From positions 1-62,128 of the forward strand of contig NZ_JARUKV010000029.1 of assembly GCF_029688865.1 (NCBI RefSeq): 62,128 bases of DNA, written 5' to 3'. The translations under genes and the position numbers were made by a program. The notes under the pieces are model-generated. The model did not search any database. It was given only the letters and a program-made list of their open reading frames with translations, and was not told the origin of the DNA. The stretch comes from Natronococcus sp. A-GB7. Lineage in GTDB: Archaea > Halobacteriota > Halobacteria > Halobacteriales > Natrialbaceae. The first letter of the stretch is position 1. The number at the start of each line of letters is the position of its first letter. Positions 1-62,128 of this stretch are shown here, in pieces.

Positions 1-33
1 TATATTTTTTATCTGCGAGTATGTATTGTTTTC

Positions 34-1062
34 ATGGATCGGAGAAAGTTCCTAATTGGTGCAACGGGTGCAGCAGCCGTGGTGGCCGGCTGTAGCGACA
101 ACGACGAGAACGACGACGACGCGCCCGAGGATGATGGGGTAGCGGACGAAGACAACTCGACGGACACCGACGAAAGTGACGACGTCGGTAACGAGACCGA
201 CGACGAGGACGACGGGGAAGACGAGGACGACGAGGACGGGAACGAGACCGACGACGCCGGGGACGAAACCGACGACGAGTACGACAGCGAGGAAACCGAC
301 GACGACGAGGAGTTCGAGGGCGAGGAGGCTGACGACGACGACAGCGACGACGGGGACGACGATAGTGTAGACGACGATGAGGACGATAGCGATGATGGTG
401 ACGACGATGACGAGGAAGACGAGAGCGACGACGAGGACGGACAAGACGAGGGCGAGGACGAGCTCGATCCGGATGACTACGAGGACGAAATCGCCAACGA
501 CAGTCCGCTCGAGGTTGCGGAGTTCGAGGCCGAAGACGGCTGTGAACTGACCGCGAGAATCACCCGACCCGACGGCGAAACCGCCGAAATTCAGTACGAT
601 TTCGTCGTCTACTACGGTGACGAGATCATCTCGGAGTCGCGAAACAACGAGTACGAACTCGACGGGAACGACTCGAGTCACGAGCTAACCGCCGTACTGG
701 AGGGTTGCGACGAGGCGACCCACTACGGGTTCGAACTTCACGGCTACGAGGCGATCGACCGCGACGCCGACAACGACATCGACGGACACGTCAGCATGGA
801 GGGTGGAACTGACAACGTCTTTTCGATCCGGTCCCACACGTTCGACGGGCAGAACTGTCAGGTCGAGGTCGAAGTGTACAACGAGACGGACAGCGAGATT
901 ACGGGCTTCGTCTGGGTCGGTTTCCGGGGCGACCGCGGCGAACAATCCGAAAACACCGAGATCGAGCTCGAGGCCGGCGACACCGAGACGATCACGTTCG
1001 GCGCACAGAACTGCGGCGAGGTTCGAGCCTACCAACTTCGCGGCGACGTTCTCGATCAGTAG
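34..1062 (+). CDS. Tat-exported Asp/Glu-rich lipoprotein with C-terminal beta domain
   Basis: 342 aa. The N-terminus MDRRKFLIGATGAAAVVAGC has a twin-arginine motif, a hydrophobic core and a lipobox ending at Cys20, so export by Tat and lipid anchoring on the outer face of the membrane is expected. Residues about 21-160 are an almost pure Asp/Glu/Gly/Ser/Thr linker, likely a hydrated spacer in a high-salt envelope. Residues about 165-342 form a folded part with paired Cys residues and a GCDEAxxY motif near residue 225. The same motif lies in the C-terminal domain of the acidic lipoprotein at 57910-59184, so the two are probably distant paralogues. The domain resembles FxLYD-type beta-sandwiches, but that is inference. 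An AT-rich tract immediately upstream fits a short or absent leader. Substrate or partner unknown. Confidence 0.85.
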   Translation: MDRRKFLIGATGAAAVVAGCSDNDENDDDAPEDDGVADEDNSTDTDESDDVGNETDDEDDGEDEDDEDGNETDDAGDETDDEYDSEETDDDEEFEGEEADDDDSDDGDDDSVDDDEDDSDDGDDDDEEDESDDEDGQDEGEDELDPDDYEDEIANDSPLEVAEFEAEDGCELTARITRPDGETAEIQYDFVVYYGDEIISESRNNEYELDGNDSSHELTAVLEGCDEATHYGFELHGYEAIDRDADNDIDGHVSMEGGTDNVFSIRSHTFDGQNCQVEVEVYNETDSEITGFVWVGFRGDRGEQSENTEIELEAGDTETITFGAQNCGEVRAYQLRGDVLDQ

Positions 1063-1576
1063 CGACGTACCGGAACGGGGCCTTCGACTCGGTGGCACAT
1101 CGGTCTACGAAGGTGTTTTTGAGGAGATACGAGCTAGAACTCGCGAAGGTTTCGGCTTCGGAACGAGGTCGCGGATGTCTCGACTCCGGAACGAGACTCG
1201 AGATCCGGCGACTGAACGAGTATCCGCCATCGAATGCGTTTCTCGGGCGAGTTGCGTCGTTGCTGTGCCGGTGGTGAGTGGACGGAGACGCGTCCGTATA
1301 CGAGCGTTCGAAAACCCGAGAGGTGGTTGGGGGTGGGTAGCCGGAGATGCATGCGAACGACAGAGCGTCAGCGGCGGGACCCTCCGGCTAATCCTTTGTA
1401 CAATAATATGGAATAAATACTTTCTGTACTGATGTTATACCGTGGAGGGAGGTTCGGGGTGACCGTCGCGCTCGAAACGAACGCGACGCGGGGTGAACTG
1501 CGACGATTCCGACACGGGTGCCGAGAACTCCCGCGTTAGTATGAACCATTTATGTAGTATCCGACGAATGCAATAA
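1063..1576. other. Gene-poor interval
   Basis: I see no convincing gene in these 514 bases; the open frames are short and lack family character. The right part turns AT-rich and contains the first copy of a repeated AAATACTTTC motif, read here as a leftward promoter (separate entry). Confidence 0.5.
1412..1426 (-). promoter_or_regulatory. Orphan leftward BRE/TATA-like motif, copy 1
   Basis: On the minus strand this reads AGAAAGTATTTATT: a purine-rich BRE-like block followed by a TATA-like block. It shares a 14-base core with the copy at 1983-1996 and a 10-base core with those at 2337 and 12161. The 12161 copy sits at leaderless-promoter distance from a real start codon. No open reading frame follows this copy on the minus strand. 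Confidence 0.45.
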
Positions 1577-1888
1577 TCAATAATAGGTAGCTCAGATTCA
1601 GATCAGGGGGGTGGGATCGGGGAACGAATCGTCACTGCCGATCTTCCGACGGGATGGCGATACGACCCGGACTGGACGTGGGGGACGGTCGATGCCGTAG
1701 TGTACCACGAATCGCTCTTCGACGTTCTCGACGGCACCGACGAGGTAAGCTACGTCGTCGAAATTCGAGAGACGAAACTCCTCCTTCGGCGAATTTGCCG
1801 GGACGACGACAACGACGTCGTCGATCGGTTGGATCGAACGGACGAGACCGACGATCTCGAGTCGCTGCTCGAAGCTGTCGAGGTGTAG
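1577..1888 (+). pseudogene. Small hypothetical gene, start lost or GTG at 1700
   Basis: A frame open from 1577 to the stop at 1886-1888 encodes about 103 residues of plausible acidic haloarchaeal protein, including GWRYDPDWTWGTVDAVVYHE in its first half. There is no ATG, GTG or TTG before the GTG at 1700, which would give only 62 aa and discard half of the conserved-looking sequence. The upstream stop is TAA at 1574. Either translation starts at 1700 on a shortened protein or the 5' end has decayed. A minus-strand promoter-like motif at 1981 points toward its 3' end and could drive an antisense transcript. Function unknown. Confidence 0.4.
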
Positions 1889-1980
1889 CGTCGTCGAAAA
1901 GGGCTGATGGCCGGGTCGGAGTTCGCGTACTATGGCTGTCGAGCGTATTCCGTCGGCCAGTGTCGACTCCGGAGCGGTTC

Positions 1981-1996
1981 GATAAATACTTTCTGG
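1981..1996 (-). promoter_or_regulatory. Orphan leftward BRE/TATA-like motif, copy 2
   Basis: The minus strand reads CAGAAAGTATTTATC, matching copy 1 over 14 consecutive bases. A transcript starting about 25 bases downstream (near 1960) would run antisense to the small gene ending at 1888. No protein-coding frame starts there, so it may drive a non-coding RNA or be the remnant of a lost gene. Confidence 0.45.
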
Positions 1997-2335
1997 CGAT
2001 TATAAGGTGAACAGAACTGGAGGGTTCCGTCACCGATCGTCGGTTGATGCGTAGTCGCTGCCGGGTCCGCCTCGAAGCGTCGCTGTTCGATCCGAGCTTC
2101 GTCTACGAAGCTGTGAGGGGGCGTCCCGAAATATCGGTCCAGTGTTCGGTGCAATCGCAGCGATCGAGTAACAGACGTGGGTGTGTGAAACCGACCGAGA
2201 TCGGAATCCTCGACCGGTCCGTAGCGAACCGACCTCGAGCGAGCCCACCACGACTCTCGAGTGTCGGGACGCGACGATAGGAACAGGCATCCCACCCGTA
2301 GTACCGATCTGCCGATTGACAGTCGGACACTCTAC

Positions 2336-2351
2336 CGTAAATACTTTCGTC
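2336..2351 (-). promoter_or_regulatory. Orphan leftward BRE/TATA-like motif, copy 3
   Basis: The minus strand reads GACGAAAGTATTTACGG: a CGAAA BRE-like block directly followed by a TATA-like block. No start codon lies at leaderless distance. It shares the 10-base core AAATACTTTC with the other copies. Confidence 0.45.
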
Positions 2352-2429
2352 AGACATAGTGTCGTCCGATAACAATTAGGTTCGGAAGACCCCCGTTCGG
2401 GAAGGGGGCCGACCCGGTCGAGAAACGAG

Positions 2430-4235
2430 CTACCCCTCGAGATCGTCCTCGGCGGTCGCGCGGCGACGCAGCCACTCGAGGCCGAGCACGCCGCCGGCGA
2501 TCCCGGCGCCCGTCGTGAACCCGGGCGTTGCCTCGGCGTCGTCGTCCTCCGGTTCGGGGTCGGTATCGTCGGATACGCCGTCCGTCCGCTCGTCGGCATC
2601 GTTCGTATCGGTCGTCCCGTCATCGCCTCCAGTGTCGCTGTCGTCGGTTTCGTTCCCATGAGCGTCATTCTCGTCGACGTCGGTATCGGTGACATCGTCG
2701 TCCGCAGCGTCGTCGGCTTCACCGCTTGCGGAGTCGTCGGTCACGTTGCCGTCGTCTTCGGCCGGCTCGTACTCGCCGGTCCCGTCGCTCTCACCCCCGT
2801 CGGATTCGTCCTCGTCTGCAGGCTCGCCGTCCGTATCGTCGCCCGTCTCGTCGTCGTTGCCCGCTTCGTCACTCTCCTGGTCGTCCCCGTCCGTTTCACT
2901 CGATTCCTGCTCGTCGTCGGCGTGCTGGTCACCGCCGTCGCTCTCGTCGTCCTCACCGTCGTTTTCGCCTCCCTCGTCCTCATCGTTGGCGTCGTCCTCC
3001 TCGTCAGTTCCTTCCGCCTCCTCCTGTCGGATCGCGACGAGTCCGTTCTCGCCAGTCGTGTAGATCGTGTCTCCGGCGATGGCGTACCACTGGGACGGCC
3101 CGCCTTCGTCGACGACCGAGTGGGTGAACTCCCACCGTTCGCTGCCGTCCGCGAGGTCGAGTCCGTACACTGCGCGCTCGTTGTACCCTGGGTAGTACGG
3201 AACGACGATCGTCTCCCCGACGATCGACGGGTTCCGCCAGCCGGCTGTCCCGCCGACCTGTTCCCAGTCTTCGCCCCGCTCGTAGTTGCGGACTCGAAGC
3301 GCGTCGGGGCTAGCGGCGACCCGCGCTTCGGCGGTCACAGCGGGCGTGAACACGTTCGGAACCGCGTCAAGTCGCTCACCGGTCGCCGCATCGACGATCG
3401 GAAAGTCGTCTTCCGGACTTCCGCTGACGTACACTCGTTCGTCGGTCGCCGCGATCCCGGAAAACGAGAGTCCGCGATAGTCGTCTCGCCAGTGAGTCCA
3501 CGCGGTCTGGCCGTCACCGACGTCGAAGGCGGCGAATCCCGGTTCGTCGGCGACCGCGTACACGAGCCCGTTTGCGACGGCCACGGGCGCGGACCCAAAC
3601 GAGGCGGTTTCGGTCTGCGGCTCCGTCTCGGCCTCGCCGTCCTCGAGTTCGACCGTCTCCCGGCTCCAGCGCACCGAGCCGTCAGCCAGGTCGAACGCGA
3701 ACAGCGACTCCTCGGCGACGACGTAGACCGTTCCGTCGGCGACGGTCGGGCTCGTCACCGCCGGTTCGTGGTCGTTCGCTGTGTCGTCGAACGTCTCGCT
3801 CCAGCGCACCTCGCCGGTGTCCGCCTCGAGCGCGCTCAGTTCCGCTCCGCCGACGACGACGCTATCGCCGACGACCGCCGGCGTGCCATCGGCATCGATC
3901 TCCTCGCTTTCCCACAGTACGGATCCGTCGGCATCCTCGAGCGCGTGGACCGCCCCTCCCGTTCGAAGGTAGACCGTCCCGTCGACGATCGCGGCCCGGC
4001 CGCTCTCGTCGTACTCCCACGCGACCGCTTCCGGCTCGGGGAACGAGCCCTCGGACGGAACGTACGCGGTGTTTCCCGCCGTGCCCCGGTAGGAAGACCA
4101 GCCCGCGGGCTCCCCGGTTGACGACCCGTCCCTTCCGTCGGTTTCCGCGACGCCGCTCTCCGTCGTCGTGATGGCGGTCCCGGTCGAAATCGCTGCTCCC
4201 GCCGCCAGTACGGACCGCCGCCTCCAACCCGACAT
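2430..4235 (-). CDS. Tat-exported PQQ-type beta-propeller with PGF-CTERM-like tail (paralogue 1)
   Basis: 601 aa from the ATG at 4235, which puts the Tat motif (WRRRSVLAAGAA) at the very N-terminus; an upstream in-frame Met would add an unnatural extension. After the signal come repeated blades of the form DGTVY / ALDAxDGSxxW typical of PQQ-like propellers (residues about 50-400). A long Asp/Glu/Gly/Ser linker (about 400-565) follows, then a tail PGFTTGAGIAGGVLGLEWL followed by RRR. Such tails are archaeosortase (ArtA) sorting signals, so the protein is probably cleaved and lipid-linked at the cell surface. The same architecture recurs at 10304-12136 and 16149-17690. A TATA-like CCTATATAGATCC block at about 4258-4270 lies at leaderless distance. 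Ligand unknown; an enzymatic quinoprotein role is not shown. Confidence 0.88.
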   Translation of the reverse strand: MSGWRRRSVLAAGAAISTGTAITTTESGVAETDGRDGSSTGEPAGWSSYRGTAGNTAYVPSEGSFPEPEAVAWEYDESGRAAIVDGTVYLRTGGAVHALEDADGSVLWESEEIDADGTPAVVGDSVVVGGAELSALEADTGEVRWSETFDDTANDHEPAVTSPTVADGTVYVVAEESLFAFDLADGSVRWSRETVELEDGEAETEPQTETASFGSAPVAVANGLVYAVADEPGFAAFDVGDGQTAWTHWRDDYRGLSFSGIAATDERVYVSGSPEDDFPIVDAATGERLDAVPNVFTPAVTAEARVAASPDALRVRNYERGEDWEQVGGTAGWRNPSIVGETIVVPYYPGYNERAVYGLDLADGSERWEFTHSVVDEGGPSQWYAIAGDTIYTTGENGLVAIRQEEAEGTDEEDDANDEDEGGENDGEDDESDGGDQHADDEQESSETDGDDQESDEAGNDDETGDDTDGEPADEDESDGGESDGTGEYEPAEDDGNVTDDSASGEADDAADDDVTDTDVDENDAHGNETDDSDTGGDDGTTDTNDADERTDGVSDDTDPEPEDDDAEATPGFTTGAGIAGGVLGLEWLRRRATAEDDLEG

Positions 4236-4645
4236 GTCTGTCTCAGGTGTTATCGGAGACCTATATAGATCCCGTGCTTGCCACACTCGTCTCGTTACCG
4301 GCATCCTCGACGGAATTTGCGAGGACAGCGATCAGGAAGTGAAACCTCGAGGATACGAGCCCCGAGATGCTGCTCGCCGCCTCACGAACTACCTCGAGTA
4401 CGACGCTGACAGCGACGTGTAGTCGATCGAGGAACACGGTACGCCGAAGGCGTGGTTCTACACGTAGTCCAAGCTGACTTTCTCACCGCATACAGTAGTA
4501 GCTATATTTAAATCATATAAGCTACCGTTTAATACCGAGTTAGCTATAAAACCATCACAAAAGATGAGTCACGAGCGCTGCACGAGCGTCCAGCCAGTCG
4601 TTTATCTGCTGTATAATAATCCGCCGTATTCGACGAACACAGTGT
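4236..4645. other. Intergenic: short relic frame and AT-rich palindrome
   Basis: Around 4315-4459 the plus strand encodes RGYEPRDAARRLTNYLEY and, after an in-frame TAG at 4420, SIEEHGTPKAWFYT then another stop. This looks like a decayed C-terminus of an unidentified protein. At 4498-4525 lies an AT-rich inverted repeat (GTAGCTATAT ... ATATAAGCTAC) with TTTAAAT in its centre. A second half-site-like TAGCTATAAAA follows at 4540. A TATA-like TATAATAAT at about 4611 serves the next gene at leaderless distance. Confidence 0.4.
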
Positions 4646-6454
4646 ATGCCAGGAGTCACAGTCGCCCAGGAGGTAGACGATCCCGACGCTGTCGACGATG
4701 CTCTCCAATCGGTCTGTTTCGATGAGCGATATACGCGGCAGTACGCTATCGAGGACGGCGATCGAATCGTCGCACACACCGGGTACGAGGAGTATCCGAC
4801 AGCGGTCTTCGAGACCGACGACTACACGATCGTGCTCGAGGGTCATCTCTACGGGACTGCGGATATCGAAGCGGCGGTAACGGACGCGGCTAGCTTGGTC
4901 GCAGAGGGACGACACGCGGCGCTCGAAGAGTGGGTCGCCGAGCGAGACGGCGACTTTCTGTTAGTAATCGTCGACCGAGCTGACGGAACGATGTGGGCCT
5001 TGAACGACGCGTTCGGTCGCCTCCCAACGTACCGTGCGACCATCGACGGAACGACGGTCGTCACGCGCGAACTCAAGTTCGTTCGCCAACTGGCCCGGGA
5101 CCACGGCGACGATCTGACACCAGACGAAGTTGCGCTCGGACAGATGCTGTTGTTCGGGTATCCGCTCGGTACTCGAACCCTGTTCGACGAGGTCGAGCAA
5201 CTGCCGCCGGGATCGGTTCTCGAGATCGACAGCGGAACGATCGACTCGACCCACGAGTTCCGGTTCGACCGCCATCCGAACGCGAATCAGTCAGTCGACG
5301 AAAACGCTCGAGCTCTCCGAGACGAGTTCGTTCAAGCCTGTGAAAACCGTGCCAGCGTTGTCGACGAGACGGTCGTTTCCCTGAGCGGCGGACTCGATTC
5401 CCGAGCGGTCATCGCGGGCTATACACACACTGATGGAACGCTACTGGCGGCGACGTCGGCACGGAAGGACGGCGGCAACACCGCCGAGGTCGACGTCGCC
5501 AGACAGGTCGCGAACGCACTCGACGTTCCCTGGCAGTCCTACGTCGCCGACAGGACCGACTATCACCGCGAGCGGCTGCTCGAAATGTGCCAGGGAATGA
5601 ACAACCTGGGGATGTCGCTCGGTCTCGACTTCGCCGATCAAGTATCGTCGGATCACCCGTCAGCTGCCTTCGTAACCGGTGATGGCGGGGACAAGGCTCT
5701 CCCCGACCTCACACCGTCGAAGGACGTCGACTCGATGAACGACCTCGTGAGGACGATCGTCGAGTCTCAGGAAGTGTTTTCCCTCGAGGAGGTGACCGAG
5801 ATCGTCAACGTCGACCGAGACACGCTTCTCAGTTCGGTTCAGGAACGGTTCCACTCGTACCCCGAGTCGACCCTCGAGGCGAAATACGTCCACTTCCTCG
5901 TTCGTGAGCGCGGAATCAACGCGCTCAACCACGGCGAAGACCGGACCCGGTACTATCTCTGGTCGACGACTCCGTTCTACTCGCTTCCGTTCTTTACGCA
6001 AGCGATGGCGTGTCCGCCCGAGCAGAAACAGGGCACCGATCTCTACCAGAAGTTCCTTGCCGAGCTTTCTCCGGTCACGCTCGAGATCGACTACGTCGAC
6101 TTCGGGGCGCCGCCGAACTCCCTGACCTACCGCTTCAAGAAGCTCGGATACGATTGGATCTCCGGACATCCCGAACTCAAAGACCGTGTCTTCGGGTTAC
6201 TAGGGAAGGGTACAACGGGTGCCGACAGTCCACCACTCGCCCTCGTCGAGGCGACGAGCGACCCGTCCGCACTCGGTGAGCACTTCTCGAGCGAAGCTGT
6301 ACAGCGCATCACCTGGTCGAGCGGTGCGTACAGCGCCAATCACCAGTACTATCTCCTGACACTCATTGCCGCGACGGCGACCGATCGCAGCGAGCGTTCA
6401 CCGGAATCGGACGGTGAGGAGTCGGATCGCGTCTCTGTTTCGTACCAGTCGTGA
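4646..6454 (+). CDS. Asparagine-synthase-like amidotransferase with inactive glutaminase domain
   Basis: 602 aa. Residues 1-200 match a class II glutamine-amidotransferase fold (LNDAFGRLPTYR; ELKFVRQLA; VEQLPPGSVLEID), but residue 2 is Pro, not the catalytic N-terminal Cys. Glutamine hydrolysis should therefore be impossible as annotated. Residues about 235-450 carry the ATP-pyrophosphatase loop SLSGGLDSRAVIAGY and TGDGGD, as in asparagine synthetase B. The likely chemistry is ATP-dependent amide or adenylate formation using free ammonia or another amine; the true acceptor is unknown. Such proteins are often found in haloarchaeal surface-glycan loci, and the debris of one follows directly. 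A TATA-like block lies 27-35 bases upstream of the ATG. Confidence 0.8.
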   Translation: MPGVTVAQEVDDPDAVDDALQSVCFDERYTRQYAIEDGDRIVAHTGYEEYPTAVFETDDYTIVLEGHLYGTADIEAAVTDAASLVAEGRHAALEEWVAERDGDFLLVIVDRADGTMWALNDAFGRLPTYRATIDGTTVVTRELKFVRQLARDHGDDLTPDEVALGQMLLFGYPLGTRTLFDEVEQLPPGSVLEIDSGTIDSTHEFRFDRHPNANQSVDENARALRDEFVQACENRASVVDETVVSLSGGLDSRAVIAGYTHTDGTLLAATSARKDGGNTAEVDVARQVANALDVPWQSYVADRTDYHRERLLEMCQGMNNLGMSLGLDFADQVSSDHPSAAFVTGDGGDKALPDLTPSKDVDSMNDLVRTIVESQEVFSLEEVTEIVNVDRDTLLSSVQERFHSYPESTLEAKYVHFLVRERGINALNHGEDRTRYYLWSTTPFYSLPFFTQAMACPPEQKQGTDLYQKFLAELSPVTLEIDYVDFGAPPNSLTYRFKKLGYDWISGHPELKDRVFGLLGKGTTGADSPPLALVEATSDPSALGEHFSSEAVQRITWSSGAYSANHQYYLLTLIAATATDRSERSPESDGEESDRVSVSYQS

Positions 6455-6465
6455 ACTACCCTACC

Positions 6466-6662
6466 CTACCGCTCGCCTGACGGCTCGCGCTTGAGGGAAG
6501 GGCTTCCTGTTTCAACGACAGGCGTTGTAGATACGAACGTATCCACAGGGAGCGCAGTCTTCACAGGCGTTAACGAATCGCGAAGCGATTCGTTCGTACA
6601 CCAGAAATCTTCGATTTCTGGGGACGTTGATTCGGAGTGTCCCACTCCTATCTGCTTGACGG
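6466..6662 (-). pseudogene. C-terminal remnant of an IS200/IS605-type TnpB
   Basis: Read on the minus strand, the frame ending at the TAG at 6466 gives TPVKTALPVDTFVSTTPVV then ETGSPSLKREPSGER. I recognise this from memory as a typical haloarchaeal IS1341-type TnpB C-terminus. Nothing upstream of about 6662 continues the protein, so only about 65 codons remain. Two adjacent perfect palindromes (6572-6594 and 6601-6621) lie inside it. The fragment abuts a glycosyltransferase relic on the opposite strand. Confidence 0.55.
6572..6621. repeat. Two adjacent perfect short palindromes
   Basis: 6572-6594: ten-base arms AACGAATCGC and GCGATTCGTT around loop GAA, giving the core GCGAAGC. 6601-6621: nine-base arms CCAGAAATC and GATTTCTGG around loop TTC. 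Both keep the surrounding TnpB frame open. Similar palindromes occur at 32635-32719 and 53796-53860, also in transposon-associated DNA. Confidence 0.8.
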
Positions 6663-7076
6663 GACTCGCGCCCGAACCTGCTTACTCTGGTCACCGAATC
6701 CGAGATCCAGAGTTCGTACGCGGCCCGAAACGCCGGCGTCCGGGCCGCCGATTCCGAGAGCGAGATTCTCGCCTTCCTCGACGCCGATACGACCGTCGAG
6801 GACGACTGGCTCGAGCGGGAGGGACGGCTGACGGTTCTGGCCTGGCTGCGCGGCGAGATCGCCGTCGACGTCGGTCGGGACGGCGAACTGTTTCTGGTGT
6901 GTGGTAAACACCGCTTCACGGTCGCCTCGTTGCTCGGCGTGAGCCATGTCCCGGTGTTGTTCCTGACTCGACACCCCGACTGGATGGCCCACGGGGATCG
7001 CGTCGCCGATGGAGAGGCCACCGCCGAAGCGCATCCCGACCTTCGAGCGCTTCGTGGAAGGGGTCTCCCCCACTGA
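6660..7076 (+). pseudogene. Chimeric relic: GT2 fragment joined to ParB-like C-terminal fragment
   Basis: One open frame without a start codon (TGA at 6657) runs to TGA at 7074. Its first part, SSYAARNAGVRAA ... AFLDADTTVEDDWLE, is the nucleotide-sugar-binding part of a family 2 glycosyltransferase. From about 6824 the sequence changes to EIAVDVGRDGELFLVCGKHR ... VPVLFLTRHPDWM ... HPDLRAL. This matches the C-terminal part of ParB-like proteins of haloarchaeal glycosylation loci (VGRDGE-xxxx-GKHR motif). The two halves come from unrelated proteins, so the frame is a fusion of fragments and is probably not functional. The missing N-terminal part of a ParB-like protein lies at 9800-10125 on the other strand. 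Confidence 0.6.
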
Positions 7077-7221
7077 GCCGGTGGGAGACGCGGTCGGAGT
7101 ATCCTACTGGGTTCCTCGCTGCGGACGAGAGTGGAGTGGGGACAGTAGTAAGCAGTTACCGTCGCCGACGGTTCAACATCATGGTCAAGTAATATCAGTG
7201 CGGACGGTGGAAGGGAGTGCA

Positions 7222-7494
7222 ATGACTGAGGCACGGATCTCCGATGGGTGCACCACGGCGGAACGCACGACGAAACGGGAGCTCACGACGGACGTGGTCT
7301 ACACGGTCGCGGACGTCTCGGATACGGACCCCGTCGACCTCCCACCGCTCTACGACGTGATCGACACCGATGCGCTGAACGACCTCGTCGCCGGGAGCTA
7401 CGATGGAGCGCTTCGGACGATCTCCTTCCAGTACTGCGGCTACACCGTCACGGTTACCGGCGACGGCGATATCAGCGTGGCCTCGACCGCCTGA
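7222..7494 (+). CDS. HalOD1 domain protein
   Basis: 90 aa from the ATG at 7222. The whole protein matches halobacterial output domain 1: an N-terminal helix (TTDVVYTVADVSDTDP), then LPPLYDVIDTDALNDLV and a C-terminal beta pair ISFQYCGYTVTVTGDGDISV. HalOD1 is a small domain found alone or fused to signalling modules in haloarchaea; its biochemical role is not established. This copy stands alone and is convergent with another HalOD1 gene at 7544-7900, separated by only about 50 bases. Both lie inside the decayed polysaccharide locus. Confidence 0.85.
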   Translation: MTEARISDGCTTAERTTKRELTTDVVYTVADVSDTDPVDLPPLYDVIDTDALNDLVAGSYDGALRTISFQYCGYTVTVTGDGDISVASTA

Positions 7495-7543
7495 GGTCGG
7501 CGTCCGACCCACGCGTCGCCTGACGCGAGGAACTCCGACGCGC

Positions 7544-7900
7544 TTACGAAAGGTCGATCTCGGCCGGCTCGCAGATCTGGATCCAGCTGTCGCTCCTGAC
7601 CTTCACGAGGTAGTCCGCGTAGCGAAACTCGACGACTCCCGTTCCCCGTCGGGGTCCGTCCTCCGGATTGGACCCGAAGAACGCGTTCTCGATGGCCGCC
7701 ACGTCGACCGACTCGTACAGCGGCGGTGACGTCACCTCGTTCGGGGAGACGTCCTCGGCTTCTGCGACGGCGAACACGATCGCCGTCGTGAGCTCGCCGT
7801 CTCGAGCGGGATCGTAGTGTCGCTGTGTAACCTGCCGCCAGCGAGTGTTCTGCTCGAGGGTCGACTCGTCCCGTTCGGCCCCGCTACCGTTGTTCGTCAT
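7544..7900 (-). CDS. HalOD1 domain protein
   Basis: 118 aa. A polar 30-residue N-terminus is followed by the HalOD1 core: TTAIVFAVAEAEDVSPNEV, SPPLYESVDVAAIENAFFG and VEFRYADYLVKVRSDSWIQI. It faces the HalOD1 gene at 7222-7494. The two differ widely, so this is not a recent duplication. Its start codon lies about 25 bases from the methyltransferase relic on the other strand. Confidence 0.85.
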   Translation of the reverse strand: MTNNGSGAERDESTLEQNTRWRQVTQRHYDPARDGELTTAIVFAVAEAEDVSPNEVTSPPLYESVDVAAIENAFFGSNPEDGPRRGTGVVEFRYADYLVKVRSDSWIQICEPAEIDLS

Positions 7901-7924
7901 CGTTCATCTCTCCTCGTGCGTGTG

Positions 7925-8191
7925 TCTCTTGATTCGAGTCCAGCGTTCCTCGACGGCCACCACCAGAAGGACGCGACGCTCGAGTACTTCGATGCGCTGT
8001 ACGACGTCGCGAACGAGAACGCCACCGTCGTCTTCGACGACGTGAACGGCTACTCGTCGGGGATGGACGAGGCGTGGAACGAGATCAGCGCCGATCCGCG
8101 GGTCGATCTCTCGGTGCTAACGGACAGGATCGGGTTCGCCATGGTAAAGTCGAGCATTTCGGAGCCAGAGCGGCTTTCGCTGCCGTACTGA
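7925..8191 (+). pseudogene. C-terminal fragment of a class I methyltransferase
   Basis: The frame ending at TGA 8189 encodes SPAFLDGHHQKDATLEYFDA, VVFDDVNGYSSGMDEAWNEI and DLSVLTDRIGFAMV. This is the second half of a Methyltransf_24-type SAM-dependent methyltransferase (FLDGHH and FDD motifs). The SAM-binding N-terminal half is absent; upstream sequence is the start region of the HalOD1 gene on the other strand. It fits with the other truncated glycan-modification genes here. Confidence 0.6.
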
Positions 8192-8271
8192 ACCGAACGG
8201 AGTGGTCGGGGCCACGCGGAACTCCCTCGCGACCGTCGTTCATGATAACCGTTTAGTTACGGTCTTACTGT

Positions 8272-9324
8272 ATGTCCAGTACCAATGAACGACGAGTGTC
8301 CGAACGGCGGAAGCGGGGCCGACGCGAACTCCGGGGACGAACGGTGACCAGCTGTGAGACACCCGTCGTCCTGTTGCTCTACAACCGACCGGATACGACT
8401 GCACAAGTGGTCGAACGGCTCGCGGCGGTCGAACCCGAAACGGTCTACGTCGTCGCCGACGGGCCGGTCGACGCCGAGGACGCCGAGCGCTGTCGGGCCG
8501 CGCGCGCCGTCGTCGAGGAGGGGATCGACTGGCCCTGCGAGCTCCACCGCCGGTACCGCGATCGCAACCACGGCGTCTCGAGCATCGCCAAGGGGCTCGA
8601 CTGGGTGTTCGGACGCGAACGGGAGGCGATCGTCCTCGAGGACGACTGCGTGCCCAACGATTCGTTTTTCGCGTTCTGCGAGGCGATGCTCGAGCGCTAC
8701 CGGGACGACGAGCGGATCATGTCGGTCAACGGGACGAACCGCCTCGAGAGCTGGAAGGACGACCGCCAGGACTACCACTTCGTCACCTACCAGGGCGTGT
8801 GGGGGTGGGCGACCTGGCGGCGCGCCTGGAGAGCGTACGACCAAGAGATGCAGAAGTGGACCGACCCGGAGGTCAGGGACCGCGTTCGGGACGTCATCTG
8901 CGACGACGAGCAGTTCGCCTACCGGTACGAGCGGTTCCAGAAACGGTACGAGGGCAACTCCGTCGCCTGGAGCAAACCCTGGCGCTTCGCGATCACGGTC
9001 AACAACGGGCTCTCGGTGGTTCCCTCGAAAAACCTCGTCTCGAACGTCGGGTTCGACGAGCGCGGCATTCACACGACCGATCCGGACTCCGACCTCGCCG
9101 AGATCCCGCGGTACGAACACTCGCCGTGGTACGAGGGGCCGGGACACGTCATGCCCGACCGCCAGTACGAACGGCGGTACTTCGAGCGCTTCGAGCGGAC
9201 GACCGAGCGGGAGGAAGCGGTCGAACGGGGCGTTCGGCACGCGAAGGGCGTCGGCGCCCGGGTGCTTCCGGAGGGAGTGAAGAACGTGCTGAAACGCCGA
9301 TTCGGGCTGGGCTACTCGACGTAA
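8272..9324 (+). CDS. GT-A glycosyltransferase, HlpA-like
   Basis: 350 aa. After a basic N-terminal extension (about 28 residues), residues 30-300 follow the GT-A pattern: PVVLLLYNRPDTTAQVVERL, a DGP loop, then NHGVSSIAKGLDWVF and the metal-site-like VLEDDCVPN. Next come QGVWGWATWRRAW and SNVGFDERGIHT, which are hallmarks of the family often annotated hemolytic protein HlpA-like glycosyltransferases. Predicted role: sugar transfer in surface glycan assembly on the cytoplasmic side. It is the only apparently intact glycosyltransferase in this decayed locus. Its last bases overlap the end of the convergent relic at 9312. The first in-frame ATG is used; the true start could be slightly downstream at the GTG before TSCETPVV. 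Confidence 0.82.
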   Translation: MSSTNERRVSERRKRGRRELRGRTVTSCETPVVLLLYNRPDTTAQVVERLAAVEPETVYVVADGPVDAEDAERCRAARAVVEEGIDWPCELHRRYRDRNHGVSSIAKGLDWVFGREREAIVLEDDCVPNDSFFAFCEAMLERYRDDERIMSVNGTNRLESWKDDRQDYHFVTYQGVWGWATWRRAWRAYDQEMQKWTDPEVRDRVRDVICDDEQFAYRYERFQKRYEGNSVAWSKPWRFAITVNNGLSVVPSKNLVSNVGFDERGIHTTDPDSDLAEIPRYEHSPWYEGPGHVMPDRQYERRYFERFERTTEREEAVERGVRHAKGVGARVLPEGVKNVLKRRFGLGYST

Positions 9325-10125
9325 CGGACGTTTCGCCGCGCGACGTCGGCGAGTTCGCGGCTGCGCTCGGCGAGTTCCTCGCGACGATCCTCTCCCTCCT
9401 CGGCGTACGAGCCCGCGAGTTCGACGATCGACTCGACGTGTTCGTGGAGTTCGAGGGCATCGAACGTCGGCGCGTCGAGACCGACCTGTTCGATCACCCC
9501 CATCGTTTTGTGAGTGTTCGCCGTCAACGTGACGATCGGCGTCCCGCCGACGAGCGCGTAGATGCTCGGATGCCACCGCCCGCTGACGTAGAGGTCGGTC
9601 TGCGAGAGGACGTCGATCGCCTGTCGAACCGGGGTGTGGGGCCCGATCAGCGGGTAGCCGTGGCGCTCGGCGATCGGGCGGAACAGCTCGGCGTCGCTCG
9701 AGCAGGACGCGGTCAGGACGACGGGTGCGATCTCATCCTCGAGACGCGCACAGAGCTCCTCGAAGGCCGGCTCGGGATCGTACGCGGGGGAGCTTTGTGT
9801 CCGGATCGGGACGGTCCCAGTCGCCGTCGCGAACGGCACCGAACAGGCGCTCCTTGCCATCCCAGGGCGGGTACTCGCGTATCGTCGTGTGCGTGATTCG
9901 TGACGGGTCGACGGACGCGATCCCGAACGGATCGAGCGGTGCGGCGTACTCGTCCGTGTCGAACGTCATCGCCCGCCTGTAGTACCGGCGTCCGAGTCGC
10001 CAGCGGACCGATTCGGGACAGGCCTCCCGTCCGAACACCGCGTAGCCGAGCCCGCGGACCGACAGCCACCGCAGTCCGTCACGTCGGAACGTCCGATACC
10101 CCCGCCGGAGCGGCGACTCACTCAT
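9312..10125 (-). pseudogene. Chimeric relic: ParB-like N-terminus joined to polysaccharide pyruvyl transferase C-terminus
   Basis: From the ATG at 10125 the minus strand encodes SPLRRGYRTFRRDGL ... PFGIASVDPSRI ... GAVRDGDWDR, the N-terminal part of the ParB-like proteins seen in haloarchaeal glycosylation clusters. Near 9795 homology switches, in a different frame, to DLYVSGRWHPSIYALVGGTP and TANTHKTMGVIEQVGL. This is the C-terminal part of the polysaccharide pyruvyl transferase family and ends at the stop at 9312. Because the frames differ at the join, no single protein can be made. The complementary C-terminal half of a ParB-like protein lies at about 6824-7076 on the plus strand. Confidence 0.6.
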
Positions 10126-10303
10126 CACGCGCCGTTCGTCCGCACACCGACAAGAGTCTTGAGGAGCGACCAGTTTCCGAACTACCACGTTCGACCCGTC
10201 TCGCCCCGTTTGCCGTCGTGTCCGGAACGCGTTGAACTCGAGAGGGAGCCCCGTCGACGGTTCCTCGACGGTTCGGTCCCGGAAACCGCTCGAGCCAGGA
10301 CGG

Positions 10304-12136
10304 TCAGTCCTCGGACTCTCCTTCGGCGTTCGCACGGCGGCGGAGCCACTCGAGGCCGAGCGCGCCGCCGGCGATTCCGGCACCCGCAGTGAATCCCGGC
10401 ATTCCCTCGGGGCCGTCCTCGAGGTCGGCGGCGTCGCCATCCGCGTCGTCGGACTCGGCGTCGGCTGCGTCGTCCGTGTCGTCATCGTCGGACTCGAGGA
10501 CGTCATCGGTGGCGCCCTCGGGCTCGTCGGTCGACTCCGGTTCGGCCTCGCTCTCGGTAGTCGCGTCGTCGGTGCCGTCGTCGACGGTTTCAGTGTCGTC
10601 CTCGGTTTCGTTGTCCCCGGATCGCTCGTCGTCCGCATCTGCCGCCCCGTCACCGGTTCCGTCTGGCTCCTCGCTTGCACCTTCGTCGGTGCTGTCCATC
10701 TCGTCCCCATCTGCGTCGTCACTGTCCGTCTCCCCGCCGTCGGATCGGCGGTCGGTTCCGTCGTCCCGATCCCGGTCGCTCCCGTCGCCCTCGCTCTCGT
10801 CTTCAGTGCCGTCGTCACCGGTTCGATTGGATCCGTCGTCCTCGCTACTGCTGTCGTCCTCGCTGCCGTCGTCGTCAGTTCGGTCGGATCCGTCGCTCTC
10901 GCTACTGCTGTCGTCTCGGCTATCGCTCCCGTCGTCGTCCCGGTCGCCGTCGTCACCGTCGTCCGTCCCGGACCGGTCCCGAAGCGCGACGAGGGCGCCG
11001 TCGCTGGCGACGTAGATCGCGTCCTCGGTGATCGCCCGAATCGGTCCGAGCGGCCCCTCGCTCCCGTCGACCGACCACCGTTCGCTGCCGTCCCGTTCGT
11101 CCAGCGCGACGAGCCGTCGACCGTCGTCGTCGCCGACAACGGCGTAGACCGTCTCACCGGCGACGGCGGCCCGTCCGTGGGTGGTCGTCGCCTCGAGGAT
11201 CCACTCGGTCTCGCCGTCCTCGAGCGAGCGACCGCGGTACGCGTCGTCCGTCCGGGTAACGGCTACCGACTCGCCCATCGCGACCTCGCCCGAAGCTCCG
11301 GACGCCGTCCCGAGGACGGCGCCCGTCTGTGCGTCGTAGTGCCGTCGATCTCCGTCTACACCGCCCGCGGAGATGACGGCGGTCGCGTTCCCCTGGATCG
11401 TCGGGCCGCGAGCGGAGCCATCGGACTCGCGGCGCCAGACCTCCTCGCCGGTGTCGGGATCGTACGCGAGCATCGTCCTCTCGGTCGCGGCGTACACGAC
11501 GCCGTTCGCTGCCGCGGTTCCGGCGACGAACCCACTCTCGTCGCCGTCCTCGTCTATCGAGGCGACGTCCCACCGGACCGAGCCGTCCTCGGGCTCGAGC
11601 GCGTACAGCACCCCGTTGACGACGACGTAGACGCCGCCGTACGCGACCGTCTGCCAGGCGGCCGCCTCGTCCGTCCCGAAGTCCGTTCGCCAGCGGACGC
11701 GACCGTTCGATCGGTCCAGCGCGACGACCTCCGTTCCGGTGAGGAACACCCGCTCGCCGTCGACCGAGGGGGCGGTCGCCGCGACGTCGGGGTTCTCCCA
11801 GACGAGCGCCCCATCCGCCGCGTCGAGCGCGACGACGCCGTCGTCGATCGTCGCGTACACGGTCCCGTCCGCGACGGCGATCTCGTCGTGGTGGTCGATC
11901 GACCAGTTCGCCTCGAGCGTCCCGCCCTCGAACACGGGGCCGTCCGCGACGTACCGGGCGTGTCCGGCGTCGCCGCGGTGTGACGGCCAGCCCCCGACCA
12001 GATCCGGGGTCGCCTCGATATCGGGATCCGGGAGCGCCTCGTCCCGATCACCGCCGACGGCTCCTGCGGAGGCGACCGTCCCCGCCGGGAGCGCCGCAAC
12101 CGCCGTCAGTACCGATCGCCGGCTCCAATCGCTCAT
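10304..12136 (-). CDS. Tat-exported PQQ-type beta-propeller with PGF-CTERM-like tail (paralogue 2)
   Basis: 610 aa. Signal: MSDWSRRSVLTAVAALPAG (Tat). Residues about 45-385 carry seven or so propeller blades with repeated DGTVYAxxDDGVxALDAxDG-type strands, e.g. NGVVYAATERTMLAYDP. Residues 390-580 are a low-complexity Ser/Asp/Gly/Glu linker. The tail MPGFTAGAGIAGGALGLEWL plus RRR is an archaeosortase-type sorting signal with an unusual Glu-Trp near the end of the hydrophobic stretch, shared by all three paralogues in this window. Expected to be a surface-anchored binding or scaffold protein. The promoter motif at 12157-12171 predicts a leaderless transcript. ptsI lies upstream on the same strand, about 215 bases away. 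Confidence 0.88.
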   Translation of the reverse strand: MSDWSRRSVLTAVAALPAGTVASAGAVGGDRDEALPDPDIEATPDLVGGWPSHRGDAGHARYVADGPVFEGGTLEANWSIDHHDEIAVADGTVYATIDDGVVALDAADGALVWENPDVAATAPSVDGERVFLTGTEVVALDRSNGRVRWRTDFGTDEAAAWQTVAYGGVYVVVNGVLYALEPEDGSVRWDVASIDEDGDESGFVAGTAAANGVVYAATERTMLAYDPDTGEEVWRRESDGSARGPTIQGNATAVISAGGVDGDRRHYDAQTGAVLGTASGASGEVAMGESVAVTRTDDAYRGRSLEDGETEWILEATTTHGRAAVAGETVYAVVGDDDGRRLVALDERDGSERWSVDGSEGPLGPIRAITEDAIYVASDGALVALRDRSGTDDGDDGDRDDDGSDSRDDSSSESDGSDRTDDDGSEDDSSSEDDGSNRTGDDGTEDESEGDGSDRDRDDGTDRRSDGGETDSDDADGDEMDSTDEGASEEPDGTGDGAADADDERSGDNETEDDTETVDDGTDDATTESEAEPESTDEPEGATDDVLESDDDDTDDAADAESDDADGDAADLEDGPEGMPGFTAGAGIAGGALGLEWLRRRANAEGESED

Positions 12137-12156
12137 ACGCCCCCATGTTATGTAGC

Positions 12157-12171
12157 CTACAAATACTTTCA
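12157..12171 (-). promoter_or_regulatory. Leaderless-type promoter of propeller paralogue 2
   Basis: The minus strand reads TGAAAGTATTTGTAG; the BRE-like GAAAG and TATA-like TATTTG blocks end about 25 bases before the ATG at 12136. That spacing is what a leaderless haloarchaeal promoter requires. The same 10-base core occurs three more times at 1415, 1984 and 2339. Confidence 0.55.
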
Positions 12172-12352
12172 GGCCATATTTTATTATTTAGCTGAGGATT
12201 CGGCCGACGCGACAAACCGGTACGGGCGAAGGGACGACACGTCGCTTTCCGGGACCGGAGGGCGGTCTTCGAAAACGAGAGGCGGCGATCGAAAATCGAT
12301 CCGCGACCCACCGAGGAGCGGCCAGGGGCGTGCGATACCGATCGGACGGGAC

Positions 12353-14053
12353 TCACCGATCCGCGGCTTCGGATTCGATGCGTTCGATAGCCTGTGCGCA
12401 GGTTGCCGCCTCGAGCGCGCCCGACGCGCGCTCGGCCGCGTCCTCGGCGTCGACAGCCTGGACGGCGGCTTTGACCTCCGGAACGGTGACCGCGCTCATG
12501 CTGAGTTCGTCGAGACCCAGTCCGACGAGGAGGTCGGTCAGCTCGGGATCCCCGGCCATCTCCCCGCACATGCCGATCCAGGCGCCGTGCTCGTGGGCCG
12601 CCTCGACAGTTCGGGCGATGGCTCGCAACACGGCGGGGTGGCGCGGCTCCCGGAGCTCGGCGACGCGCTCGTTCTCGCGCGCTGCAGCCATGACGTACTG
12701 GGTGAGGTCGTTCGTCCCGATGCTGAAGAAGTCGACTTGGTCGGCGAGTTCGGGGGCAGTAAAGACGGCCCCGGGCGTTTCGATCATGACGCCGAGCTCG
12801 GGGATCGCGTAGTCGACACCCTCCTCGTCGAGCGCGTCGGCGATCGCGCTCACGGTCTCGAGCGCGTCGGTCAGCTCCTCCGGCGTCGTGACGAGAGGAA
12901 ACATGACCGCCAGCTGCCCCTCCCCGTCGGCGGCCGCCCGGAGCAGCGCCCGGAGCTGGGTCTCGAAGAGGTCGGCGTCCGGGCCGAGCGAGCGCCGGAT
13001 GCCGCGCTGGCCCAGGAACGGGTTCTCCTCTTCGGGCAGCTCGAGGTAGGGGATCGGCTTGTCGCCGCCGACGTCGAGGGTGCGGACGACGACGCGGCCC
13101 TCGGGGAACGCCTCGAGCGCCTCGAGATACGCCTCGTACTGCTCGTCCTCGTCGGGGGGTGCCTCGCGGTCGAGAAAGAGGAACTCGGTCCGGTAGAGCC
13201 CGACACCGTCGGCCCCCTGGGCCTTCGCCCCCTCGAGTTCGGCGGGTCGGCCGACGTTCGCGGCGACCTCGATCTCGGTACCGTCGGCGGTCGTCACCGG
13301 CCTCTCGCGGATCTCGACGTCGTGGGTGGCGCGTGCGGCCTCGCGGCGCTCGTCCCTCGGCTCGACGACCAGTTCGCCCGCCTCGCCGTCGACGACGACC
13401 GTCGCGCCCTCGGCGACGTCGTGGAGGTCGTCGCCAACGCTGACGACAGCTGGGAGCGCGAGCGACCGGGCGAAGATCGCGGCGTGGGACGTTCGCCCTC
13501 CGGTAACGGTGGCGAACCCGGCGACGCGGTCGGGATCCAGCCGGGCGGTGTCGCTCGGCGTAAGCCGCTCGGCGAGGACGACCGCCCCCTCGGGTAGCTC
13601 GCCGAGATCGATCCGATCGCTGCCGGCGAGGACCCGAACGAGCCGATCGCGGACGTCCCGGAGGTCGTCGGCTCGCTCCGCCGTGCGTCCGCCCATCCCC
13701 TCGAACTGTTCGATCGGATCGGCGAAGGCTCGCTGGACGGCGTGCTCGGCAGGCAGCCCGTCTGCGATCGCGTCTTCGACGCCGTCCTCGATCTGCGGAT
13801 CCGCGAGGAACTGGAGGTGCGCGTCGAAAATCTCGGCTTCCTGTTCGCCGACGCGCTCGGCGGTGCGCTCACGTTCGGCCTCGAGTTCGCTCCGGGCGGT
13901 CTCCCGTGCGTCCGCGAACCGTCGGCGTTCGGCCTCGGGGTCGACGTCCGCCTCGTCGGGGTTGGGACGGTCGGCGTCCGGGCTGTACCAGACGACCGTG
14001 CCGACGCCCGAGCGCGGCGTCGCACCGGTGCCCGTGAGCGTGCGTTCGGTCAT
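12353..14053 (-). CDS. ptsI: PTS enzyme I (phosphoenolpyruvate-protein phosphotransferase)
   Basis: 566 aa from ATG 14053 (a GTG at 14059, overlapping the ptsH stop, is the alternative). Enzyme I autophosphorylates from phosphoenolpyruvate and passes the phosphate to HPr. Seen: an N-terminal HPr-binding helical part (residues 25-140), the swivelling domain with active-site His in GGRTSHAAIFARSLALPAVV, and the PEP-binding barrel with EFLFLDREAPP, GGDKPIPYLELPEEENPFLGQRG, VMFPLVTT and SIGTNDLTQYVMAAAREN. Length is normal for the family. It forms an operon with ptsH directly upstream (stop and start overlap or nearly so). No enzyme II or dihydroxyacetone-kinase subunit is in this window, so its partners are encoded elsewhere. 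Confidence 0.96.
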   Translation of the reverse strand: MTERTLTGTGATPRSGVGTVVWYSPDADRPNPDEADVDPEAERRRFADARETARSELEAERERTAERVGEQEAEIFDAHLQFLADPQIEDGVEDAIADGLPAEHAVQRAFADPIEQFEGMGGRTAERADDLRDVRDRLVRVLAGSDRIDLGELPEGAVVLAERLTPSDTARLDPDRVAGFATVTGGRTSHAAIFARSLALPAVVSVGDDLHDVAEGATVVVDGEAGELVVEPRDERREAARATHDVEIRERPVTTADGTEIEVAANVGRPAELEGAKAQGADGVGLYRTEFLFLDREAPPDEDEQYEAYLEALEAFPEGRVVVRTLDVGGDKPIPYLELPEEENPFLGQRGIRRSLGPDADLFETQLRALLRAAADGEGQLAVMFPLVTTPEELTDALETVSAIADALDEEGVDYAIPELGVMIETPGAVFTAPELADQVDFFSIGTNDLTQYVMAAARENERVAELREPRHPAVLRAIARTVEAAHEHGAWIGMCGEMAGDPELTDLLVGLGLDELSMSAVTVPEVKAAVQAVDAEDAAERASGALEAATCAQAIERIESEAADR

Positions 14054-14055
14054 CG

Positions 14056-14343
14056 TCACTCCTCAGCGTCAGCGGGTTCGTCCTCGGGGGCAGTCAGGAC
14101 GCGCTCGAGGGCGTCCAGCGCCGCCTCCTCGTCGGGGCCGTCCGCGATGAGCCGGACGTCCTCGCCGGATTCGGCACCGAGGCTCGTCACCGCGATCATG
14201 CTACCCGCGGCGATCGGGTCGTCGTCGCCGTACGCGATCTGTACGTCCGAGTCGTGCTCGTTGACCGTCTGGACGAACCTCGCGGCCGGACGGGCGTGCA
14301 GTCCCGCCTCGGGGACGATCGTCACGGTTCGTTCGCTGCTCAT
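14056..14343 (-). CDS. ptsH: HPr-type phosphocarrier protein
   Basis: 95 aa, slightly longer than classic HPr owing to an acidic tail. The phosphorylatable His lies in GLHARPAARFVQ near residue 16. AGSMIAVTSLGAESGEDVRL covers the regulatory region, with Ser at the position phosphorylated in firmicute HPr; HPr kinase is not expected in haloarchaea. It receives phosphate from the adjacent enzyme I. In haloarchaea such pairs serve fructose uptake or dihydroxyacetone kinase; which one applies here cannot be told because no EII or DhaKLM gene is present. Confidence 0.95.
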   Translation of the reverse strand: MSSERTVTIVPEAGLHARPAARFVQTVNEHDSDVQIAYGDDDPIAAGSMIAVTSLGAESGEDVRLIADGPDEEAALDALERVLTAPEDEPADAEE

Positions 14344-14649
14344 GTCGGCACCTCCCTCGGCACGGCCCGACCCCGAACCGTCCGCGGATCCGGCCGTTCC
14401 GGAACGTCGTCGAACGCGTCGAGCCCGTGATCGTGTCTAACGGTGGTTGCCCTCTCGCCCCGTACGAACGGTATCTCGGTTGGTTGTCGCATTCGATGGA
14501 ACGGAGTACGCAGTCGGGCTAAACAGTATCGTCTGTACCCGTTTCGTACCGAACCACCCGCGGTGGACTCCCGATCAGCCGCCACCTGTGTTCGTCGATT
14601 CGTCCGAGCGAAAGAAGTGTTGAACCATCGATAGGTTACTCGATGGAAC

Positions 14650-14772
14650 GTGCTCACAGTCCTCGTGGCAGGCTTCCTGCTCGTGACGGCAGTAGCCGTC
14701 TTCTTCCTGCCGAACTGGGCTATCGGTAGATGGCAATCCGACGGTCGGAACGACCGCACGGAGTCGCGGTGA
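14650..14772 (+). CDS. Small single-pass membrane protein
   Basis: 40 aa, GTG start. The sequence VLTVLVAGFLLVTAVAVFFL is one strongly hydrophobic helix, followed by PNWAIGRWQSDGRND and a basic-acidic tail. Codon choice is GC-rich at third positions like neighbouring genes, which favours a real gene. TAG at 14635 closes the frame upstream, so GTG 14650 is the natural start. Function unknown. Confidence 0.4.
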   Translation: MLTVLVAGFLLVTAVAVFFLPNWAIGRWQSDGRNDRTESR

Positions 14773-15174
14773 CGGGGCGCATCGGGCCCCCGCTACCGAA
14801 CGGGAGGCCGGGGACTCAGTCCTCGAGCCGAAGATCCGATTCGGCGACACCCCTGACGCGGGAGCGCTCGTTCGGCCGGCCACGGTCATCCCGATACCGA
14901 CTGAATCCCGGTCATCAGCGCCCATCGTAACCCTCAGCTGTCATACTCTGCACAGAATGTGCTACTTCACAGCATACGACGTACCGAAAGCGAACGCAAG
15001 ACGGCTCGGGACGTCACCTGTGTAACCCGGGACGAGGGCCCGGGTCAGCATCGGTGCCGATCCTCTCAAATACCCAGCATGAGACTCATACTATAATAAC
15101 ACATTCACTACTACGGCTCCCAATTAGTTTGGAAACGGGACTATGCCGGTTCACGCTCTTGGTAGAAGCAACTC
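14773..15174. other. Intergenic, no gene seen
   Basis: No supportable gene in 402 bases. A GC-rich inverted repeat at about 15027-15052 (ACCCGGGAC ... GGCCCGGGT) could be a terminator or RNA hairpin. AT-rich sequence at 15087-15130 probably holds the promoter of the regulator at 15175. Confidence 0.45.
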
Positions 15175-15849
15175 ATGACCTCGATCGTCAATCTCGAGAT
15201 TTCGGGCGACGGGACCGGGCTGGCGGAACTGTTCGACGCCGTTCCGTCGCTCACCTGCGAAGCGGAGGCCGCTATCGTCTCGAACGGGTACGATCTGTGG
15301 CTCTCCGGATCGTCCCGGTCGGAGCTCGAGGCAGGCCTCGAAGCGGCCTCGCCGATCGAGGAGTACGCACTGGTCAACGGCAGCGAGGAGGAGTGGCTGT
15401 ACAACGTCCGGTTCAGTTCGGAGACCACCGATCTCTTCGAACTGGTCCTCGAGGAGGGCGGCACCATCCTCGACGCGTCGGCCGTCGACGGCTCGTGGGT
15501 CCTCAATATTCGGGTCCAGGATCGAAGCGACGCGAGTTCGATCTACGACGAACTGGAGGACCGCGAGCTCGAACCGACGATCATCCGCCTCTACGAGACC
15601 AACGACGGTAATCGCTCGCAGGCCGGGCTCACGGAGCGACAGTACGAGACCCTGGTCGCGGCCGCGAACCACGGCTACTTCGAGATCCCGCGAGAGGTTT
15701 CGATGCAGGAGCTCTCCGAGGAGCTCGAGGTCTCCCACCAGGCGCTCTCCGAGCGACTCCGCCGCGCGTACCGATCGCTGGTCACCTCGGAACTCGACGT
15801 CACGACGGAGGAAGCAGAGCCCACGCCTTCTTCGACGCTTTCGGACTAA
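15175..15849 (+). CDS. Bacterio-opsin-activator-type HTH regulator
   Basis: 224 aa. Residues 1-150 form an N-terminal sensing or dimer part with repeated alpha-beta elements (YDLWLSG, VLNIRVQDRSDASSIYDELE). Residues 155-215 are the HTH_10 domain: LTERQYETLVAAANHGYFEIP, REVSMQELSEELEVSHQALSERLRRA. This is the classic C-terminal domain of Bat-like regulators. It probably binds DNA and controls a metabolic target, but the regulon is unknown. It stands alone, upstream of a tiny CxxC protein in the same orientation. The ATG at 15175 is the first in frame. Confidence 0.9.
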   Translation: MTSIVNLEISGDGTGLAELFDAVPSLTCEAEAAIVSNGYDLWLSGSSRSELEAGLEAASPIEEYALVNGSEEEWLYNVRFSSETTDLFELVLEEGGTILDASAVDGSWVLNIRVQDRSDASSIYDELEDRELEPTIIRLYETNDGNRSQAGLTERQYETLVAAANHGYFEIPREVSMQELSEELEVSHQALSERLRRAYRSLVTSELDVTTEEAEPTPSSTLSD

Positions 15850-15944
15850 CCGCCGGCGGATCGAGCTCCCACGTTCGCTCCGAGTCGGCAACCCTGCAAA
15901 TGGAGCCCGAGAACTGATTGCGATAGCCCCGCTTACAGCGGACA

Positions 15945-16115
15945 ATGCAAAAGCGGTGTCTGAACTGTAGCTGGGAGATTCGAAGCGCAGAGAGACAGCC
16001 GAAGGAGGAGCGAACGCGCGAAACGATCGATCACTTCACCGAGACGGGACACACGATCGTGACGCTCTCCGAGCCGAACACGTTCCGACCGGCCGAGCTG
16101 ATCCCGTCCGATTAG
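15945..16115 (+). CDS. Small CxxC protein
   Basis: 56 aa: MQKRCLNCSWEIRSAERQP at the N-terminus, then a charged helix and TGHTIVTLSEPNTF. A single C-x2-C pair could be half of a zinc site completed by His residues (two His in DHFTETGH) or by dimerisation. Too short for standard gene calling but with GC-rich third positions and a clear ATG and stop. It lies 96 bases after the Bat-like regulator. Function unknown. Confidence 0.5.
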   Translation: MQKRCLNCSWEIRSAERQPKEERTRETIDHFTETGHTIVTLSEPNTFRPAELIPSD

Positions 16116-16148
16116 CGAACCCCCGCGCCCGAGACGGATACTCCGGGA

Positions 16149-17690
16149 TCAGTCCTCGAGATCGGTCTCGGTGCCCGCACGTCGGCGCAGCCACTCGAGG
16201 CCGAGCGCGCCGCCGGCGATCCCGGCACCGGCGGTAAAGCCGGGCATCCCGTCGGTGTCGTCGCCATCGTCCCCGCTCGTCTCGTTGCTTGCGTCGCCGC
16301 CGTTCCCGTCGTCGGTTCCATCGTCGCCGTTTCCGAGCCCACCGTTCTCGTCGCCGTCCGACTGGTTACTGTCGGACTCGTTGCCGACGCCTTCGTCCTC
16401 TTCGGAGTCGTTACCGTCGTCCTCGCCCGGTTCGTACTCCTCGTCGTCGCTTCCGTCATCGGTTTCGTCGCTCTTCTCCTCGTCGCCGCCCTCCTCCCAG
16501 CCGGTCGGGCGGATCGCGACGAGCTCCTGCCCCCGCTGTGCGTAAACCGTTCCGTCCTCGACGGCGAGGAACCCGGCGTCGGCGCCGTCGGTCCAGCGCT
16601 CGCCGTCGTCGAACTCGTACGCCCAGCTCTCGCTGCCGTCCTCGAGGTCGAGTCCGAGGACCGCGTCGTCGTCAGCTCCGGGATCCGGGCTCGAGTGGGT
16701 GACGACGACGGTGTCACCGACGATCACCGGGAGCCCGTACGTGTACGAACCGCTGTGGGTCCACCCGGTCGTCCGCCCGGAGTCGTCGAGCGAAACGGCC
16801 TGGAGATCGTACCGCCCCTGCGTGACCGCCACGCCGTCGTCGATCGACAGCACGTAGGCGTCGGTGAGCTTCTCCTCGGTCTCTCGGCGCTCGGCGTCGA
16901 ACGTGTAGACGCTCTCGAGGCTGTCGTTCTGGACGAGAAGTGTTCCGTCGGCGGCGGCGAGATCGCCCGCACCGGCCTCGACGGGACCGCTCCATCGCGT
17001 CTCGCCCGTCGCGGGCTCGAGTTCGGCCAGCCCGTCCTGCCCGGCACCCTCGAGGGCCACCCAGACCGAGTCGTCCGTCGCGACGACCTGGCTCTGGCGG
17101 GCCTGGAACGCCATCGGCCCGCCGTCGTAGTCGTCGACGTCGACGGACTCGCGCTCCCAGCGAAGCGAGCCGTCGGTCGCATCGAACGCGTACAACGATC
17201 CCTCCGAAAGGACGTACGCGGTCCCGAACGCGACGAGCGGTGCCGACACCGAGCCGTCGCCGACGGACGTCGACCACTCCTCGCTCCCGGTCGCCGCCTC
17301 GAGCGCGACCAGTCCCTCGCCGCCGACGTAGACGGTGTCGTCCGCGACGGTCACGTTCTGACTCTGCCCGTCGATCTCCGTCTCCCACTCGAGCGAGCCG
17401 TCCGCCGCGTCAAGCGCGCGGATCTCGTCACCAGCGAGGTAGACGGTTCCGTCGACGACGGCGGGTTCGCCACCTCCCTCGTTTCGCCAGGCGACGGTAT
17501 CTGGCGTCTCGAGTGCGTTCGCGTCCGCGCGACGGGCGTTCCCGGGGCCGCCGCCGACCGACGACCAGCCGTCGCTCTCCGCCACCGTCGGCAGGTCGTC
17601 GGTGCGCTTTGGCTTCGCCGTCGCGACACCCGTTCCGACCGCGATGATCGCGCCGGTTGCGAGCACGGATCGCCGATTCCAGTTTTCCAT
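16149..17690 (-). CDS. Tat-exported PQQ-type beta-propeller with PGF-CTERM-like tail (paralogue 3)
   Basis: 513 aa from ATG 17690, chosen because it places NRRSVLATGAIIAVGTGVAT at the N-terminus. Propeller blades occupy residues about 45-395 (e.g. DDTVYVGGEGLVALEAATGS; AFGTAYVLSEGSLYAFDATD). Residues 400-480 are a shorter Gly/Asp/Asn/Glu linker, and the tail is MPGFTAGAGIAGGALGLEWL plus RRR. Among the three paralogues this has the shortest linker. Expected to be exported folded and then processed by an archaeosortase. No obvious operon partner. Confidence 0.88.
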   Translation of the reverse strand: MENWNRRSVLATGAIIAVGTGVATAKPKRTDDLPTVAESDGWSSVGGGPGNARRADANALETPDTVAWRNEGGGEPAVVDGTVYLAGDEIRALDAADGSLEWETEIDGQSQNVTVADDTVYVGGEGLVALEAATGSEEWSTSVGDGSVSAPLVAFGTAYVLSEGSLYAFDATDGSLRWERESVDVDDYDGGPMAFQARQSQVVATDDSVWVALEGAGQDGLAELEPATGETRWSGPVEAGAGDLAAADGTLLVQNDSLESVYTFDAERRETEEKLTDAYVLSIDDGVAVTQGRYDLQAVSLDDSGRTTGWTHSGSYTYGLPVIVGDTVVVTHSSPDPGADDDAVLGLDLEDGSESWAYEFDDGERWTDGADAGFLAVEDGTVYAQRGQELVAIRPTGWEEGGDEEKSDETDDGSDDEEYEPGEDDGNDSEEDEGVGNESDSNQSDGDENGGLGNGDDGTDDGNGGDASNETSGDDGDDTDGMPGFTAGAGIAGGALGLEWLRRRAGTETDLED

Positions 17691-17980
17691 ACTCGCTTCG
17701 ATCCGGAGCAGACGCATTACTATCGGCCAAGTATGTAAAATTCCCTTACTCTACAACAGTCTTAACAATGTCCTCATCGTCGCTCGCGTACGGCCGCGAG
17801 CTCGAGGGCAGGCCCGTAGGCGCCGTCAGCTCCCGGGAGAGGGCGATCACTCCGTCACGTCGATCGATCGACGGACGGACGCGATCTCAACTGAGGGGAG
17901 ACCTGTCGTCAGGGCGAACGGTCGATCCTGGGTCGTGCGCGCTCGAGCGACGTCTCCGGCGTTAACTAACGGGTAAGCTC

Positions 17981-18682
17981 TCACCACGGAATCGGCATCA
18001 GCCCGATCGTCAGCGTGAGTCCCCAGGCGTTGACGAGTAGATGCATCACCCACGGGGCGACGAGGCTGTCGTACCACAACCGAAGCGCCGTCAGTACGAC
18101 GCCGAGCGCCCCAGTGACGGCGATGCTAACCGCGCCAGCCATGAAGACGTGAACGAACGCGAACAGCGCGATCGACAGGAGGCTCGCGGTCACAACGCCG
18201 TACCCGCGTGCGAGGAAGTGGCCCAGAACCAGCCCGCGGAACAGGATCTCTTCGGCAACTGGGGCGATCACGATCGATGTCAGAACCAGCGCCGTGATCC
18301 CGGCGGTGCTCGTCACCGGAGCGCGAGCGTGCGGGTCGAGGCCGACCGTCGTCGCGGCGACGTTCCCGACGATGACGATCGCGATCCCGACGGCGGTAGC
18401 CACTACCGCGACGCCAAGTTCCCGCGGTGCCGGGGAACGGACGACCGCAGCCGCCCGCCAGGTCGACCGGTCCCACCGCCAGTACAGTCCGGTGACGACG
18501 GCGACGTACGCGGCGCCGAGTGGCACCAGCAACACCCAGTCCGGCCAGCCCGGATCCGAACCCTGGTGAGCGGCGATCCCGACGGTCATCACGAGCACGA
18601 CAGTCAGGATCGGGACCAACGGGAGGAGGATCGTGTGGAGAAGCGAGCAGCCTGCCAGCGGTGCGACCGGTTCGAACGGCAA
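17981..18682 (-). CDS. CPBP-family intramembrane metalloprotease
   Basis: 233 aa, about seven transmembrane segments. The CPBP/Abi signature is complete: EEILFRGLVLGHFL (Glu-Glu-x3-Arg) and FAFVHVFMAG (Phe-x3-His), followed by a last helix LVAPWVMHLLVNAWGL with the conserved His/Asn. Such proteins resemble CAAX prenyl endopeptidases; archaeal substrates are mostly unknown. It stands alone, on the strand opposite the next membrane protein. The start at 18682 is provisional. Confidence 0.88.
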   Translation of the reverse strand: MPFEPVAPLAGCSLLHTILLPLVPILTVVLVMTVGIAAHQGSDPGWPDWVLLVPLGAAYVAVVTGLYWRWDRSTWRAAAVVRSPAPRELGVAVVATAVGIAIVIVGNVAATTVGLDPHARAPVTSTAGITALVLTSIVIAPVAEEILFRGLVLGHFLARGYGVVTASLLSIALFAFVHVFMAGAVSIAVTGALGVVLTALRLWYDSLVAPWVMHLLVNAWGLTLTIGLMPIPW

Positions 18683-18793
18683 AGTGGTTAGATCCGCGCC
18701 GGCTGAGAGCTGGATACGGCTATCGACCGTTCGGAGACGGATGGGAGCCGGAGTCGGAATCGTTAACTCGGTACCGCGACCGCGTACAGTCGG

Positions 18794-20407
18794 ATGGTCC
18801 GTCGGCGACTCGCGGTCGTGACCCTCACCGTCTTCGCGGTCGCGTTCGCGGTTCGGATGGCGCCGACGGTGTGGACGCCGTACCCGTTCAATCCGGACGG
18901 ATTCGTGTTCGCTGCCCAGGCCCGCGACAGTATCGCGGCCGGCTCGCTCGTCGAAACGGTCGAGCCGTACGGCTACACGTTTCCGACCCTACTCTCGATC
19001 GTCGCGCTCGTCACGGCCGTTGGACCGCTGTGGATCGCGCAGCCGACCATCGCGTTCGTCGGCGCCGTTCCGTCGGTGATCGCGGCGGTGCTGACCTGGC
19101 AGATCGCCGACCGACGCGGGACCGACCCCTCGGTGACCGCCGTCGCGTCGCTGGCGGCCGGGACGACCCTCGCACTCGAGGGCGTGTTCCTCCGGCGTAC
19201 GGTGGCCGTGAGCTACGAGGTCCTGGGCATCCTGTTCGTTCCGCTGGTCGCGATCGCGGCGTACCGCTTCTTCCGAACCGAGCGGCGGCGCTGGGGGGTC
19301 GTGACGGGCGCGTTCGTGCTCGTGCTCCCGATCACGCACCACCTGAGCGCGATCGTGGCCGCGCTGACGCTGACGGCCGTCTGCGTCCTGGCCGGACTGG
19401 AAACCTGGCGTCGCCGGGCGCTCAGTGTGGCCCTTCTCGTCGTCGTGTGGGCCTACGTCGGCGCGTACTACTGGATCGTCGACCCGTCGTACACGGGCGA
19501 ACCCGTCGAGCAGTACGGGCTGTTCGTCGCCTGGATCGTGTTGCTGTGTGCGCTCGCGTACTGGCTGTCGACCGCGGCCCCGGCCGTCACTCGCGGGACG
19601 CTCGGCGGCGGATTGCTGTTCGGGTTCGCGGTCGTGGTCGCGGACGCCGTCTGGGGCGTGTTTCCGGGGACGATGGCGCCGCCGTCGCTGTTGCTCGGCC
19701 TCCTCGCGCCGCTGGTCGTGCTCGCCGCGCTCGGAAGCTGGGGCGTTCCGAACGCGACCGGCCCACGCGGGCCTCGAGCGGTCGTCCTGGCGTTGCTGCT
19801 CGCCCCGCTCGTCTGGGTCGGGTTCTCGCTCACCAGGGGCGTCGATCCGGCCATCGAGATCTTCGTCCAGCGCGGCCAGACGTTCGCCCACCTCGCCGTC
19901 GTCGTCAGCGCCGGTATCGGAATCGTCGATCTCGCCGGCCGTACGACGCCTCGAGCGCGGCGAACGGTCGCCGTCTCGCTCGCGGTCGTTCTCTGCCTGT
20001 GTGCGCTGGCCTCGCTCCCGATCGCGTTCGTCGGGCTCGAGGCGCTGTCCTACCAGGGGACGACGACGAGCGAGGAGTTCGCGGCCGCGACGTTCGCGAC
20101 GACGACGCTGGGTGCCGAGTGGACGAGCGACGATCACCTCACCAGGATCGCCGGAAACTACTACGAAGCCGGTGGGTCGTCCCAGCCGGCCGCGGACTGG
20201 CTACGAGAGGGCGGCGGCGAACTGCACTGTTCGACGGCCCTGCAGTCGTCGTGGCAGACCGTCGGCGCCCAGCAGTATCCGGGGGCGCCGGTTACGATCC
20301 CGCAGCCGGCGTACGACGCGGCGATCGACGGCGGACACGCGATCTACGCGACGACCGGGAGCGACCCGGTGACGATCGTCGTGCCGACGGGGACGCCGGC
20401 CTGCTGA
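18794..20407 (+). CDS. Multi-pass membrane protein, GT-C glycosyltransferase-like
   Basis: 537 aa with about 11-12 predicted membrane helices and a C-terminal extracytoplasmic part (residues about 430-537). The first loop after helix 1 contains NPDGFVFAAQARDSI, an acidic loop where GT-C enzymes keep their catalytic Asp. PITHHLSAIVAALTL and repeated Trp/Tyr-rich loops fit lipid-linked-sugar-dependent transferases. Haloarchaeal relatives are often annotated only as membrane proteins. Role inferred: transfer of a sugar from a dolichol carrier on the outer face. Not certain. Confidence 0.6.
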   Translation: MVRRRLAVVTLTVFAVAFAVRMAPTVWTPYPFNPDGFVFAAQARDSIAAGSLVETVEPYGYTFPTLLSIVALVTAVGPLWIAQPTIAFVGAVPSVIAAVLTWQIADRRGTDPSVTAVASLAAGTTLALEGVFLRRTVAVSYEVLGILFVPLVAIAAYRFFRTERRRWGVVTGAFVLVLPITHHLSAIVAALTLTAVCVLAGLETWRRRALSVALLVVVWAYVGAYYWIVDPSYTGEPVEQYGLFVAWIVLLCALAYWLSTAAPAVTRGTLGGGLLFGFAVVVADAVWGVFPGTMAPPSLLLGLLAPLVVLAALGSWGVPNATGPRGPRAVVLALLLAPLVWVGFSLTRGVDPAIEIFVQRGQTFAHLAVVVSAGIGIVDLAGRTTPRARRTVAVSLAVVLCLCALASLPIAFVGLEALSYQGTTTSEEFAAATFATTTLGAEWTSDDHLTRIAGNYYEAGGSSQPAADWLREGGGELHCSTALQSSWQTVGAQQYPGAPVTIPQPAYDAAIDGGHAIYATTGSDPVTIVVPTGTPAC

Positions 20408-20455
20408 GCCGGCCGAAGCGAACGGCACTCACCGTGACGGTCGAACTCGTCGCAG

Positions 20456-21391
20456 TCAGTCGGCTCGGAGCCCGTCGGCGAGATCCGCGGCGACGTCGGC
20501 GATAGCCTCGCGAGTGCGATCGACGTCGCGCATCGTCATGAACCCGTGGACCATCGCCTCGTAGTTCTCGTAGCGCGTGTCGACGCCGTCGCGAACGAGC
20601 TGTTCGGCGTAGGCCCTCCCGCCGTCACGAAGCGGGTCGAACCCCGCGGTGACGACCGTCGCCGGCGCGACGCCGGAGACGTCGCCGGCGTTCGTCGGGT
20701 CGGCGTAGGGGTTGCGCTCGTGAACGTCGCTCTCGTAGTAACACTCCCGGAACCAGTTCATGTCCTCTGCCTCGAGTACGATCCCCGCGTGTTCTCGCAT
20801 CGAGGGCTGGTCGGGTTCGATCCCGACGCTCGGATAGAGCAGCGCCTGATGGGCGATCTCGGGACCGTCGCGCTCGGCGGCCATAAGCGCGGAGACGGCC
20901 GCGAGGGCCCCGCCGGCGGAGTCACCCGCGACCGCGAGGCGTCCGGTGCCGGCGATCGCGCCCGGATTGGCGGCTACCCACTCGACGGCGGTATAAGCGT
21001 CCTCGACCGCCGCGGGAAACGGGTGTTCGGGAGCGAGTCGGTAGTCGATCGAGAGCACAGCACAGCCGCTCTCGCGCGTGAGCTGGCGGCACAGCCAGTC
21101 GTGCGTGGCGATACTCCCCAGCACGTACCCGCCCCCGTGAAAGAACACGATCGTCGGGAACGGTCCGTCCGCCTCGGGTAGGTAGAGCCGAGCGTCGAGG
21201 TCGTCAGCGGGTCCGGGAATCGTCCTGTCGACCGTTCGTCCCACCCGCGGCGGGTTTCGGTTCTCGACCCACATCGTCGCGCGGGTGACGTACCGGAGGA
21301 GCTTCAGCCCGCGACGGCTGTGCGGTAGCGAAAACCGATTCTGGCGCTCGAGCGCCGCCTTCGCCTGCGGATCGATCCGATCGGCGTGCAT
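20456..21391 (-). CDS. Alpha/beta hydrolase, hormone-sensitive-lipase family
   Basis: 311 aa. The HGGG oxyanion motif (FFHGGGYVLGSI, residue about 85), nucleophile elbow GDSAGG (about 155), catalytic Asp in GFDPLRDGG (about 250) and His in MVHGFMTM (about 280) are all present. Length is typical for HSL-type carboxylesterases. It probably hydrolyses short acyl esters in the cytoplasm; no signal peptide is present. It converges with the GT-C-like gene, with about 50 bases between their ends. Confidence 0.93.
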   Translation of the reverse strand: MHADRIDPQAKAALERQNRFSLPHSRRGLKLLRYVTRATMWVENRNPPRVGRTVDRTIPGPADDLDARLYLPEADGPFPTIVFFHGGGYVLGSIATHDWLCRQLTRESGCAVLSIDYRLAPEHPFPAAVEDAYTAVEWVAANPGAIAGTGRLAVAGDSAGGALAAVSALMAAERDGPEIAHQALLYPSVGIEPDQPSMREHAGIVLEAEDMNWFRECYYESDVHERNPYADPTNAGDVSGVAPATVVTAGFDPLRDGGRAYAEQLVRDGVDTRYENYEAMVHGFMTMRDVDRTREAIADVAADLADGLRAD

Positions 21392-21615
21392 ACCGGATCG
21401 TTCGGCGACTCGACGGAAGGTGTTCCGATTCGGGCGTTCGTGTTCGTCGCCCGGCTCGCCGTCTACGGGCGAGGAACGGCCCGTTCGACACGGGAGCAGC
21501 GCGCGAGCCCGCGGCTCCGACTCGTCTACGAAACGCGTCCGCGCTGCGGTTGGCAGCCTGTTAACTGCGTGTTATCTACGTGTTATCTATAGTAGTGAAA
21601 ACTGAAACTCAAGTT

Positions 21616-22230
21616 ATGAGACAATCAGTGGACTGTTCCCGACGCCAGGCGCTGGGGCTCACCGGTGGAACGGCGATGGCCGCTCTCGCCGCCGGTTGTC
21701 TCGGTGGGACCGAAACGAGCGACGAGAACGGGCGAGCCGACGACGGCAACGAGAGCCAGACCGAGGCGCCCGATAGCGGTAGTGACGACGGCGAGGACTC
21801 GACCGAAGGAGGCGGCGACGACGAAACCGAGACGTCGGGACCGGACGCCGACGCCGGGGACGACGAACGCGGCTCCCACGACGGAAGCGACGCGTGGACC
21901 GACGTCGAGGAGATCGTACTGAGCGCCACGACCGCCGGATGGAAGGGGGTCGAACCGGAACCGATCGCGGGCGAAAAGAACCCGGCGCTCGTGCTCGAGG
22001 CGGGTCGGGAGTACGTCCTCAGCTGGATGAACGAGGACGGCCAACCTCACAACATCGAGATCTGGGACGAGAGCGGCGACCTCGTCGGCGACTACGGGAC
22101 CGATCTGATGGAAACGGAGGGGGCGACTCAGTCCCTCGAGTTCGAGGCGTCGGCGGAGATGGCCGAGTACGTCTGCGAGATCCACGCCGGGTGGCAAAAG
22201 CGCGGTCGGATCGAGATCGAGGACCCCTAA
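21616..22230 (+). CDS. Halocyanin-like cupredoxin lipoprotein, axial ligand altered
   Basis: 204 aa from ATG 21616. Tat motif CSRRQALGLTGG and lipobox LAAGC. Residues 30-105 are an acidic Ser/Thr/Gly spacer. Residues about 115-204 form a blue-copper-type domain: first ligand His in QPHNIEIWDE, then YVCEIHAGWQKRGRIEIE supplying Cys and the second His. Eight residues after Cys, where plastocyanins and halocyanins carry the axial Met, there is Lys in WQKR. Copper binding may persist with three ligands or a Gln ligand. Likely a membrane-attached electron carrier or copper-binding protein. Its stop overlaps that of the convergent ArsR-type gene by four bases. Confidence 0.8.
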   Translation: MRQSVDCSRRQALGLTGGTAMAALAAGCLGGTETSDENGRADDGNESQTEAPDSGSDDGEDSTEGGGDDETETSGPDADAGDDERGSHDGSDAWTDVEEIVLSATTAGWKGVEPEPIAGEKNPALVLEAGREYVLSWMNEDGQPHNIEIWDESGDLVGDYGTDLMETEGATQSLEFEASAEMAEYVCEIHAGWQKRGRIEIEDP

Positions 22231-23147
22231 TCGGGATCGCCCGACGGGTCCGTGCGAACGCGTGCAGTGCTCGAGACTGAGAGCGTTTCGTCGACGGTGA
22301 GCCGGAGTTCGGCGTCCTCGAGGCGATAGGTGACGCGGTACTCGCCGGCGTCGACGCGGTTAGTTCCCCATCGGCCGGCCGTGACGCGCCCGGTGAGTTC
22401 GCGGAAGCCGAACGTCCGGACGTCGACTCCGCGGTCCCAGTGGAACGCGACCGAGGCGGGATGAGAGACGAGCCAGATCGAGGGCGGTCCGTGGATCGAG
22501 CGCCGACACTGCCGGCAGCACCCGACCGCGGTCCACTCGAGGGCGTCGACGGACGCGGCCGATTCCTGCAGTTCGAGTTCGACGGCGCCGCCACAGTCGG
22601 GGCAGGCGTTCTCCCGGAAGCGCCAGTACCGCGTGACCATCCGCGCGGTCGCACTCGAGAGGACGCCCTCGGGATCGCGACCCCGGACCTGAGCGGGCGT
22701 GACGGGAAGCCCGCCCATCCGCCGTTCGCAGTCCTCACACGCCCAGAACAGGAGAAGGTCCTCGACGACCACGCGCAGCGCCTCGGCGTCGCAGATCGGA
22801 CACGGGGTGTCGACCGGGACGGGATCGAAGTCGACGTCGCCGGCGTAGGCGCCCGACAGGACGAGCCGAACGATCGATTCGCCGGCGAACGTGAACGTCC
22901 AGCCGTCGTCGGTGCGCCGGAGGTAGGTGCCGTCGAGCTGCTCGAGGTGGTAGGACAGCTGGGAGGTCGAGTCCACGTCCACCCGGTCGTACACCTCCGA
23001 GAACGCGAGCGCGGGGAAGGGATCGTTCGAGCCCACGTCGGCCCCCTCGAGCGCCCGCGCGAACGCTCGCAGGATCGCGATCCGCGTCGTGTCGGCCAGG
23101 ATTCCGAAGGCCGCGGCGGCGTCCTCGTTTTCGATCATCGGTGCCAT
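22227..23147 (-). CDS. ArsR-type winged-helix regulator with zinc-finger-like region
   Basis: 306 aa. Residues 10-95 are an ArsR/HTH_20 winged helix (AAAAFGILADTTRIAILRAF; STSQLSYHLEQLDGTYLRRT). The middle contains three Cys pairs (CPICD, CEDC, CPDC) plus CCRQC, probably one or two zinc sites. The C-terminal third is a beta-rich domain of unknown role. Transcription factors of this layout are common in haloarchaea. It converges on the cupredoxin gene. Target unknown. Confidence 0.85.
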   Translation of the reverse strand: MAPMIENEDAAAAFGILADTTRIAILRAFARALEGADVGSNDPFPALAFSEVYDRVDVDSTSQLSYHLEQLDGTYLRRTDDGWTFTFAGESIVRLVLSGAYAGDVDFDPVPVDTPCPICDAEALRVVVEDLLLFWACEDCERRMGGLPVTPAQVRGRDPEGVLSSATARMVTRYWRFRENACPDCGGAVELELQESAASVDALEWTAVGCCRQCRRSIHGPPSIWLVSHPASVAFHWDRGVDVRTFGFRELTGRVTAGRWGTNRVDAGEYRVTYRLEDAELRLTVDETLSVSSTARVRTDPSGDPD

Positions 23148-23386
23148 ACCACACGCGAATCGCCTTAGAGGTGGCTACCGACCGCGGCGAACCGGACGAC
23201 GACGAGACTGCCGCCCTCGAGTCGTCGTGTGTTCCAGTGTGGGTACGCCCTCGAGGACGATTCGTCGGGAGCGCCGTGAGCACAGCCCGCAGCTTCGGCT
23301 CGAGCAGCGGTTAGCCGGCAGGACGGCGACCTCTGTGAGGCGAGAAATTTATATTTACACGTGCAAACTACTGAATAGTACAATCC

Positions 23387-25165
23387 GTGATGGGAGGGCT
23401 TTCCGACACGATCGACGTGCTGTACGTCGACAGTGAGGCGGACGCCACGGAGACGGTCACGAGCGCGCTCGAGGGCGAGGACGACCGGCTCGCAGTCGAG
23501 ACGGCGCCGAGCATAGCGGAGGGGGTGGCCCGACTCTCGACCGGACCGATCGACTGCGTCGTTTCGGAGTACGACCTCCCCGACGGAAACGGGCTCGAAC
23601 TGCTGACCAAGGTTCGAGAGGAGTTCCCGGAGCTCCCGTTCGTGCTGTTTACCGGCGACGGCGACGAGGCGATCGCCAGCGAGGCGATTTCGGCCGGCGT
23701 GACCGAGTACGTCCGGAAGGACGAGGGGACGAACCAGTACGTCACGCTGGCGAACCGGATCGGCGAGACGGTGACGGCGTCGACGGCGAGGCGGTTCGAG
23801 CGGGTTACGAGCCACGATCCGCTGGCGATCCTCGAGCGAATCGACGACGCGTTCCTCGCGCTCGACGACGACTGGCGGGTCGTGTACGTTAACGAACGGG
23901 CGAAAGCCGTCTTCGGGAGGTCCGACGAGGAACTGCTCGGAAACTCGCTGTGGGAAACCTTCTCCGAGGCGACGGAGACCCCGTTTTACGACCATTACCG
24001 GGAAGCAAAGGCTGCCAACGAACCCCGAACGATCGAGGAGTACTTCGAACCGTGGGGTCGGTGGTACAGGGAACACATCTATCCGTCGGAGAACGGGCTC
24101 ACCGTTCTCTTCCACGATATTACGGAACAGAAGCGGCGGGAGCGACGCTACAGCGCGGTTTTCGAGAACACCTACCAGTTCACCGGGCTGTTAGAGCCCG
24201 ACGGCACGCTCGCCGAGGCAAACGAGACCGCACTCGAGTTCGGCGGGCTGGAGCGAGACGACGTCGTCGGGAAGAAGATGTGGGAGACGGCGTGGTTCCA
24301 GCACTCCGAGGAGACCCGGGAGCGAGCGCGCGACGCCGTCGAGCGGGCGGCGAACGGCGAGTTCGTTCGGCACAAGCTTCCGGTCAAGGGTGCCGATCGA
24401 GAGGCGATCGTCGACTTCTCCGTGCGACCGCTGACCGACGAACGGGGGACCGTGACGCTTCTCATCCCCGAGGGCCGGGACATCACCGAGCTGACGGAAC
24501 GAGAGCAGGCGCTGCAACGACAGCGCGACCGACTCGACGAGTTCGCGGGCGTCGTGAGTCACGACCTCCGAAACCCGCTGAACGTCGCGACGGGACGGCT
24601 CGAGCTCGCTCGAGAGGAGTGTGTCAGCGAGCACCTCGACGAGATCGAGACCGCCCTCGATCGGATCGATCGGATCACCGAGGACGTGCTCTGGCTGGCG
24701 CGCGAGGGACGCGACATCGGCTCCCGGGACGCCGTTCGGCTCCGCGACGCCGTCGACGCCGCCTGGGAGCTCGTTGCCGACGGAACCGACCGAGCGGAGC
24801 TTCGCTACGACGACGACCTCGCCTCGGCGACGGTCGAGGCCGACGACGACCGGTTCCAGCAGCTCCTCGAGAACCTGCTCCGGAACGCCATCGACCACGG
24901 CGGCGAGGACGTGACCGTCACCGTCGGAACGACCGATCGGGGGTTCTACCTCGAGGACGACGGCCCGGGAATACCCGAAAGCCGGCGCGAGGACGTGTTC
25001 GCCGGCGGGTACTCGACGAGCGACGACGGAACCGGGTTCGGGCTGCGGATCGTCGAGCGGATCGCCGACGCCCACGGCTGGGACGTTCGGCTCGGCGACG
25101 ATTCGGACGGCGCTCGGTTCGACATCCTGTGTGACGTCGACAGCCTTCACTCCGTCCGAAACTGA
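23387..25165 (+). CDS. Hybrid REC-PAS-PAS histidine kinase with Asp-to-Glu receiver
   Basis: 592 aa, soluble. Residues 10-125 are a receiver domain (VLFTGDGDE and YVRKDEG conserved), but the phosphoacceptor position in CVVSEYDLPDGNG (residue 61) is Glu instead of Asp, so normal phosphorylation there is not expected. Two PAS domains follow (about 140-255 and 265-380). The HisKA box is EFAGVVSHDLRNPLN with His at about residue 392, and the HATPase has NLLRNAIDHGG, EDDGPGIP and GTGFGLRIVERIADAHGW. The kinase core looks complete. Cytoplasmic signal sensing by PAS and phosphotransfer to an unlinked regulator are inferred. An upstream AT-rich stretch (TATATTTACA) probably carries the promoter. Confidence 0.9.
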   Translation: MMGGLSDTIDVLYVDSEADATETVTSALEGEDDRLAVETAPSIAEGVARLSTGPIDCVVSEYDLPDGNGLELLTKVREEFPELPFVLFTGDGDEAIASEAISAGVTEYVRKDEGTNQYVTLANRIGETVTASTARRFERVTSHDPLAILERIDDAFLALDDDWRVVYVNERAKAVFGRSDEELLGNSLWETFSEATETPFYDHYREAKAANEPRTIEEYFEPWGRWYREHIYPSENGLTVLFHDITEQKRRERRYSAVFENTYQFTGLLEPDGTLAEANETALEFGGLERDDVVGKKMWETAWFQHSEETRERARDAVERAANGEFVRHKLPVKGADREAIVDFSVRPLTDERGTVTLLIPEGRDITELTEREQALQRQRDRLDEFAGVVSHDLRNPLNVATGRLELAREECVSEHLDEIETALDRIDRITEDVLWLAREGRDIGSRDAVRLRDAVDAAWELVADGTDRAELRYDDDLASATVEADDDRFQQLLENLLRNAIDHGGEDVTVTVGTTDRGFYLEDDGPGIPESRREDVFAGGYSTSDDGTGFGLRIVERIADAHGWDVRLGDDSDGARFDILCDVDSLHSVRN

Positions 25166-25522
25166 GCTCTCGGGTGCGTCGGGCGTTCGACGTGCATGGG
25201 GGAGTTCGCCCGCGCTGCTCCCGTCCGTGAGAACGTCGTCGTCGTGAGCGCGGACGCTCGCGGCTCGCCGATTCCGGCGACGACCCACCCCCGAGTTCTC
25301 GCCCGCGCGGAACGGATCTCGAGGGGTCATTCCCGTTTCCGAACACAAATCCGATTGAGCGATTGGGGGCGTCGAACGCGTTGCGACGGTGATTCGACCG
25401 AATCTGGACCGCGAACGCCCCGCAACGCTCAAGAATCGTTTTGAAGCGCACCTGGTATTATATCAAATTCTCGATAATACTTATGGTGGGTCGTGGCGAC
25501 GGTTCGCGTAGGGGTGAACGGA
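25166..25522. other. Intergenic, no gene seen
   Basis: No supportable gene in 357 bases. An AT-rich tract at about 25455-25487 is the probable promoter of the methyltransferase gene. Confidence 0.45.
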
Positions 25523-26212
25523 ATGCCACCACACACTACGAACGAACGACGCCGAGCAGGCGACGACGAGCCGCCGAGGATGACGATCGCCGACATCCAG
25601 GCGGCGTACGCGGAGTACGCCGACCTGGCGGCCCGGTTCGACTGGCTGAATCGACTGTTCACCGGGCGGCACCGCCGTCAGCAGTTCGGAGATCTCGAGG
25701 GACGCGTCCTCGAGGTCGCCTGCGGAACGGGGACGAACCTTCGGTATCTACCCGACTCGGTCGAGTACGTCGGGATCGACATCAGCGAGGCAATGCTAGC
25801 CCGGGCGTGGGAGACCCTCGACCGGGTCGACGTGGAGGGGCGACTCGAGCGGATGGACGCCCAGACGCTGTCGTTCGCCGACGACAGCTTCGATACCGTG
25901 GTCTCGTCGTTTTCGACGTGTACGTTCCCCGACCCCGTCGCAGCGCTAGACGAGATGGCGCGGGTCTGTCGTCCCGGCGGCCGGGTGAGGCTGCTCGAGC
26001 ACGGCCCCAGCGACGTCGACCTGATCGCGCGCTACCAGGAGTCCCGGGCGGACGCCCACTACGAGCGCAGCGGCTGTCGGCTCACGCAGGAACCCCTGGA
26101 GGTTCTCGAGCGATCCGCGCTGGTGCTCGAGGAACGGGAGACGGCGCAGTTCGGGCGGCTCACGATGATCACAGCCCGTCCGCCACGCGACAGCGAGGAG
26201 GTGGATCGATGA
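25523..26212 (+). CDS. Class I SAM-dependent methyltransferase, UbiE-like
   Basis: 229 aa from ATG 25523. Motif I is RVLEVACGTGTNLRYLP; motif II is YVGIDISEAML; then DSFDTVVSSFSTCTFPDPVA and VCRPGGRVRLLEHG. A helix with FDWLNRLFTGRHRRQ at residues 35-55 resembles the substrate-binding lid of UbiE/Coq5-like small-molecule methyltransferases. Its stop codon overlaps the ATG of the downstream membrane-protein gene, so the two are probably co-translated. Substrate unknown. Confidence 0.88.
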   Translation: MPPHTTNERRRAGDDEPPRMTIADIQAAYAEYADLAARFDWLNRLFTGRHRRQQFGDLEGRVLEVACGTGTNLRYLPDSVEYVGIDISEAMLARAWETLDRVDVEGRLERMDAQTLSFADDSFDTVVSSFSTCTFPDPVAALDEMARVCRPGGRVRLLEHGPSDVDLIARYQESRADAHYERSGCRLTQEPLEVLERSALVLEERETAQFGRLTMITARPPRDSEEVDR

Positions 26213-26865
26213 GCGTCCGATCGGCGCGGGGCGAGGGGATCGCGGGTCTGCTCGGTCGATGGCTCCTCCTCGCGGGGACCCCGGCAGCGCTGGGTGCGGT
26301 CCTGTGGGCACACCCCCACGGCGGCGCCTACGAGACGGTCGCGACGGCCGCCGACGCGTGGCTGGCCGTCCACCTGCTCCTGTTGCCGCTGTTCGCGCTG
26401 CTCGGCGCCGTCGTGTACGTGCTACTGGCGGGGTTCTCGGGACGGACGGCGACGATCGGACGGTTCGGGGTCGCCGTCTACGTCGTGTTCTACACCGCCT
26501 TCGAGGCGATCGCCGGGATCGCCACCGGGCTGGTGGTTCGCGGAACGGGATCGCTCTCCGGAACCGAACAGGCCGGTGCCGTCGCGGCCTACGACGCGAT
26601 CGTCACCAGCCCGGTCGTGGGCGTGCTGGCGCTGCTCGGCGTCGCCGGGATGCTCGTCGCGGTCGCAGCGCTGGCCCTCGAGCTTCGACGAGCCGGCGCA
26701 CCGATACTCCCCGTCGCGTCGCTGGCGGGCGTTCCGATCGCAATCGTCGGCCACGGCGGTACGCCGATCGACGCGGTCGGCATGGGAGTGTTTCTGATCG
26801 GCGTCGTCTGGCTCGAGTTCGGCTGGCGCCGACGCGTCGACTACCGCGAGGAAGTACCTGCCTGA
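26209..26865 (+). CDS. Six-helix membrane protein, coupled to methyltransferase
   Basis: 218 aa with about six hydrophobic helices (e.g. AVHLLLLPLFALLGAVVYVL; PVVGVLALLGVAGMLVAVAA). No recognised catalytic motif; scattered His residues (HPHGGAY, VHLLLL, GHGGTP) in the helices could bind heme or metal, but this is speculation. ATGA overlap with the methyltransferase suggests a shared function, perhaps in lipid or quinone modification. Family not recognised. Confidence 0.7.
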   Translation: MSVRSARGEGIAGLLGRWLLLAGTPAALGAVLWAHPHGGAYETVATAADAWLAVHLLLLPLFALLGAVVYVLLAGFSGRTATIGRFGVAVYVVFYTAFEAIAGIATGLVVRGTGSLSGTEQAGAVAAYDAIVTSPVVGVLALLGVAGMLVAVAALALELRRAGAPILPVASLAGVPIAIVGHGGTPIDAVGMGVFLIGVVWLEFGWRRRVDYREEVPA

Positions 26866-27244
26866 GCTACGGTCGTACCGGTTACCCCGTCCGATCGCCG
26901 TCCTCGTCGGCTCGGTCGAACGAAACAGTGCTCGAGTCGATCAAGGAACTTATGCCGACTGAACGATAACTATTAATAGGGACCGAGAGTCATCGCGCGG
27001 GAACGCGACGGTTTTTGACACACCCCGTCGTGTGCCACCGCGCGTCGAGGTTCCCTCGGTCCCACCTATTTCAGGCGGGGCGTTGAAACTATCGTCTGCA
27101 CTCACTCCCTGAGAGGTCCGCCCGCGATCGGAAGCTAGCCGGAGTCCGACTCCGATCGCCGGCTCGACGACCGGCGTGACGACCGAACGGACCGTGTTCG
27201 CACCGCACAAAGCACTTGTACTCCGACTCGAGTGGCTGCGTACA
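26866..27244. other. Intergenic, no gene seen
   Basis: No supportable gene in 379 bases. Two GC-rich inverted repeats are visible (GACACACCCCGTCGTGTGCC near 27017 and CGGAGTCCGACTCCG near 27140). Either may form RNA hairpins; neither has the T-run of a clear terminator. Confidence 0.4.
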
Positions 27245-27769
27245 ATGACGTTCGATCGCTCCGGAACGAGGACTCCCGCGACGCCTTCCGTGAGCCGCCG
27301 TCGGTATCTCGCCGTCGGAGCTACCGTCGGGGCTACCGCCGTCGCCGGCTGTTCGTCTGCCGTGGACTTCCTTGCAGGGATGGCCCTCGAGGACGTCAAC
27401 GTGTTGAACGGCGGGGAGCAGGACCTCACCGGGTCGGTCGAGGTGGCAGGACCCGACGGCTCGCTCGTCCTCGAGGATCGGTTCGCTCTCGCTCCGGACG
27501 ACGACGACACCGAGGACGCCCAGGCCACGTACGACGGCGTGTTGACCGACTCGGGCGAGTACACAGTGACGCTCGAACTCGATAACGGGGACGAGGACGC
27601 ACTCGACGACCAGGTGATCGAGAACTCCGTCGAGGTCGCCGAGCCGGACGAGGAACACGTGATCGTGTTTTTCGGGCCCGCCGAGACGGACGACGCCGTC
27701 GCGATGACGGTAATCGAGGAGTTGAGCGATCTCGAGGAGCGCGGCGAGTTCGACGACGTCGACTTCTGA
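27245..27769 (+). CDS. Tat lipoprotein, hypothetical
   Basis: 174 aa from ATG 27245. Tat motif SRRRYLAVGATVGATAVAGC gives lipid anchoring. The mature part begins SSAVDFLAGMALEDVNVLN and contains a beta-sandwich-like stretch (LTGSVEVAGPDGSLVLEDRF; SGEYTVTLEL) resembling Ig-like or CARDB-type domains, ending in an acidic helix. No enzyme motif. Stands alone. Function unknown. Confidence 0.78.
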   Translation: MTFDRSGTRTPATPSVSRRRYLAVGATVGATAVAGCSSAVDFLAGMALEDVNVLNGGEQDLTGSVEVAGPDGSLVLEDRFALAPDDDDTEDAQATYDGVLTDSGEYTVTLELDNGDEDALDDQVIENSVEVAEPDEEHVIVFFGPAETDDAVAMTVIEELSDLEERGEFDDVDF

Positions 27770-27889
27770 GCCACGTTCGTAGCGATCGACCTCGATCGTC
27801 GAACAGCCGTCTCTCGAGCGATCTCGAGTGCCCGATTCGCTCGGTCGGCGAACGGAGTCGTCGACGCCGAAACGGTGCCGGGCGAGCGC

Positions 27890-29056
27890 TCAGAGCAATC
27901 GGTCGGCGATGATGCGCTTTTGAATCTCGTTCGTTCCCTCGAAGATCTTCGTGAGGCGGGCGTCCCGCCAGTATCGCTCCGCGTCGAACGCCGTCGTGTA
28001 GCCGTAGCCGCCGTGTACCTGGATCCCGTCGCTGGTGACCTCCTCGGCGACCTCGGTGGCGAACAGCTTCGCCATCGCGGCCTGGGCGTCGGCGCGCTCG
28101 CCCTGATCGACCGCTTCCGCAACGAGCAGCGTCAGCGCCCTCGCCGCCTCGGTTCGGGTCGCCATCTCCGCGAGCTTGAATCGGAGCGCCTGGAACTCCG
28201 CGATCGGCTGGTCGAACTGCTCGCGCTCCTTGGCGTACGAGACCGCGTCCTCGAGGGCGCCGCGAGCGAGGCCGACGGCCCGCGCGGCGGTGTGGACGCG
28301 GCCCTCCTCGAAGAACTCCATGATCTGGTAAAAGCCCTGGCCCTCCTCGCGGCCGACGAGCTTGTCCTCGCCGACTCGCACGTCGTCGAAGTTCACGGTC
28401 CACGTGTCCCAGCCGTGGTAGCCGATCTTGTCGATCGGCTGCCCGCTCAACCCGTCCCGATCGAAGGTTCCGGCGGGTTTCTCGACGATGAACCCGGAGA
28501 TTCCGGCGTGTGCCGGATCGGCGTCGGGATCGGTGACGGCGTACGTCAGGATGAAGTCGGAGCCTTTCGCGAACGTGGTCCACATCTTCTGGCCGTTCAG
28601 GACGTACTCGTCGCCGTCTTTCTCGGCGCGGGTGCGCATGTTCGCGACGTCGGAGCCGGCCTCCGCTTCGGAGATCGCGATGCTCTTGAGCAGGTCGCCG
28701 CGAGCCATCTTCGGGAGGCACTGCTCCTTCTGGGCCTCGGTCGCACCGGCGAGGCTCTGCCCGCGGGCGATGATGCTCCCGACGCTGAGCCAGCCGCGGG
28801 ACAGCTCCTCCGCGAGAACGGCGTAGGCCTTCAGATCCAGCCCGAGCCCGTCGTACTCCTCGTCGATGAGGATTCCGAAAAATCCCATCTCACCGAGCTG
28901 GCGGACGAGGTCGTCGGACATGTGCTCGCCGTCGGAGTCCCGTTCGCGCGCCTCGGGTCGAACCTCGTTTTCGACGAAGGTTCGGGTCTCGTCCCGGAGC
29001 ATCCGGTGTTCGGTGTCGAGCACGCCGTCGGCGATGTTGGTCTCGAACGCGTTCAC
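27890..29056 (-). CDS. Acyl-CoA dehydrogenase
   Basis: 388 aa, normal family length. Seen in order: N-terminal helical domain, middle FAD-contact motifs SIAISEAEAGSDVANMRT and YVLNGQKMWTTFAKGSDF, then the C-terminal domain with YAKEREQFDQPIAEFQ, VHGGYGYT and KIFEGTNEIQKRIIADRLL. The Glu in FEGTNE is the catalytic base position of short/medium-chain enzymes. It oxidises an acyl-CoA to the 2,3-enoyl-CoA with FAD, passing electrons to ETF. Chain length not predictable. No beta-oxidation neighbours are present. Confidence 0.96.
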   Translation of the reverse strand: MNAFETNIADGVLDTEHRMLRDETRTFVENEVRPEARERDSDGEHMSDDLVRQLGEMGFFGILIDEEYDGLGLDLKAYAVLAEELSRGWLSVGSIIARGQSLAGATEAQKEQCLPKMARGDLLKSIAISEAEAGSDVANMRTRAEKDGDEYVLNGQKMWTTFAKGSDFILTYAVTDPDADPAHAGISGFIVEKPAGTFDRDGLSGQPIDKIGYHGWDTWTVNFDDVRVGEDKLVGREEGQGFYQIMEFFEEGRVHTAARAVGLARGALEDAVSYAKEREQFDQPIAEFQALRFKLAEMATRTEAARALTLLVAEAVDQGERADAQAAMAKLFATEVAEEVTSDGIQVHGGYGYTTAFDAERYWRDARLTKIFEGTNEIQKRIIADRLL

Positions 29057-29147
29057 GCCCTCCCGTTGCAGGGGGGCGGATGTAGTTCTGTGCCCGCCAG
29101 TGTGGCGGGGTCACGACCGTTCCGGTACGGCGCTCGAGGGGCGGCTC

Positions 29148-29612
29148 TCAGCGAGGGTCGTCGTTCGCCTCCGCGCCGTCCTCGCCCGCCTCGAGTGGGG
29201 TCGTACACCAGTGACAGAACTCGAGCTCGGGGTCGAGTTCCTTTCCGCAGTGCGGACAGGAGGGGGCAGCGTCCTCGTCGGCGGACGGGACGGTCGCCTC
29301 GCCGCCGGCGGACGAGGCGGGCGACTCGCCACCGGTGGCTGGCCGTCGGGCGATCAGGTACGCGTCGACGACGCTGAGCGCGACGACGGCGTACATCGGC
29401 CACACGGCGAGCAGCGCGTCGGTCCCGAGGTCTCCGCCGGCGAGGGTCTCGAAGGCCGCCTGGTCGACGAGCAGGAACGTGACGAGAATCGACGCGGCGA
29501 GCCAGCCGACGGCTCGCCGCAGCCGCCAGAGGTAGAGGTGTCCCAGCCCGGTGACAAGTGCTGCGAGGAGCGCTGCGAGCCACGGTCGCTTCCGGGACGT
29601 CGACTGCGACAT
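29148..29612 (-). CDS. Membrane protein with C-terminal zinc ribbon (DUF7575-type)
   Basis: 154 aa. N-terminal half: TM2-like segment with GLGHLYLWRLRRAVGWLAA followed by two more helices. After a Ser/Ala/Gly/Glu linker, residues 115-135 are a zinc ribbon, SCPHCGKELDPELEFCHWC (two CxxC). This layout matches a halobacterial family. Role unknown; the ribbon may bind a partner on the cytoplasmic side. A relative without the ribbon lies at 34909-35286. It is on the strand opposite the next gene. Confidence 0.85.
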   Translation of the reverse strand: MSQSTSRKRPWLAALLAALVTGLGHLYLWRLRRAVGWLAASILVTFLLVDQAAFETLAGGDLGTDALLAVWPMYAVVALSVVDAYLIARRPATGGESPASSAGGEATVPSADEDAAPSCPHCGKELDPELEFCHWCTTPLEAGEDGAEANDDPR

Positions 29613-29877
29613 ATCCTGACTAGACGGTCAGTAAGGATAAGTGCTCTCCCTCGGATCGATTCCGCTCGACGGCGAGTCGAACCCGACGCCTCGCGTCCAT
29701 CACGGCTCCCGTTCGCAGTCCCGACGGGAAACGCTTCGACCGCGAGTGTGCAGTGACGGGTCGGCACGAAAACGGTTCGGGCGTGCCTTCCCGGGAGGAA
29801 ATCCCCCGCGAACGCTGTCGCCGTCGTCGTTTCTCCGGGCCGAAACCGACTCCCGCACTGGCCGCCAACGTCGTCTC

Positions 29878-30732
29878 ATGACTACCCAGGGGACGTTGCC
29901 GGCGACGACGCGGATGGGGCGGGTCTCGCTTCGGGTGAGCGATCTCGAGCGAGTCGCCCGGTTCTACGAGGACGTACTCGGACTCGAGGCCCGAGCGGTC
30001 GGCGACGATCGGGCGGTGCTCGCCGCGGGCGAGACCCCGCTCGTCGTGCTCCAGAGGGAGTCGGAGGCGCGGCCCCGCGAAAACGACGAGACGGGGTTGT
30101 TCCACACGGCGTTGCTCGTCCCGTCACGGGCGGCACTTGGCGACGCCCTCGAGCGGATCGAACGGCGCTGGCGGCTCGAGGGGACGGCCGACCACGTCGT
30201 CAGCGAGGCGCTGTACCTCTCGGATCCGGAGGGCAACGGGATCGAGATCTACCGCGATCGACCGCGCGAGGAGTGGCCCGTCGCCGACGACGGCACGGTC
30301 GCCATCGGCACGGAACCGCTCGACGTCGAGGGCGTTCGGAGCGCGGGACGGGGCCGGGACGGGGTTCCGGGCGGGACGACCGTCGGGCACGTCCACCTCG
30401 AGGTGTCGTCGCTGTCTCTCGCTCGAGCGTTTTACGTGGATACCGTCGGATTCGGGCTCAAACACCGGGTCGACGGTGCGCTGTTCGTCGCCGCCGGCGG
30501 CTACCACCACCACCTGGGGCTGAACGTCTGGCGGCGTCGGTCGGCACCGCCGAAGGGACGCGGGCTCGAGCGCGTCGAGTTCGTCGTTCCCGACGAGGAC
30601 GGGCTCGCCGCGCTTCGAACGCGGCTCGAGGAAGCCGGGCACGCGACCTCGAGCGTGCGGGACGGCGACGGGTTCGAGACGACGGACCCCGACGGGATCG
30701 GGCTTCGGTTCCGTCGAGACGACCCCAACTGA
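29878..30732 (+). CDS. VOC-superfamily protein, two-module glyoxalase/dioxygenase fold
   Basis: 284 aa from ATG 29878. Two VOC modules: residues 10-115 (GRVSLRVSDLERVARFYEDV; YLSDPEGNGIEIYRDRP) and 165-280 (GHVHLEVSSLSLARAFYVDT; GGYHHHLGLNVW; DPDGIGLRFRR). The metal ligands His in VHLEVS, His in YHHH and a Glu/Asp late in the module are at plausible positions. Similar proteins are annotated catechol-2,3-dioxygenase-like (CatE). The first module has Ser where the first His would be, so only the second may bind metal. Substrate unknown. Confidence 0.85.
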   Translation: MTTQGTLPATTRMGRVSLRVSDLERVARFYEDVLGLEARAVGDDRAVLAAGETPLVVLQRESEARPRENDETGLFHTALLVPSRAALGDALERIERRWRLEGTADHVVSEALYLSDPEGNGIEIYRDRPREEWPVADDGTVAIGTEPLDVEGVRSAGRGRDGVPGGTTVGHVHLEVSSLSLARAFYVDTVGFGLKHRVDGALFVAAGGYHHHLGLNVWRRRSAPPKGRGLERVEFVVPDEDGLAALRTRLEEAGHATSSVRDGDGFETTDPDGIGLRFRRDDPN

Positions 30733-30956
30733 GCGGACCGTGTGAACCGCGAGTACCCGTCGCGGCGGAACGGTACGGCGCCGAAGCCGAGAGGGTCGCT
30801 CACGCGAGGGCGCGTATTGCCGTCCCCGTCGATCGATGCCGCGCTCGTTCGTCGGAACCGTGAACTCATCAGGAACGCAGACTCTCCGGTGTCGACCAGT
30901 AGATGGCTATTACCGAGAGTTTTATCACTCGCCGAATCGACAGCCTATCAATAAGA

Positions 30957-32123
30957 ATGCGAGGCGAGCAAGCGAACGATGTGCTACACGCGTTGCGCGA
31001 CGGACGGCGCCGGGCCGTCCTGGGACTCCTCCGGAACCGAACCGAGCCGATCTCCGACGAGGAGGTAGCCATCCATCTCGCCGCCGCGGACGCGGAGAAG
31101 CGACTGCTCGACGTCACCGAGGGAGAGCTGGCGGAGTGGCGCGTCTCCCTCCAGCAGACGCACCTTCCGGTACTCGAGGAGGCGGGACTGATCGACTGGG
31201 ACGGGGAGACGAACGCCGTCGCGATCTCGACTCACCCGGCACTGCAGAACCCGACGCTCGAGCGCATCGTCGAAACGGACAGGGTCGACTGGGACGAGGT
31301 CCTCGAGGCACTCGTTCACCGCCGGCGACGCATCGTCCTGTCGGTACTCGCGGACTACGACACGGCGCTGTCCCGGGTCGCCCTCGCTCGCGCGGTCGTC
31401 GAACGGGAACCCGAGACCGAGACGGTCGAGACCGTCGACGCCGATCCGGTCGAGGACTGCTGTGCGGCCCTCCATCACGTCCACCTTCCGAAGCTCGCGG
31501 CGGTCGGCCTCGCCTCGTACGACGCTCGAAGCGGCGCCGTCAGCTACTGCGGTCACCCCCTCATCGAGGACGCCGAGTGGTTCGATCTGCATCTCCCCGA
31601 GACGCCGCGAGCGATCCTCTCGGTCGCCGAACCCTCACAGGATATCTGGCGACTCGACGGGCGCGCGAACGTGATCGAGCACTGCCGTGCGCTCTGTGAG
31701 TACGCCGACGACGAGCTGTTCCTGCTGTACACCGACGAGGATCTCATCGAGGCGGCCTGTCTCCAGTGTCTGCAGGACGCGGTCGACCGCGGCGTCGACG
31801 TCTACGTCGGCACGCAGACCCAGGCGATCCGGGACCGGGTTCGCGAACAGGTGCCCGGCGTCACGCTGTGGGAACCTCAGCGCGACTGGATGAACATGTC
31901 GCCCGAGCGCGAGAAGGTCGGCCGGCTGCTCTTCGCCGACCGGGAGGCGATCATGCTCGGCACGCTCAGCAAACGCAACGATCACGGGATTCAAAACGAG
32001 ACCGCGATCACGGGCGCCGGCGAGGACAACGCCCTCGTCATGCTGGTTCGTGAACTGCTGGGCTCGCGCCTGGATCATCTCGACGAACAGAGTGCGGACT
32101 TCCTCGAGGAGATTCCCTTCTGA
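30957..32123 (+). CDS. DUF7344 winged-helix regulator with two HTH modules and TrmB-like C-terminus
   Basis: 388 aa from ATG 30957 (an ATG at 30903 would place a TATA-like stretch inside the gene). Two halobacterial winged-helix domains of the DUF7344 type: residues 5-95 (DVLHALRDGRRRAVLGLLRN ... HLPVLEEAGLIDWD) and 115-210 (VLEALVHRRRRIVLSVLADY ... HLPKLAAVGLASYD). The C-terminal part (DDELFLLYTDEDLIEAACLQ; DVYVGTQTQAIRDRV) resembles the phospholipase-D-like effector region of TrmB-type regulators. It is followed, with a one-base TGATG overlap, by a HalOD1 gene, so the two are co-translated. Target unknown. Confidence 0.85.
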   Translation: MRGEQANDVLHALRDGRRRAVLGLLRNRTEPISDEEVAIHLAAADAEKRLLDVTEGELAEWRVSLQQTHLPVLEEAGLIDWDGETNAVAISTHPALQNPTLERIVETDRVDWDEVLEALVHRRRRIVLSVLADYDTALSRVALARAVVEREPETETVETVDADPVEDCCAALHHVHLPKLAAVGLASYDARSGAVSYCGHPLIEDAEWFDLHLPETPRAILSVAEPSQDIWRLDGRANVIEHCRALCEYADDELFLLYTDEDLIEAACLQCLQDAVDRGVDVYVGTQTQAIRDRVREQVPGVTLWEPQRDWMNMSPEREKVGRLLFADREAIMLGTLSKRNDHGIQNETAITGAGEDNALVMLVRELLGSRLDHLDEQSADFLEEIPF

Positions 32124-32422
32124 TGAGCGACGCCGATCGGTCCCCCTCGACGACGACACACGAGTATCAGTTGGCCCCCGGCGAATCCCCGAGCCGCGGC
32201 GTCTGGACGGTCGTCGCCGTACTGGAGGACTGCCCCCCGCCGGAGCTCCCGTCGCTCGCGGAAACGATCGATCCGGAGGCGTTAGACGCCGCGTTCACCG
32301 ACAGGGCCGCGACCGACCACGTCTCCTTCGAGTACGCCGGCTACACGATTACGGTGACGAGCGACGCCGTTCGGATCCGCGCGCTCGAGTGCGACGGCGG
32401 CGACGAGTGTGACGCCGGGTGA
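32123..32422 (+). CDS. HalOD1 domain protein, coupled to DUF7344 regulator
   Basis: 99 aa. HalOD1 core: VWTVVAVLEDCPPPELPSLAETIDPEALDAAF and VSFEYAGYTITVTSDAVRI, with an acidic Cys-containing tail. Its start overlaps the stop of the upstream regulator, which suggests the two proteins act together. Third of four HalOD1 genes in the window. Confidence 0.85.
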   Translation: MSDADRSPSTTTHEYQLAPGESPSRGVWTVVAVLEDCPPPELPSLAETIDPEALDAAFTDRAATDHVSFEYAGYTITVTSDAVRIRALECDGGDECDAG

Positions 32423-32824
32423 CGCTCGGCGGATCGCGCTCGTTCGTCGGGACGGGGGGACTCGAGCGACGATGAGGTAGCTAGGGGACTGGTCGACGGC
32501 GTCGCCACGGGAGGTCCGCTCACAGCGTCGCGACTACTCGAGAACCGGCACTACAGGGTCGTCCGCTACCGGCACTGTTCGTCGGTCTCGGTTATCGTCA
32601 GCAGTTTCGAGGCGGAGCCCTCGGCCTCAAGTCGTGCGGGACCGAAGGTCCCGCTGACCATCCGAACGGGCCTGCGGCCCGTGAGGAGAGAGCGAGGGAC
32701 TTCCGACGCTGAGTCGGAAGCGCGACGCGAGTAGGCCGGGGAGGAAGCCGACACCACACAAACTACGAGACTGTAGTCGTCTGACTCCCGATCTATTAAG
32801 CACCACCGGAAACACATCTGAACT
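32423..32824. other. Intergenic left flank of TnpB element
   Basis: No supportable gene in 402 bases. The right half holds three short palindromes (separate entry). An AT-rich TATA-like TATTAAGC at about 32794 lies some 25-30 bases before the tnpB start. Confidence 0.45.
32635..32719. repeat. Three short palindromes upstream of tnpB
   Basis: 32635-32653: arms GCGGGACC/GGTCCCGC around loop GAA. 32665-32681: arms ACGGGCC/GGCCCGT around loop TGC. 32699-32719: arms CTTCCGAC/GTCGGAAG around loop GCTGA. They resemble the palindromes inside the two other transposon relics and could be part of the element's left end. Confidence 0.7.
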
Positions 32825-34082
32825 ATGGAGGTCAGGCGTACCGCGCCGGTCAAGCTCGTCGTGCCCGCCGAGTATCACGATGCCCTCCACAAAACCGCCG
32901 ACCACTTCCTCTACTGCGCGAACCAAGCCAGTAATTACTGCTGGGACAACACCAACTACGAGGACTGCATCACCTCAAATGTGAAAGCCAGAGACGCGCT
33001 GTACGACCGTCTCCGCGAGGAAACCGACCTCACCGCAAACCTCGTTCAAGAAGCCATCCGGCGTGCCGTTCACGCCGTCGATAGCGGTGTTGACCGCTGG
33101 AAGAAGGGCAAACGGACGAACAAACCAGAGTTCGCCTCATGGAGTATGGTGTACGACAAGCGCAGTGCCACCTTCTACCGCAACAAAATCTCACTCTCCA
33201 CGGTGAATGGACGCATCGAATGTGACTTTGAGCTGCCAGCAGGCAGTCCAACCCCATACGAAGAGTACGTCCTGTCCGACGACTACGAGTTCCGGACGAG
33301 CACACTCCAGTACGATCAAGCAACCGACGAGTTCTACTTCCACGTCACAACACGGAAGGTAGATGAAGCCGGTGAGGCTGTTGAAACCGAGGGCTCGGAC
33401 GATACCGAGCACAAAACCGTCCTTGGTATCGACCTCGGGGTCAACAGCCTTGCAGTCTCGTCAACAGCCACGTTCTGGAGCGGTGACGAGTACGACCACT
33501 GGATTCGAGAGTTCGAAAACCGACGTGCGGAGATGCAACAGCGCGGGACGCAAGCTGCGCACAACGCCGTGCTTCGACTCGGACGGCGGGAGCAAACGTG
33601 GCGGAAACAGTACACCCACACAGTCGCCAACGAAATCGTTGACGAAGCCGTCGACTACGACTGCGACGTAATCGTATTCGAGGATTTAACGGACATTCGG
33701 GAGCGACTCCCGCATGCTGAGTGGCATCACGTGTGGGCGTTCCGCCGACTCGTCGAGTACGTCGAATACAAAGCGCCAGAACGGGGGGGTGGCAGTCGAA
33801 CAGGTTGACCCCGACCATACGAGCCAGCGGTGTTCCCACACCGACTGTGGCTTCACCCACGAAGACAACCGCAACGGCGAGCAGTTCCGGTGTCTGAAGT
33901 GCGGGTACGAAATTAATGCAGACTACAACGGCGCAAAAAACGTCGGACTCCGGTATATGCGAAAGCGACAGCACAGCCTGCGTTCCTCGCCTACGTCGGG
34001 GAGCGCAGACGCACCAGTAGACGTGCGTGTGAATGGTGGGATGCTGAACGGCGACGGCTATCGGTCAACCGCCGAGAGTTGA
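32825..34082 (+). mobile_element. tnpB: IS200/IS605-type TnpB with one-base frameshift
   Basis: Two overlapping frames together encode a full TnpB of about 419 residues. Frame 1 (32825-33808) has the N-terminal guide-binding region, the first RuvC Asp in VLGIDLGVNSLAV and the RuvC Glu in [13 protein letters not shown]. Frame 2 continues with [20 protein letters not shown], the zinc finger (C-x4-C and CLKC) and the last RuvC Asp in NADYNGAKN. The shift is in a run of seven G at 33783-33789; with six G the frame reads KAPERGVAVEQ without interruption. TnpB is an RNA-guided nuclease associated with IS605-type elements. No TnpA gene is present. All catalytic residues survive, so the break is recent, programmed or a sequencing error. 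Confidence 0.88.
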
Positions 34083-34104
34083 TCGCCGGGAGTCCACATC
34101 AAAG

Positions 34105-34153
34105 CCCCTCCCTCAATGAGCGAATCCTTGGGGGTGAGCGAAGTAGGGAGGGG
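34105..34153. repeat. Right-end hairpin of the TnpB element
   Basis: Nine-base arms CCCCTCCCT and AGGGAGGGG enclose a 31-base loop, 23 bases after the tnpB stop. IS605-type elements end in such subterminal hairpins, and the TnpB guide RNA (omega RNA) normally overlaps this 3' region. The guide would therefore extend past about 34153. The exact border is not determinable here. Confidence 0.55.
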
Positions 34154-34495
34154 TGGCTTACCGGAAGAGGAAGCCGTACAGGCGCTCGAGCGTCCTCGCG
34201 AACGAGGTCGTCGGCGTTCCAGGGAGGTGAAGCGGGGGTTCGGCGGTGTCGACCGGCACGTCCGTCACGGCTTCTCGGGGTTCGGCGTCGTTCATACACT
34301 CGTTTGGGTCCGGGGCTATTTACATATTCGCAATAATAGTTGGTGGAAACCAAAACGAACGATCGTTATCGAGAACAAATATCAAGGTACTGCGTACCGA
34401 GGTCTCGAGCACCGATCGGTCTCACGGCCGGACGATATCGTTCGGTGCTGGCTCGAGGAGTGAGCCGCGAGAACGGTGTGGGACGACCGCGTGTC
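34154..34495. other. Intergenic after TnpB element
   Basis: No supportable gene in 342 bases. The centre is AT-rich (TATTTACATATTCGCAATAATAG at about 34317), which may contain a promoter of a displaced gene. Confidence 0.4.
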
Positions 34496-34792
34496 CTACT
34501 GCGGGTTGTACTCGAACTGCCGACCGGGGCCGTCGCCGGGATCCGAATCCGCCTCTTCCGTCGGAGTGATCGAGACGGCTCCCGTCCCGTCAACGGTGAC
34601 CGCGTAGTCGCCGTAGGCAAACGAGACGACGCCGGTGAAGTCGGTGCGCTCGTCCGGTCGCGGATGAACCAGGGACTCGAGGGCGTCGACGTCGATCACC
34701 GCGTGGAGGGGCGGATCCAGTGCGGCCGCATCGATACCCTCTCGGGCGGCGATCCGTCGTGCGATCTCGACGCCGAGTTCTGCGGGGACCAT
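34496..34792 (-). CDS. HalOD1 domain protein
   Basis: 98 aa from ATG 34792 (GTG 34804 is the alternative). HalOD1 core: GVEIARRIAAREGIDAAALD, LHAVIDVDALESLV and VSFAYGDYAVTVDGTGAVSI. Fourth HalOD1 gene of the window; the TnpB element lies between this and the copy at 32123. Confidence 0.85.
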   Translation of the reverse strand: MVPAELGVEIARRIAAREGIDAAALDPPLHAVIDVDALESLVHPRPDERTDFTGVVSFAYGDYAVTVDGTGAVSITPTEEADSDPGDGPGRQFEYNPQ

Positions 34793-34908
34793 ACCGGTTC
34801 CCACCCCGACCGAACACTTGAACCTCAGTCAGACACTCTCTCGGTGAGAACGGGAGGACCGACGGACGAGTTCGCGTGCTCGTCCGCGTCGGATCGCCCG
34901 CAATCGGG

Positions 34909-35286
34909 CTACGACCGCGTTCGGTTCGTGAGCGAGGCGTCGACCGCGGCGTCCTCGAGCCCGCCGAGCCCGTACAGATCGACGACGTTGAGGACGAGCA
35001 CGGCCAGCGGGAAGGCGACGTCCGCGAAGCCGGCGTGCTCGAGGCGAAGCGCGGTGACGAGGAACGGCTCCGCGGCCGTACGCTCGACGAGTATCGCACC
35101 CGTGCTGAGGAACGCGAGGGCGGCGACACACAGCACGGCCCAGACGAGGCCGCGTCGCCAGTGGCCGGCGTAGACGTGTCCCACACCGGGCATCAGGACG
35201 GCGAGTACGTACGCCGGCCAGGTCCGGTTTCGGGTCGCGACGTCCGTTCCCCGCGACAGCAGCGTCCGGGGTCGCGTCGACAGCAT
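34909..35286 (-). CDS. TM2-like membrane protein
   Basis: 125 aa. AVLMPGVGHVYAGHWRRGLVWA is the same G-x-G-H-x-Y-x2-x-x-RR-G-x-x-W pattern seen in the DUF7575-type protein at 29148, followed by two more helices (VLCVAALAFLSTGAILV; FPLAVLVLNVVDLYGLGG). The zinc ribbon of that relative is absent, and the C-terminus is a short acidic-basic tail. Likely paralogues. Function unknown. Confidence 0.75.
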   Translation of the reverse strand: MLSTRPRTLLSRGTDVATRNRTWPAYVLAVLMPGVGHVYAGHWRRGLVWAVLCVAALAFLSTGAILVERTAAEPFLVTALRLEHAGFADVAFPLAVLVLNVVDLYGLGGLEDAAVDASLTNRTRS

Positions 35287-35552
35287 CGGATCACCGCCTC
35301 CGTGGACCGGGTCGCGGGCGGTCGCGGCTGGTCGGTTCGGGCGGTTTCGCGGAGGGTGTCATAACGGTTCCATCGCGCGGGACGCCCATCAATCTCAGTC
35401 AGACGCTCGTGTGACGCCTCGTGGCTCTCCCTCGCGAACGAGCCCCTCGAGTGTTCGGGAAACGGTCGCGGCGGCGGAGTTCGGCCGCCCCGTCGGTCGC
35501 GTCCGACGTACCACCCCCAAAGATATACCACTCGTTCGCGACGTGTGACACT

Positions 35553-35954
35553 ATGGTCAAATCGACGGTCCGGTTCCCCGAGGAGGTCCTCGAGATCGTC
35601 CAGCAGCACATCGACGAGGGGGCGTTCGCGAACAAATCGGAGTTCCAGCGCTTCGCCGTGGAGTACCTGCTGGCCCAGCTCGAGGACGACTACGAGCCGC
35701 TCCTGGAGGAGTTCGACGAGATCAGGGGGGAGGCGCTCAGTCCGACCGCCCCCGAGGCGACCGAGTACATCGACGACGCCGACTCGTCGGACTTCCTGCG
35801 AACTGCGGGGCGCGTCCGACAGTGTGCGGTCCGGGGCGACCTCGAGACGGCGCGCGAGCTGATCGATACGCGGTACCCGCCCTCGAGTCCGAAGGCGATG
35901 TTGCTGGATCTGGTCGTCGAGGGGGCGACGCCGAATCGGTCTCGCGGAGAGTGA
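35553..35954 (+). CDS. Ribbon-helix-helix DNA-binding protein
   Basis: 133 aa from ATG 35553, the first codon of MVKSTVRFPEEVLEIVQQHI; upstream in-frame sequence is non-conserved. The N-terminal 45 residues are a ribbon-helix-helix (CopG/MetJ-type) domain: beta strand TVRFPE, two helices, and the turn GAFANKSEFQRFAVEYLL. Residues 50-133 are an acidic helical region. RHH proteins bind DNA as dimers; targets unknown. No toxin gene is adjacent, so an antitoxin role is not supported. Confidence 0.82.
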   Translation: MVKSTVRFPEEVLEIVQQHIDEGAFANKSEFQRFAVEYLLAQLEDDYEPLLEEFDEIRGEALSPTAPEATEYIDDADSSDFLRTAGRVRQCAVRGDLETARELIDTRYPPSSPKAMLLDLVVEGATPNRSRGE

Positions 35955-36080
35955 GACGACGCACGTCGCCGGGCCGGTGGAAGTTCCGTCGACGGCGTCG
36001 ATCCGACGAACTGCCTAGTCAGTGAACTCCGACGCTGGATCTGGTGTGCTGGCTCCTCGAGATCCCGTTCGACGGCTACA

Positions 36081-36150
36081 TCTAACACCGTTCTCGTCGC
36101 TCTCACGTTCGACTGTTTCTTCTGACACCGTTCCCGTCGTTCTCACGTCG
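36081..36150. repeat. Two imperfect direct repeats with 40-base period
   Basis: TCTAACACCGTTCTCGTCGC at 36081 is repeated as TCTGACACCGTTCCCGTCGT at 36121, each followed by TCTCACGT. About 27 of 30 bases match. They lie about 110-180 bases before the ubiquitin-like gene and could be regulator sites or chance duplication. Confidence 0.55.
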
Positions 36151-36258
36151 TACCCCCCTTTCGGAGCCCGCCATCACGGACTCCGCACCCGTTTCGGCCA
36201 CTCTCGAATAGTGACACGCAATAGAAACGTTTTACTTGACAGCGCCCTCACACGTCGT

Positions 36259-36510
36259 ATGCCACGGACCGTCATCGTCAACGGGGAAGAGGTTCTGGTG
36301 GGGAGGAACACGACGATCGCGGTACTGAGGAAAGCTGCGGAGATCCCCGACGAGACGATCGCCTTCTACCAGACCGATGACGACGTCGTGCGCCTCCTCC
36401 AGGACGACGAGATCATCGCCGAGCGGGTTCCCGAGGGCGCGACCATCGAGTTCCATCCGGGGCAGATCGGCCTCAGGTCCGAGGATCACACGGACGATAC
36501 CAACATCTGA
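36259..36510 (+). CDS. Small ubiquitin-like beta-grasp protein
   Basis: 83 aa from ATG 36259. The order RTVIVNGEEVLVGRNTTIAV (two strands), LRKAAEIPDE (helix), IAFYQTDDDVVRLLQDDEII (strands) and VPEGATIEFHPGQIG (last strand) matches a beta-grasp ubiquitin-like fold of the DUF2604/multiubiquitin kind, judged from pattern only. It does not end in Gly-Gly; seven residues follow the last strand, then an acidic tail. No E1, E2 or JAB-peptidase gene lies nearby. Possibly a stand-alone protein modifier precursor or a simple structural relative. Confidence 0.55.
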   Translation: MPRTVIVNGEEVLVGRNTTIAVLRKAAEIPDETIAFYQTDDDVVRLLQDDEIIAERVPEGATIEFHPGQIGLRSEDHTDDTNI

Positions 36511-36812
36511 ACGGCCACGAGTCGACGGCGAGGCCCGCTCCGTGCTCGAGGGGTCGGTTGTCGCTGAATCCCGTTGCCCGACGCCAGTTCGGAAGGTGCG
36601 CGTTTCGAGTCCCACGACGTAATCGGTCTCCAGTGACGGACTCGAGGGGGGTTCGTGAACGAACCGTGCAGCCGGAGACGTTCGAGGACGAGCAGTCGTC
36701 GAGTTCGTCACGACGTTTCTTCCACTGCGAACGACCGTACGTATCGAACTCCCTCTCGCCGGTGGATAGTTTTCGTGGGCAACGCCCTACTCGCGGTTCG
36801 GAGAAGACGGAG
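36511..36812. other. Intergenic, no gene seen
   Basis: 302 bases; no supportable gene and no clear repeat. Confidence 0.4.
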
Positions 36813-38030
36813 TCACCGACGAGCGGCGGAGTCGACGTATCGAACGGAGAGGACGAAACCGAGGACCGCGGCGAGAAGCGCTGCGAGCAGACCGGCCGCC
36901 ACCGCCCATCCGGCCGCATCCGCAGTGACTCCGACCACCGTCGTCCCCGCTGCACCGATCAGCAGGTACGTCGTTCGAAACAGTCCGAACCCGGTCCCGC
37001 GGTTCGTCTCGCTCAGTTCGTCGAGAATCCGAGACTGGACCACCGTCGTGGCACTCGTCGCCACTCCAGCGAGGACGACTGCCGGAACCGCAACGGTCAG
37101 TGTCCCACCGGTGGCGAGGGCGCCGTAGCCGAGCACACCAGCCGTCATCTGAATCCCGATCGTCGCGTCGCGGCCGATCCGATCGGACAGCCGTCCGCCG
37201 AGCGGCTGACTGATCGCGGAGACCGCGAAGAACACAGCGAAAAGCAGGTTCGCCCGTCCGAGCGACAGCTCGAAGTGCTCGACGAGCAACACGGGGAGAA
37301 ACGACATCGCCGCCAGGCCGACGAACTCGACGAGCGCCATCATGACCGTCGTGTTCCGGACGTGCGATCGCGCCAGTAGCTCGAGGAGCGTCTTCGAGGC
37401 GAACAGCTCGCGGAGCGACGCGTCGGGGCGACTCGGCGCAGTCGAGGATCGCCTCCAGAGGAAGACCGCGGCGACGACGACGGAGAGGGCGGCCCCCAGT
37501 CCGAGCGCCGGTCGCCAGCCGTACCGGACGGCGACGGCTGCGGTGACGACGGGCGCGATCACGCCGGCGAGCTGTCCGCCGATTCGATGCGTCCCGATCA
37601 CGCCGCCGATCCCGTCGAACTCCCGGGTCAACAGCGCCGTCGCCGGGTTGTAGTACGTCCCGGCACCGACACCTAACGCAGCCGTTGCCGCGCCGAAGAG
37701 GAGAACACTCGGTGAAGCCGCCACCCCGAGCGTCGCACCGACCGTGATCACCAGCGCAGCGAGAATCAGCCGTCGTTCGCCGAACCTGTCGGCGAAGACG
37801 CCACTCGGCAACTGTGCGAGGGCGTACCCGACCCACATCCCAGTCAGCGCGAGCCCGATCGTTCCCCGAGAGACGGCAAACGACTCGAGCAAGAGTGGAA
37901 CGACGGGGCTGATGCTGACCTGTGCGAACCGAACCGCGAAGTAGGACCCAACACACATCGACAGCAGGGTGTACTGCTCGCTCCAGTACTCGGTGAACCG
38001 CGTTTCGGGACGGATCCCGGAGGCGTCCAT
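36813..38030 (-). CDS. Major facilitator superfamily transporter
   Basis: 405 aa with 12 predicted membrane helices. The MFS loop 2-3 motif is FADRFGERRLI (residues about 80-90), and the equivalent loop of the second half is GGRLSDRIGRDATI. Helix 1 begins QYTLLSMCVGSYFAVRFAQ. Predicted secondary transport of a small molecule; substrate not inferable. Monocistronic, convergent with nothing close. Confidence 0.9.
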   Translation of the reverse strand: MDASGIRPETRFTEYWSEQYTLLSMCVGSYFAVRFAQVSISPVVPLLLESFAVSRGTIGLALTGMWVGYALAQLPSGVFADRFGERRLILAALVITVGATLGVAASPSVLLFGAATAALGVGAGTYYNPATALLTREFDGIGGVIGTHRIGGQLAGVIAPVVTAAVAVRYGWRPALGLGAALSVVVAAVFLWRRSSTAPSRPDASLRELFASKTLLELLARSHVRNTTVMMALVEFVGLAAMSFLPVLLVEHFELSLGRANLLFAVFFAVSAISQPLGGRLSDRIGRDATIGIQMTAGVLGYGALATGGTLTVAVPAVVLAGVATSATTVVQSRILDELSETNRGTGFGLFRTTYLLIGAAGTTVVGVTADAAGWAVAAGLLAALLAAVLGFVLSVRYVDSAARR

Positions 38031-38141
38031 CGGATCTACTCCGACCAGTCCGGGGCTGGTACTTGTACTATCCGTTTTGCCGACTCGGCGCCCACCGCTC
38101 GACGACAGTATCGAACGCCGAATCGGTGCCGTGGAGCCGCG

Positions 38142-38402
38142 TTAGGCGAACGTGAGACCGTTCTCGAGTTTCGCGTACAGCTCCTTCTGCTGGAAGTACG
38201 CCGCGGCACCGAGCAGCGTCGGTGCCCAGAGGCCGACGAACAGGCCCGCCCGCTTGTCCTCTTTCAGGTAGAACAGGTACCACGAGTACATGACCGACAG
38301 CGCGGCCGCGACCGTCACCGGATCTCCGGACGAGAGCGGCGTTTTCTCGAGCGTTTCTGCAACATCGTCGTCGGCTTCGGCCGTTTCGCTTCGAAGGGTC
38401 AT
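38142..38402 (-). CDS. Small two-helix membrane protein
   Basis: 86 aa from ATG 38402 (MTLRSETAEADDDVAETLEK); longer starts are unlikely. Two hydrophobic segments: VTVAAALSVMYSWYLFYL and FVGLWAPTLLGAAAYFQQ, separated by KEDKRAGL. Ends in a short amphipathic tail. Function unknown; the composition is typical of conserved haloarchaeal small membrane proteins. Confidence 0.7.
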   Translation of the reverse strand: MTLRSETAEADDDVAETLEKTPLSSGDPVTVAAALSVMYSWYLFYLKEDKRAGLFVGLWAPTLLGAAAYFQQKELYAKLENGLTFA

Positions 38403-38600
38403 CCGATCGAAACGAACGGCCGAGGACGGTTGAGCGCACAGCCAACACAATGGGGGTCCGATCCCCGCCCTTCGGGCGCCGGATACAGTCGATTCGAATC
38501 CTGTTCGTCCCCGACGATACGCGGTCGGCCGGGTTCGGGGAGCACGTGGTCGTCCCTATCCGACCGGTGTCGCTTTTGTCCAACGTACCGAGTATTCTCT

Positions 38601-39665
38601 ATGGCAGACTCAAACGGTGTCCCGTTCGACTACGGTGACGGCTGCGTCGAACCCGGCGAGAAAGCCCATCTCCGATACGAGGTCGGCGAAACGTACCTCG
38701 GCGATTCGGTCGCCGTTCCGGTTACGATTATCAACGGCGAGCACGAGGGGCCGCGGCTCTTCCTCACGGCGGCGGTCCACGGCGACGAGCTCAACGGGGT
38801 GAAGGTGATCCAGGAGGTCGCCACGCAGTACGACCCGGCCGAGCTACGAGGGACGCTCGTTTGCGTCCACGTCGTGAACGTCCCGGGATACAAGGCACAG
38901 ATGCGGTACGTCCCGATCTACGATCTCGATCTCAACCGATCGTTCCCCGGTCTCGCGAACGGAAACACGGCCAGCCGGATGGCCAAACAGATCTACGACC
39001 GGTTCATCGAACCCTGCGATCTCGGTATCGACTTTCACACCTCCACGCGAAACCGGACGACGATGTACCACGTCCGCGCCGATCTCGAGGACCCGACGGT
39101 CACTCGCCTCGCGGAAGCGTTCGGAGCGAACGTCGTGCTGTACGGCACGGGTGCGAAGGGGTCGATCCGGACGACGGCGACGAACGACGGCGTTCCGACG
39201 ATCACGGTCGAGATGGGGCGCGCTCAGCAGTTCCAACCGCACCTCATCGAGCGCGCCGTTCGGAGCGTCGCGAACGTTCTCTCCGAGTTCGACCTTCTCC
39301 CGGAACGAGAGCCCACGCACCCGAGCTGGTACGTTATCGGAGATTCGGAGACGACGAAGCGGTGGCTGCGCGCCGACGTCGGCGGACTCGTCGAGATGCA
39401 GTGGGGACCGTACCCGCTCGTCCACGAGGGGGACCCGATCTGTACCATCACCGACCACTTCGAGCTCGAGCAGCGGACCGTTCCGGCACCCTTCACAGGA
39501 CTGCTCGTCGGCTTCAGGGAGAATCCGGTCGCGCTTCCGGGGCATCCGCTCTGTCACATCGTCGAGATCGACCGCGAGACTCACGACGTGATCGCCCGCG
39601 AGATCGAATGGGGCGAGTTCGACGGCTACCGCGTCCACGATCAGGACTTCCCGCAGGACAGGTAG
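38601..39665 (+). CDS. Succinylglutamate desuccinylase/aspartoacylase-family hydrolase
   Basis: 354 aa from ATG 38601. Zinc ligands His and Glu are in AAVHGDELNG (residue about 55), followed by NRSFPG and the third ligand His in DLGIDFHTST (about 140). The catalytic Glu is probably in ITVEMGRAQQF (about 215). The C-terminal third (AVPAPFTGLLVGF ... LPGHPLCHIVEID) is a beta-barrel lobe usual in the AstE/AspA family. It removes an acyl group from an N-acyl amino acid; the actual acyl and amino acid are unknown. It stands alone upstream of a convergent thermosome gene. Confidence 0.92.
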   Translation: MADSNGVPFDYGDGCVEPGEKAHLRYEVGETYLGDSVAVPVTIINGEHEGPRLFLTAAVHGDELNGVKVIQEVATQYDPAELRGTLVCVHVVNVPGYKAQMRYVPIYDLDLNRSFPGLANGNTASRMAKQIYDRFIEPCDLGIDFHTSTRNRTTMYHVRADLEDPTVTRLAEAFGANVVLYGTGAKGSIRTTATNDGVPTITVEMGRAQQFQPHLIERAVRSVANVLSEFDLLPEREPTHPSWYVIGDSETTKRWLRADVGGLVEMQWGPYPLVHEGDPICTITDHFELEQRTVPAPFTGLLVGFRENPVALPGHPLCHIVEIDRETHDVIAREIEWGEFDGYRVHDQDFPQDR

Positions 39666-39805
39666 GCGACGATGGCCGTACGGGGGCCGAAGTAGTATTC
39701 TGGCCACGGTTCGCGCGAAGAGGGCAGCGACCGGTCGGTGGCTTACAGCGACACGCGACCGAACAGCGATCCCAGCCGAGCCGCCGGGGTTCGCGCGGCC
39801 ACCGC

Positions 39806-41491
39806 TCAGTGACCGAGCGCCCAGGGATAGCCACCGGAGCTCTCGACGACGTCCGTCGGGTCGTGGTCGGGTGCGTGGTCGTGGTCGTCCGCTTCGGGCG
39901 TCGCCATGACCACTTCGTCGACGCGGACCAGCACGGTTGCGGCTTCGGCCGCGCTGGCGATCGCCCGGTCGGTGACTGCGAGTGGCTCGAGAATCCCACC
40001 GGCGACCACGTCGCCGATCCGTCCGGGCTCTTCCTCGAGACGCAGCCCCGCCGCGTGATCGCCGTCGTGGTGTCTGGCTCGCAGCTCGACGACGACGTCG
40101 ATCGGATCCAGTCCCGCCGACGCGGCGAGCGTCCGCGGGACGGTCTCAAGGGCGTCGGCAAACGACTCGATAGCGAGTTGCTCCCTGCCGGAAACGGTCG
40201 CGGCGTACTCGCGGATCGCGCCCGCGAGTGCGATCTCCGTCGCCCCGCCGCCGGGAACGACGACGCCGTCTTCGATGGCGTGAGAGAGCACATGCAAACA
40301 GCCGTCGACGACCCGTTTCGTCTCGTCGGCAGCCTGCCGTGTCCCGCCCCGGAGGAGCAGCGAGACCTGGTCGACGCCCGTCCCGCCGTCGACGATCGTC
40401 AGTTTCGTCGGGCCGAGCTCACGACGCTCGACCTGCCGTGCTGTCCCGGTATCTGCAGCCGTCAGGTCGTCGACCGTGCCGACCGGGCGCGCTCCCGTCG
40501 CCCGACCGAGCTTCTCGAGTTCGTCCCGGCGCGTCCGCTCGACGGCGAGGATCCCCGCCCTCGTGAGCAAGTACCGAACCGCGTCGTCGACCGACTGCTG
40601 GCAGAAGACGACGTCCGCGGCTGCATCGACGAGCCGGTCGACGTACCCCTCGTAGACCGTCCGCTCGTACCGTCTGAACTCCCGGAGATCGGCCGGCGAC
40701 TCGAGGCTGACCGCTCCCTGTCCGGCCGCGGTGTCGATCGTAAGCTGATCGTCGACGAGTGCGACCGTCGCGTCCTCGAACACGGCGGGAAGGGCCGGCT
40801 CGAGCGACACCGGGGTCGTCGACGACGACTCCGTGTCGATGACGAGCCCGTCGACGAGCTCCGAGTCGGCGTCGGAACCGCCCGGAACAGCCTCGAGCGT
40901 GATCCGTCGCAGGTCGACCGCCCCGTCGCGTTCGATCGCACGGACGGCAGCGACCGCCTTCCGTGCCAGGACGTCACCGGTGTCGCCGCCCCGCTTCCCC
41001 GTGATCGCCGTTCGAGCGACGGCGTGTAGTTTCTCGTCGTCGTCGGGAGCCACCGGAATCGTCAGTTCGCGCAGCGTCTCGCGGGCGCGCTCGGCGGCGA
41101 GGGCGTACCCCCGCGCGATGGTCGTCCGGTGTAGGCCCGTCTCGAGCAGCGTTTCGGCCGCCGCGAGCAGCGCGCCAGCCAGGACGATCACCGACGTCGT
41201 TCCGTCGCCGACCCGCGTGTCCTGTCGGGCTGCGACCTCGGCGAGGGAGTTCGCAGCCGGATGGGTGATCGCCACCCGGTCGACGATACTCGCACCGTCG
41301 TTGGTCACGACGACCGTTCCGTCCGACCCCACGAGGAACTTGTCCAGCCCCTTCGGACCGAGCGTCGTCTCGACCGTGTTCGAAAGCGCCCTCGCGGCCG
41401 CGATGTTGTCCGCCCGTGCGTCTCGCTCGTCGAGCCGCTGGAGGCCGCTGCCTCGCGATAACACCCGGTACGGACGGTCACCAGTCGACAT
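39806..41491 (-). CDS. Divergent group II chaperonin (thermosome) subunit
   Basis: 561 aa from ATG 41491. ATP-site motifs are intact: TLGPKGLDKFLVGSDG, TNDGASIVDR, QDTRVGDGTTSVIVLAGALL and VVPGGGATEIALAGA. The equatorial, intermediate and apical order is normal. The C-terminus differs from standard haloarchaeal thermosome subunits: no Gly-Gly-Met repeats, instead a His/Asp-rich stretch (DDHDHAPDHDPTD) ending GGYPWALGH. It is probably an accessory subunit or specialised paralogue of the ATP-driven folding chamber. A nearby main subunit is not in this window. Confidence 0.92.
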   Translation of the reverse strand: MSTGDRPYRVLSRGSGLQRLDERDARADNIAAARALSNTVETTLGPKGLDKFLVGSDGTVVVTNDGASIVDRVAITHPAANSLAEVAARQDTRVGDGTTSVIVLAGALLAAAETLLETGLHRTTIARGYALAAERARETLRELTIPVAPDDDEKLHAVARTAITGKRGGDTGDVLARKAVAAVRAIERDGAVDLRRITLEAVPGGSDADSELVDGLVIDTESSSTTPVSLEPALPAVFEDATVALVDDQLTIDTAAGQGAVSLESPADLREFRRYERTVYEGYVDRLVDAAADVVFCQQSVDDAVRYLLTRAGILAVERTRRDELEKLGRATGARPVGTVDDLTAADTGTARQVERRELGPTKLTIVDGGTGVDQVSLLLRGGTRQAADETKRVVDGCLHVLSHAIEDGVVVPGGGATEIALAGAIREYAATVSGREQLAIESFADALETVPRTLAASAGLDPIDVVVELRARHHDGDHAAGLRLEEEPGRIGDVVAGGILEPLAVTDRAIASAAEAATVLVRVDEVVMATPEADDHDHAPDHDPTDVVESSGGYPWALGH

Positions 41492-41657
41492 GGGCTGTCC
41501 TCTCACCGAGGACCGGCAAAAAGCTACGGTGGGCCCCTCTCGAGTCCGGGGCTGGCGGTACCGATACTACCGGGGAGTTGTTGTCGACGGCGGGCAGCCG
41601 AGTGTCCACTCTCTCGGCCCCGAACACTTACGATCGTCTCTCTGGTGGCACACTCTC

Positions 41658-41993
41658 ATGGACGACGAGGAAATCGCAGCCGCGGCGACTCGGTTCCACG
41701 AGGACGTTCCACACCGGTTTCAGGTATCGCTGACGATGTCGGTTCAGACCCGCGACCGACTTCGCGATATCCGGGACGATCTCAACGAGCGCGTCGGCGA
41801 GCAGCTGTTCACGACGGACGACGTCGTGCGAATCGCGCTCCTCGGCGCGGACCGGTATCACGCGCTGGCCGCGAGCGAGGACCGGGAGCTCGAGCCCGTC
41901 GATAGCGAGCAGTTGCTGCCGTTGACCGCGTCCGTTCACGAGAGTGTCGATGCGGAGCGCCTGTTGGACCCGTTCGATCGCGACTCGAACTGA
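41658..41993 (+). CDS. Hypothetical protein with helix-rich C-terminus
   Basis: 111 aa from ATG 41658. Contains HEDVPHRFQVSLTMSVQTRD, then RLRDIRDDLNERVGEQLFTT and DDVVRIALLGADRYHALAAS. The strand followed by two helices is reminiscent of a ribbon-helix-helix core, with the strand VSLTMSVQTRD, but this is only a resemblance. Divergent from the thermosome gene, sharing an intergenic promoter region of about 165 bases. Function unknown. Confidence 0.65.
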   Translation: MDDEEIAAAATRFHEDVPHRFQVSLTMSVQTRDRLRDIRDDLNERVGEQLFTTDDVVRIALLGADRYHALAASEDRELEPVDSEQLLPLTASVHESVDAERLLDPFDRDSN

Positions 41994-42024
41994 ACGGCCG
42001 GTCCGAGGTCGGTATCCCGTCGAC

Positions 42025-43296
42025 TCAGCCCAGCGGATCGTCGGTGATCGAGATCTGTCCGCGGTCGTCGTGTTCGCCGAGTGCGGCGGGACTGACGTCG
42101 AACTCGAAGACGCTCTTCGGGACGGCGATCGTCGAACAGGCGTTGGGAATGTCGACGATCCCGCTCTGTCTGCCCTCGATCGGAACGGTCCCCAGGATCA
42201 TGTACGCCTGCTCGCGGGTGTAGCCGAACTTCGTCAGGTACTCGATCGCCTCGAGAGCCGCACGCCGGTACGCGACGTGGGGGTCCATGTACCGCTGCTC
42301 GCCGTCCTCCGTGACGGAGTAGCCCTCGAACACGACGTAGTCGGAGAAGTTCGGCCCCCGGTGTCCGGGTTCGAAGATCGGGTGGTCGATCCCGAACTTG
42401 TTCATCCCGCCCTTGACGAGTTCGAACTTCACGTCGACGTACCCCGCCATCTCGATCGCGCCACAGAAGGTGATCTCGCCGTCGCCCTGCGAGGCGTGGA
42501 TGTCTCCGATACCGAACTTGGCGCCCTCGACGAACACCGGGAAGTAGATCGTCGAGCCGAGCGAGAGATCCTTGATGTCGCAGTTGCCGCCGTGTTCCCG
42601 CGGCGGGACCGTTCTGGCCCCCTCCTCGGCGATCCGGTCTGCAACCTCGCCGGTCGCCTCACCGGGCAGCGCGCCGTCGGGAGTCGGTGGCGAGGCGACG
42701 GGGGGTTCCGACTCGCCGGTCGGGTGGTTCCGGATCGACTCGGGATCCTCGGCGTGTCTCTCGATCAGTTCCTGCTCGCGTTCGTTCCACTCCTCGAGCA
42801 GCTCCTGGGACGGCGCGGTGCCGATCAGGCCGGGGTGGATCATCCCCTCGAAGTGGACGTCCGGGATGTGTCGCGAGGAGACGTACGTTCCGTCGAGGTT
42901 CCAGATCGCCTTCGCGGCGTCGGGGAAGTGATCGGTGAGAAACCCTCCGCCGTTTTGCTGTGAGAAGATCCCGGTGAAGCCGAACTCCGACCGATCGTTC
43001 AACACCCCGATATCGAGCAGCGTCGTCTTGAGAAGGTCGCCCGGCTCGGCTCCGGTTACCGCCACGGGCCCGCTCAGATAGTGGACCTGGTTGAGATCGA
43101 CGTCCCGAACCTCGTTTGCGTTGTCGTTGTCCTGTATCTGTCCGCCCGTCCAGTCGAGACACTCGAGTCGAACGGCTTCCCCGGGCTCGACCGTGACGAC
43201 GGGCTCGAGCTCCGGATGCCAGCGATTGAACGGATTCGCTCCTGGCTGTTCGTCGGGTGGCGCGTCGACGTCCACCTCGAATTGTACTTCTGGCAT
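42025..43296 (-). CDS. fmdA: Acetamidase/formamidase family
   Basis: 423 aa from ATG 43296 (MPEVQFEVDVDAPPDEQPG); upstream in-frame Met would add sequence absent from the family. Motifs: NPFNRWHPELEPVVTVEPGE, LDWTGGQIQDNDNANEVRDV, HYLSGPVAVTGAEPGDLL, HGGNCDIKDLSLGSTIYFPV, DIHASQGDGEITFCGAIEM. All fit FmdA_AmdA-type formamidases, which hydrolyse formamide (or short amides) to ammonia and the acid. No transporter is adjacent. Cytoplasmic. The start lies just after a GC-rich to AT-rich transition. Confidence 0.94.
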   Translation of the reverse strand: MPEVQFEVDVDAPPDEQPGANPFNRWHPELEPVVTVEPGEAVRLECLDWTGGQIQDNDNANEVRDVDLNQVHYLSGPVAVTGAEPGDLLKTTLLDIGVLNDRSEFGFTGIFSQQNGGGFLTDHFPDAAKAIWNLDGTYVSSRHIPDVHFEGMIHPGLIGTAPSQELLEEWNEREQELIERHAEDPESIRNHPTGESEPPVASPPTPDGALPGEATGEVADRIAEEGARTVPPREHGGNCDIKDLSLGSTIYFPVFVEGAKFGIGDIHASQGDGEITFCGAIEMAGYVDVKFELVKGGMNKFGIDHPIFEPGHRGPNFSDYVVFEGYSVTEDGEQRYMDPHVAYRRAALEAIEYLTKFGYTREQAYMILGTVPIEGRQSGIVDIPNACSTIAVPKSVFEFDVSPAALGEHDDRGQISITDDPLG

Positions 43297-43872
43297 GAGT
43301 TGTGTCGGGCCCGCAGGCCCGTCTGGTAGGGCCACCAACGGGATGATAATGCTTATCAATGATTATATTTAGCACCGTATAAGATCTAAACGCGCTATCG
43401 ACCGCACACAAGTACGAGTACGGGTTCGATTTGTCCACGATCGAGGTCCCGTACCGCAGCGTTGAGGTCGGATCGCCCACGCGACGGGAGCGAGACCGGA
43501 AACCGCCTCGGTGTGGTAGCCGGCGAGGTATATGATTACCAGAATTACATTTACCAGTGAATTATATCATATCCTTTGATAGTACTAATATACTAAAAGC
43601 TTGTTCAGAGAAATACAAATATGGTGCAACATTGATTAATTAAAGCAGTAATTATTTACCAATTCTACAGAAAACACGTTTCGATAGACGGTGTCCAGTC
43701 GAGTAAAGTCAGGATTTTCGAGTAGCCGGCTCGTGTTCCGATCGGATACAGCACTCCGGAGTCGAGCCGACGAGCGCACGACTCTCACGAGACCGCCGTA
43801 CGCCCCACAGACGGCTACTGACGACTCACTCTGACTACCGACAGCCGACGCACAACCGACCTCGAGGATCTC
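43297..43872. other. Long intergenic with AT-rich core
   Basis: No supportable gene in 576 bases. The middle (about 43540-43675) is unusually AT-rich for this genome, with several TATA-like stretches on both strands (ATTATATC, ACTAATATACT, TTAATTAAA). The right third is GC-rich and leads directly into the GT2 gene. It may hold divergent promoters or the scar of a transposon. Confidence 0.45.
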
Positions 43873-45012
43873 ATGATAACGCCACGACACGACTCGCCGA
43901 CGACACTTTCAGACGCACAGTTCGGTCTCGGGCTGCTTCCCGACGACCAGGTCTCACTCCGGGCCGTCTCCCGAGCGCGCGCCAGTAACTACCCCGTCTT
44001 CGTTCTCGACACGGGCCTCGAGGACGACGTCGTTTCGCTCCTCGAGGAGCTGGGGGCCACCGTGCTCGACTCACCCGCCGACGACGAGGGTCGGCGATCG
44101 AAGCTGGTTTCGGCCGCCGAGACCGACGGCTGTGACGGGCTCATCGTCACGGGAAGCGGCGAGCGGCTCGACCTCGAGGCGAGCCGCCGTCGGAGCGTCG
44201 CGTCGTCGTCGTTCAGCACCGAGGCCGTCACCACGGAGTCGCCGGCCGAATCCGACCGTCTGATCGGGATTCCGGCGTACAACGAGGCGGGCAGTATCGA
44301 GCGCATCGTCGACCAGGCGGCCGAGTTCGCGGCCGAGGTCGTCGTCGTCGACGACGGGAGCAGCGACGACACCGTCGAGATCGTCGACGAAACCGACGCG
44401 ACGCTGCTCGAGCACGACCACAACCAGGGGAAGGGGACGGCGTTGCGGACGCTGTTCGAGCACGTCCGAACGACCGAGTACGACTCGCTCGTGATCCTCG
44501 ACGGCGACGGCCAACACCTCCCGGAGGAGATCCCGACGGTCGTCGAGCCCGTCGAGGACGAGGGCGCCGACATGGTCATCGGCAGCCGATACCTCGAGGC
44601 CGACGAGGACGAGACGCCGGGGTACCGACGCTTCGGCCAGCAGGTGCTCGACTACCTCACGTTCGGCTCGAGCGGAACGAAGCTCTCGGACACCCAGAGC
44701 GGGTTCCGCGCGTTCTCGCGGGACGCCGTCGAGACGCTCTCGATCGAGACCAGCGGGATGGGCGTCGAGAGCGAGCTCATCATGGACGCCCAGGACTCCG
44801 AACTCGAGATCACCGAGCGTCCAATCGACGTCCGGTACGAGGACGTCGACGGCCAGACGCTGAACCCGGTCTACCACGGGCTCAGCGTCGCGCTGTTTCT
44901 CGCCAAATCCGTGCCCGAGCGCCGACCGGCGCTGTTCTACGGGGCGCTCAGCACGGCGGTGCTGGGCGTTGTGGCGGTTGCCCGCTGGGTCGGCCGGTCG
45001 GCGTCCTCGTGA
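43873..45012 (+). CDS. GT2 glycosyltransferase, dolichyl-phosphate-sugar-synthase-like
   Basis: 379 aa. An N-terminal extension (residues 1-125, with ADDEGRRSKLVSAAETDG resembling a nucleotide-binding or ATP-grasp-like piece) precedes a GT2 domain at about 130-340: IGIPAYNEAGSIERIVDQA, VVVDDGSSDDT, HNQGKGTALRTLF, LDGDGQHLPEEIP (metal-binding DxD-type), GSRYLEADEDETPGYRR, DTQSGFRAFSRDAV. The C-terminus ends in one or two hydrophobic segments (ALFYGALSTAVLGVVAVA). Likely makes a dolichyl-phosphate-linked sugar for protein glycosylation (AglJ/Dpm1-like). Confidence 0.9.
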   Translation: MITPRHDSPTTLSDAQFGLGLLPDDQVSLRAVSRARASNYPVFVLDTGLEDDVVSLLEELGATVLDSPADDEGRRSKLVSAAETDGCDGLIVTGSGERLDLEASRRRSVASSSFSTEAVTTESPAESDRLIGIPAYNEAGSIERIVDQAAEFAAEVVVVDDGSSDDTVEIVDETDATLLEHDHNQGKGTALRTLFEHVRTTEYDSLVILDGDGQHLPEEIPTVVEPVEDEGADMVIGSRYLEADEDETPGYRRFGQQVLDYLTFGSSGTKLSDTQSGFRAFSRDAVETLSIETSGMGVESELIMDAQDSELEITERPIDVRYEDVDGQTLNPVYHGLSVALFLAKSVPERRPALFYGALSTAVLGVVAVARWVGRSASS

Positions 45013-45084
45013 GCGCGGTCACCGAAGTCTCGGACTCGTCTCTCCGGTTCGCTCGCCGTTTTGCTGTGGTTGCCCTCGAGCGAC

Positions 45085-45561
45085 TCAGTCGACTTCGAGG
45101 ACCTCGAGGTCGAACTCGAGGGTCTCGCCCGCCAGCTCGTGGTTGAAATCGATGCGGACGATCTCCGGATCGATGTGTGTAACCTCGCCGACGCTGCCGT
45201 CTTTGGTCTCGATCCGGGTCCCCATCTCGAGGGAGCGCCCCTCCGACTCGAGCATCTGGTCGAACTCGACGGTGTTGTGCTCGATGACCCGGTCCTCGCG
45301 TCGCTCGCCGTAGGCTTGCTCCGGCGGGACCGTGATCGTCGTTTCGTCGCCCTCGTCCATCCCGACGAGCGCGTCGGTAACCCCCTCGATGATCTCGCCG
45401 TCGCCGACCTCGAAGCTCAGCGGCTCGAACTCGCGGTCGGGGAGCTGTTCGGCCAGTCCCGTCTCCTCGGCGACCCGTTCGTCCGTCGTATCGAACACGG
45501 GTCCGTCGGCGAACCGGGCCGTATACTCGATCGTGACCGAGTCGCCGATTTCGATCGACAT
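45085..45561 (-). CDS. FKBP-type peptidyl-prolyl isomerase, SlyD-like
   Basis: 158 aa. Residues 1-75 and 130-158 form the FKBP core (DSVTIEYTARFADGPVFDTT; PLSFEVGDGEIIEGVTDALV; GMDEGDETTITVPPEQAYG). Residues about 85-130 (REDRVIEHNTVEFDQMLESE) are the insert-in-flap chaperone domain. It catalyses proline cis-trans isomerisation and prevents aggregation in the cytoplasm. Typical archaeal length. Confidence 0.94.
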   Translation of the reverse strand: MSIEIGDSVTIEYTARFADGPVFDTTDERVAEETGLAEQLPDREFEPLSFEVGDGEIIEGVTDALVGMDEGDETTITVPPEQAYGERREDRVIEHNTVEFDQMLESEGRSLEMGTRIETKDGSVGEVTHIDPEIVRIDFNHELAGETLEFDLEVLEVD

Positions 45562-46011
45562 AGGTAGTCGTCGGCGTTGGGGCGGATAAAGGACTCGACG
45601 CCGAGTCGATCGCGGTCGGCGAGTGCGGACGGCGGGCTCGAGACGGTGCGTGTACGTCGAAAGCCCTCACAACTGTTGACGAGATATGTAGGTTTTAGTG
45701 TTCCTCTCGAGATGGTACGACTGGGCGACCCGGCCCCGATAGGTAGGAACGGTCGTTTGAAAACGTGTCATAGATCACCGTTGACGACTGTCCGTTTCTC
45801 CCGTCATTTCTGGGTTGCCTGCTGTTCGTCGCGGCTTGCTCGAGTCGGTGACTGTTTGACTCTCTTCGCTACTCGAGATCGGGTGGGGATCTCTCGGCGA
45901 ACCAGTCGACAGTAGCGACCTCGAGGAGTACGGAGTGCTCGAGTGCGAACGCGCACCGGGTAGAACACGGAAGTACAAAGTCGAGTTGCCGGTCTCGCTT
46001 TGTGGTTTCGC
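45562..46011. other. Intergenic with possible HTH-regulator remnant
   Basis: No intact gene in 450 bases. Around 45870-46005 a plus-strand frame encodes LGEPVDSSDLEEYGVLECER and PGRTRKYKVELP. The EYGVLE-x6-GRTRKY pattern resembles the wing of an ArsR/MarR-type regulator. It has no start and no upstream domain, so at most it is a short relic. Confidence 0.3.
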
Positions 46012-46137
46012 TCAGCCGGGTGTTGGGGTGTCAGGTCCCGTCAGCGCGTCGTTCTCGTCGGGGTCTTCGCGGTTGAGGATCGCCTCTCGCACGCGGTCGA
46101 ACGCCGATTTGTCGGTGCGGATCGTTGGGAGTGTCAT
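46012..46137 (-). CDS. Tiny hypothetical ORF
   Basis: 41 aa with ATG and TGA: MTLPTIRTDKSAFDRVREAI then an acidic Asp/Pro-rich end. Codon use is GC-rich. The amphipathic helix after IRTDKSA is antitoxin-like, but no toxin is adjacent. May be real or the truncated head of a longer gene. Confidence 0.35.
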   Translation of the reverse strand: MTLPTIRTDKSAFDRVREAILNREDPDENDALTGPDTPTPG

Positions 46138-46466
46138 ACGACGACGAATGCTAGATAGTGTCGCGCTTAGGTCTGGTGGATATTGTCACGTTGCGTAAGA
46201 GAGACCCGCCCTCACGCTGCAACGAGTCTCGAAACCACGAGTGTCGTAGAGGGTGCCAGTGCTGAGTCAGTGTCGACGCTGCGGCGGAGTCGGATTCGGG
46301 TCGGTGTCCCAACTCGAGGACGATTCGAGTCGCGACGTCCGCGGGATCCGGTGGTCGCGGTTTCCGATGCGGTCGGCCAGGATGTCGTCCTGTCGTCGGT
46401 TCGGGCTTCGCGATCCCGATCGGTAGTCCGCTGCAGCCGGCGGGCCGGGCCGTTCCGCGACCCGCT

Positions 46467-46673
46467 CTATTCGTCATCCACAGACACGCGTAGTTCCGCT
46501 GGAAGGTGAACAGAAGCGACGAGTGCTCCGGCGTCACCGCACTCGACGAGCGTCCGTTCGCCGATAGGGGCACGCTCGAGACGGACCGCCACGACCGACT
46601 CGTCGGGCAAATTGGTCGGCGGTGCGGTGGCGGACCTGCTCGCGAGCTGAATCGTCTCTCTGACGGGTCCCAC
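46467..46673 (-). CDS. Small hypothetical protein, divergent from DUF7344 gene
   Basis: 68 aa from GTG 46673. The sequence SVVAVRLERAPIGERTLVEC and LVASVHLPAELRVSVDDE is beta-rich with GC-rich third positions. It would share a 45-base promoter region with the plus-strand gene at 46719. No family recognised; the start codon is the only plausible one nearby. Confidence 0.35.
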   Translation of the reverse strand: MGPVRETIQLASRSATAPPTNLPDESVVAVRLERAPIGERTLVECGDAGALVASVHLPAELRVSVDDE

Positions 46674-46718
46674 GTGATTTGGAGCGGACCTTTTGCCCGC
46701 GTTGTCCCCAGGACGGGT

Positions 46719-47039
46719 ATGGACACCCACGAGGCGTTCGCCATCCTGGCCGACACGGACCGCCAGCACATCGTCACGGAGCTCCTCGAAACCGATGGCC
46801 GCTCCACGGTGGGCATCCTGGCCGACCAGCTCGCCGCTCGCCGGCAAAACCACGTCGACGAACTCGAGCGCGAGCGCGCCGAGGTCGAGTTGGTCCACAA
46901 CCACCTCCCGCGGCTGGCCGACCACGGCGTGCTCGCGTACGACCGCGCGAGCGGCGAGGTCGTCCTGACGGATGCGTCCGGCCTCGAGCCGTACCTGACC
47001 GATCCGACGCGCAAGCGGACGATCCCGCTCGATTCGTAG
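46719..47039 (+). CDS. DUF7344-type winged-helix protein
   Basis: 106 aa from ATG 46719 (MDTHEAFAILADTDRQHIVT); a longer in-frame upstream stretch is not conserved-looking. Winged-helix pattern: helix-turn-helix STVGILADQLAARRQNHVDE, then VHNHLPRLADHGVLAYDRAS and GEVVLTDASGLEPYL. Likely a small DNA-binding regulator. Two relatives are in the window (30957 and 55106). Confidence 0.85.
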   Translation: MDTHEAFAILADTDRQHIVTELLETDGRSTVGILADQLAARRQNHVDELERERAEVELVHNHLPRLADHGVLAYDRASGEVVLTDASGLEPYLTDPTRKRTIPLDS

Positions 47040-47280
47040 TCGGCGGGTTCGGCTGCGGGACTCGCGGTGGGCGGGATTCTCCGCGTGCAGTAGCCCTCGA
47101 GACCGTGTGCCGCGAGGGGCTGGATCCGACGGTCGTGGCTCGTCGCGTCGTGTCGACGCGGGAGAGCCAGTCGGTGCTCGGCTCGGACGCGTACGCATTG
47201 GGGCCTGTGGAGTCGGGGCGGCTCCAGCGGTACATAGGGCTTTGTAGCTGAGCGTCGAACCCGTTAGTCCAGGTGTCACC

Positions 47281-47733
47281 GTGATCGATTCCAGCTGGGT
47301 TACGCGCCCGGTACTCCGCGTCCGGAGCGCGTTCCGGGTGGCGTTCACCGAGGACCACCCGCCGCAGTGGGTCGCGAGCAGCTTCGCCTTCGGGATCTTC
47401 GTCACGGCGCTGCCGACCCTCGGCGCCGGGCTGCCGGTGCTCGCGTGGGCCAGCCACCGGTTCGTCTGGGCCAACAAGGTCGCGTTCGTCGCCGCCGTCG
47501 CGGTCCTGAACCCGCTCGTGAAAGGCGGCGTCTACGCGGGGAGCTTGCTCATCGGGATCCAGCTGCTCGGGCCGGTTCCGGGTCCGGGCCACGTCGAGAT
47601 CGGGCTCGACGCCGGCACCGACGTGCTCGTGCGGCTGCTCGTCGGGAACGTCATCCTCGCGCTCGGCTTGACGGTTGTCGGCTACGCCGTCGCCTACCGG
47701 ACCGCACACGCCGTTGGTCGGAAGCGAGCGTGA
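47281..47733 (+). CDS. DUF2062 membrane protein
   Basis: 150 aa, GTG start. Three or four hydrophobic segments; the family signature is seen in PQWVASSFAFGIFVTALPTLGAG and VLNPLVKGGVYAGSLLIG. DUF2062 proteins are small membrane proteins of unknown function, sometimes fused to glycosyltransferases in bacteria. This is the last high-GC gene before the AT-richer region. Confidence 0.85.
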   Translation: MIDSSWVTRPVLRVRSAFRVAFTEDHPPQWVASSFAFGIFVTALPTLGAGLPVLAWASHRFVWANKVAFVAAVAVLNPLVKGGVYAGSLLIGIQLLGPVPGPGHVEIGLDAGTDVLVRLLVGNVILALGLTVVGYAVAYRTAHAVGRKRA

Positions 47734-48013
47734 CGGAATCGCCAGATTCGAGATGTTCTCTAATATATTAGGTGCGCACTAGCCTGTTTGTTCACTCGCC
47801 CGGGCTAGTCGAGGGCAATACGCCAGCGTGGCAGCACTGGTTTCTCGCAGACGCTTTTTAATCATGTCCGCAACAGGCTACTACCTGAGCCATGCGCTCT
47901 ACGATGTGACGATGGACTCACTTGAGTCCCGGCCGGATTCAGGATCGTTTCTCCCGCAGAATTTGTGACTTGGCTCAGTATTCGACGATAGTTTAGAGAG
48001 AAGAGACCGGATA
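47734..48013. other. Intergenic at start of AT-richer region
   Basis: 280 bases. A 34-codon frame from ATG 47865 (MSATGYYLSHALYDVTMDSL) follows a TTTTTAATC stretch but has no recognisable family. Base composition shifts toward AT here. Confidence 0.35.
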
Positions 48014-48553
48014 CTACTCGAGCAAACCCAAGTCCTCAAGACGCTTAGTGATGACGTCAAGAGCCTGTTCTGCATCGTTGGTGTCCTTTCCACCGGTGAC
48101 AACCAGCTTTCCGGAGCTAAAAAGCAGGGCAGCAACGTCAGGTTCGTTGAGTCGATACACTAATCCTGGGAACTGCTCAGGTTTGTACTCAATTTCCTTA
48201 AGTCCGAATCCGACCACAATTGCGTTCAGATTGAGATTACGGCCGAGGTCTGCACTACTAACGATATTCTGTACGATGATTTCCGGGTCCTCTGCAACCT
48301 CAATTTGGAGATCTCGAAATGTATTGAAGAGCATCTCCATACTCTCATGTACATCCTCGATACCTTTCGCGCCAGTGCAGACGACTTTTCCGGAACAGAA
48401 CATGAGAGCGGTGGATCTGAAATCTGTACTGCGATAGATAAGGCCGGGGAATTTTTCAGGATCATAGTCAGCCCCTGTAAGGACCACTGCAACACTCTCG
48501 AAGTCCAGTTCTTGTCTACTACTGGATGATGCAACCACGTTTTCGATTCTAAT
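48014..48553 (-). CDS. tbp: TATA-binding-protein paralogue with non-standard start
   Basis: 174 aa from GTG 48538. Two TBP repeats: residues 8-85 (QELDFESVAVVLTGADYDPE; FPGLIYRS; TALMFCSGKVVCTGAK) and 90-174 (IIVQNIVSSADLGRNLNLNA; FPGLVYRLNEPDVAALLFSS GKLVVTGGK, split here for length). In-frame sequence before the GTG encodes IRIENVVAS, which is conserved in TBPs (I-x-IENVVAS), but no ATG/GTG/TTG exists before the TAG at 48575. Translation may begin at ATT 48553 or ATA 48574, or the protein has lost about five residues. TBP binds the promoter TATA box; extra TBPs in haloarchaea direct subsets of genes. Codon use is less GC-rich than the main genome, suggesting acquisition with this region. 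Confidence 0.88.
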   Translation of the reverse strand: MRIENVVASSSSRQELDFESVAVVLTGADYDPEKFPGLIYRSTDFRSTALMFCSGKVVCTGAKGIEDVHESMEMLFNTFRDLQIEVAEDPEIIVQNIVSSADLGRNLNLNAIVVGFGLKEIEYKPEQFPGLVYRLNEPDVAALLFSSGKLVVTGGKDTNDAEQALDVITKRLEDLGLLE

Positions 48554-48577
48554 GAATTCCTGTGAAACTGTTATCTA

Positions 48578-49107
48578 CCAGTAATAAGTGTGTATAAGTG
48601 TCATACCGTTCGGCGTCGCTACTATGCGTGACATAAGTATGGTGAGGAACCACTCATCAGTTGGATGTAGTTTCAGTGTATGTGAATTTATATTTAAACC
48701 ACAATAGGAATTATGTGATAGTTCTATCATTGTAAGGATACATGGGTGAAATTGGTGAGCTAATCAACGGGATACATGGTGAACAACGACTCCAGAACGG
48801 CGGTAACGACCGCTCGCTCCTCCGAGCAAGCGGCGTCAGCACCTACAGCGGGCCGTAGCCACGCAGACGAACTGCAACCACAGTGGGTGCTCAAGTCGGT
48901 TTCAAATTCGCTGGCCCACTAAACGAACTCAGTAGTGGCGTTCCGAGATGACTCACTACTGGTCTATATTTCTCGAATAAGACACCAAAATGCCAAGGTA
49001 GGGAAAATCATCCATGAATGTGTTTTATAGCTAACTTATTGGAACGATCCTATTAATTCTGTTACTGGACTAGAATTAATATACCGGGGATAGAGGAAAG
49101 TGATACT
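48578..49107. other. AT-rich intergenic
   Basis: 530 bases. One 48-codon frame (from ATG 48776, MVNNDSRTAVTTARSSEQAA) has no family character. A TATA-like CTTATACAC at about 48587-48595 probably serves the TBP gene; TTAATATACC at about 49076 serves the next gene at leaderless distance. Confidence 0.4.
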
Positions 49108-49560
49108 ATGCCGATCGACGTTGAATCGAATCAGTGGGACAAGAGCAAACAAATCGATATCTTAGAAGTAGAGATCGAGAGGTATCTCCAGAAGAATTCA
49201 GAGGCAGCCTATAAGCTATCAGAAATCACGGAGCATCTTGCAGCCGAAAAGCCAGAGGTGTTTCCTGAATCGTTACTTACCGAGGGTGATTCTGCTAGAT
49301 TATCTCGGACTGTGTTGGTTGCATCTCGACTGGAAAAGCTAGCCTGGCACGAGCGTATAGAAGCCCGTAGCCTTGACAACAGATTGTACTATACTGATCG
49401 GGAAGGCGGTCAGTTCCCGATAGCCGAAGTAGAGCGGAATATCCCCAATCGGTTTATCGATCTCGAGCAGAAAATCGAAGAGGTTGATGACCAATTGCGA
49501 GCCATCCAGAGACTGCTCCAAGACCTCGAAGAGGTTCCTGCGGACTTTGATCTACAGTAG
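49108..49560 (+). CDS. Hypothetical protein, probable winged helix plus coiled coil
   Basis: 150 aa. Residues 15-105 look like a winged helix: ILEVEIERYLQKNSEAAYKL, SEITEHLAAEKPEVFPESLL, SRTVLVASRLEKLAWHERIE and YYTDREGGQFP. Residues 110-150 (RFIDLEQKIEEVDDQLRAIQ RLLQDLEE, split) form a coiled coil. Probably a DNA-binding protein of the accessory region. Codon use is AT-richer than the core. A TATA-like block lies 25-32 bases before the ATG. Confidence 0.7.
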   Translation: MPIDVESNQWDKSKQIDILEVEIERYLQKNSEAAYKLSEITEHLAAEKPEVFPESLLTEGDSARLSRTVLVASRLEKLAWHERIEARSLDNRLYYTDREGGQFPIAEVERNIPNRFIDLEQKIEEVDDQLRAIQRLLQDLEEVPADFDLQ

Positions 49561-49567
49561 ACATAAG

Positions 49568-49803
49568 CGGCACTGTCTAGCTCAGCACCTCCTGAACTGG
49601 CGTCTTTCCGTCGAGCGACTAATACGGTCTTTGGCGGTTATACAATGCATGAACCGCCCTAACGGATGTTGTCGTCCGCTCGTTCTTACAAGATTCTTCC
49701 AAATCTGCGGCGTTGCTCTCACTGAATAGGTCTGTGAGTAGTTGTCCAGATCACCTCGACGACCTACTCGCTTCTCAAACTGGCTCAACCAGGCAGTATT
49801 GGT
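49568..49803 (-). mobile_element. Internally deleted IS6-type element (MITE-like)
   Basis: About 236 bases on the minus strand. It begins like the full-length relic at 53511 (GAGCCAGTTTGAGAAGCGAG; GAAGAATCTTGTAAGAACGAG) and then jumps to the 3' end of the transposase (GACGGAAAGACGCCAGTTCA, GGAGGTGCTGAGCTAGACAG). Terminal sequences match the inverted termini of that element (CACTGTCTAG...). About 550 bases of the transposase core are missing, so it cannot move by itself. It lies inverted relative to the copy at 53511. Confidence 0.75.
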
Positions 49804-50031
49804 TTTTATTCAATCAAATGGGGTGGATGCAATACTGTCTTGCTATATGTTTGATTTATATTGGAATTTTCGACACTATGCTAGATGAGTAAACACTAAT
49901 ACGCAATCAAGCCGAACGTTTATTTTATTCCCATCTATCCTTTCTCCCAGACGCAGCGGCACAGAAACAAGACAGTCCGATCCGAGAGAGGTATCGCTGC
50001 GGAACCAACCGATTATCCCACGATTCGAACG

Positions 50032-52191
50032 ATGGTTACCGAAAACGGAAACACGACACGTCGTACCGTGCTGAAACTAACCGGAGCGGGCCTCGTGGCC
50101 GGAGGACTCGCTATCAGTCCTGCGGGAGCGGACTCGGACAGCGGCTGGATCGAAACGGACGTTTCGTTAGACGTGGAACTCTCGAGTACGGCAATCTCGA
50201 GCCACGGGCCGGTTGCCGCCGGAGAGGGCGGCGTCGTCCTCGCTCGGCGGGTTACTGGCTGGGACCCAATTATCGAGGTTGGCCCAACAACGGAATCAAA
50301 CCCGCTGAACGATATCGCAGTCACCGATGATGGTCGTCACGTTTGGTTTGCCGGTGGCAGCGGTGTCGTCGGCCGGTACGACGTCGAGGCTCACCAACTC
50401 ACCGACTACTCCGCACCTGAAGTCGAGGAGGAAGACGGAAGCACGAACGAAAAGACCAGCACCTGGGAAGCGCTCGACGTCGCCGGTGACGCGGGCGAGG
50501 AGCGAGTCGTCCTCGCCAACGGCTCCGGAGAGGTCCTTCCCGGAGAGCTTACAGACGAAGGCGGTGTCGACTGGGGTACGGTCGTTGAACCGGGTGCCGG
50601 AACGACGATCACCGGTGTGTCGCTCTACGAACGTGACGCCGGTTTCGTTGCCGACTCCGAGGGGTCGGTCTACGAGACGACAGACGGCGGCCAGTCCTGG
50701 AACGAAGAGGGAGTATTCATCGCTGAGGTTGGTCTGGAGGATATCGCGGCCACGAGCGAGAGCGACGCAACCGCGGTCGGTGAGAGCGGCTTCATCTACG
50801 AGTACAGCGGAACCGGCTGGACCGAACACGATGTCGGCGGAGAGACGATCTTCGCCGTCTCGCGCGACGGCGACGACGGACTGGCTGTCGGGGCCAGCGG
50901 CTTCACCTACGAGCGAACGGACGACGGGACGTGGGAGCAACGTGAGCAGCCCACCGAGAGCGACCTCCGGGGTACGGCGCTCGCTACCGATGACTTCCTC
51001 GACATCGCGGTCGGGGCGTCCGCAACAGCGATCGAGCGCGGCAGCTATCCCGACGGAACGAATCTTCCACAGACAATTACCCTCTCGAAAGACGTCCCCG
51101 CGTCGATCGAGTATACCCTCGAGATCAACGGCGAGATCGCAGCCCTCGACGCGGATGTCGATATCGAGGACGGCACCGCGTCGGGCACGCTCGGAAACGG
51201 TGACGTCCACGAGTTCGCCTTCGACGGTCGCGTCGCCGACTTCGACGTATCTCGCGGCCCGCTTCCCCAACTGAACGTCTCGGTCAACGGGCTCGAGGTA
51301 TCGCCGCTGCGACTCTCTGACCGAGAGTGGTCGGCAGCAGACGTCCCGATTGAGAGCGCACTGTATGGCGTTGCGGCAGCGAGTTCCCCGGTCGCCGCCG
51401 GCGAGGGCGGCCGCGTGCTCCGTCGCGAGGACGACGAGTGGTACGTCGTCGCCGACAACGGCCCGACCGGCAACGAGGGCGAACTGCTCGACGCCGCGGC
51501 GACCGATGGTGGCGACGCTGCCTGGGTCGCCGGCGGTAGCGGCGTCGTTGGCCGCTACGACCTCGCGGATGACGAGCTCGAGGACTTCTCCGCACCAATG
51601 GAAAAGACGAGTACCTGGGAGGCGGTCGCCGTCGGCGGCGACGCAGGCGGCGAGCAGATTGTCCTCGCGAACGGCTCCGGCGAGGTGCTCCCGGGCGAGT
51701 ACGACGGTGAGTCCGTCGACTGGGGCGATGTCGTCGAACCCGGCGGTGGCTCCAGTGTCGGGGGAGCAAGCTTCCTCGACGACTCGACGGTCTACGTCTC
51801 CGATACGAACTCGAAGATCTATCGCAGCAACGATGCTGGGGCGAACTGGAGCGAGATCGGTATCGATGGCGGGAGCGTCGCGCTCAACGATGTCGCCGCG
51901 GGCGATGACGATGTTCACGCCCCGGGCGGCGATGGCTCGACGTTCCGGTACAACGGTGCCGTCTGGACCAAGAAGGCTGCTGCCGAGGGAGGACTTCTCG
52001 GATTAGACCGACGCAACGATCGTGGCGTCGCCGTCGGTGGGAGCGGAACAGCAGTCACTCGACGGCTGTATGGCTGGCAAACTGACGAGACGCCTACCGA
52101 CGCCGAGCTACAGGACATCGTTCTGACCGACGACTTCCTCGACGTCGCGGTCGGCGGTGAAGGAACAGTCCTCGAGCGCGATCGTCGGTGA
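50032..52191 (+). CDS. Tat-exported duplicated beta-propeller (BNR/Ycf48-like)
   Basis: 719 aa. Tat signal TTRRTVLKLTGAGLVAGGLA. Two homologous propeller halves: residues about 45-345 and 440-719, sharing WFAGGSGVVGRYD / WVAGGSGVVGRYD, EKTSTWEALDVAGDAG / EKTSTWEAVAVGGDAG and LANGSGEVLPGE twice. ETTDGGQSWNEEG and RSNDAGANWSEIG are BNR-like Asp-box turns. Between them (350-435) is a beta-rich insert ITLSKDVPASIEYTLEINGE. No lipobox or PGF tail is seen, so it is secreted or loosely bound. GC-rich codons contrast with the AT-rich surroundings. The downstream GTG overlaps its stop. Confidence 0.85.
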   Translation: MVTENGNTTRRTVLKLTGAGLVAGGLAISPAGADSDSGWIETDVSLDVELSSTAISSHGPVAAGEGGVVLARRVTGWDPIIEVGPTTESNPLNDIAVTDDGRHVWFAGGSGVVGRYDVEAHQLTDYSAPEVEEEDGSTNEKTSTWEALDVAGDAGEERVVLANGSGEVLPGELTDEGGVDWGTVVEPGAGTTITGVSLYERDAGFVADSEGSVYETTDGGQSWNEEGVFIAEVGLEDIAATSESDATAVGESGFIYEYSGTGWTEHDVGGETIFAVSRDGDDGLAVGASGFTYERTDDGTWEQREQPTESDLRGTALATDDFLDIAVGASATAIERGSYPDGTNLPQTITLSKDVPASIEYTLEINGEIAALDADVDIEDGTASGTLGNGDVHEFAFDGRVADFDVSRGPLPQLNVSVNGLEVSPLRLSDREWSAADVPIESALYGVAAASSPVAAGEGGRVLRREDDEWYVVADNGPTGNEGELLDAAATDGGDAAWVAGGSGVVGRYDLADDELEDFSAPMEKTSTWEAVAVGGDAGGEQIVLANGSGEVLPGEYDGESVDWGDVVEPGGGSSVGGASFLDDSTVYVSDTNSKIYRSNDAGANWSEIGIDGGSVALNDVAAGDDDVHAPGGDGSTFRYNGAVWTKKAAAEGGLLGLDRRNDRGVAVGGSGTAVTRRLYGWQTDETPTDAELQDIVLTDDFLDVAVGGEGTVLERDRR

Positions 52192-52382
52192 TCGCTCCGG
52201 ACGGGCTCAAACTCGTCGCAGCCAGCCTACTCCGTTATCATGGCAACGTCAGCATTGAGACGGTCGACAACGGGTACCGGAAGATCGTCACCTTCTACGA
52301 CCCAGTCGAGGACGGAACGCAGCGCTACTATGTCGAGGTATCCGATGACGCAACCGACGCGTACATAGCAAGAAGTCCGTAA
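52188..52382 (+). CDS. Small hypothetical protein
   Basis: 64 aa, GTG start overlapping the stop of the propeller gene. LKLVAASLLRYHGNVSIETV, RKIVTFYDPVEDGTQRYYVE, VSDDATDAYIARSP. Helix-strand-strand pattern, one domain. Could be translationally coupled, but the start is weak and the fragment may be the remnant of a longer gene. No family recognised. Confidence 0.45.
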   Translation: MIAPDGLKLVAASLLRYHGNVSIETVDNGYRKIVTFYDPVEDGTQRYYVEVSDDATDAYIARSP

Positions 52383-52504
52383 TCAGTATTATCCGCCCTT
52401 GCTACCCCTACGTTACGCTCCTACTTCAACGTGCAAAGCTGGGTGTTCAGTTGGGACGAACGGTGACCGTCCATACCGGTACGCAGATCATGTTCGCTTC
52501 CGGC

Positions 52505-53469
52505 TCAGAGCGTGAACAAGAACGTCGCTCCCTCACCGGGTTCGGAGTCGACCCAGATCTCGCCTCCGTGGCGCTCGACGATCCGCTGACAGAGCGCGAG
52601 CCCGATGCCCGTCCCCTCGTACGCCTCCTGATTGTGAAGTCGGTTGAATACCGTGAAGATACGGTCCTGATCTTTGGGATCGATCCCGATCCCTTGTCGT
52701 TGACCGAGATCACCCAGTTGTTGTTTCTCCGGTCGGCGCTCACGTGAATCTGCGGTGACTCGTCTCCGCTATAGGTGATGGAGTTGTCGAGCAAATTTTG
52801 GAACAATTGTCGGAGCTGGCCGGCATCAGCCTCGAGACGAGGAAGATCCTCGACCGTAACTTCGGCACCGCTTTCGACGATCCGAACGTGGAGGTCCTCG
52901 AGCACGGCATTCAACTCGATTGATTCGACCGGATCGCCCTGCCTATCGACTCGGGAGTATTTGAGTAGCCCCTCGATCATGTCGCGCATCCGGTCGGCAC
53001 TGTCAATAGCGAACTCGCGGAACTCTTCGGCATCGTCGTCGAGGTGGTCTTTGTACTGGTTCTCAATGAGTTGGAGGTAACTCGAAACCATACACAAGGG
53101 TTCCTGCAGGTCATGGCTGGCGGCGTAGGCCAACTGCTCGAGGCGCTCGTTCGATTTCTCGAGGCGCCGCTCGAACTGCTTACGCTCAGTGATATCGGCC
53201 AGGGCGCCAGGGAACGACACTGAAGTACCGTCATCGTCGTACTCGATGTGACCGCGCGCAACGACCCACCGGAGTTCGTTGTCGTTCCAAACGCGGTACT
53301 CTTCTTTGTACCCTTCGCCCGATTCGATGGCGTCCTCAACTTTCCGTTTGATCCGCTCGCGATCATCGTCGTGGATGGCCGAGAGGAACTGGCCGAACGA
53401 GACGCTCTCGGTAGCTGTCTCGGGATCGATCTCGAACTTCTTGGCGAATGACGCACCGTGACCATTTGG
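52505..53469 (-). pseudogene. PAS-histidine kinase, 5' truncated and frameshifted
   Basis: The minus strand encodes a PAS domain (FLSAIHDDDRERIKRKVEDA; YRVWNDNELRWVVARGHIEY; PGALADITERKQFERRLEKS), a HisKA box LEQLAYAASHDLQEPLCMVS with intact His, and HATPase blocks [20 protein letters not shown] and WVISVNDKG. Near 52690 one base is missing (AAGGGATCGGG should read with an extra G); after restoring it the frame continues [20 protein letters not shown] ... [20 protein letters not shown] and ends at TGA 52505. No start codon exists: TGA closes the frame at 53470, about 40 bases before the IS6-type relic. The kinase is therefore dead, cut at its 5' end in the neighbourhood of the transposon. Confidence 0.82.
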
Positions 53470-53629
53470 TCATGCGTAGCGTGCTCAGAACGGAAGTCGT
53501 CTCAAGAGGCACTGTCTAGTTGAGCCAGTTTGAGAAGTGAGCAGGCCGTTGAGTTGATTTGGATTACTGCTCGCAGACCTGCTCAGCGAGAGCTACGATG
53601 CGGATTTAGAAGAATCTTGTAAGAACGAG

Positions 53630-53664
53630 CGGACGGCGAACGCCCTGACGGGCGTCGCCGTCCG
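53630..53664. repeat. Long imperfect palindrome inside IS6-type relic
   Basis: Arms CGGACGGCGAACGCCC and GGGCGTCGCCGTCCG pair with a single bulged A around loop TGA. It interrupts the transposase between NERTA and VRLHQTG without an immediate stop. Confidence 0.7.
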
Positions 53665-53795
53665 CCTCCATCAGACCGGTTGTTCTTTCGGGAGACAACA
53701 ACGATTCTCGCTGAATTAGGCGTTGAACGGTCTCACGGAGCGGTCTGAAACTGGGTACATCGGCTAGCTGACAGCGGACGCGACCCGCCGACGTC

Positions 53796-53860
53796 CACGA
53801 GAGCGAAGCTCTCGTGCGGCCCATCAGAACGCGAAGCGTTCTGAGGACGGCGTCGCCGTC
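53796..53860. repeat. Three consecutive palindromes inside IS6-type relic
   Basis: 53796-53816: arms CACGAGAGC/GCTCTCGTG, loop GAA. 53825-53843: arms CAGAACGC/GCGTTCTG, loop GAA. 53846-53860: arms GACGGC/GCCGTC, loop GTC. The first two contain GCGAAGC, a DNA mini-hairpin sequence known to be exceptionally stable. They extend the transposase by about 20 codons relative to the family pattern yet keep its frame open into RVAVDETAV. Confidence 0.8.
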
Positions 53861-54317
53861 GCGGGTCGCTGTCGACGAAACTGCTGTCAAGATCAACGGC
53901 GAGTGGTCTTGGTTATATGCTGCAATAGATATCGAGTCAAAGTTGATTCTCGGCGCCACGTTGTTTAGTCGGCATGGCACTGATCCGGCACTGCATTTCT
54001 GCATGGACTCCGTGAGAAACACGAACTCTCCGAGGCTGAGTTTCTTGTCGATCAATTCGGCTATCGGACTGCCATTGCTCGATTAGGACTGAACGTTCGG
54101 GTGAACTATACCGATCGAAACCTCGTCGAAAAGTGGTTTCATACTCTCAAAATGCGAGTCGACCGTTTCCATAGTTCGTGGATGGGAAGTCGGGCGAGCG
54201 CACGCGAATGGGTTGAATAGTTCGCACATTATTATAACCGCCAGAGACCGCATCAATCGCGTGATGGAAAGACGCCGGCTGAGGAGGTGCTGAACTAGAC
54301 AGTACCGTTTGGGTTAA

Positions 54318-54380
54318 TTAAAGACCGCATCAATCGTTCGGTAGACGACCGCTAGCCGGCGAGGAGTTCAAGGAGACAGT
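54318..54380 (+). repeat. Second IS6-type 3' end fragment
   Basis: AAAGACCGCATCAATCGTTC followed by GACCGCTAGCCGGCGAGGAG mirrors the 3' end of the element at 53511 (AGAGACCGCATCAATCGCGT ... GACGCCGGCTGAGGAGGTGC). A second, more diverged element end lies directly after the first, the sign of nested or tandem insertions. Confidence 0.55.
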
Positions 54381-54564
54381 GACTATCCCCTCAGACCTCT
54401 TGTCGAGAGGTCTGTCATCGGATTTCGGGTTTCAGTTTCACTGTGGTTGGCTCGCCTATATACAGATTCAGGAATAATACTGGTAATAGAGGGAGCGGAC
54501 ACACCACCACCCTGTTGCAAGTCACACGCGCTCCCTCTTTTCCACACGCCATCTCTACTAACCC

Positions 54565-54717
54565 ATGTCCACGGCGAACCCACCACCCCTCGGTACATGC
54601 CCGTTCTATCAAGCCGAGATCACGACGACCAATGTGATCCTTGAATACGAAACAGAGACAGGACCAGCAGTATACGCCGAGTGCCCCAACTGCCGTGAGG
54701 TTGTGAACCCAGAGTAA
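54565..54717 (+). CDS. Small zinc-ribbon-like protein lacking one Cys
   Basis: 50 aa. MSTANPPPLGTCPFYQAEIT, TTNVILEYETETGPAVYAEC, PNCREVVNPE. This is the pattern of a widespread haloarchaeal ~50-residue zinc protein (CPxC ... CPxC, DUF7837-like from memory), but the first pair reads CPFY instead of CPFC. Zinc binding would need three Cys or another ligand. It lies next to IS debris. Complete with ATG and TAA. Confidence 0.65.
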   Translation: MSTANPPPLGTCPFYQAEITTTNVILEYETETGPAVYAECPNCREVVNPE

Positions 54718-55105
54718 TTCCCTGTATCTGTGTTATTTGAACGTGTAGACCGGTTGCTGTCCTGGACAGAGCAGCCAGAAGTCGTATACGAATGTCGCCA
54801 TGTGACGCCATCTATCTAGCTGTCCGATTCCCTAATAGAGAACCCTACACGCCGGGTTTATCTAAGAAATCCTAATTAGTCAGATCGTCAGTTGCGTTGA
54901 TCAGGCCGTTCGGTCGCCGGTGACGTCGTCAAGAGTCGTAAGTGATACGGCGAACACCAGTAAACCGATTCTTCTCAAAATCCCCCGTTCGCTAGTCGTC
55001 CTTCCCGTCTAACTAACAATCTATCTTAAAGACATCCCGAAGTTGGTTAAGGCTCTGCTATAAGATAGTTTATTGTACTGTACTATATTGGAGTAGACAG
55101 AGAAG
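54718..55105. other. AT-rich intergenic
   Basis: No supportable gene in 388 bases. The last 60 bases contain TATA-like stretches (GCTATAAGATAG, TACTATATTGG) that probably form the promoter of the next gene. Confidence 0.4.
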
Positions 55106-55699
55106 ATGGATCAGCGGGCACAAAATAAAGAAGCCTCATCCACCGATAACTCACCCGAGGCCCGGGTGCTTTCCGAGGATGATGTCTTCCACCTGTTGAA
55201 CACTAGTCGGCGACGAGAAGTAATCCGGTGTCTGTTAGAAACGGGTGAACCGATTCAATTGCCCGACCTTGCCAGACACGTTGCAGCAGCAGAGAATGAG
55301 ATGCCTATTGACCTAGTAACTTCAGATCAATACCAACGAATTTACGTCCCACTATATCAGGAACAGCTCCCGAAGCTCGACAAAGCGGGTGTTATTCGCT
55401 ACGACCAGTCCAGCGGTGTCATTGAACCGACTGACAGACTAGGGGTTTTTTCACCATATCTCGAGCACTCACCTAACGAAGAGGGTGGCACGAGATCCAG
55501 TGTCACCACTACCAATTCCGACAAGCAGGTAGTCAGCAAGTGGTATTTCGCATCTGCAGGTCTCAGTGCAATATTACTACTGGCTGTTACACTTGAGTTG
55601 ATACCGATCGCTGGTGAACTTCTTGGTGCGATCATCATTGTCCTGTTTCTCGCCGCGAACGCCGCTGCGAGGCTATCATTGTTTCATCTGTCGGGTTGA
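55106..55699 (+). CDS. DUF7344 winged-helix protein with C-terminal membrane anchor
   Basis: 197 aa. Residues 22-125 form the DUF7344 winged helix: LSEDDVFHLLNTSRRREVIR, PIQLPDLARHVAAAENEMPI, YVPLYQEQLPKLDKAGVIRY, DQSSGVIEPTDRLGVFSPYL. Residues 145-197 contain two hydrophobic helices (YFASAGLSAILLLAVTLELI; LLGAIIIVLFLAANAAARLS). Probably a membrane-tethered DNA-binding regulator, a layout common in haloarchaea. AT-richer codons than the core. Stands alone. Confidence 0.85.
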   Translation: MDQRAQNKEASSTDNSPEARVLSEDDVFHLLNTSRRREVIRCLLETGEPIQLPDLARHVAAAENEMPIDLVTSDQYQRIYVPLYQEQLPKLDKAGVIRYDQSSGVIEPTDRLGVFSPYLEHSPNEEGGTRSSVTTTNSDKQVVSKWYFASAGLSAILLLAVTLELIPIAGELLGAIIIVLFLAANAAARLSLFHLSG

Positions 55700-55762
55700 A
55701 CGTACTGCCTGTCTCTCTATCAGAGAAGACGTAATACTTATCGAATTTTTTGAAAAGCTACT

Positions 55763-56002
55763 ATGTATACATTTAACGCAAAGATCGAAAAGCAAGACAG
55801 TTCGTACGTAGTCGAAGTGCCGAAACGCGAACTCAGTGATAGGAAGAAAGATCTCGGGCAGCCTTTTCTCCACCTCTTATGTCGGCTACAGATACCAATG
55901 ACTCCTGCGTACGATACGACGATTATCGCTGTCATTTCGATCATCTCACGGACGCCCGGTGCGATCACACCTGGCACCTCAATTGTTCAACAGTGTTACT
56001 AA
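55763..56002 (+). CDS. Truncated small protein, AbrB/TRAM-like N-terminus
   Basis: 79 aa. The first 30 residues, MYTFNAKIEKQDSSYVVEVP then KRELSDRKKDLGQ, look like the beta-rich start of a small haloarchaeal AbrB- or TRAM-type protein. The rest changes to unrelated sequence (TPAYDTTIIAVISIISRTPG). Most likely the head of a gene fused by deletion to non-coding DNA. Function unknown. Confidence 0.4.
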   Translation: MYTFNAKIEKQDSSYVVEVPKRELSDRKKDLGQPFLHLLCRLQIPMTPAYDTTIIAVISIISRTPGAITPGTSIVQQCY

Positions 56003-57166
56003 TAGCCCCACGAATTCCGAAAGTGCCGCTGCACACTTGAGACTCCCACCGCTTTCCTGTTGCCGAGCGATTCTCGCCTGTATTATTTTCATCGTGAGAG
56101 TTTCCGAGCATCGACATCCATCTCTGCTAACAATCAAAATACGCAACACCGCGTCTCAACCTACGATAAGAGTCTCTACCGAGCCAGTGTTGGTTAGTTT
56201 CGAAGGCGCTACTCCTCGTCGTCCACCATCACGACCGCGGTGCGCCTGCCGACCCGCTGGCGTGCCGGGCCACCCCTCACGTGGGTACTCGCCAGCGTGT
56301 TCGTGATGATATGCCCGGTAATTCCCGCGCCCCGAACGTTCTCGAGCAGTCGGGAAATGGCCACTCATTGGTCTCGATGTCGTTGCTCATACGTCAATCT
56401 CGAACGTCTCTAGCGTCTAAGCCGCTTTCGCGACAGTCGGTCGGCTCGCTGGCGGTTTTGGCAAGTCGGTTCTTACCTCTAACCAACACCGGGGTTCTGT
56501 CACCCTCGAGTTGATTAGACACAACATCGAGTAGTGGCGACACTCTAATTTCACTTCGTATCTGTTCTATCGATATATTTGCTATAGACCTAGGTATCCT
56601 AAACCTCTGCAACTAGTGGAAGATTATTAGGCAGAGTACCGAGAATTATCAAGTGGTCGGCGGGTGTCAACGCATCTCAACGCCACCCCCCGGCGAGCGT
56701 AACACCACCGACCTACCTAATCCCTCAGAAACATGGCGGGTTGGTGCCTACCATCAACCCTACTATCGGCGTGTGCCTCAAAGAAGCCAGACTCACCCTC
56801 TGGCTTCCTGCACCCCGTCTGTGTTCGATTCTCGCGTGGACTTTTTTGTGTCTACTTATGGAGTTGCTTTTTTGCTATAGTGGGGGAGTTATTAGTAGTT
56901 TTAGTAAGTAATCGGAGAGCGTCGGAGGTATCGGCGAGTCATTGCGACATCGGCCCGTTCAGTCCTTACCTTCGACGCCCCGAATAGCTCATCGGACAGC
57001 CAAAACAGTAGGTCACCCTTCCTGGGACCTACCGATTTCGAGTGCTACAATTATCACGCTGCAAATAGACAGATGTTAATATTGAGAGTTTCCACATGAA
57101 GGTGGCTGGTGTCCATCGAGGGTTGTTCGACACACCACCGCTGATAATCTCGGTGTCCCAGCCCAG
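56003..57166. other. Gene-poor accessory interval
   Basis: 1164 bases of mixed composition. The only coding-like piece is a minus-strand fragment at 56209-56364 (separate entry). The remaining frames are short, lack family character and overlap each other. A T-rich stretch is at about 56865. Confidence 0.4.
56209..56364 (-). pseudogene. Unidentified C-terminal protein fragment
   Basis: 51 codons from GTG 56364 to TAG: SRLLENVRGAGITGHIITNT then LASTHVRGGPARQRVGRRTA and VVMVDDEE. The sequence has the look of a conserved C-terminus (Gly-rich turns, basic patch, acidic end), but there is no upstream domain and a TGA closes the frame. I do not recognise the family. Confidence 0.35.
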
Positions 57167-57337
57167 ATGTCGCGGAAGCAGGGTTCAGACGCGGTTCCCT
57201 CCTTCCGAGTACCCCTACCCACCCTTCGTGAAGGCGAGATTATTTTTCAGGAGTCGATCGACCGCCAGTTGCCAGGCGTGCTCGGTGGTCTCGAGGAGGT
57301 CGCTAAGGAGCAGTTTCTCAACGACGACAACCGATAG
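57167..57337 (+). CDS. Small hypothetical ORF
   Basis: 56 aa: MSRKQGSDAVPSFRVPLPTL, REGEIIFQESIDRQLPGVLG, GLEEVAKEQFLNDDNR. The C-terminal amphipathic helix looks protein-like. No ribosome-site or promoter evidence; could be the residue of a larger gene. Confidence 0.35.
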   Translation: MSRKQGSDAVPSFRVPLPTLREGEIIFQESIDRQLPGVLGGLEEVAKEQFLNDDNR

Positions 57338-57362
57338 CGCTGTTGAAACGGATTAGTGGAGC

Positions 57363-57734
57363 TTACGAGAAGAGACCCGTAACCTGCGATGCAAGCGCGC
57401 CGATCAGGGATCTGGACGGATTGCCGTATTCGTGCTCAAGCACGGTATTCCCACTCGGGTTATTTACCACAATGATGTCGCCATCCTGCTTCCAGACCGC
57501 ATTGCCACTTCCCGTGAAGATCTCGTCATCCGTTGCGCTTCCAGGTCCGCTAGTTACTCGGACTTGCTCGCCAGAGTCGAGCGTAAAGCCACTCGGGAAC
57601 GTGGCTGAACTGCCAGTACCTGCTTCTCGATCGGTAACCTCGTAGTCACCGAGATCGATCTCCTGGTCACTCGTGTTTTCAAAGAGGATGTACTCGTTCT
57701 CGGACGCGTGGCCGACGTCGACAGTCATATCCAC
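57363..57734 (-). CDS. Lamin-tail-domain protein, N-terminally uncertain
   Basis: 123 aa from GTG 57734 (ATG two codons later is equally possible). EYILFENTSDQEIDLGDYEV, SSATFPSGFTLDSGEQVRVT and GSGNAVWKQDGDIIVVNNPS are the hallmarks of the LTD beta-sandwich found in secreted prokaryotic proteins. The frame is open upstream for about 37 more codons (EYFGSDSRDGFDVSIYYPVE) to a TGA, with no start codon, and no signal peptide is visible. The domain probably belonged to a longer exported protein whose 5' end is gone. Confidence 0.7.
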   Translation of the reverse strand: MDMTVDVGHASENEYILFENTSDQEIDLGDYEVTDREAGTGSSATFPSGFTLDSGEQVRVTSGPGSATDDEIFTGSGNAVWKQDGDIIVVNNPSGNTVLEHEYGNPSRSLIGALASQVTGLFS

Positions 57735-57909
57735 GACCTCGAGTGCGTCCGAGCGTGTTGAAGAACTCGAGACCGGCTCTACTGGGTAGTAGATACTGAC
57801 GTCAAACCCATCGCGAGAGTCGGAACCGAAGTATTCTGCTCAGAGTAGTCTACGAAAGCTTTGAAATTAGGCGGTTTAGCCAACAGCAGTCGCATTGGTC
57901 AGACTCGTT

Positions 57910-59184
57910 CTAGTCAGATACTTCACTACGATGGCCAATGCTGAGCGAAATCCGGTAATCAGCTGCCTCATCGCATCCGTATGCCTCCAGATAGCCACTT
58001 GAAGACTCACCAGGGTCCAAAAACACCATGTTATCTATATTGCTAATCACTCCTCCGCTTTCGTCCAGAAGGGTCCCTGCGTAGTGAACATTCATCTCTT
58101 GAGTGTCGGACACATTTTCAAGCGAATAGTTGATCAGACAATCGTCCTGTGCATCGGAACTGGCCCATTCTATTCCGTGGTCCGTAACTTCAAGCACCTC
58201 TTCGTCCTCTTCATCGGCGTACTGGATCTGTCCCTCCATTTCCTCGGGGGAGATTCCATTACCATCGTCTCCATCGGAATCGTCTTCCTCGTTCTCTTCG
58301 TCGTCGCCGTCTTCCTCTTCATCTGATTCAGCGTCGTCTTCCTCGCTCCCGTCGGTATCATCGGCTCCGTCCTCATCCGTGTCCTCGTCGCTGTCGTCCT
58401 CGTTCTCATCACTATCCTCTTCGTGCTCTGTCTCTTCGGTGTCTTCTTCGGGTTCTTCGTCGTTCTCGTCTTCAGACTCTTCGTCTTGCTCTTCAGGTTC
58501 AGATTCGTCTTCAGATTCGCCGGGCTCTTCGTCCTGGTCCTCCCCTTCCGAACCCTCGTCTTCAGATTCTTCCTCCTGGTCCTCTGACTCGGATTCTTCT
58601 TCTGATCCCTCTTCGTTTTCAGTCTCTTCGGACTCTTCGTCTTGTTCTTCAGGTCCGGATTCCTCTTCAGATTCTTCGTCCTGATCCTCTGGTTCGGACA
58701 CCTCTTCTGGTTCCTCGTTCTCCTCAGATTTTTCGAGTTCTTCGTCTGGGTCCTCCGTTTCCGGCTCCTCGTCTTCTGTTTCTTCGGGTTCTTCCTCTTG
58801 ATCCTCTGACCCCGAGTCCTCGTCTTCTTCGCTCTCAGGCTCTTCAGAGTCTTCGCTCTCTTCTTCGGAATCGGGCTCTGCATCGTTTTCTTCTATCTCT
58901 TCTTCTGGTTCGTCGGGCTCATCTTCCTCTTCTTCAGGTCCTTCAGATTCATCTTCTTCTGAGTCCTCGGGTTGTTCTTCGCCCTCCCCAGGTTCTTCAG
59001 GATCGTCTTCCTCATCTTCATCGTCGTTCTCAAGTTCTGTTTCAGAATCGTCGGCAGACCTGTTCTCCTGGTCATCACCTGTTTCCTCAAAGTCTGACCC
59101 ATCGTTGTCAGGTGATTGAGAGCATCCGGCAAGAGTTGCAGAAACCACAGCACCAGACCCAGTTAGAATAGTTCGTCTGTGCAT
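57910..59184 (-). CDS. Tat lipoprotein with very long Glu/Asp linker
   Basis: 424 aa. Signal MHRRTILTGSGAVVSATLAGC with lipobox Cys. Residues 22-310 are an almost uninterrupted Glu/Asp/Ser/Pro tract with a quasi-repeat of the form DQEEESEDE / EEQDEESE. The folded C-terminal domain (320-424) has CLINYSLENVSDTQEMNVHY, FLDPGESSSGYLEAYGCDEA and DYRISLSIG, resembling FxLYD-type beta-sandwiches. The GCDEAxxY motif also occurs in the lipoprotein at 34-1062, so they are paralogues at opposite ends of the window. Surface-exposed; role unknown. Confidence 0.85.
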   Translation of the reverse strand: MHRRTILTGSGAVVSATLAGCSQSPDNDGSDFEETGDDQENRSADDSETELENDDEDEEDDPEEPGEGEEQPEDSEEDESEGPEEEEDEPDEPEEEIEENDAEPDSEEESEDSEEPESEEDEDSGSEDQEEEPEETEDEEPETEDPDEELEKSEENEEPEEVSEPEDQDEESEEESGPEEQDEESEETENEEGSEEESESEDQEEESEDEGSEGEDQDEEPGESEDESEPEEQDEESEDENDEEPEEDTEETEHEEDSDENEDDSDEDTDEDGADDTDGSEEDDAESDEEEDGDDEENEEDDSDGDDGNGISPEEMEGQIQYADEEDEEVLEVTDHGIEWASSDAQDDCLINYSLENVSDTQEMNVHYAGTLLDESGGVISNIDNMVFLDPGESSSGYLEAYGCDEAADYRISLSIGHRSEVSD

Positions 59185-60134
59185 AAGTAATATATAGCGT
59201 ACTGTCCGATAATCCTAATCCCAAAGTGTATTGGGCGACATTCGTATTGTTGATGCCATTTTTGAGTTCGGAACCCCCAATGAGATCCCGAGCAATTTTA
59301 GCTTTAACCAGGAAGAGCCAGACTGACAACAAGTGGCTCGATGTTAGAATCCAGCTAAGTCCTTACTGACGGTCACCATATTGGGGAAGTTGGTGACCTC
59401 AACATTCGGAAGGGGTATTTAACAATTCTCTCCTCGAAGCGGAGAGTGCTATGTCGGGAACGATCGATTTGGTATTAGGTTTCGTCGGCACCCCCATGGA
59501 CGACCTTTGGGGCTGACCTCGATCAGCCCCGCGCGTTCTTGGCGTTGCTAGAAATACACCCATCTTGAACTCCTCGACGTAGCGAGTGCTGGTCCTCGCT
59601 TCGCCGCGTCGTCGCTCGAAAAATCTCCGCTCTGTCGTTCTCGATCGAAATCGATTCGAATAGGCGATTTCCAAGTGGTTGCTTGAGCCGTCGCCAACAC
59701 TCTTTTGCGGGGTCAGCTCTGGTAAACCCGCGGAAGGTAACACAGTTCGATCAGAGTGTCTTCAACGAACTCGTAGCGTCGTTAAGTAACCTTTCGCATC
59801 CGGCTCGCATCGTGAAGTTTTGGTGATCGCTTAGTAACTTGTTCGCAAGACTACTTTCATTTTACATACTTTATTGGTATTTATATTTTTGTCGTACGAC
59901 TAGCCAGGTTTGAGCTAGACTTCGTATCGAACAACTCAGAACGAGGATGCCATCTTCTTCAATAGCGAAACTAGAGTTGGGTATTTCGAAAAGTCTACTC
60001 AAGAGCGAATCTGCCGGCCAACACAGGGAATAGCATACGATAGTAGGGATGTTGTCTTTTGTACTCGTTCTATCGCACAGGAGCGCGCTAATGTGATAAC
60101 CGAGGGTTAGCGGGTTCAAATTTATTATTTGGTA
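59185..60134. other. AT-rich interval without a clear gene
   Basis: 950 bases. A 22-codon frame at 59451 (MSGTIDLVLGFVGTPMDDLW) preceded by a TATTTAAC block continues, after a one-base shift, with GADLDQPRAFLALLEIHPS; it could be a tiny broken gene. A GC-rich palindrome CTCTCC-TCGAAGC-GGAGAG lies at 59428-59446. The rest is AT-rich. Confidence 0.35.
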
Positions 60135-60374
60135 TTACCTGTACTCTTGAAGTCTCGATTTATTTATCCTCTTGGTTTTCGTTCCGAAGACGAGAAAAGT
60201 GCAGAGATCGGTGAGAACAGTGAGTGGTAATATAGCCAGTACGGCAGTATACGTAATTCCAAGCAAGAGATTCTCCCAGATGTTTTGGGATGAAAATTCA
60301 TTGGATGTGATAGAGTGCTGGGTGGCTTTAATCAATTTCGACGTCTCTTGGAATATGACCCCTTTTTTGGTCAT
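60135..60374 (-). CDS. Small membrane protein
   Basis: 79 aa. MTKKGVIFQETSKLIKATQH, then a single long hydrophobic stretch NLLLGITYTAVLAILPLTVL TDLCTFLVFG (split) and a basic tail KTKRINKSRLQEYR, giving a probable inside-positive orientation. A TATA-like TTTATAAGAG at about 60408-60418 lies about 35-45 bases before the ATG, which supports expression. AT-rich codons. No family recognised. Confidence 0.45.
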   Translation of the reverse strand: MTKKGVIFQETSKLIKATQHSITSNEFSSQNIWENLLLGITYTAVLAILPLTVLTDLCTFLVFGTKTKRINKSRLQEYR

Positions 60375-60549
60375 TGTCGTCTCTTACCACAGCAATTTCC
60401 ACCACCCTCTTATAAATATGCTAGTTTTAGCTATCTACACACAGATTTTGATTGAGAATGGTCGTAGCAGACCCCGTTTTTTCGACGAAAGAAACCCGTT
60501 ATAGATATCTAGTAACTATTTCCAAAAGGCCTCGTCACGGTCGTGTGGT

Positions 60550-61238
60550 CGTGTTTGGTCAAGGCTGATGGATGAGATGGGATGGTTTTTAGCTGGCTCA
60601 TGGTAGAAATCACCCGCCTCAGTGGTTGTAGCGACTGGATCGAATTAGATTTTGTGGAGCGAGAGCGGACACCGCGTCGGCTGATAAAGCTGGGTATTCG
60701 ACACCATTTCAGCGGATTATCGCTTTTGAATATTATCTCTGACCTGAGATTTTTGGTGTCGAACGGTCGCAAAAAGCTATTCACGACTGCGTGCAGAAGG
60801 TCGATCTACAGCCTGCCAGCGGTGCGAGTCCGGATCACGTCGCACTTGACGAGACGGTGATCCGAATCAATGGTCAGCAGTTCTGGCTGTACGCAGCTGT
60901 CGATCCTCATTCGAACGAATTCTTGCACTTGCGGCTCTTTACGACTACGACAACGGCACTGTCACAACAGTTTCTCCGCGAACTTCTGAGAAACACGACG
61001 TCGCCGACACCGTGTTTCTCGTTGATCACGCCCAGCATCTAGCGACTGCACTACAACAAGCGGGGCCCCGATTTCGTTCCGTTTAACACGGAAATCGAAA
61101 CGCTGTCGAGCGCATATTTCGAGAAATAAAACACTGAATCTCCTCGTTCAGTAATAGCTTCAGTCACGTCGGTCCGACGACCGCCGAGACGTGGCTCCAA
61201 GCCTTCTCCGTCTGGTGGAATTTGCTCAACTAAACACG
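60550..61238 (+). mobile_element. IS6-type insertion sequence relic
   Basis: Inverted termini CGTGTTTGGTCAAG and (reversed right end) CGTGTTTAGTTGAG bound a broken transposase. From ATG 60600: MVEITRLSGCSDWIELDFVE, then LIKLGIRHHFSGLSLLNIIS; after a frame change VQKVDLQPASGASPDHVALD, ETVIRINGQQFWLYAAVDPH; then further frame changes into FLVDHAQHLATAL, ERIFREIK-like and GPTTAETWLQAFSVWWNLLN. This is a different IS6-type branch from the elements at 49568 and 53511. At least three frame disruptions make it inactive. Its right end lies 24 bases from the truncated lipoprotein gene. Confidence 0.82.
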
Positions 61239-61261
61239 ATGGCTCGTCGCTCGCTGAAGAG

Positions 61262-61741
61262 TTAACTAGTTCTCGCCAGAGACCTCACTTGCATTCGTTG
61301 CTTCGAGACTGTGATCTCGGAGGTTGGAGGCCCCTCGATATCTGCGTCGTCGTCCTCCTGATCTTCAGTTTCGTCGACTTTTTCCTCCTCGGATTCGTCC
61401 GTTTCCTCTTCGGCTTCCTCGCTGCTCTCATCATCGTCTCCATCGGGTTCTGGCTCATCACCCGCTTCTTCGTCCCCGTTCTCATCGGTGGACTGTTTGT
61501 CGTCGGAATCTCCAGTCTCACTCTCGTCGCTCTCGCCAGTTGTTTCGCTGTCCCCGTTTTCGTCCTCCTCGCCGGTCCCGTTTTCGTCTTCCTCATCACC
61601 TTCGTCGAACCCATGTTCACCCTCGCCATCGGTGGTGTCTTCCTCATCATCAATTGGTTCAATGAAGTCATCGGATACACGTCCCGCCAGCATTGTAGGC
61701 AACGTTGGTCCGTCACTGCCGATGACCGTTCTCCGTCTCAT
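61262..61741 (-). pseudogene. Acidic lipoprotein paralogue without lipobox Cys and C-terminal domain
   Basis: 159 codons from ATG 61741. The N-terminus MRRRTVIGSDGPTLPTMLAG followed by RVSDD keeps the Tat arginines and the LAG of a lipobox, but Arg stands where Cys should be (one base change, TGT to CGT). The hydrophobic core is broken by Asp and Pro. The acidic linker is present, but the protein ends in unrelated EITVSKQRMQVRSLARTS next to the IS6-type relic; the folded C-terminal domain of its relatives is missing. Probably a decayed third member of the acidic lipoprotein family. Confidence 0.7.
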
Positions 61742-61762
61742 AGGTGATATACTGTCTGACAT

Positions 61763-62128
61763 ACAGATGATATTACAGGATAGTCGTCTGTTTGAGAAAG
61801 TCTAGATACACAAACAAACCGTGGTGGGTGAGTGGCAAGTGAGGATGCTGGTGCAACGACTCACCAACGAAGGGTGGGGGAGGCCATCCCTTCGGCTGAC
61901 GGGTAACTGGAGATCGCACCAGTGCCTTTACGGGCACTCGAGATCATGGACTATGGGTATATTGAACGGACAAATCGTAACAGCAAATTAGAAATTATTA
62001 AGTCGAATTAGTGGCCACTCACCGCAGGTTTTCACTGAAACTCAGTCGTTCACTCCCTGCTTTCGGTGCTATTGCGGTTAGGTGGGTTTTCAAGTTCTTA
62101 GAGTAAGATCAACAGGATTGACACTCCC
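61763..62128. other. Terminal intergenic segment
   Basis: 366 bases to the window end; no supportable gene. AT-rich in the middle (GCAAATTAGAAATTATTAAG at about 61983). Confidence 0.4.

Follow-up and report, generated by a model that had tools for sequence, protein, structure and literature searches.

The question raised by this locus is why three genes, whose products have strongly diverged bodies, end in nearly the same C-terminal peptide. The window analysed here is contig C22 (62,128 nucleotides) of a haloarchaeal genome that measures 4.88 Mb and is 99% complete. Genes A, B and C were all found where the first-pass annotation had placed them, and each encodes a Tat signal, a PQQ-type propeller, an acidic linker and the tail PGFTxGAGIAGGxLGLEWLRRR, named here the LEW tail (Table 1). 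The N-terminal export signal is the twin-arginine motif W-x-RRSVLA/T. PQQ_2 repeats (PF13360) were observed in each of the three proteins with E-values from 3e-24 to 7e-28. The start of gene A is more likely Met24, position 4235, and the likely start of gene C is Met10, position 17690, which is the end given in the first-pass annotation. The tail was described there as identical in all three proteins. Over its 22 amino acids B and C indeed agree exactly, whereas A departs at two positions. This tail is exceptional, since the propellers of A, B and C are just 28-32% identical.

Table 1. Coordinates of the tailed propeller genes, their parts and the neighbouring protease gene in the window
Feature	Position	Strand	Content or basis
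Gene A	2430..4304	-	Tat signal, PQQ-type propeller, ~169-aa acidic linker, LEW tail
Gene A twin-arginine signal MSGWRRRSVLAAGAAIS...	4143..4235	-	sequence
Gene A propeller, limits approximate	3033..4103	-	
Gene A acidic linker	2526..3032	-	
Gene A tail PGFTTGAGIAGGVLGLEWLRRR	2460..2525	-	
Gene B	10304..12136	-	Tat signal, PQQ-type propeller, ~195-aa acidic linker, LEW tail
Gene B twin-arginine signal MSDWSRRSVLTAVAAL...	12053..12136	-	sequence
Gene B propeller, limits approximate	10985..11992	-	
Gene B acidic linker	10400..10984	-	
Gene B tail PGFTAGAGIAGGALGLEWLRRR	10334..10399	-	
Gene C	16149..17717	-	Tat signal, PQQ-type propeller, ~89-aa acidic linker, LEW tail
Gene C twin-arginine signal MENWNRRSVLATGAIIAV...	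17616..17690	-	sequence
Gene C propeller	16512..17570	-	domain match and structure model
Gene C acidic linker	16245..16511	-	sequence and structure model
Gene C tail PGFTAGAGIAGGALGLEWLRRR	16179..16244	-	
CPBP (Rce1-like) intramembrane protease gene	17981-18682	-	PF02517, E 4e-16; beside gene C

The number of tails had been given as three. A search with a tail profile yielded seven LEW tails in the genome: those of A, B and C and further copies on contigs C3, C5, C24 and C7. In six of the seven proteins the signal was read as Tat; the C3 copy is cut by the contig end. The same genome has five canonical PGF tails, all on Sec proteins, and the canonical PGF tails examined in this genus likewise belong to proteins with Sec-type signals. 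The gene on C24 is probably the fourth tailed propeller of the cluster, since the first bases of C24 (L035) and of the window lie two bases from each other in genome G002 (L107:3587, 3589), so that the two contigs probably abut. The tail profile matches 27 of 61 relatives. All nine genomes of the genus contain 6-11 copies, and few copies occur outside the family. A model made from the propellers of A, B and C matches 80 of the 100 collected tail-bearing frames, and the others are mostly LVIVD propellers (PF08309 in P0004). Across 48 aligned tails no variation occurs at P, G, T, L, E, R, R, and F is replaced about once. A hydrophobic segment does precede the basic cluster, but it is weak (mean KD 0.98 in the PQQ cluster).

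Propellers of this type also exist in tailless form. Two PQQ paralogues with Tat signals in the same genome (L225:1560-2777 and L226:1203-2435) stop right after the propeller and have neither linker nor tail, and in G009, from a related genus, a PQQ propeller (L199) ends in an acidic linker without the PGF tail. G002 and G004 lack, as one block, gene A together with the adjoining asparagine-synthase-like gene that follows (2454-6859 of the window); a few bases of the 3' end of A remain there.

One possibility, considered already in the first-pass annotation, is that recent duplication or gene conversion spread a tail that is otherwise unconstrained. The codons do not support it. At sites with identical amino acids, the tail codon identity of paralogues is 0.53 within genomes and 0.54 between genomes (p=0.18; 104 within-genome and 646 between-genome pairs), and that of the propellers is 0.56. 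Thus the tail codons have diverged like the propeller codons and are no closer within a genome. The peptide identity between paralogues is 0.83 in the tail versus 0.32 in the propeller, where the former value is biased upward because the tail was the criterion for collecting the genes; the codon figures are unaffected by this. Moreover, the tree gives good support to orthologue groups that span several species. On the other hand, gene C and the C5 copy share 18 of 21 tail codons, versus 8.7 expected from random synonymous choice, and an excess was also observed in the own-genome pairs C24-C5 and C24-A. Since these few pairs exceed the codon expectation, occasional local conversion among some own-genome tails is possible. 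As the general source of the conserved peptide, however, duplication or conversion is scarcely credible.

The LEW tail shares several features with the PGF-CTERM substrates of archaeosortase ArtA: the PGF motif, a short hydrophobic segment, a C-terminal Arg cluster, an acidic linker ahead of it and one ArtA encoded in the genome. It differs from them in that its hydrophobic part is Gly-rich and weak (KD about 1.0) and ends in LEWLRRR. Also, unlike PGF-CTERM generally, it was found in this analysis only on Tat-exported propellers. All scores of the LEW tail with the curated NCBIfam PGF-CTERM model (TIGR04126) are below the cut-off of 24.5 bits: 14.7 for C, 11.5 for B and 15.4 for the isolated tail, and the tail of gene A does not match this model. 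Three proteins of the genome score above the cut-off and the seven LEW tails below it; hence, if these tails are indeed processed by ArtA, the curated model under-counts likely ArtA substrates.

A single ArtA was identified in the genome (TIGR04125, 324 bits; C1:275301-276146). Among the 61 relatives ArtA is present in 59, as a single copy in 57 of these. Each of the 27 tail-positive genomes has ArtA, and the two genomes without ArtA have no tail; the same single ArtA is present in relatives both with and without LEW tails. The first-pass annotation suggested a dedicated substrate class and a search for a co-occurring archaeosortase variant. The only other match to TIGR04178 in the genome scores 14.5 bits versus the cut-off of 23, and PF09721 has no match in the genome. 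Searches with TIGR04125, TIGR04178 and PF09721 thus leave only one ArtA above the cut-off, and a dedicated archaeosortase is rejected. A distinct class is supported, as the peptide is conserved, is present in all nine genomes of the genus and occurs in two propeller families; the dedicated enzyme is not.

The second of these families, LVIVD, is an unrelated Tat propeller family that carries the same LEW tail in this haloarchaeal family. LVIVD orthologues from other families have canonical PGF tails. A scan of named genomes assigned one such group to Haloarcula, with tails such as PGFGVGSAVAAVGLAAWRARRR, and this tail passes the PGF-CTERM cut-off with 27.0 bits. According to the first-pass annotation, its reading would fail if unrelated proteins had these tails with the usual PGF-CTERM variation. 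This was observed in part: LVIVD proteins have LEW here and canonical PGF elsewhere. HVO_0405 of Haloferax volcanii has an LVIVD domain at its N-terminus. It is reported to be cut in dependence on ArtA, a step for which the Pss enzymes are needed too (PMC7157517), and it has been studied as a Tat substrate (PMC7305310). ArtA processes both Tat and Sec substrates (PMC7157517). HVO_0405 resembles the LEW-tailed LVIVD proteins in combining an LVIVD domain with Tat export, and it has a tripartite segment that ArtA cleaves (PMC7157517, PMC7305310). Its orthology to the proteins considered here is judged from the domain name and the Tat and ArtA reports; unlike in the LEW proteins, the segment is in the middle of the protein after a gene fusion. 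The reports on HVO_0405, together with the canonical tails of LVIVD orthologues, make ArtA the best candidate enzyme for the LEW tail. The LEW tail is therefore most plausibly a variant of PGF-CTERM specific to this lineage, which would be processed by ArtA.

The reading that we consider probable is that this variant belongs to the Tat route, and that ArtA cuts and lipidates the protein so that the propeller is shown on its acidic linker. The propeller would first fold in the cytoplasm and then leave via Tat. The weak Gly-rich tail would keep the C-terminus in the membrane temporarily, RRR lying on the inner side and PGF on the outer. The single ArtA of the genome would then recognise PGF and cut off the tail, and a lipid would be attached. 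As a result, the propeller would stand at the surface on an acidic linker, of a length set by the paralogue.

Alternatively, the LEW segment could be a permanent C-terminal membrane anchor of Tat propellers, with PGF a relic. Indeed, Tat-dependent C-tail anchored proteins are known in bacteria (PMC10924467), and the low PGF-CTERM scores of the tail agree with this explanation. However, a plain anchor needs no PGF, and P and G are invariant and F nearly so in the 48 diverse aligned rows; moreover, PGF is retained in two unrelated propeller families, and a weak segment of about 15 residues would make a poor permanent anchor. An uncleaved tail is thus unlikely.

It is also conceivable that cleavage is performed by another intramembrane protease, for example the CPBP (Rce1-like) enzyme encoded beside gene C, which would act like myxosortase, or a rhomboid. 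In G000, G004 and G007 the CPBP gene adjoins the orthologue of gene C, and Gly-rich segments suit rhomboids. Sortase activity of a CPBP protease has been reported (PMC11980579). However, among the loci examined no relative of the CPBP gene was observed near other tail genes, and the LEW tail, which has PGF, contains no Cys, the invariant signature residue of MYXO-CTERM as defined in PMC11980579. The chance that one of these proteases replaces ArtA appears slight.

If ArtA does process the LEW tail as a Tat-route variant of PGF-CTERM, its low hydrophobicity may be related to the export route. PGF-tailed proteins of this genus and of other families of the order were clustered by homology of the protein body, and each cluster was labelled as Tat or Sec from the N-terminus, by motif and by eye. 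In the sampled haloarchaea the median tail hydropathy (KD) is 1.29 in 13 Tat families versus 2.34 in 25 Sec families (Mann-Whitney p=2e-6), a split whose strength may shift in complete proteomes because the families were sampled with tail profiles and strongly hydrophobic Tat tails may be under-sampled. The Gly fraction of the tail is at least 0.23 in Tat families and at most 0.19 in Sec families, with no overlap. Two of the 13 Tat families have tails of high hydropathy (1.91 and 2.10).

The LEW tail may be less hydrophobic than Sec PGF tails because a Tat protein needs no Sec stop-transfer helix and must avoid the Sec/SRP path; our proposal is that tails of Tat proteins are adjusted so as to escape this path. 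More generally, we lean towards the existence of two types of archaeosortase-substrate tails in haloarchaea, depending on the route: strongly hydrophobic PGF tails of Sec proteins, and weak, Gly-rich PGF tails of Tat proteins, in which Trp or Tyr frequently adjoins the basic cluster. The LEW tail would be the extreme form of the latter in one family, and a C-terminal counterpart of Tat signal peptides, whose lower hydrophobicity serves to avoid Sec (PMC10924467). Actinobacterial Tat-dependent tail-anchored proteins and sortase substrates described in the same source resemble the LEW proteins in having a Tat signal and a hydrophobic C-tail, and some of them are predicted sortase substrates. On the other hand, they are bacterial and use a different sortase, and the passages considered here give no hydropathy contrast with Sec substrates. 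If the two-type reading is right, export route and C-terminal sorting tail would be linked by a simple rule, with consequences for how Tat C-tail substrates avoid Sec and for how a single ArtA can serve both routes.

The linkers differ between the paralogues and are stable within them. With orthologue groups taken from the tree and the N-termini, the coefficient of variation of linker length is on average 0.09 inside groups versus 0.34 overall (Kruskal p=1.6e-4). Linker length is thus typical of each orthologue group, varying little in a group and much overall, which lends some support to the initial suggestion of arms of different length and to arms of set length.

The structure model of gene C contains about 32 strands, a strand-free linker of low confidence and a short helix in the tail. 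The model is consistent with an eight-bladed propeller of four-stranded blades. Its best fold matches are BamB and relatives (Foldseek E about 1e-17, TM about 0.7 by target length). BamB (YfgL) is also a PQQ-type propeller; unlike A, B and C, it is a bacterial outer-membrane assembly lipoprotein. Identification of the three proteins as BamB is not supported, as they score 49.3, 58.8 and 59.2 bits with the equivalog model TIGR03300, whose cut-off is 285. A search of one literature collection found no paper joining the terms "PQQ-binding-like beta-propeller" and "haloarchaea".

Several other features of the window were observed. The frame at 34-1062 (+) has no Pfam match; it encodes a Tat signal with a lipobox-like VAGC and a long acidic stretch followed by an unknown domain, so that the linker design is mirrored at the N-terminus. 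A BAT/HTH_10 regulator gene (15175-15849, +) is convergent with gene C. A short frame at 9312-9860 (-) matches just the C-terminal end of polysaccharide pyruvyl transferase and may be a remnant. Finally, several blocks in the region 48001-62000 have a G+C content of 0.47-0.58 versus about 0.66 elsewhere, and are possibly a mobile element.
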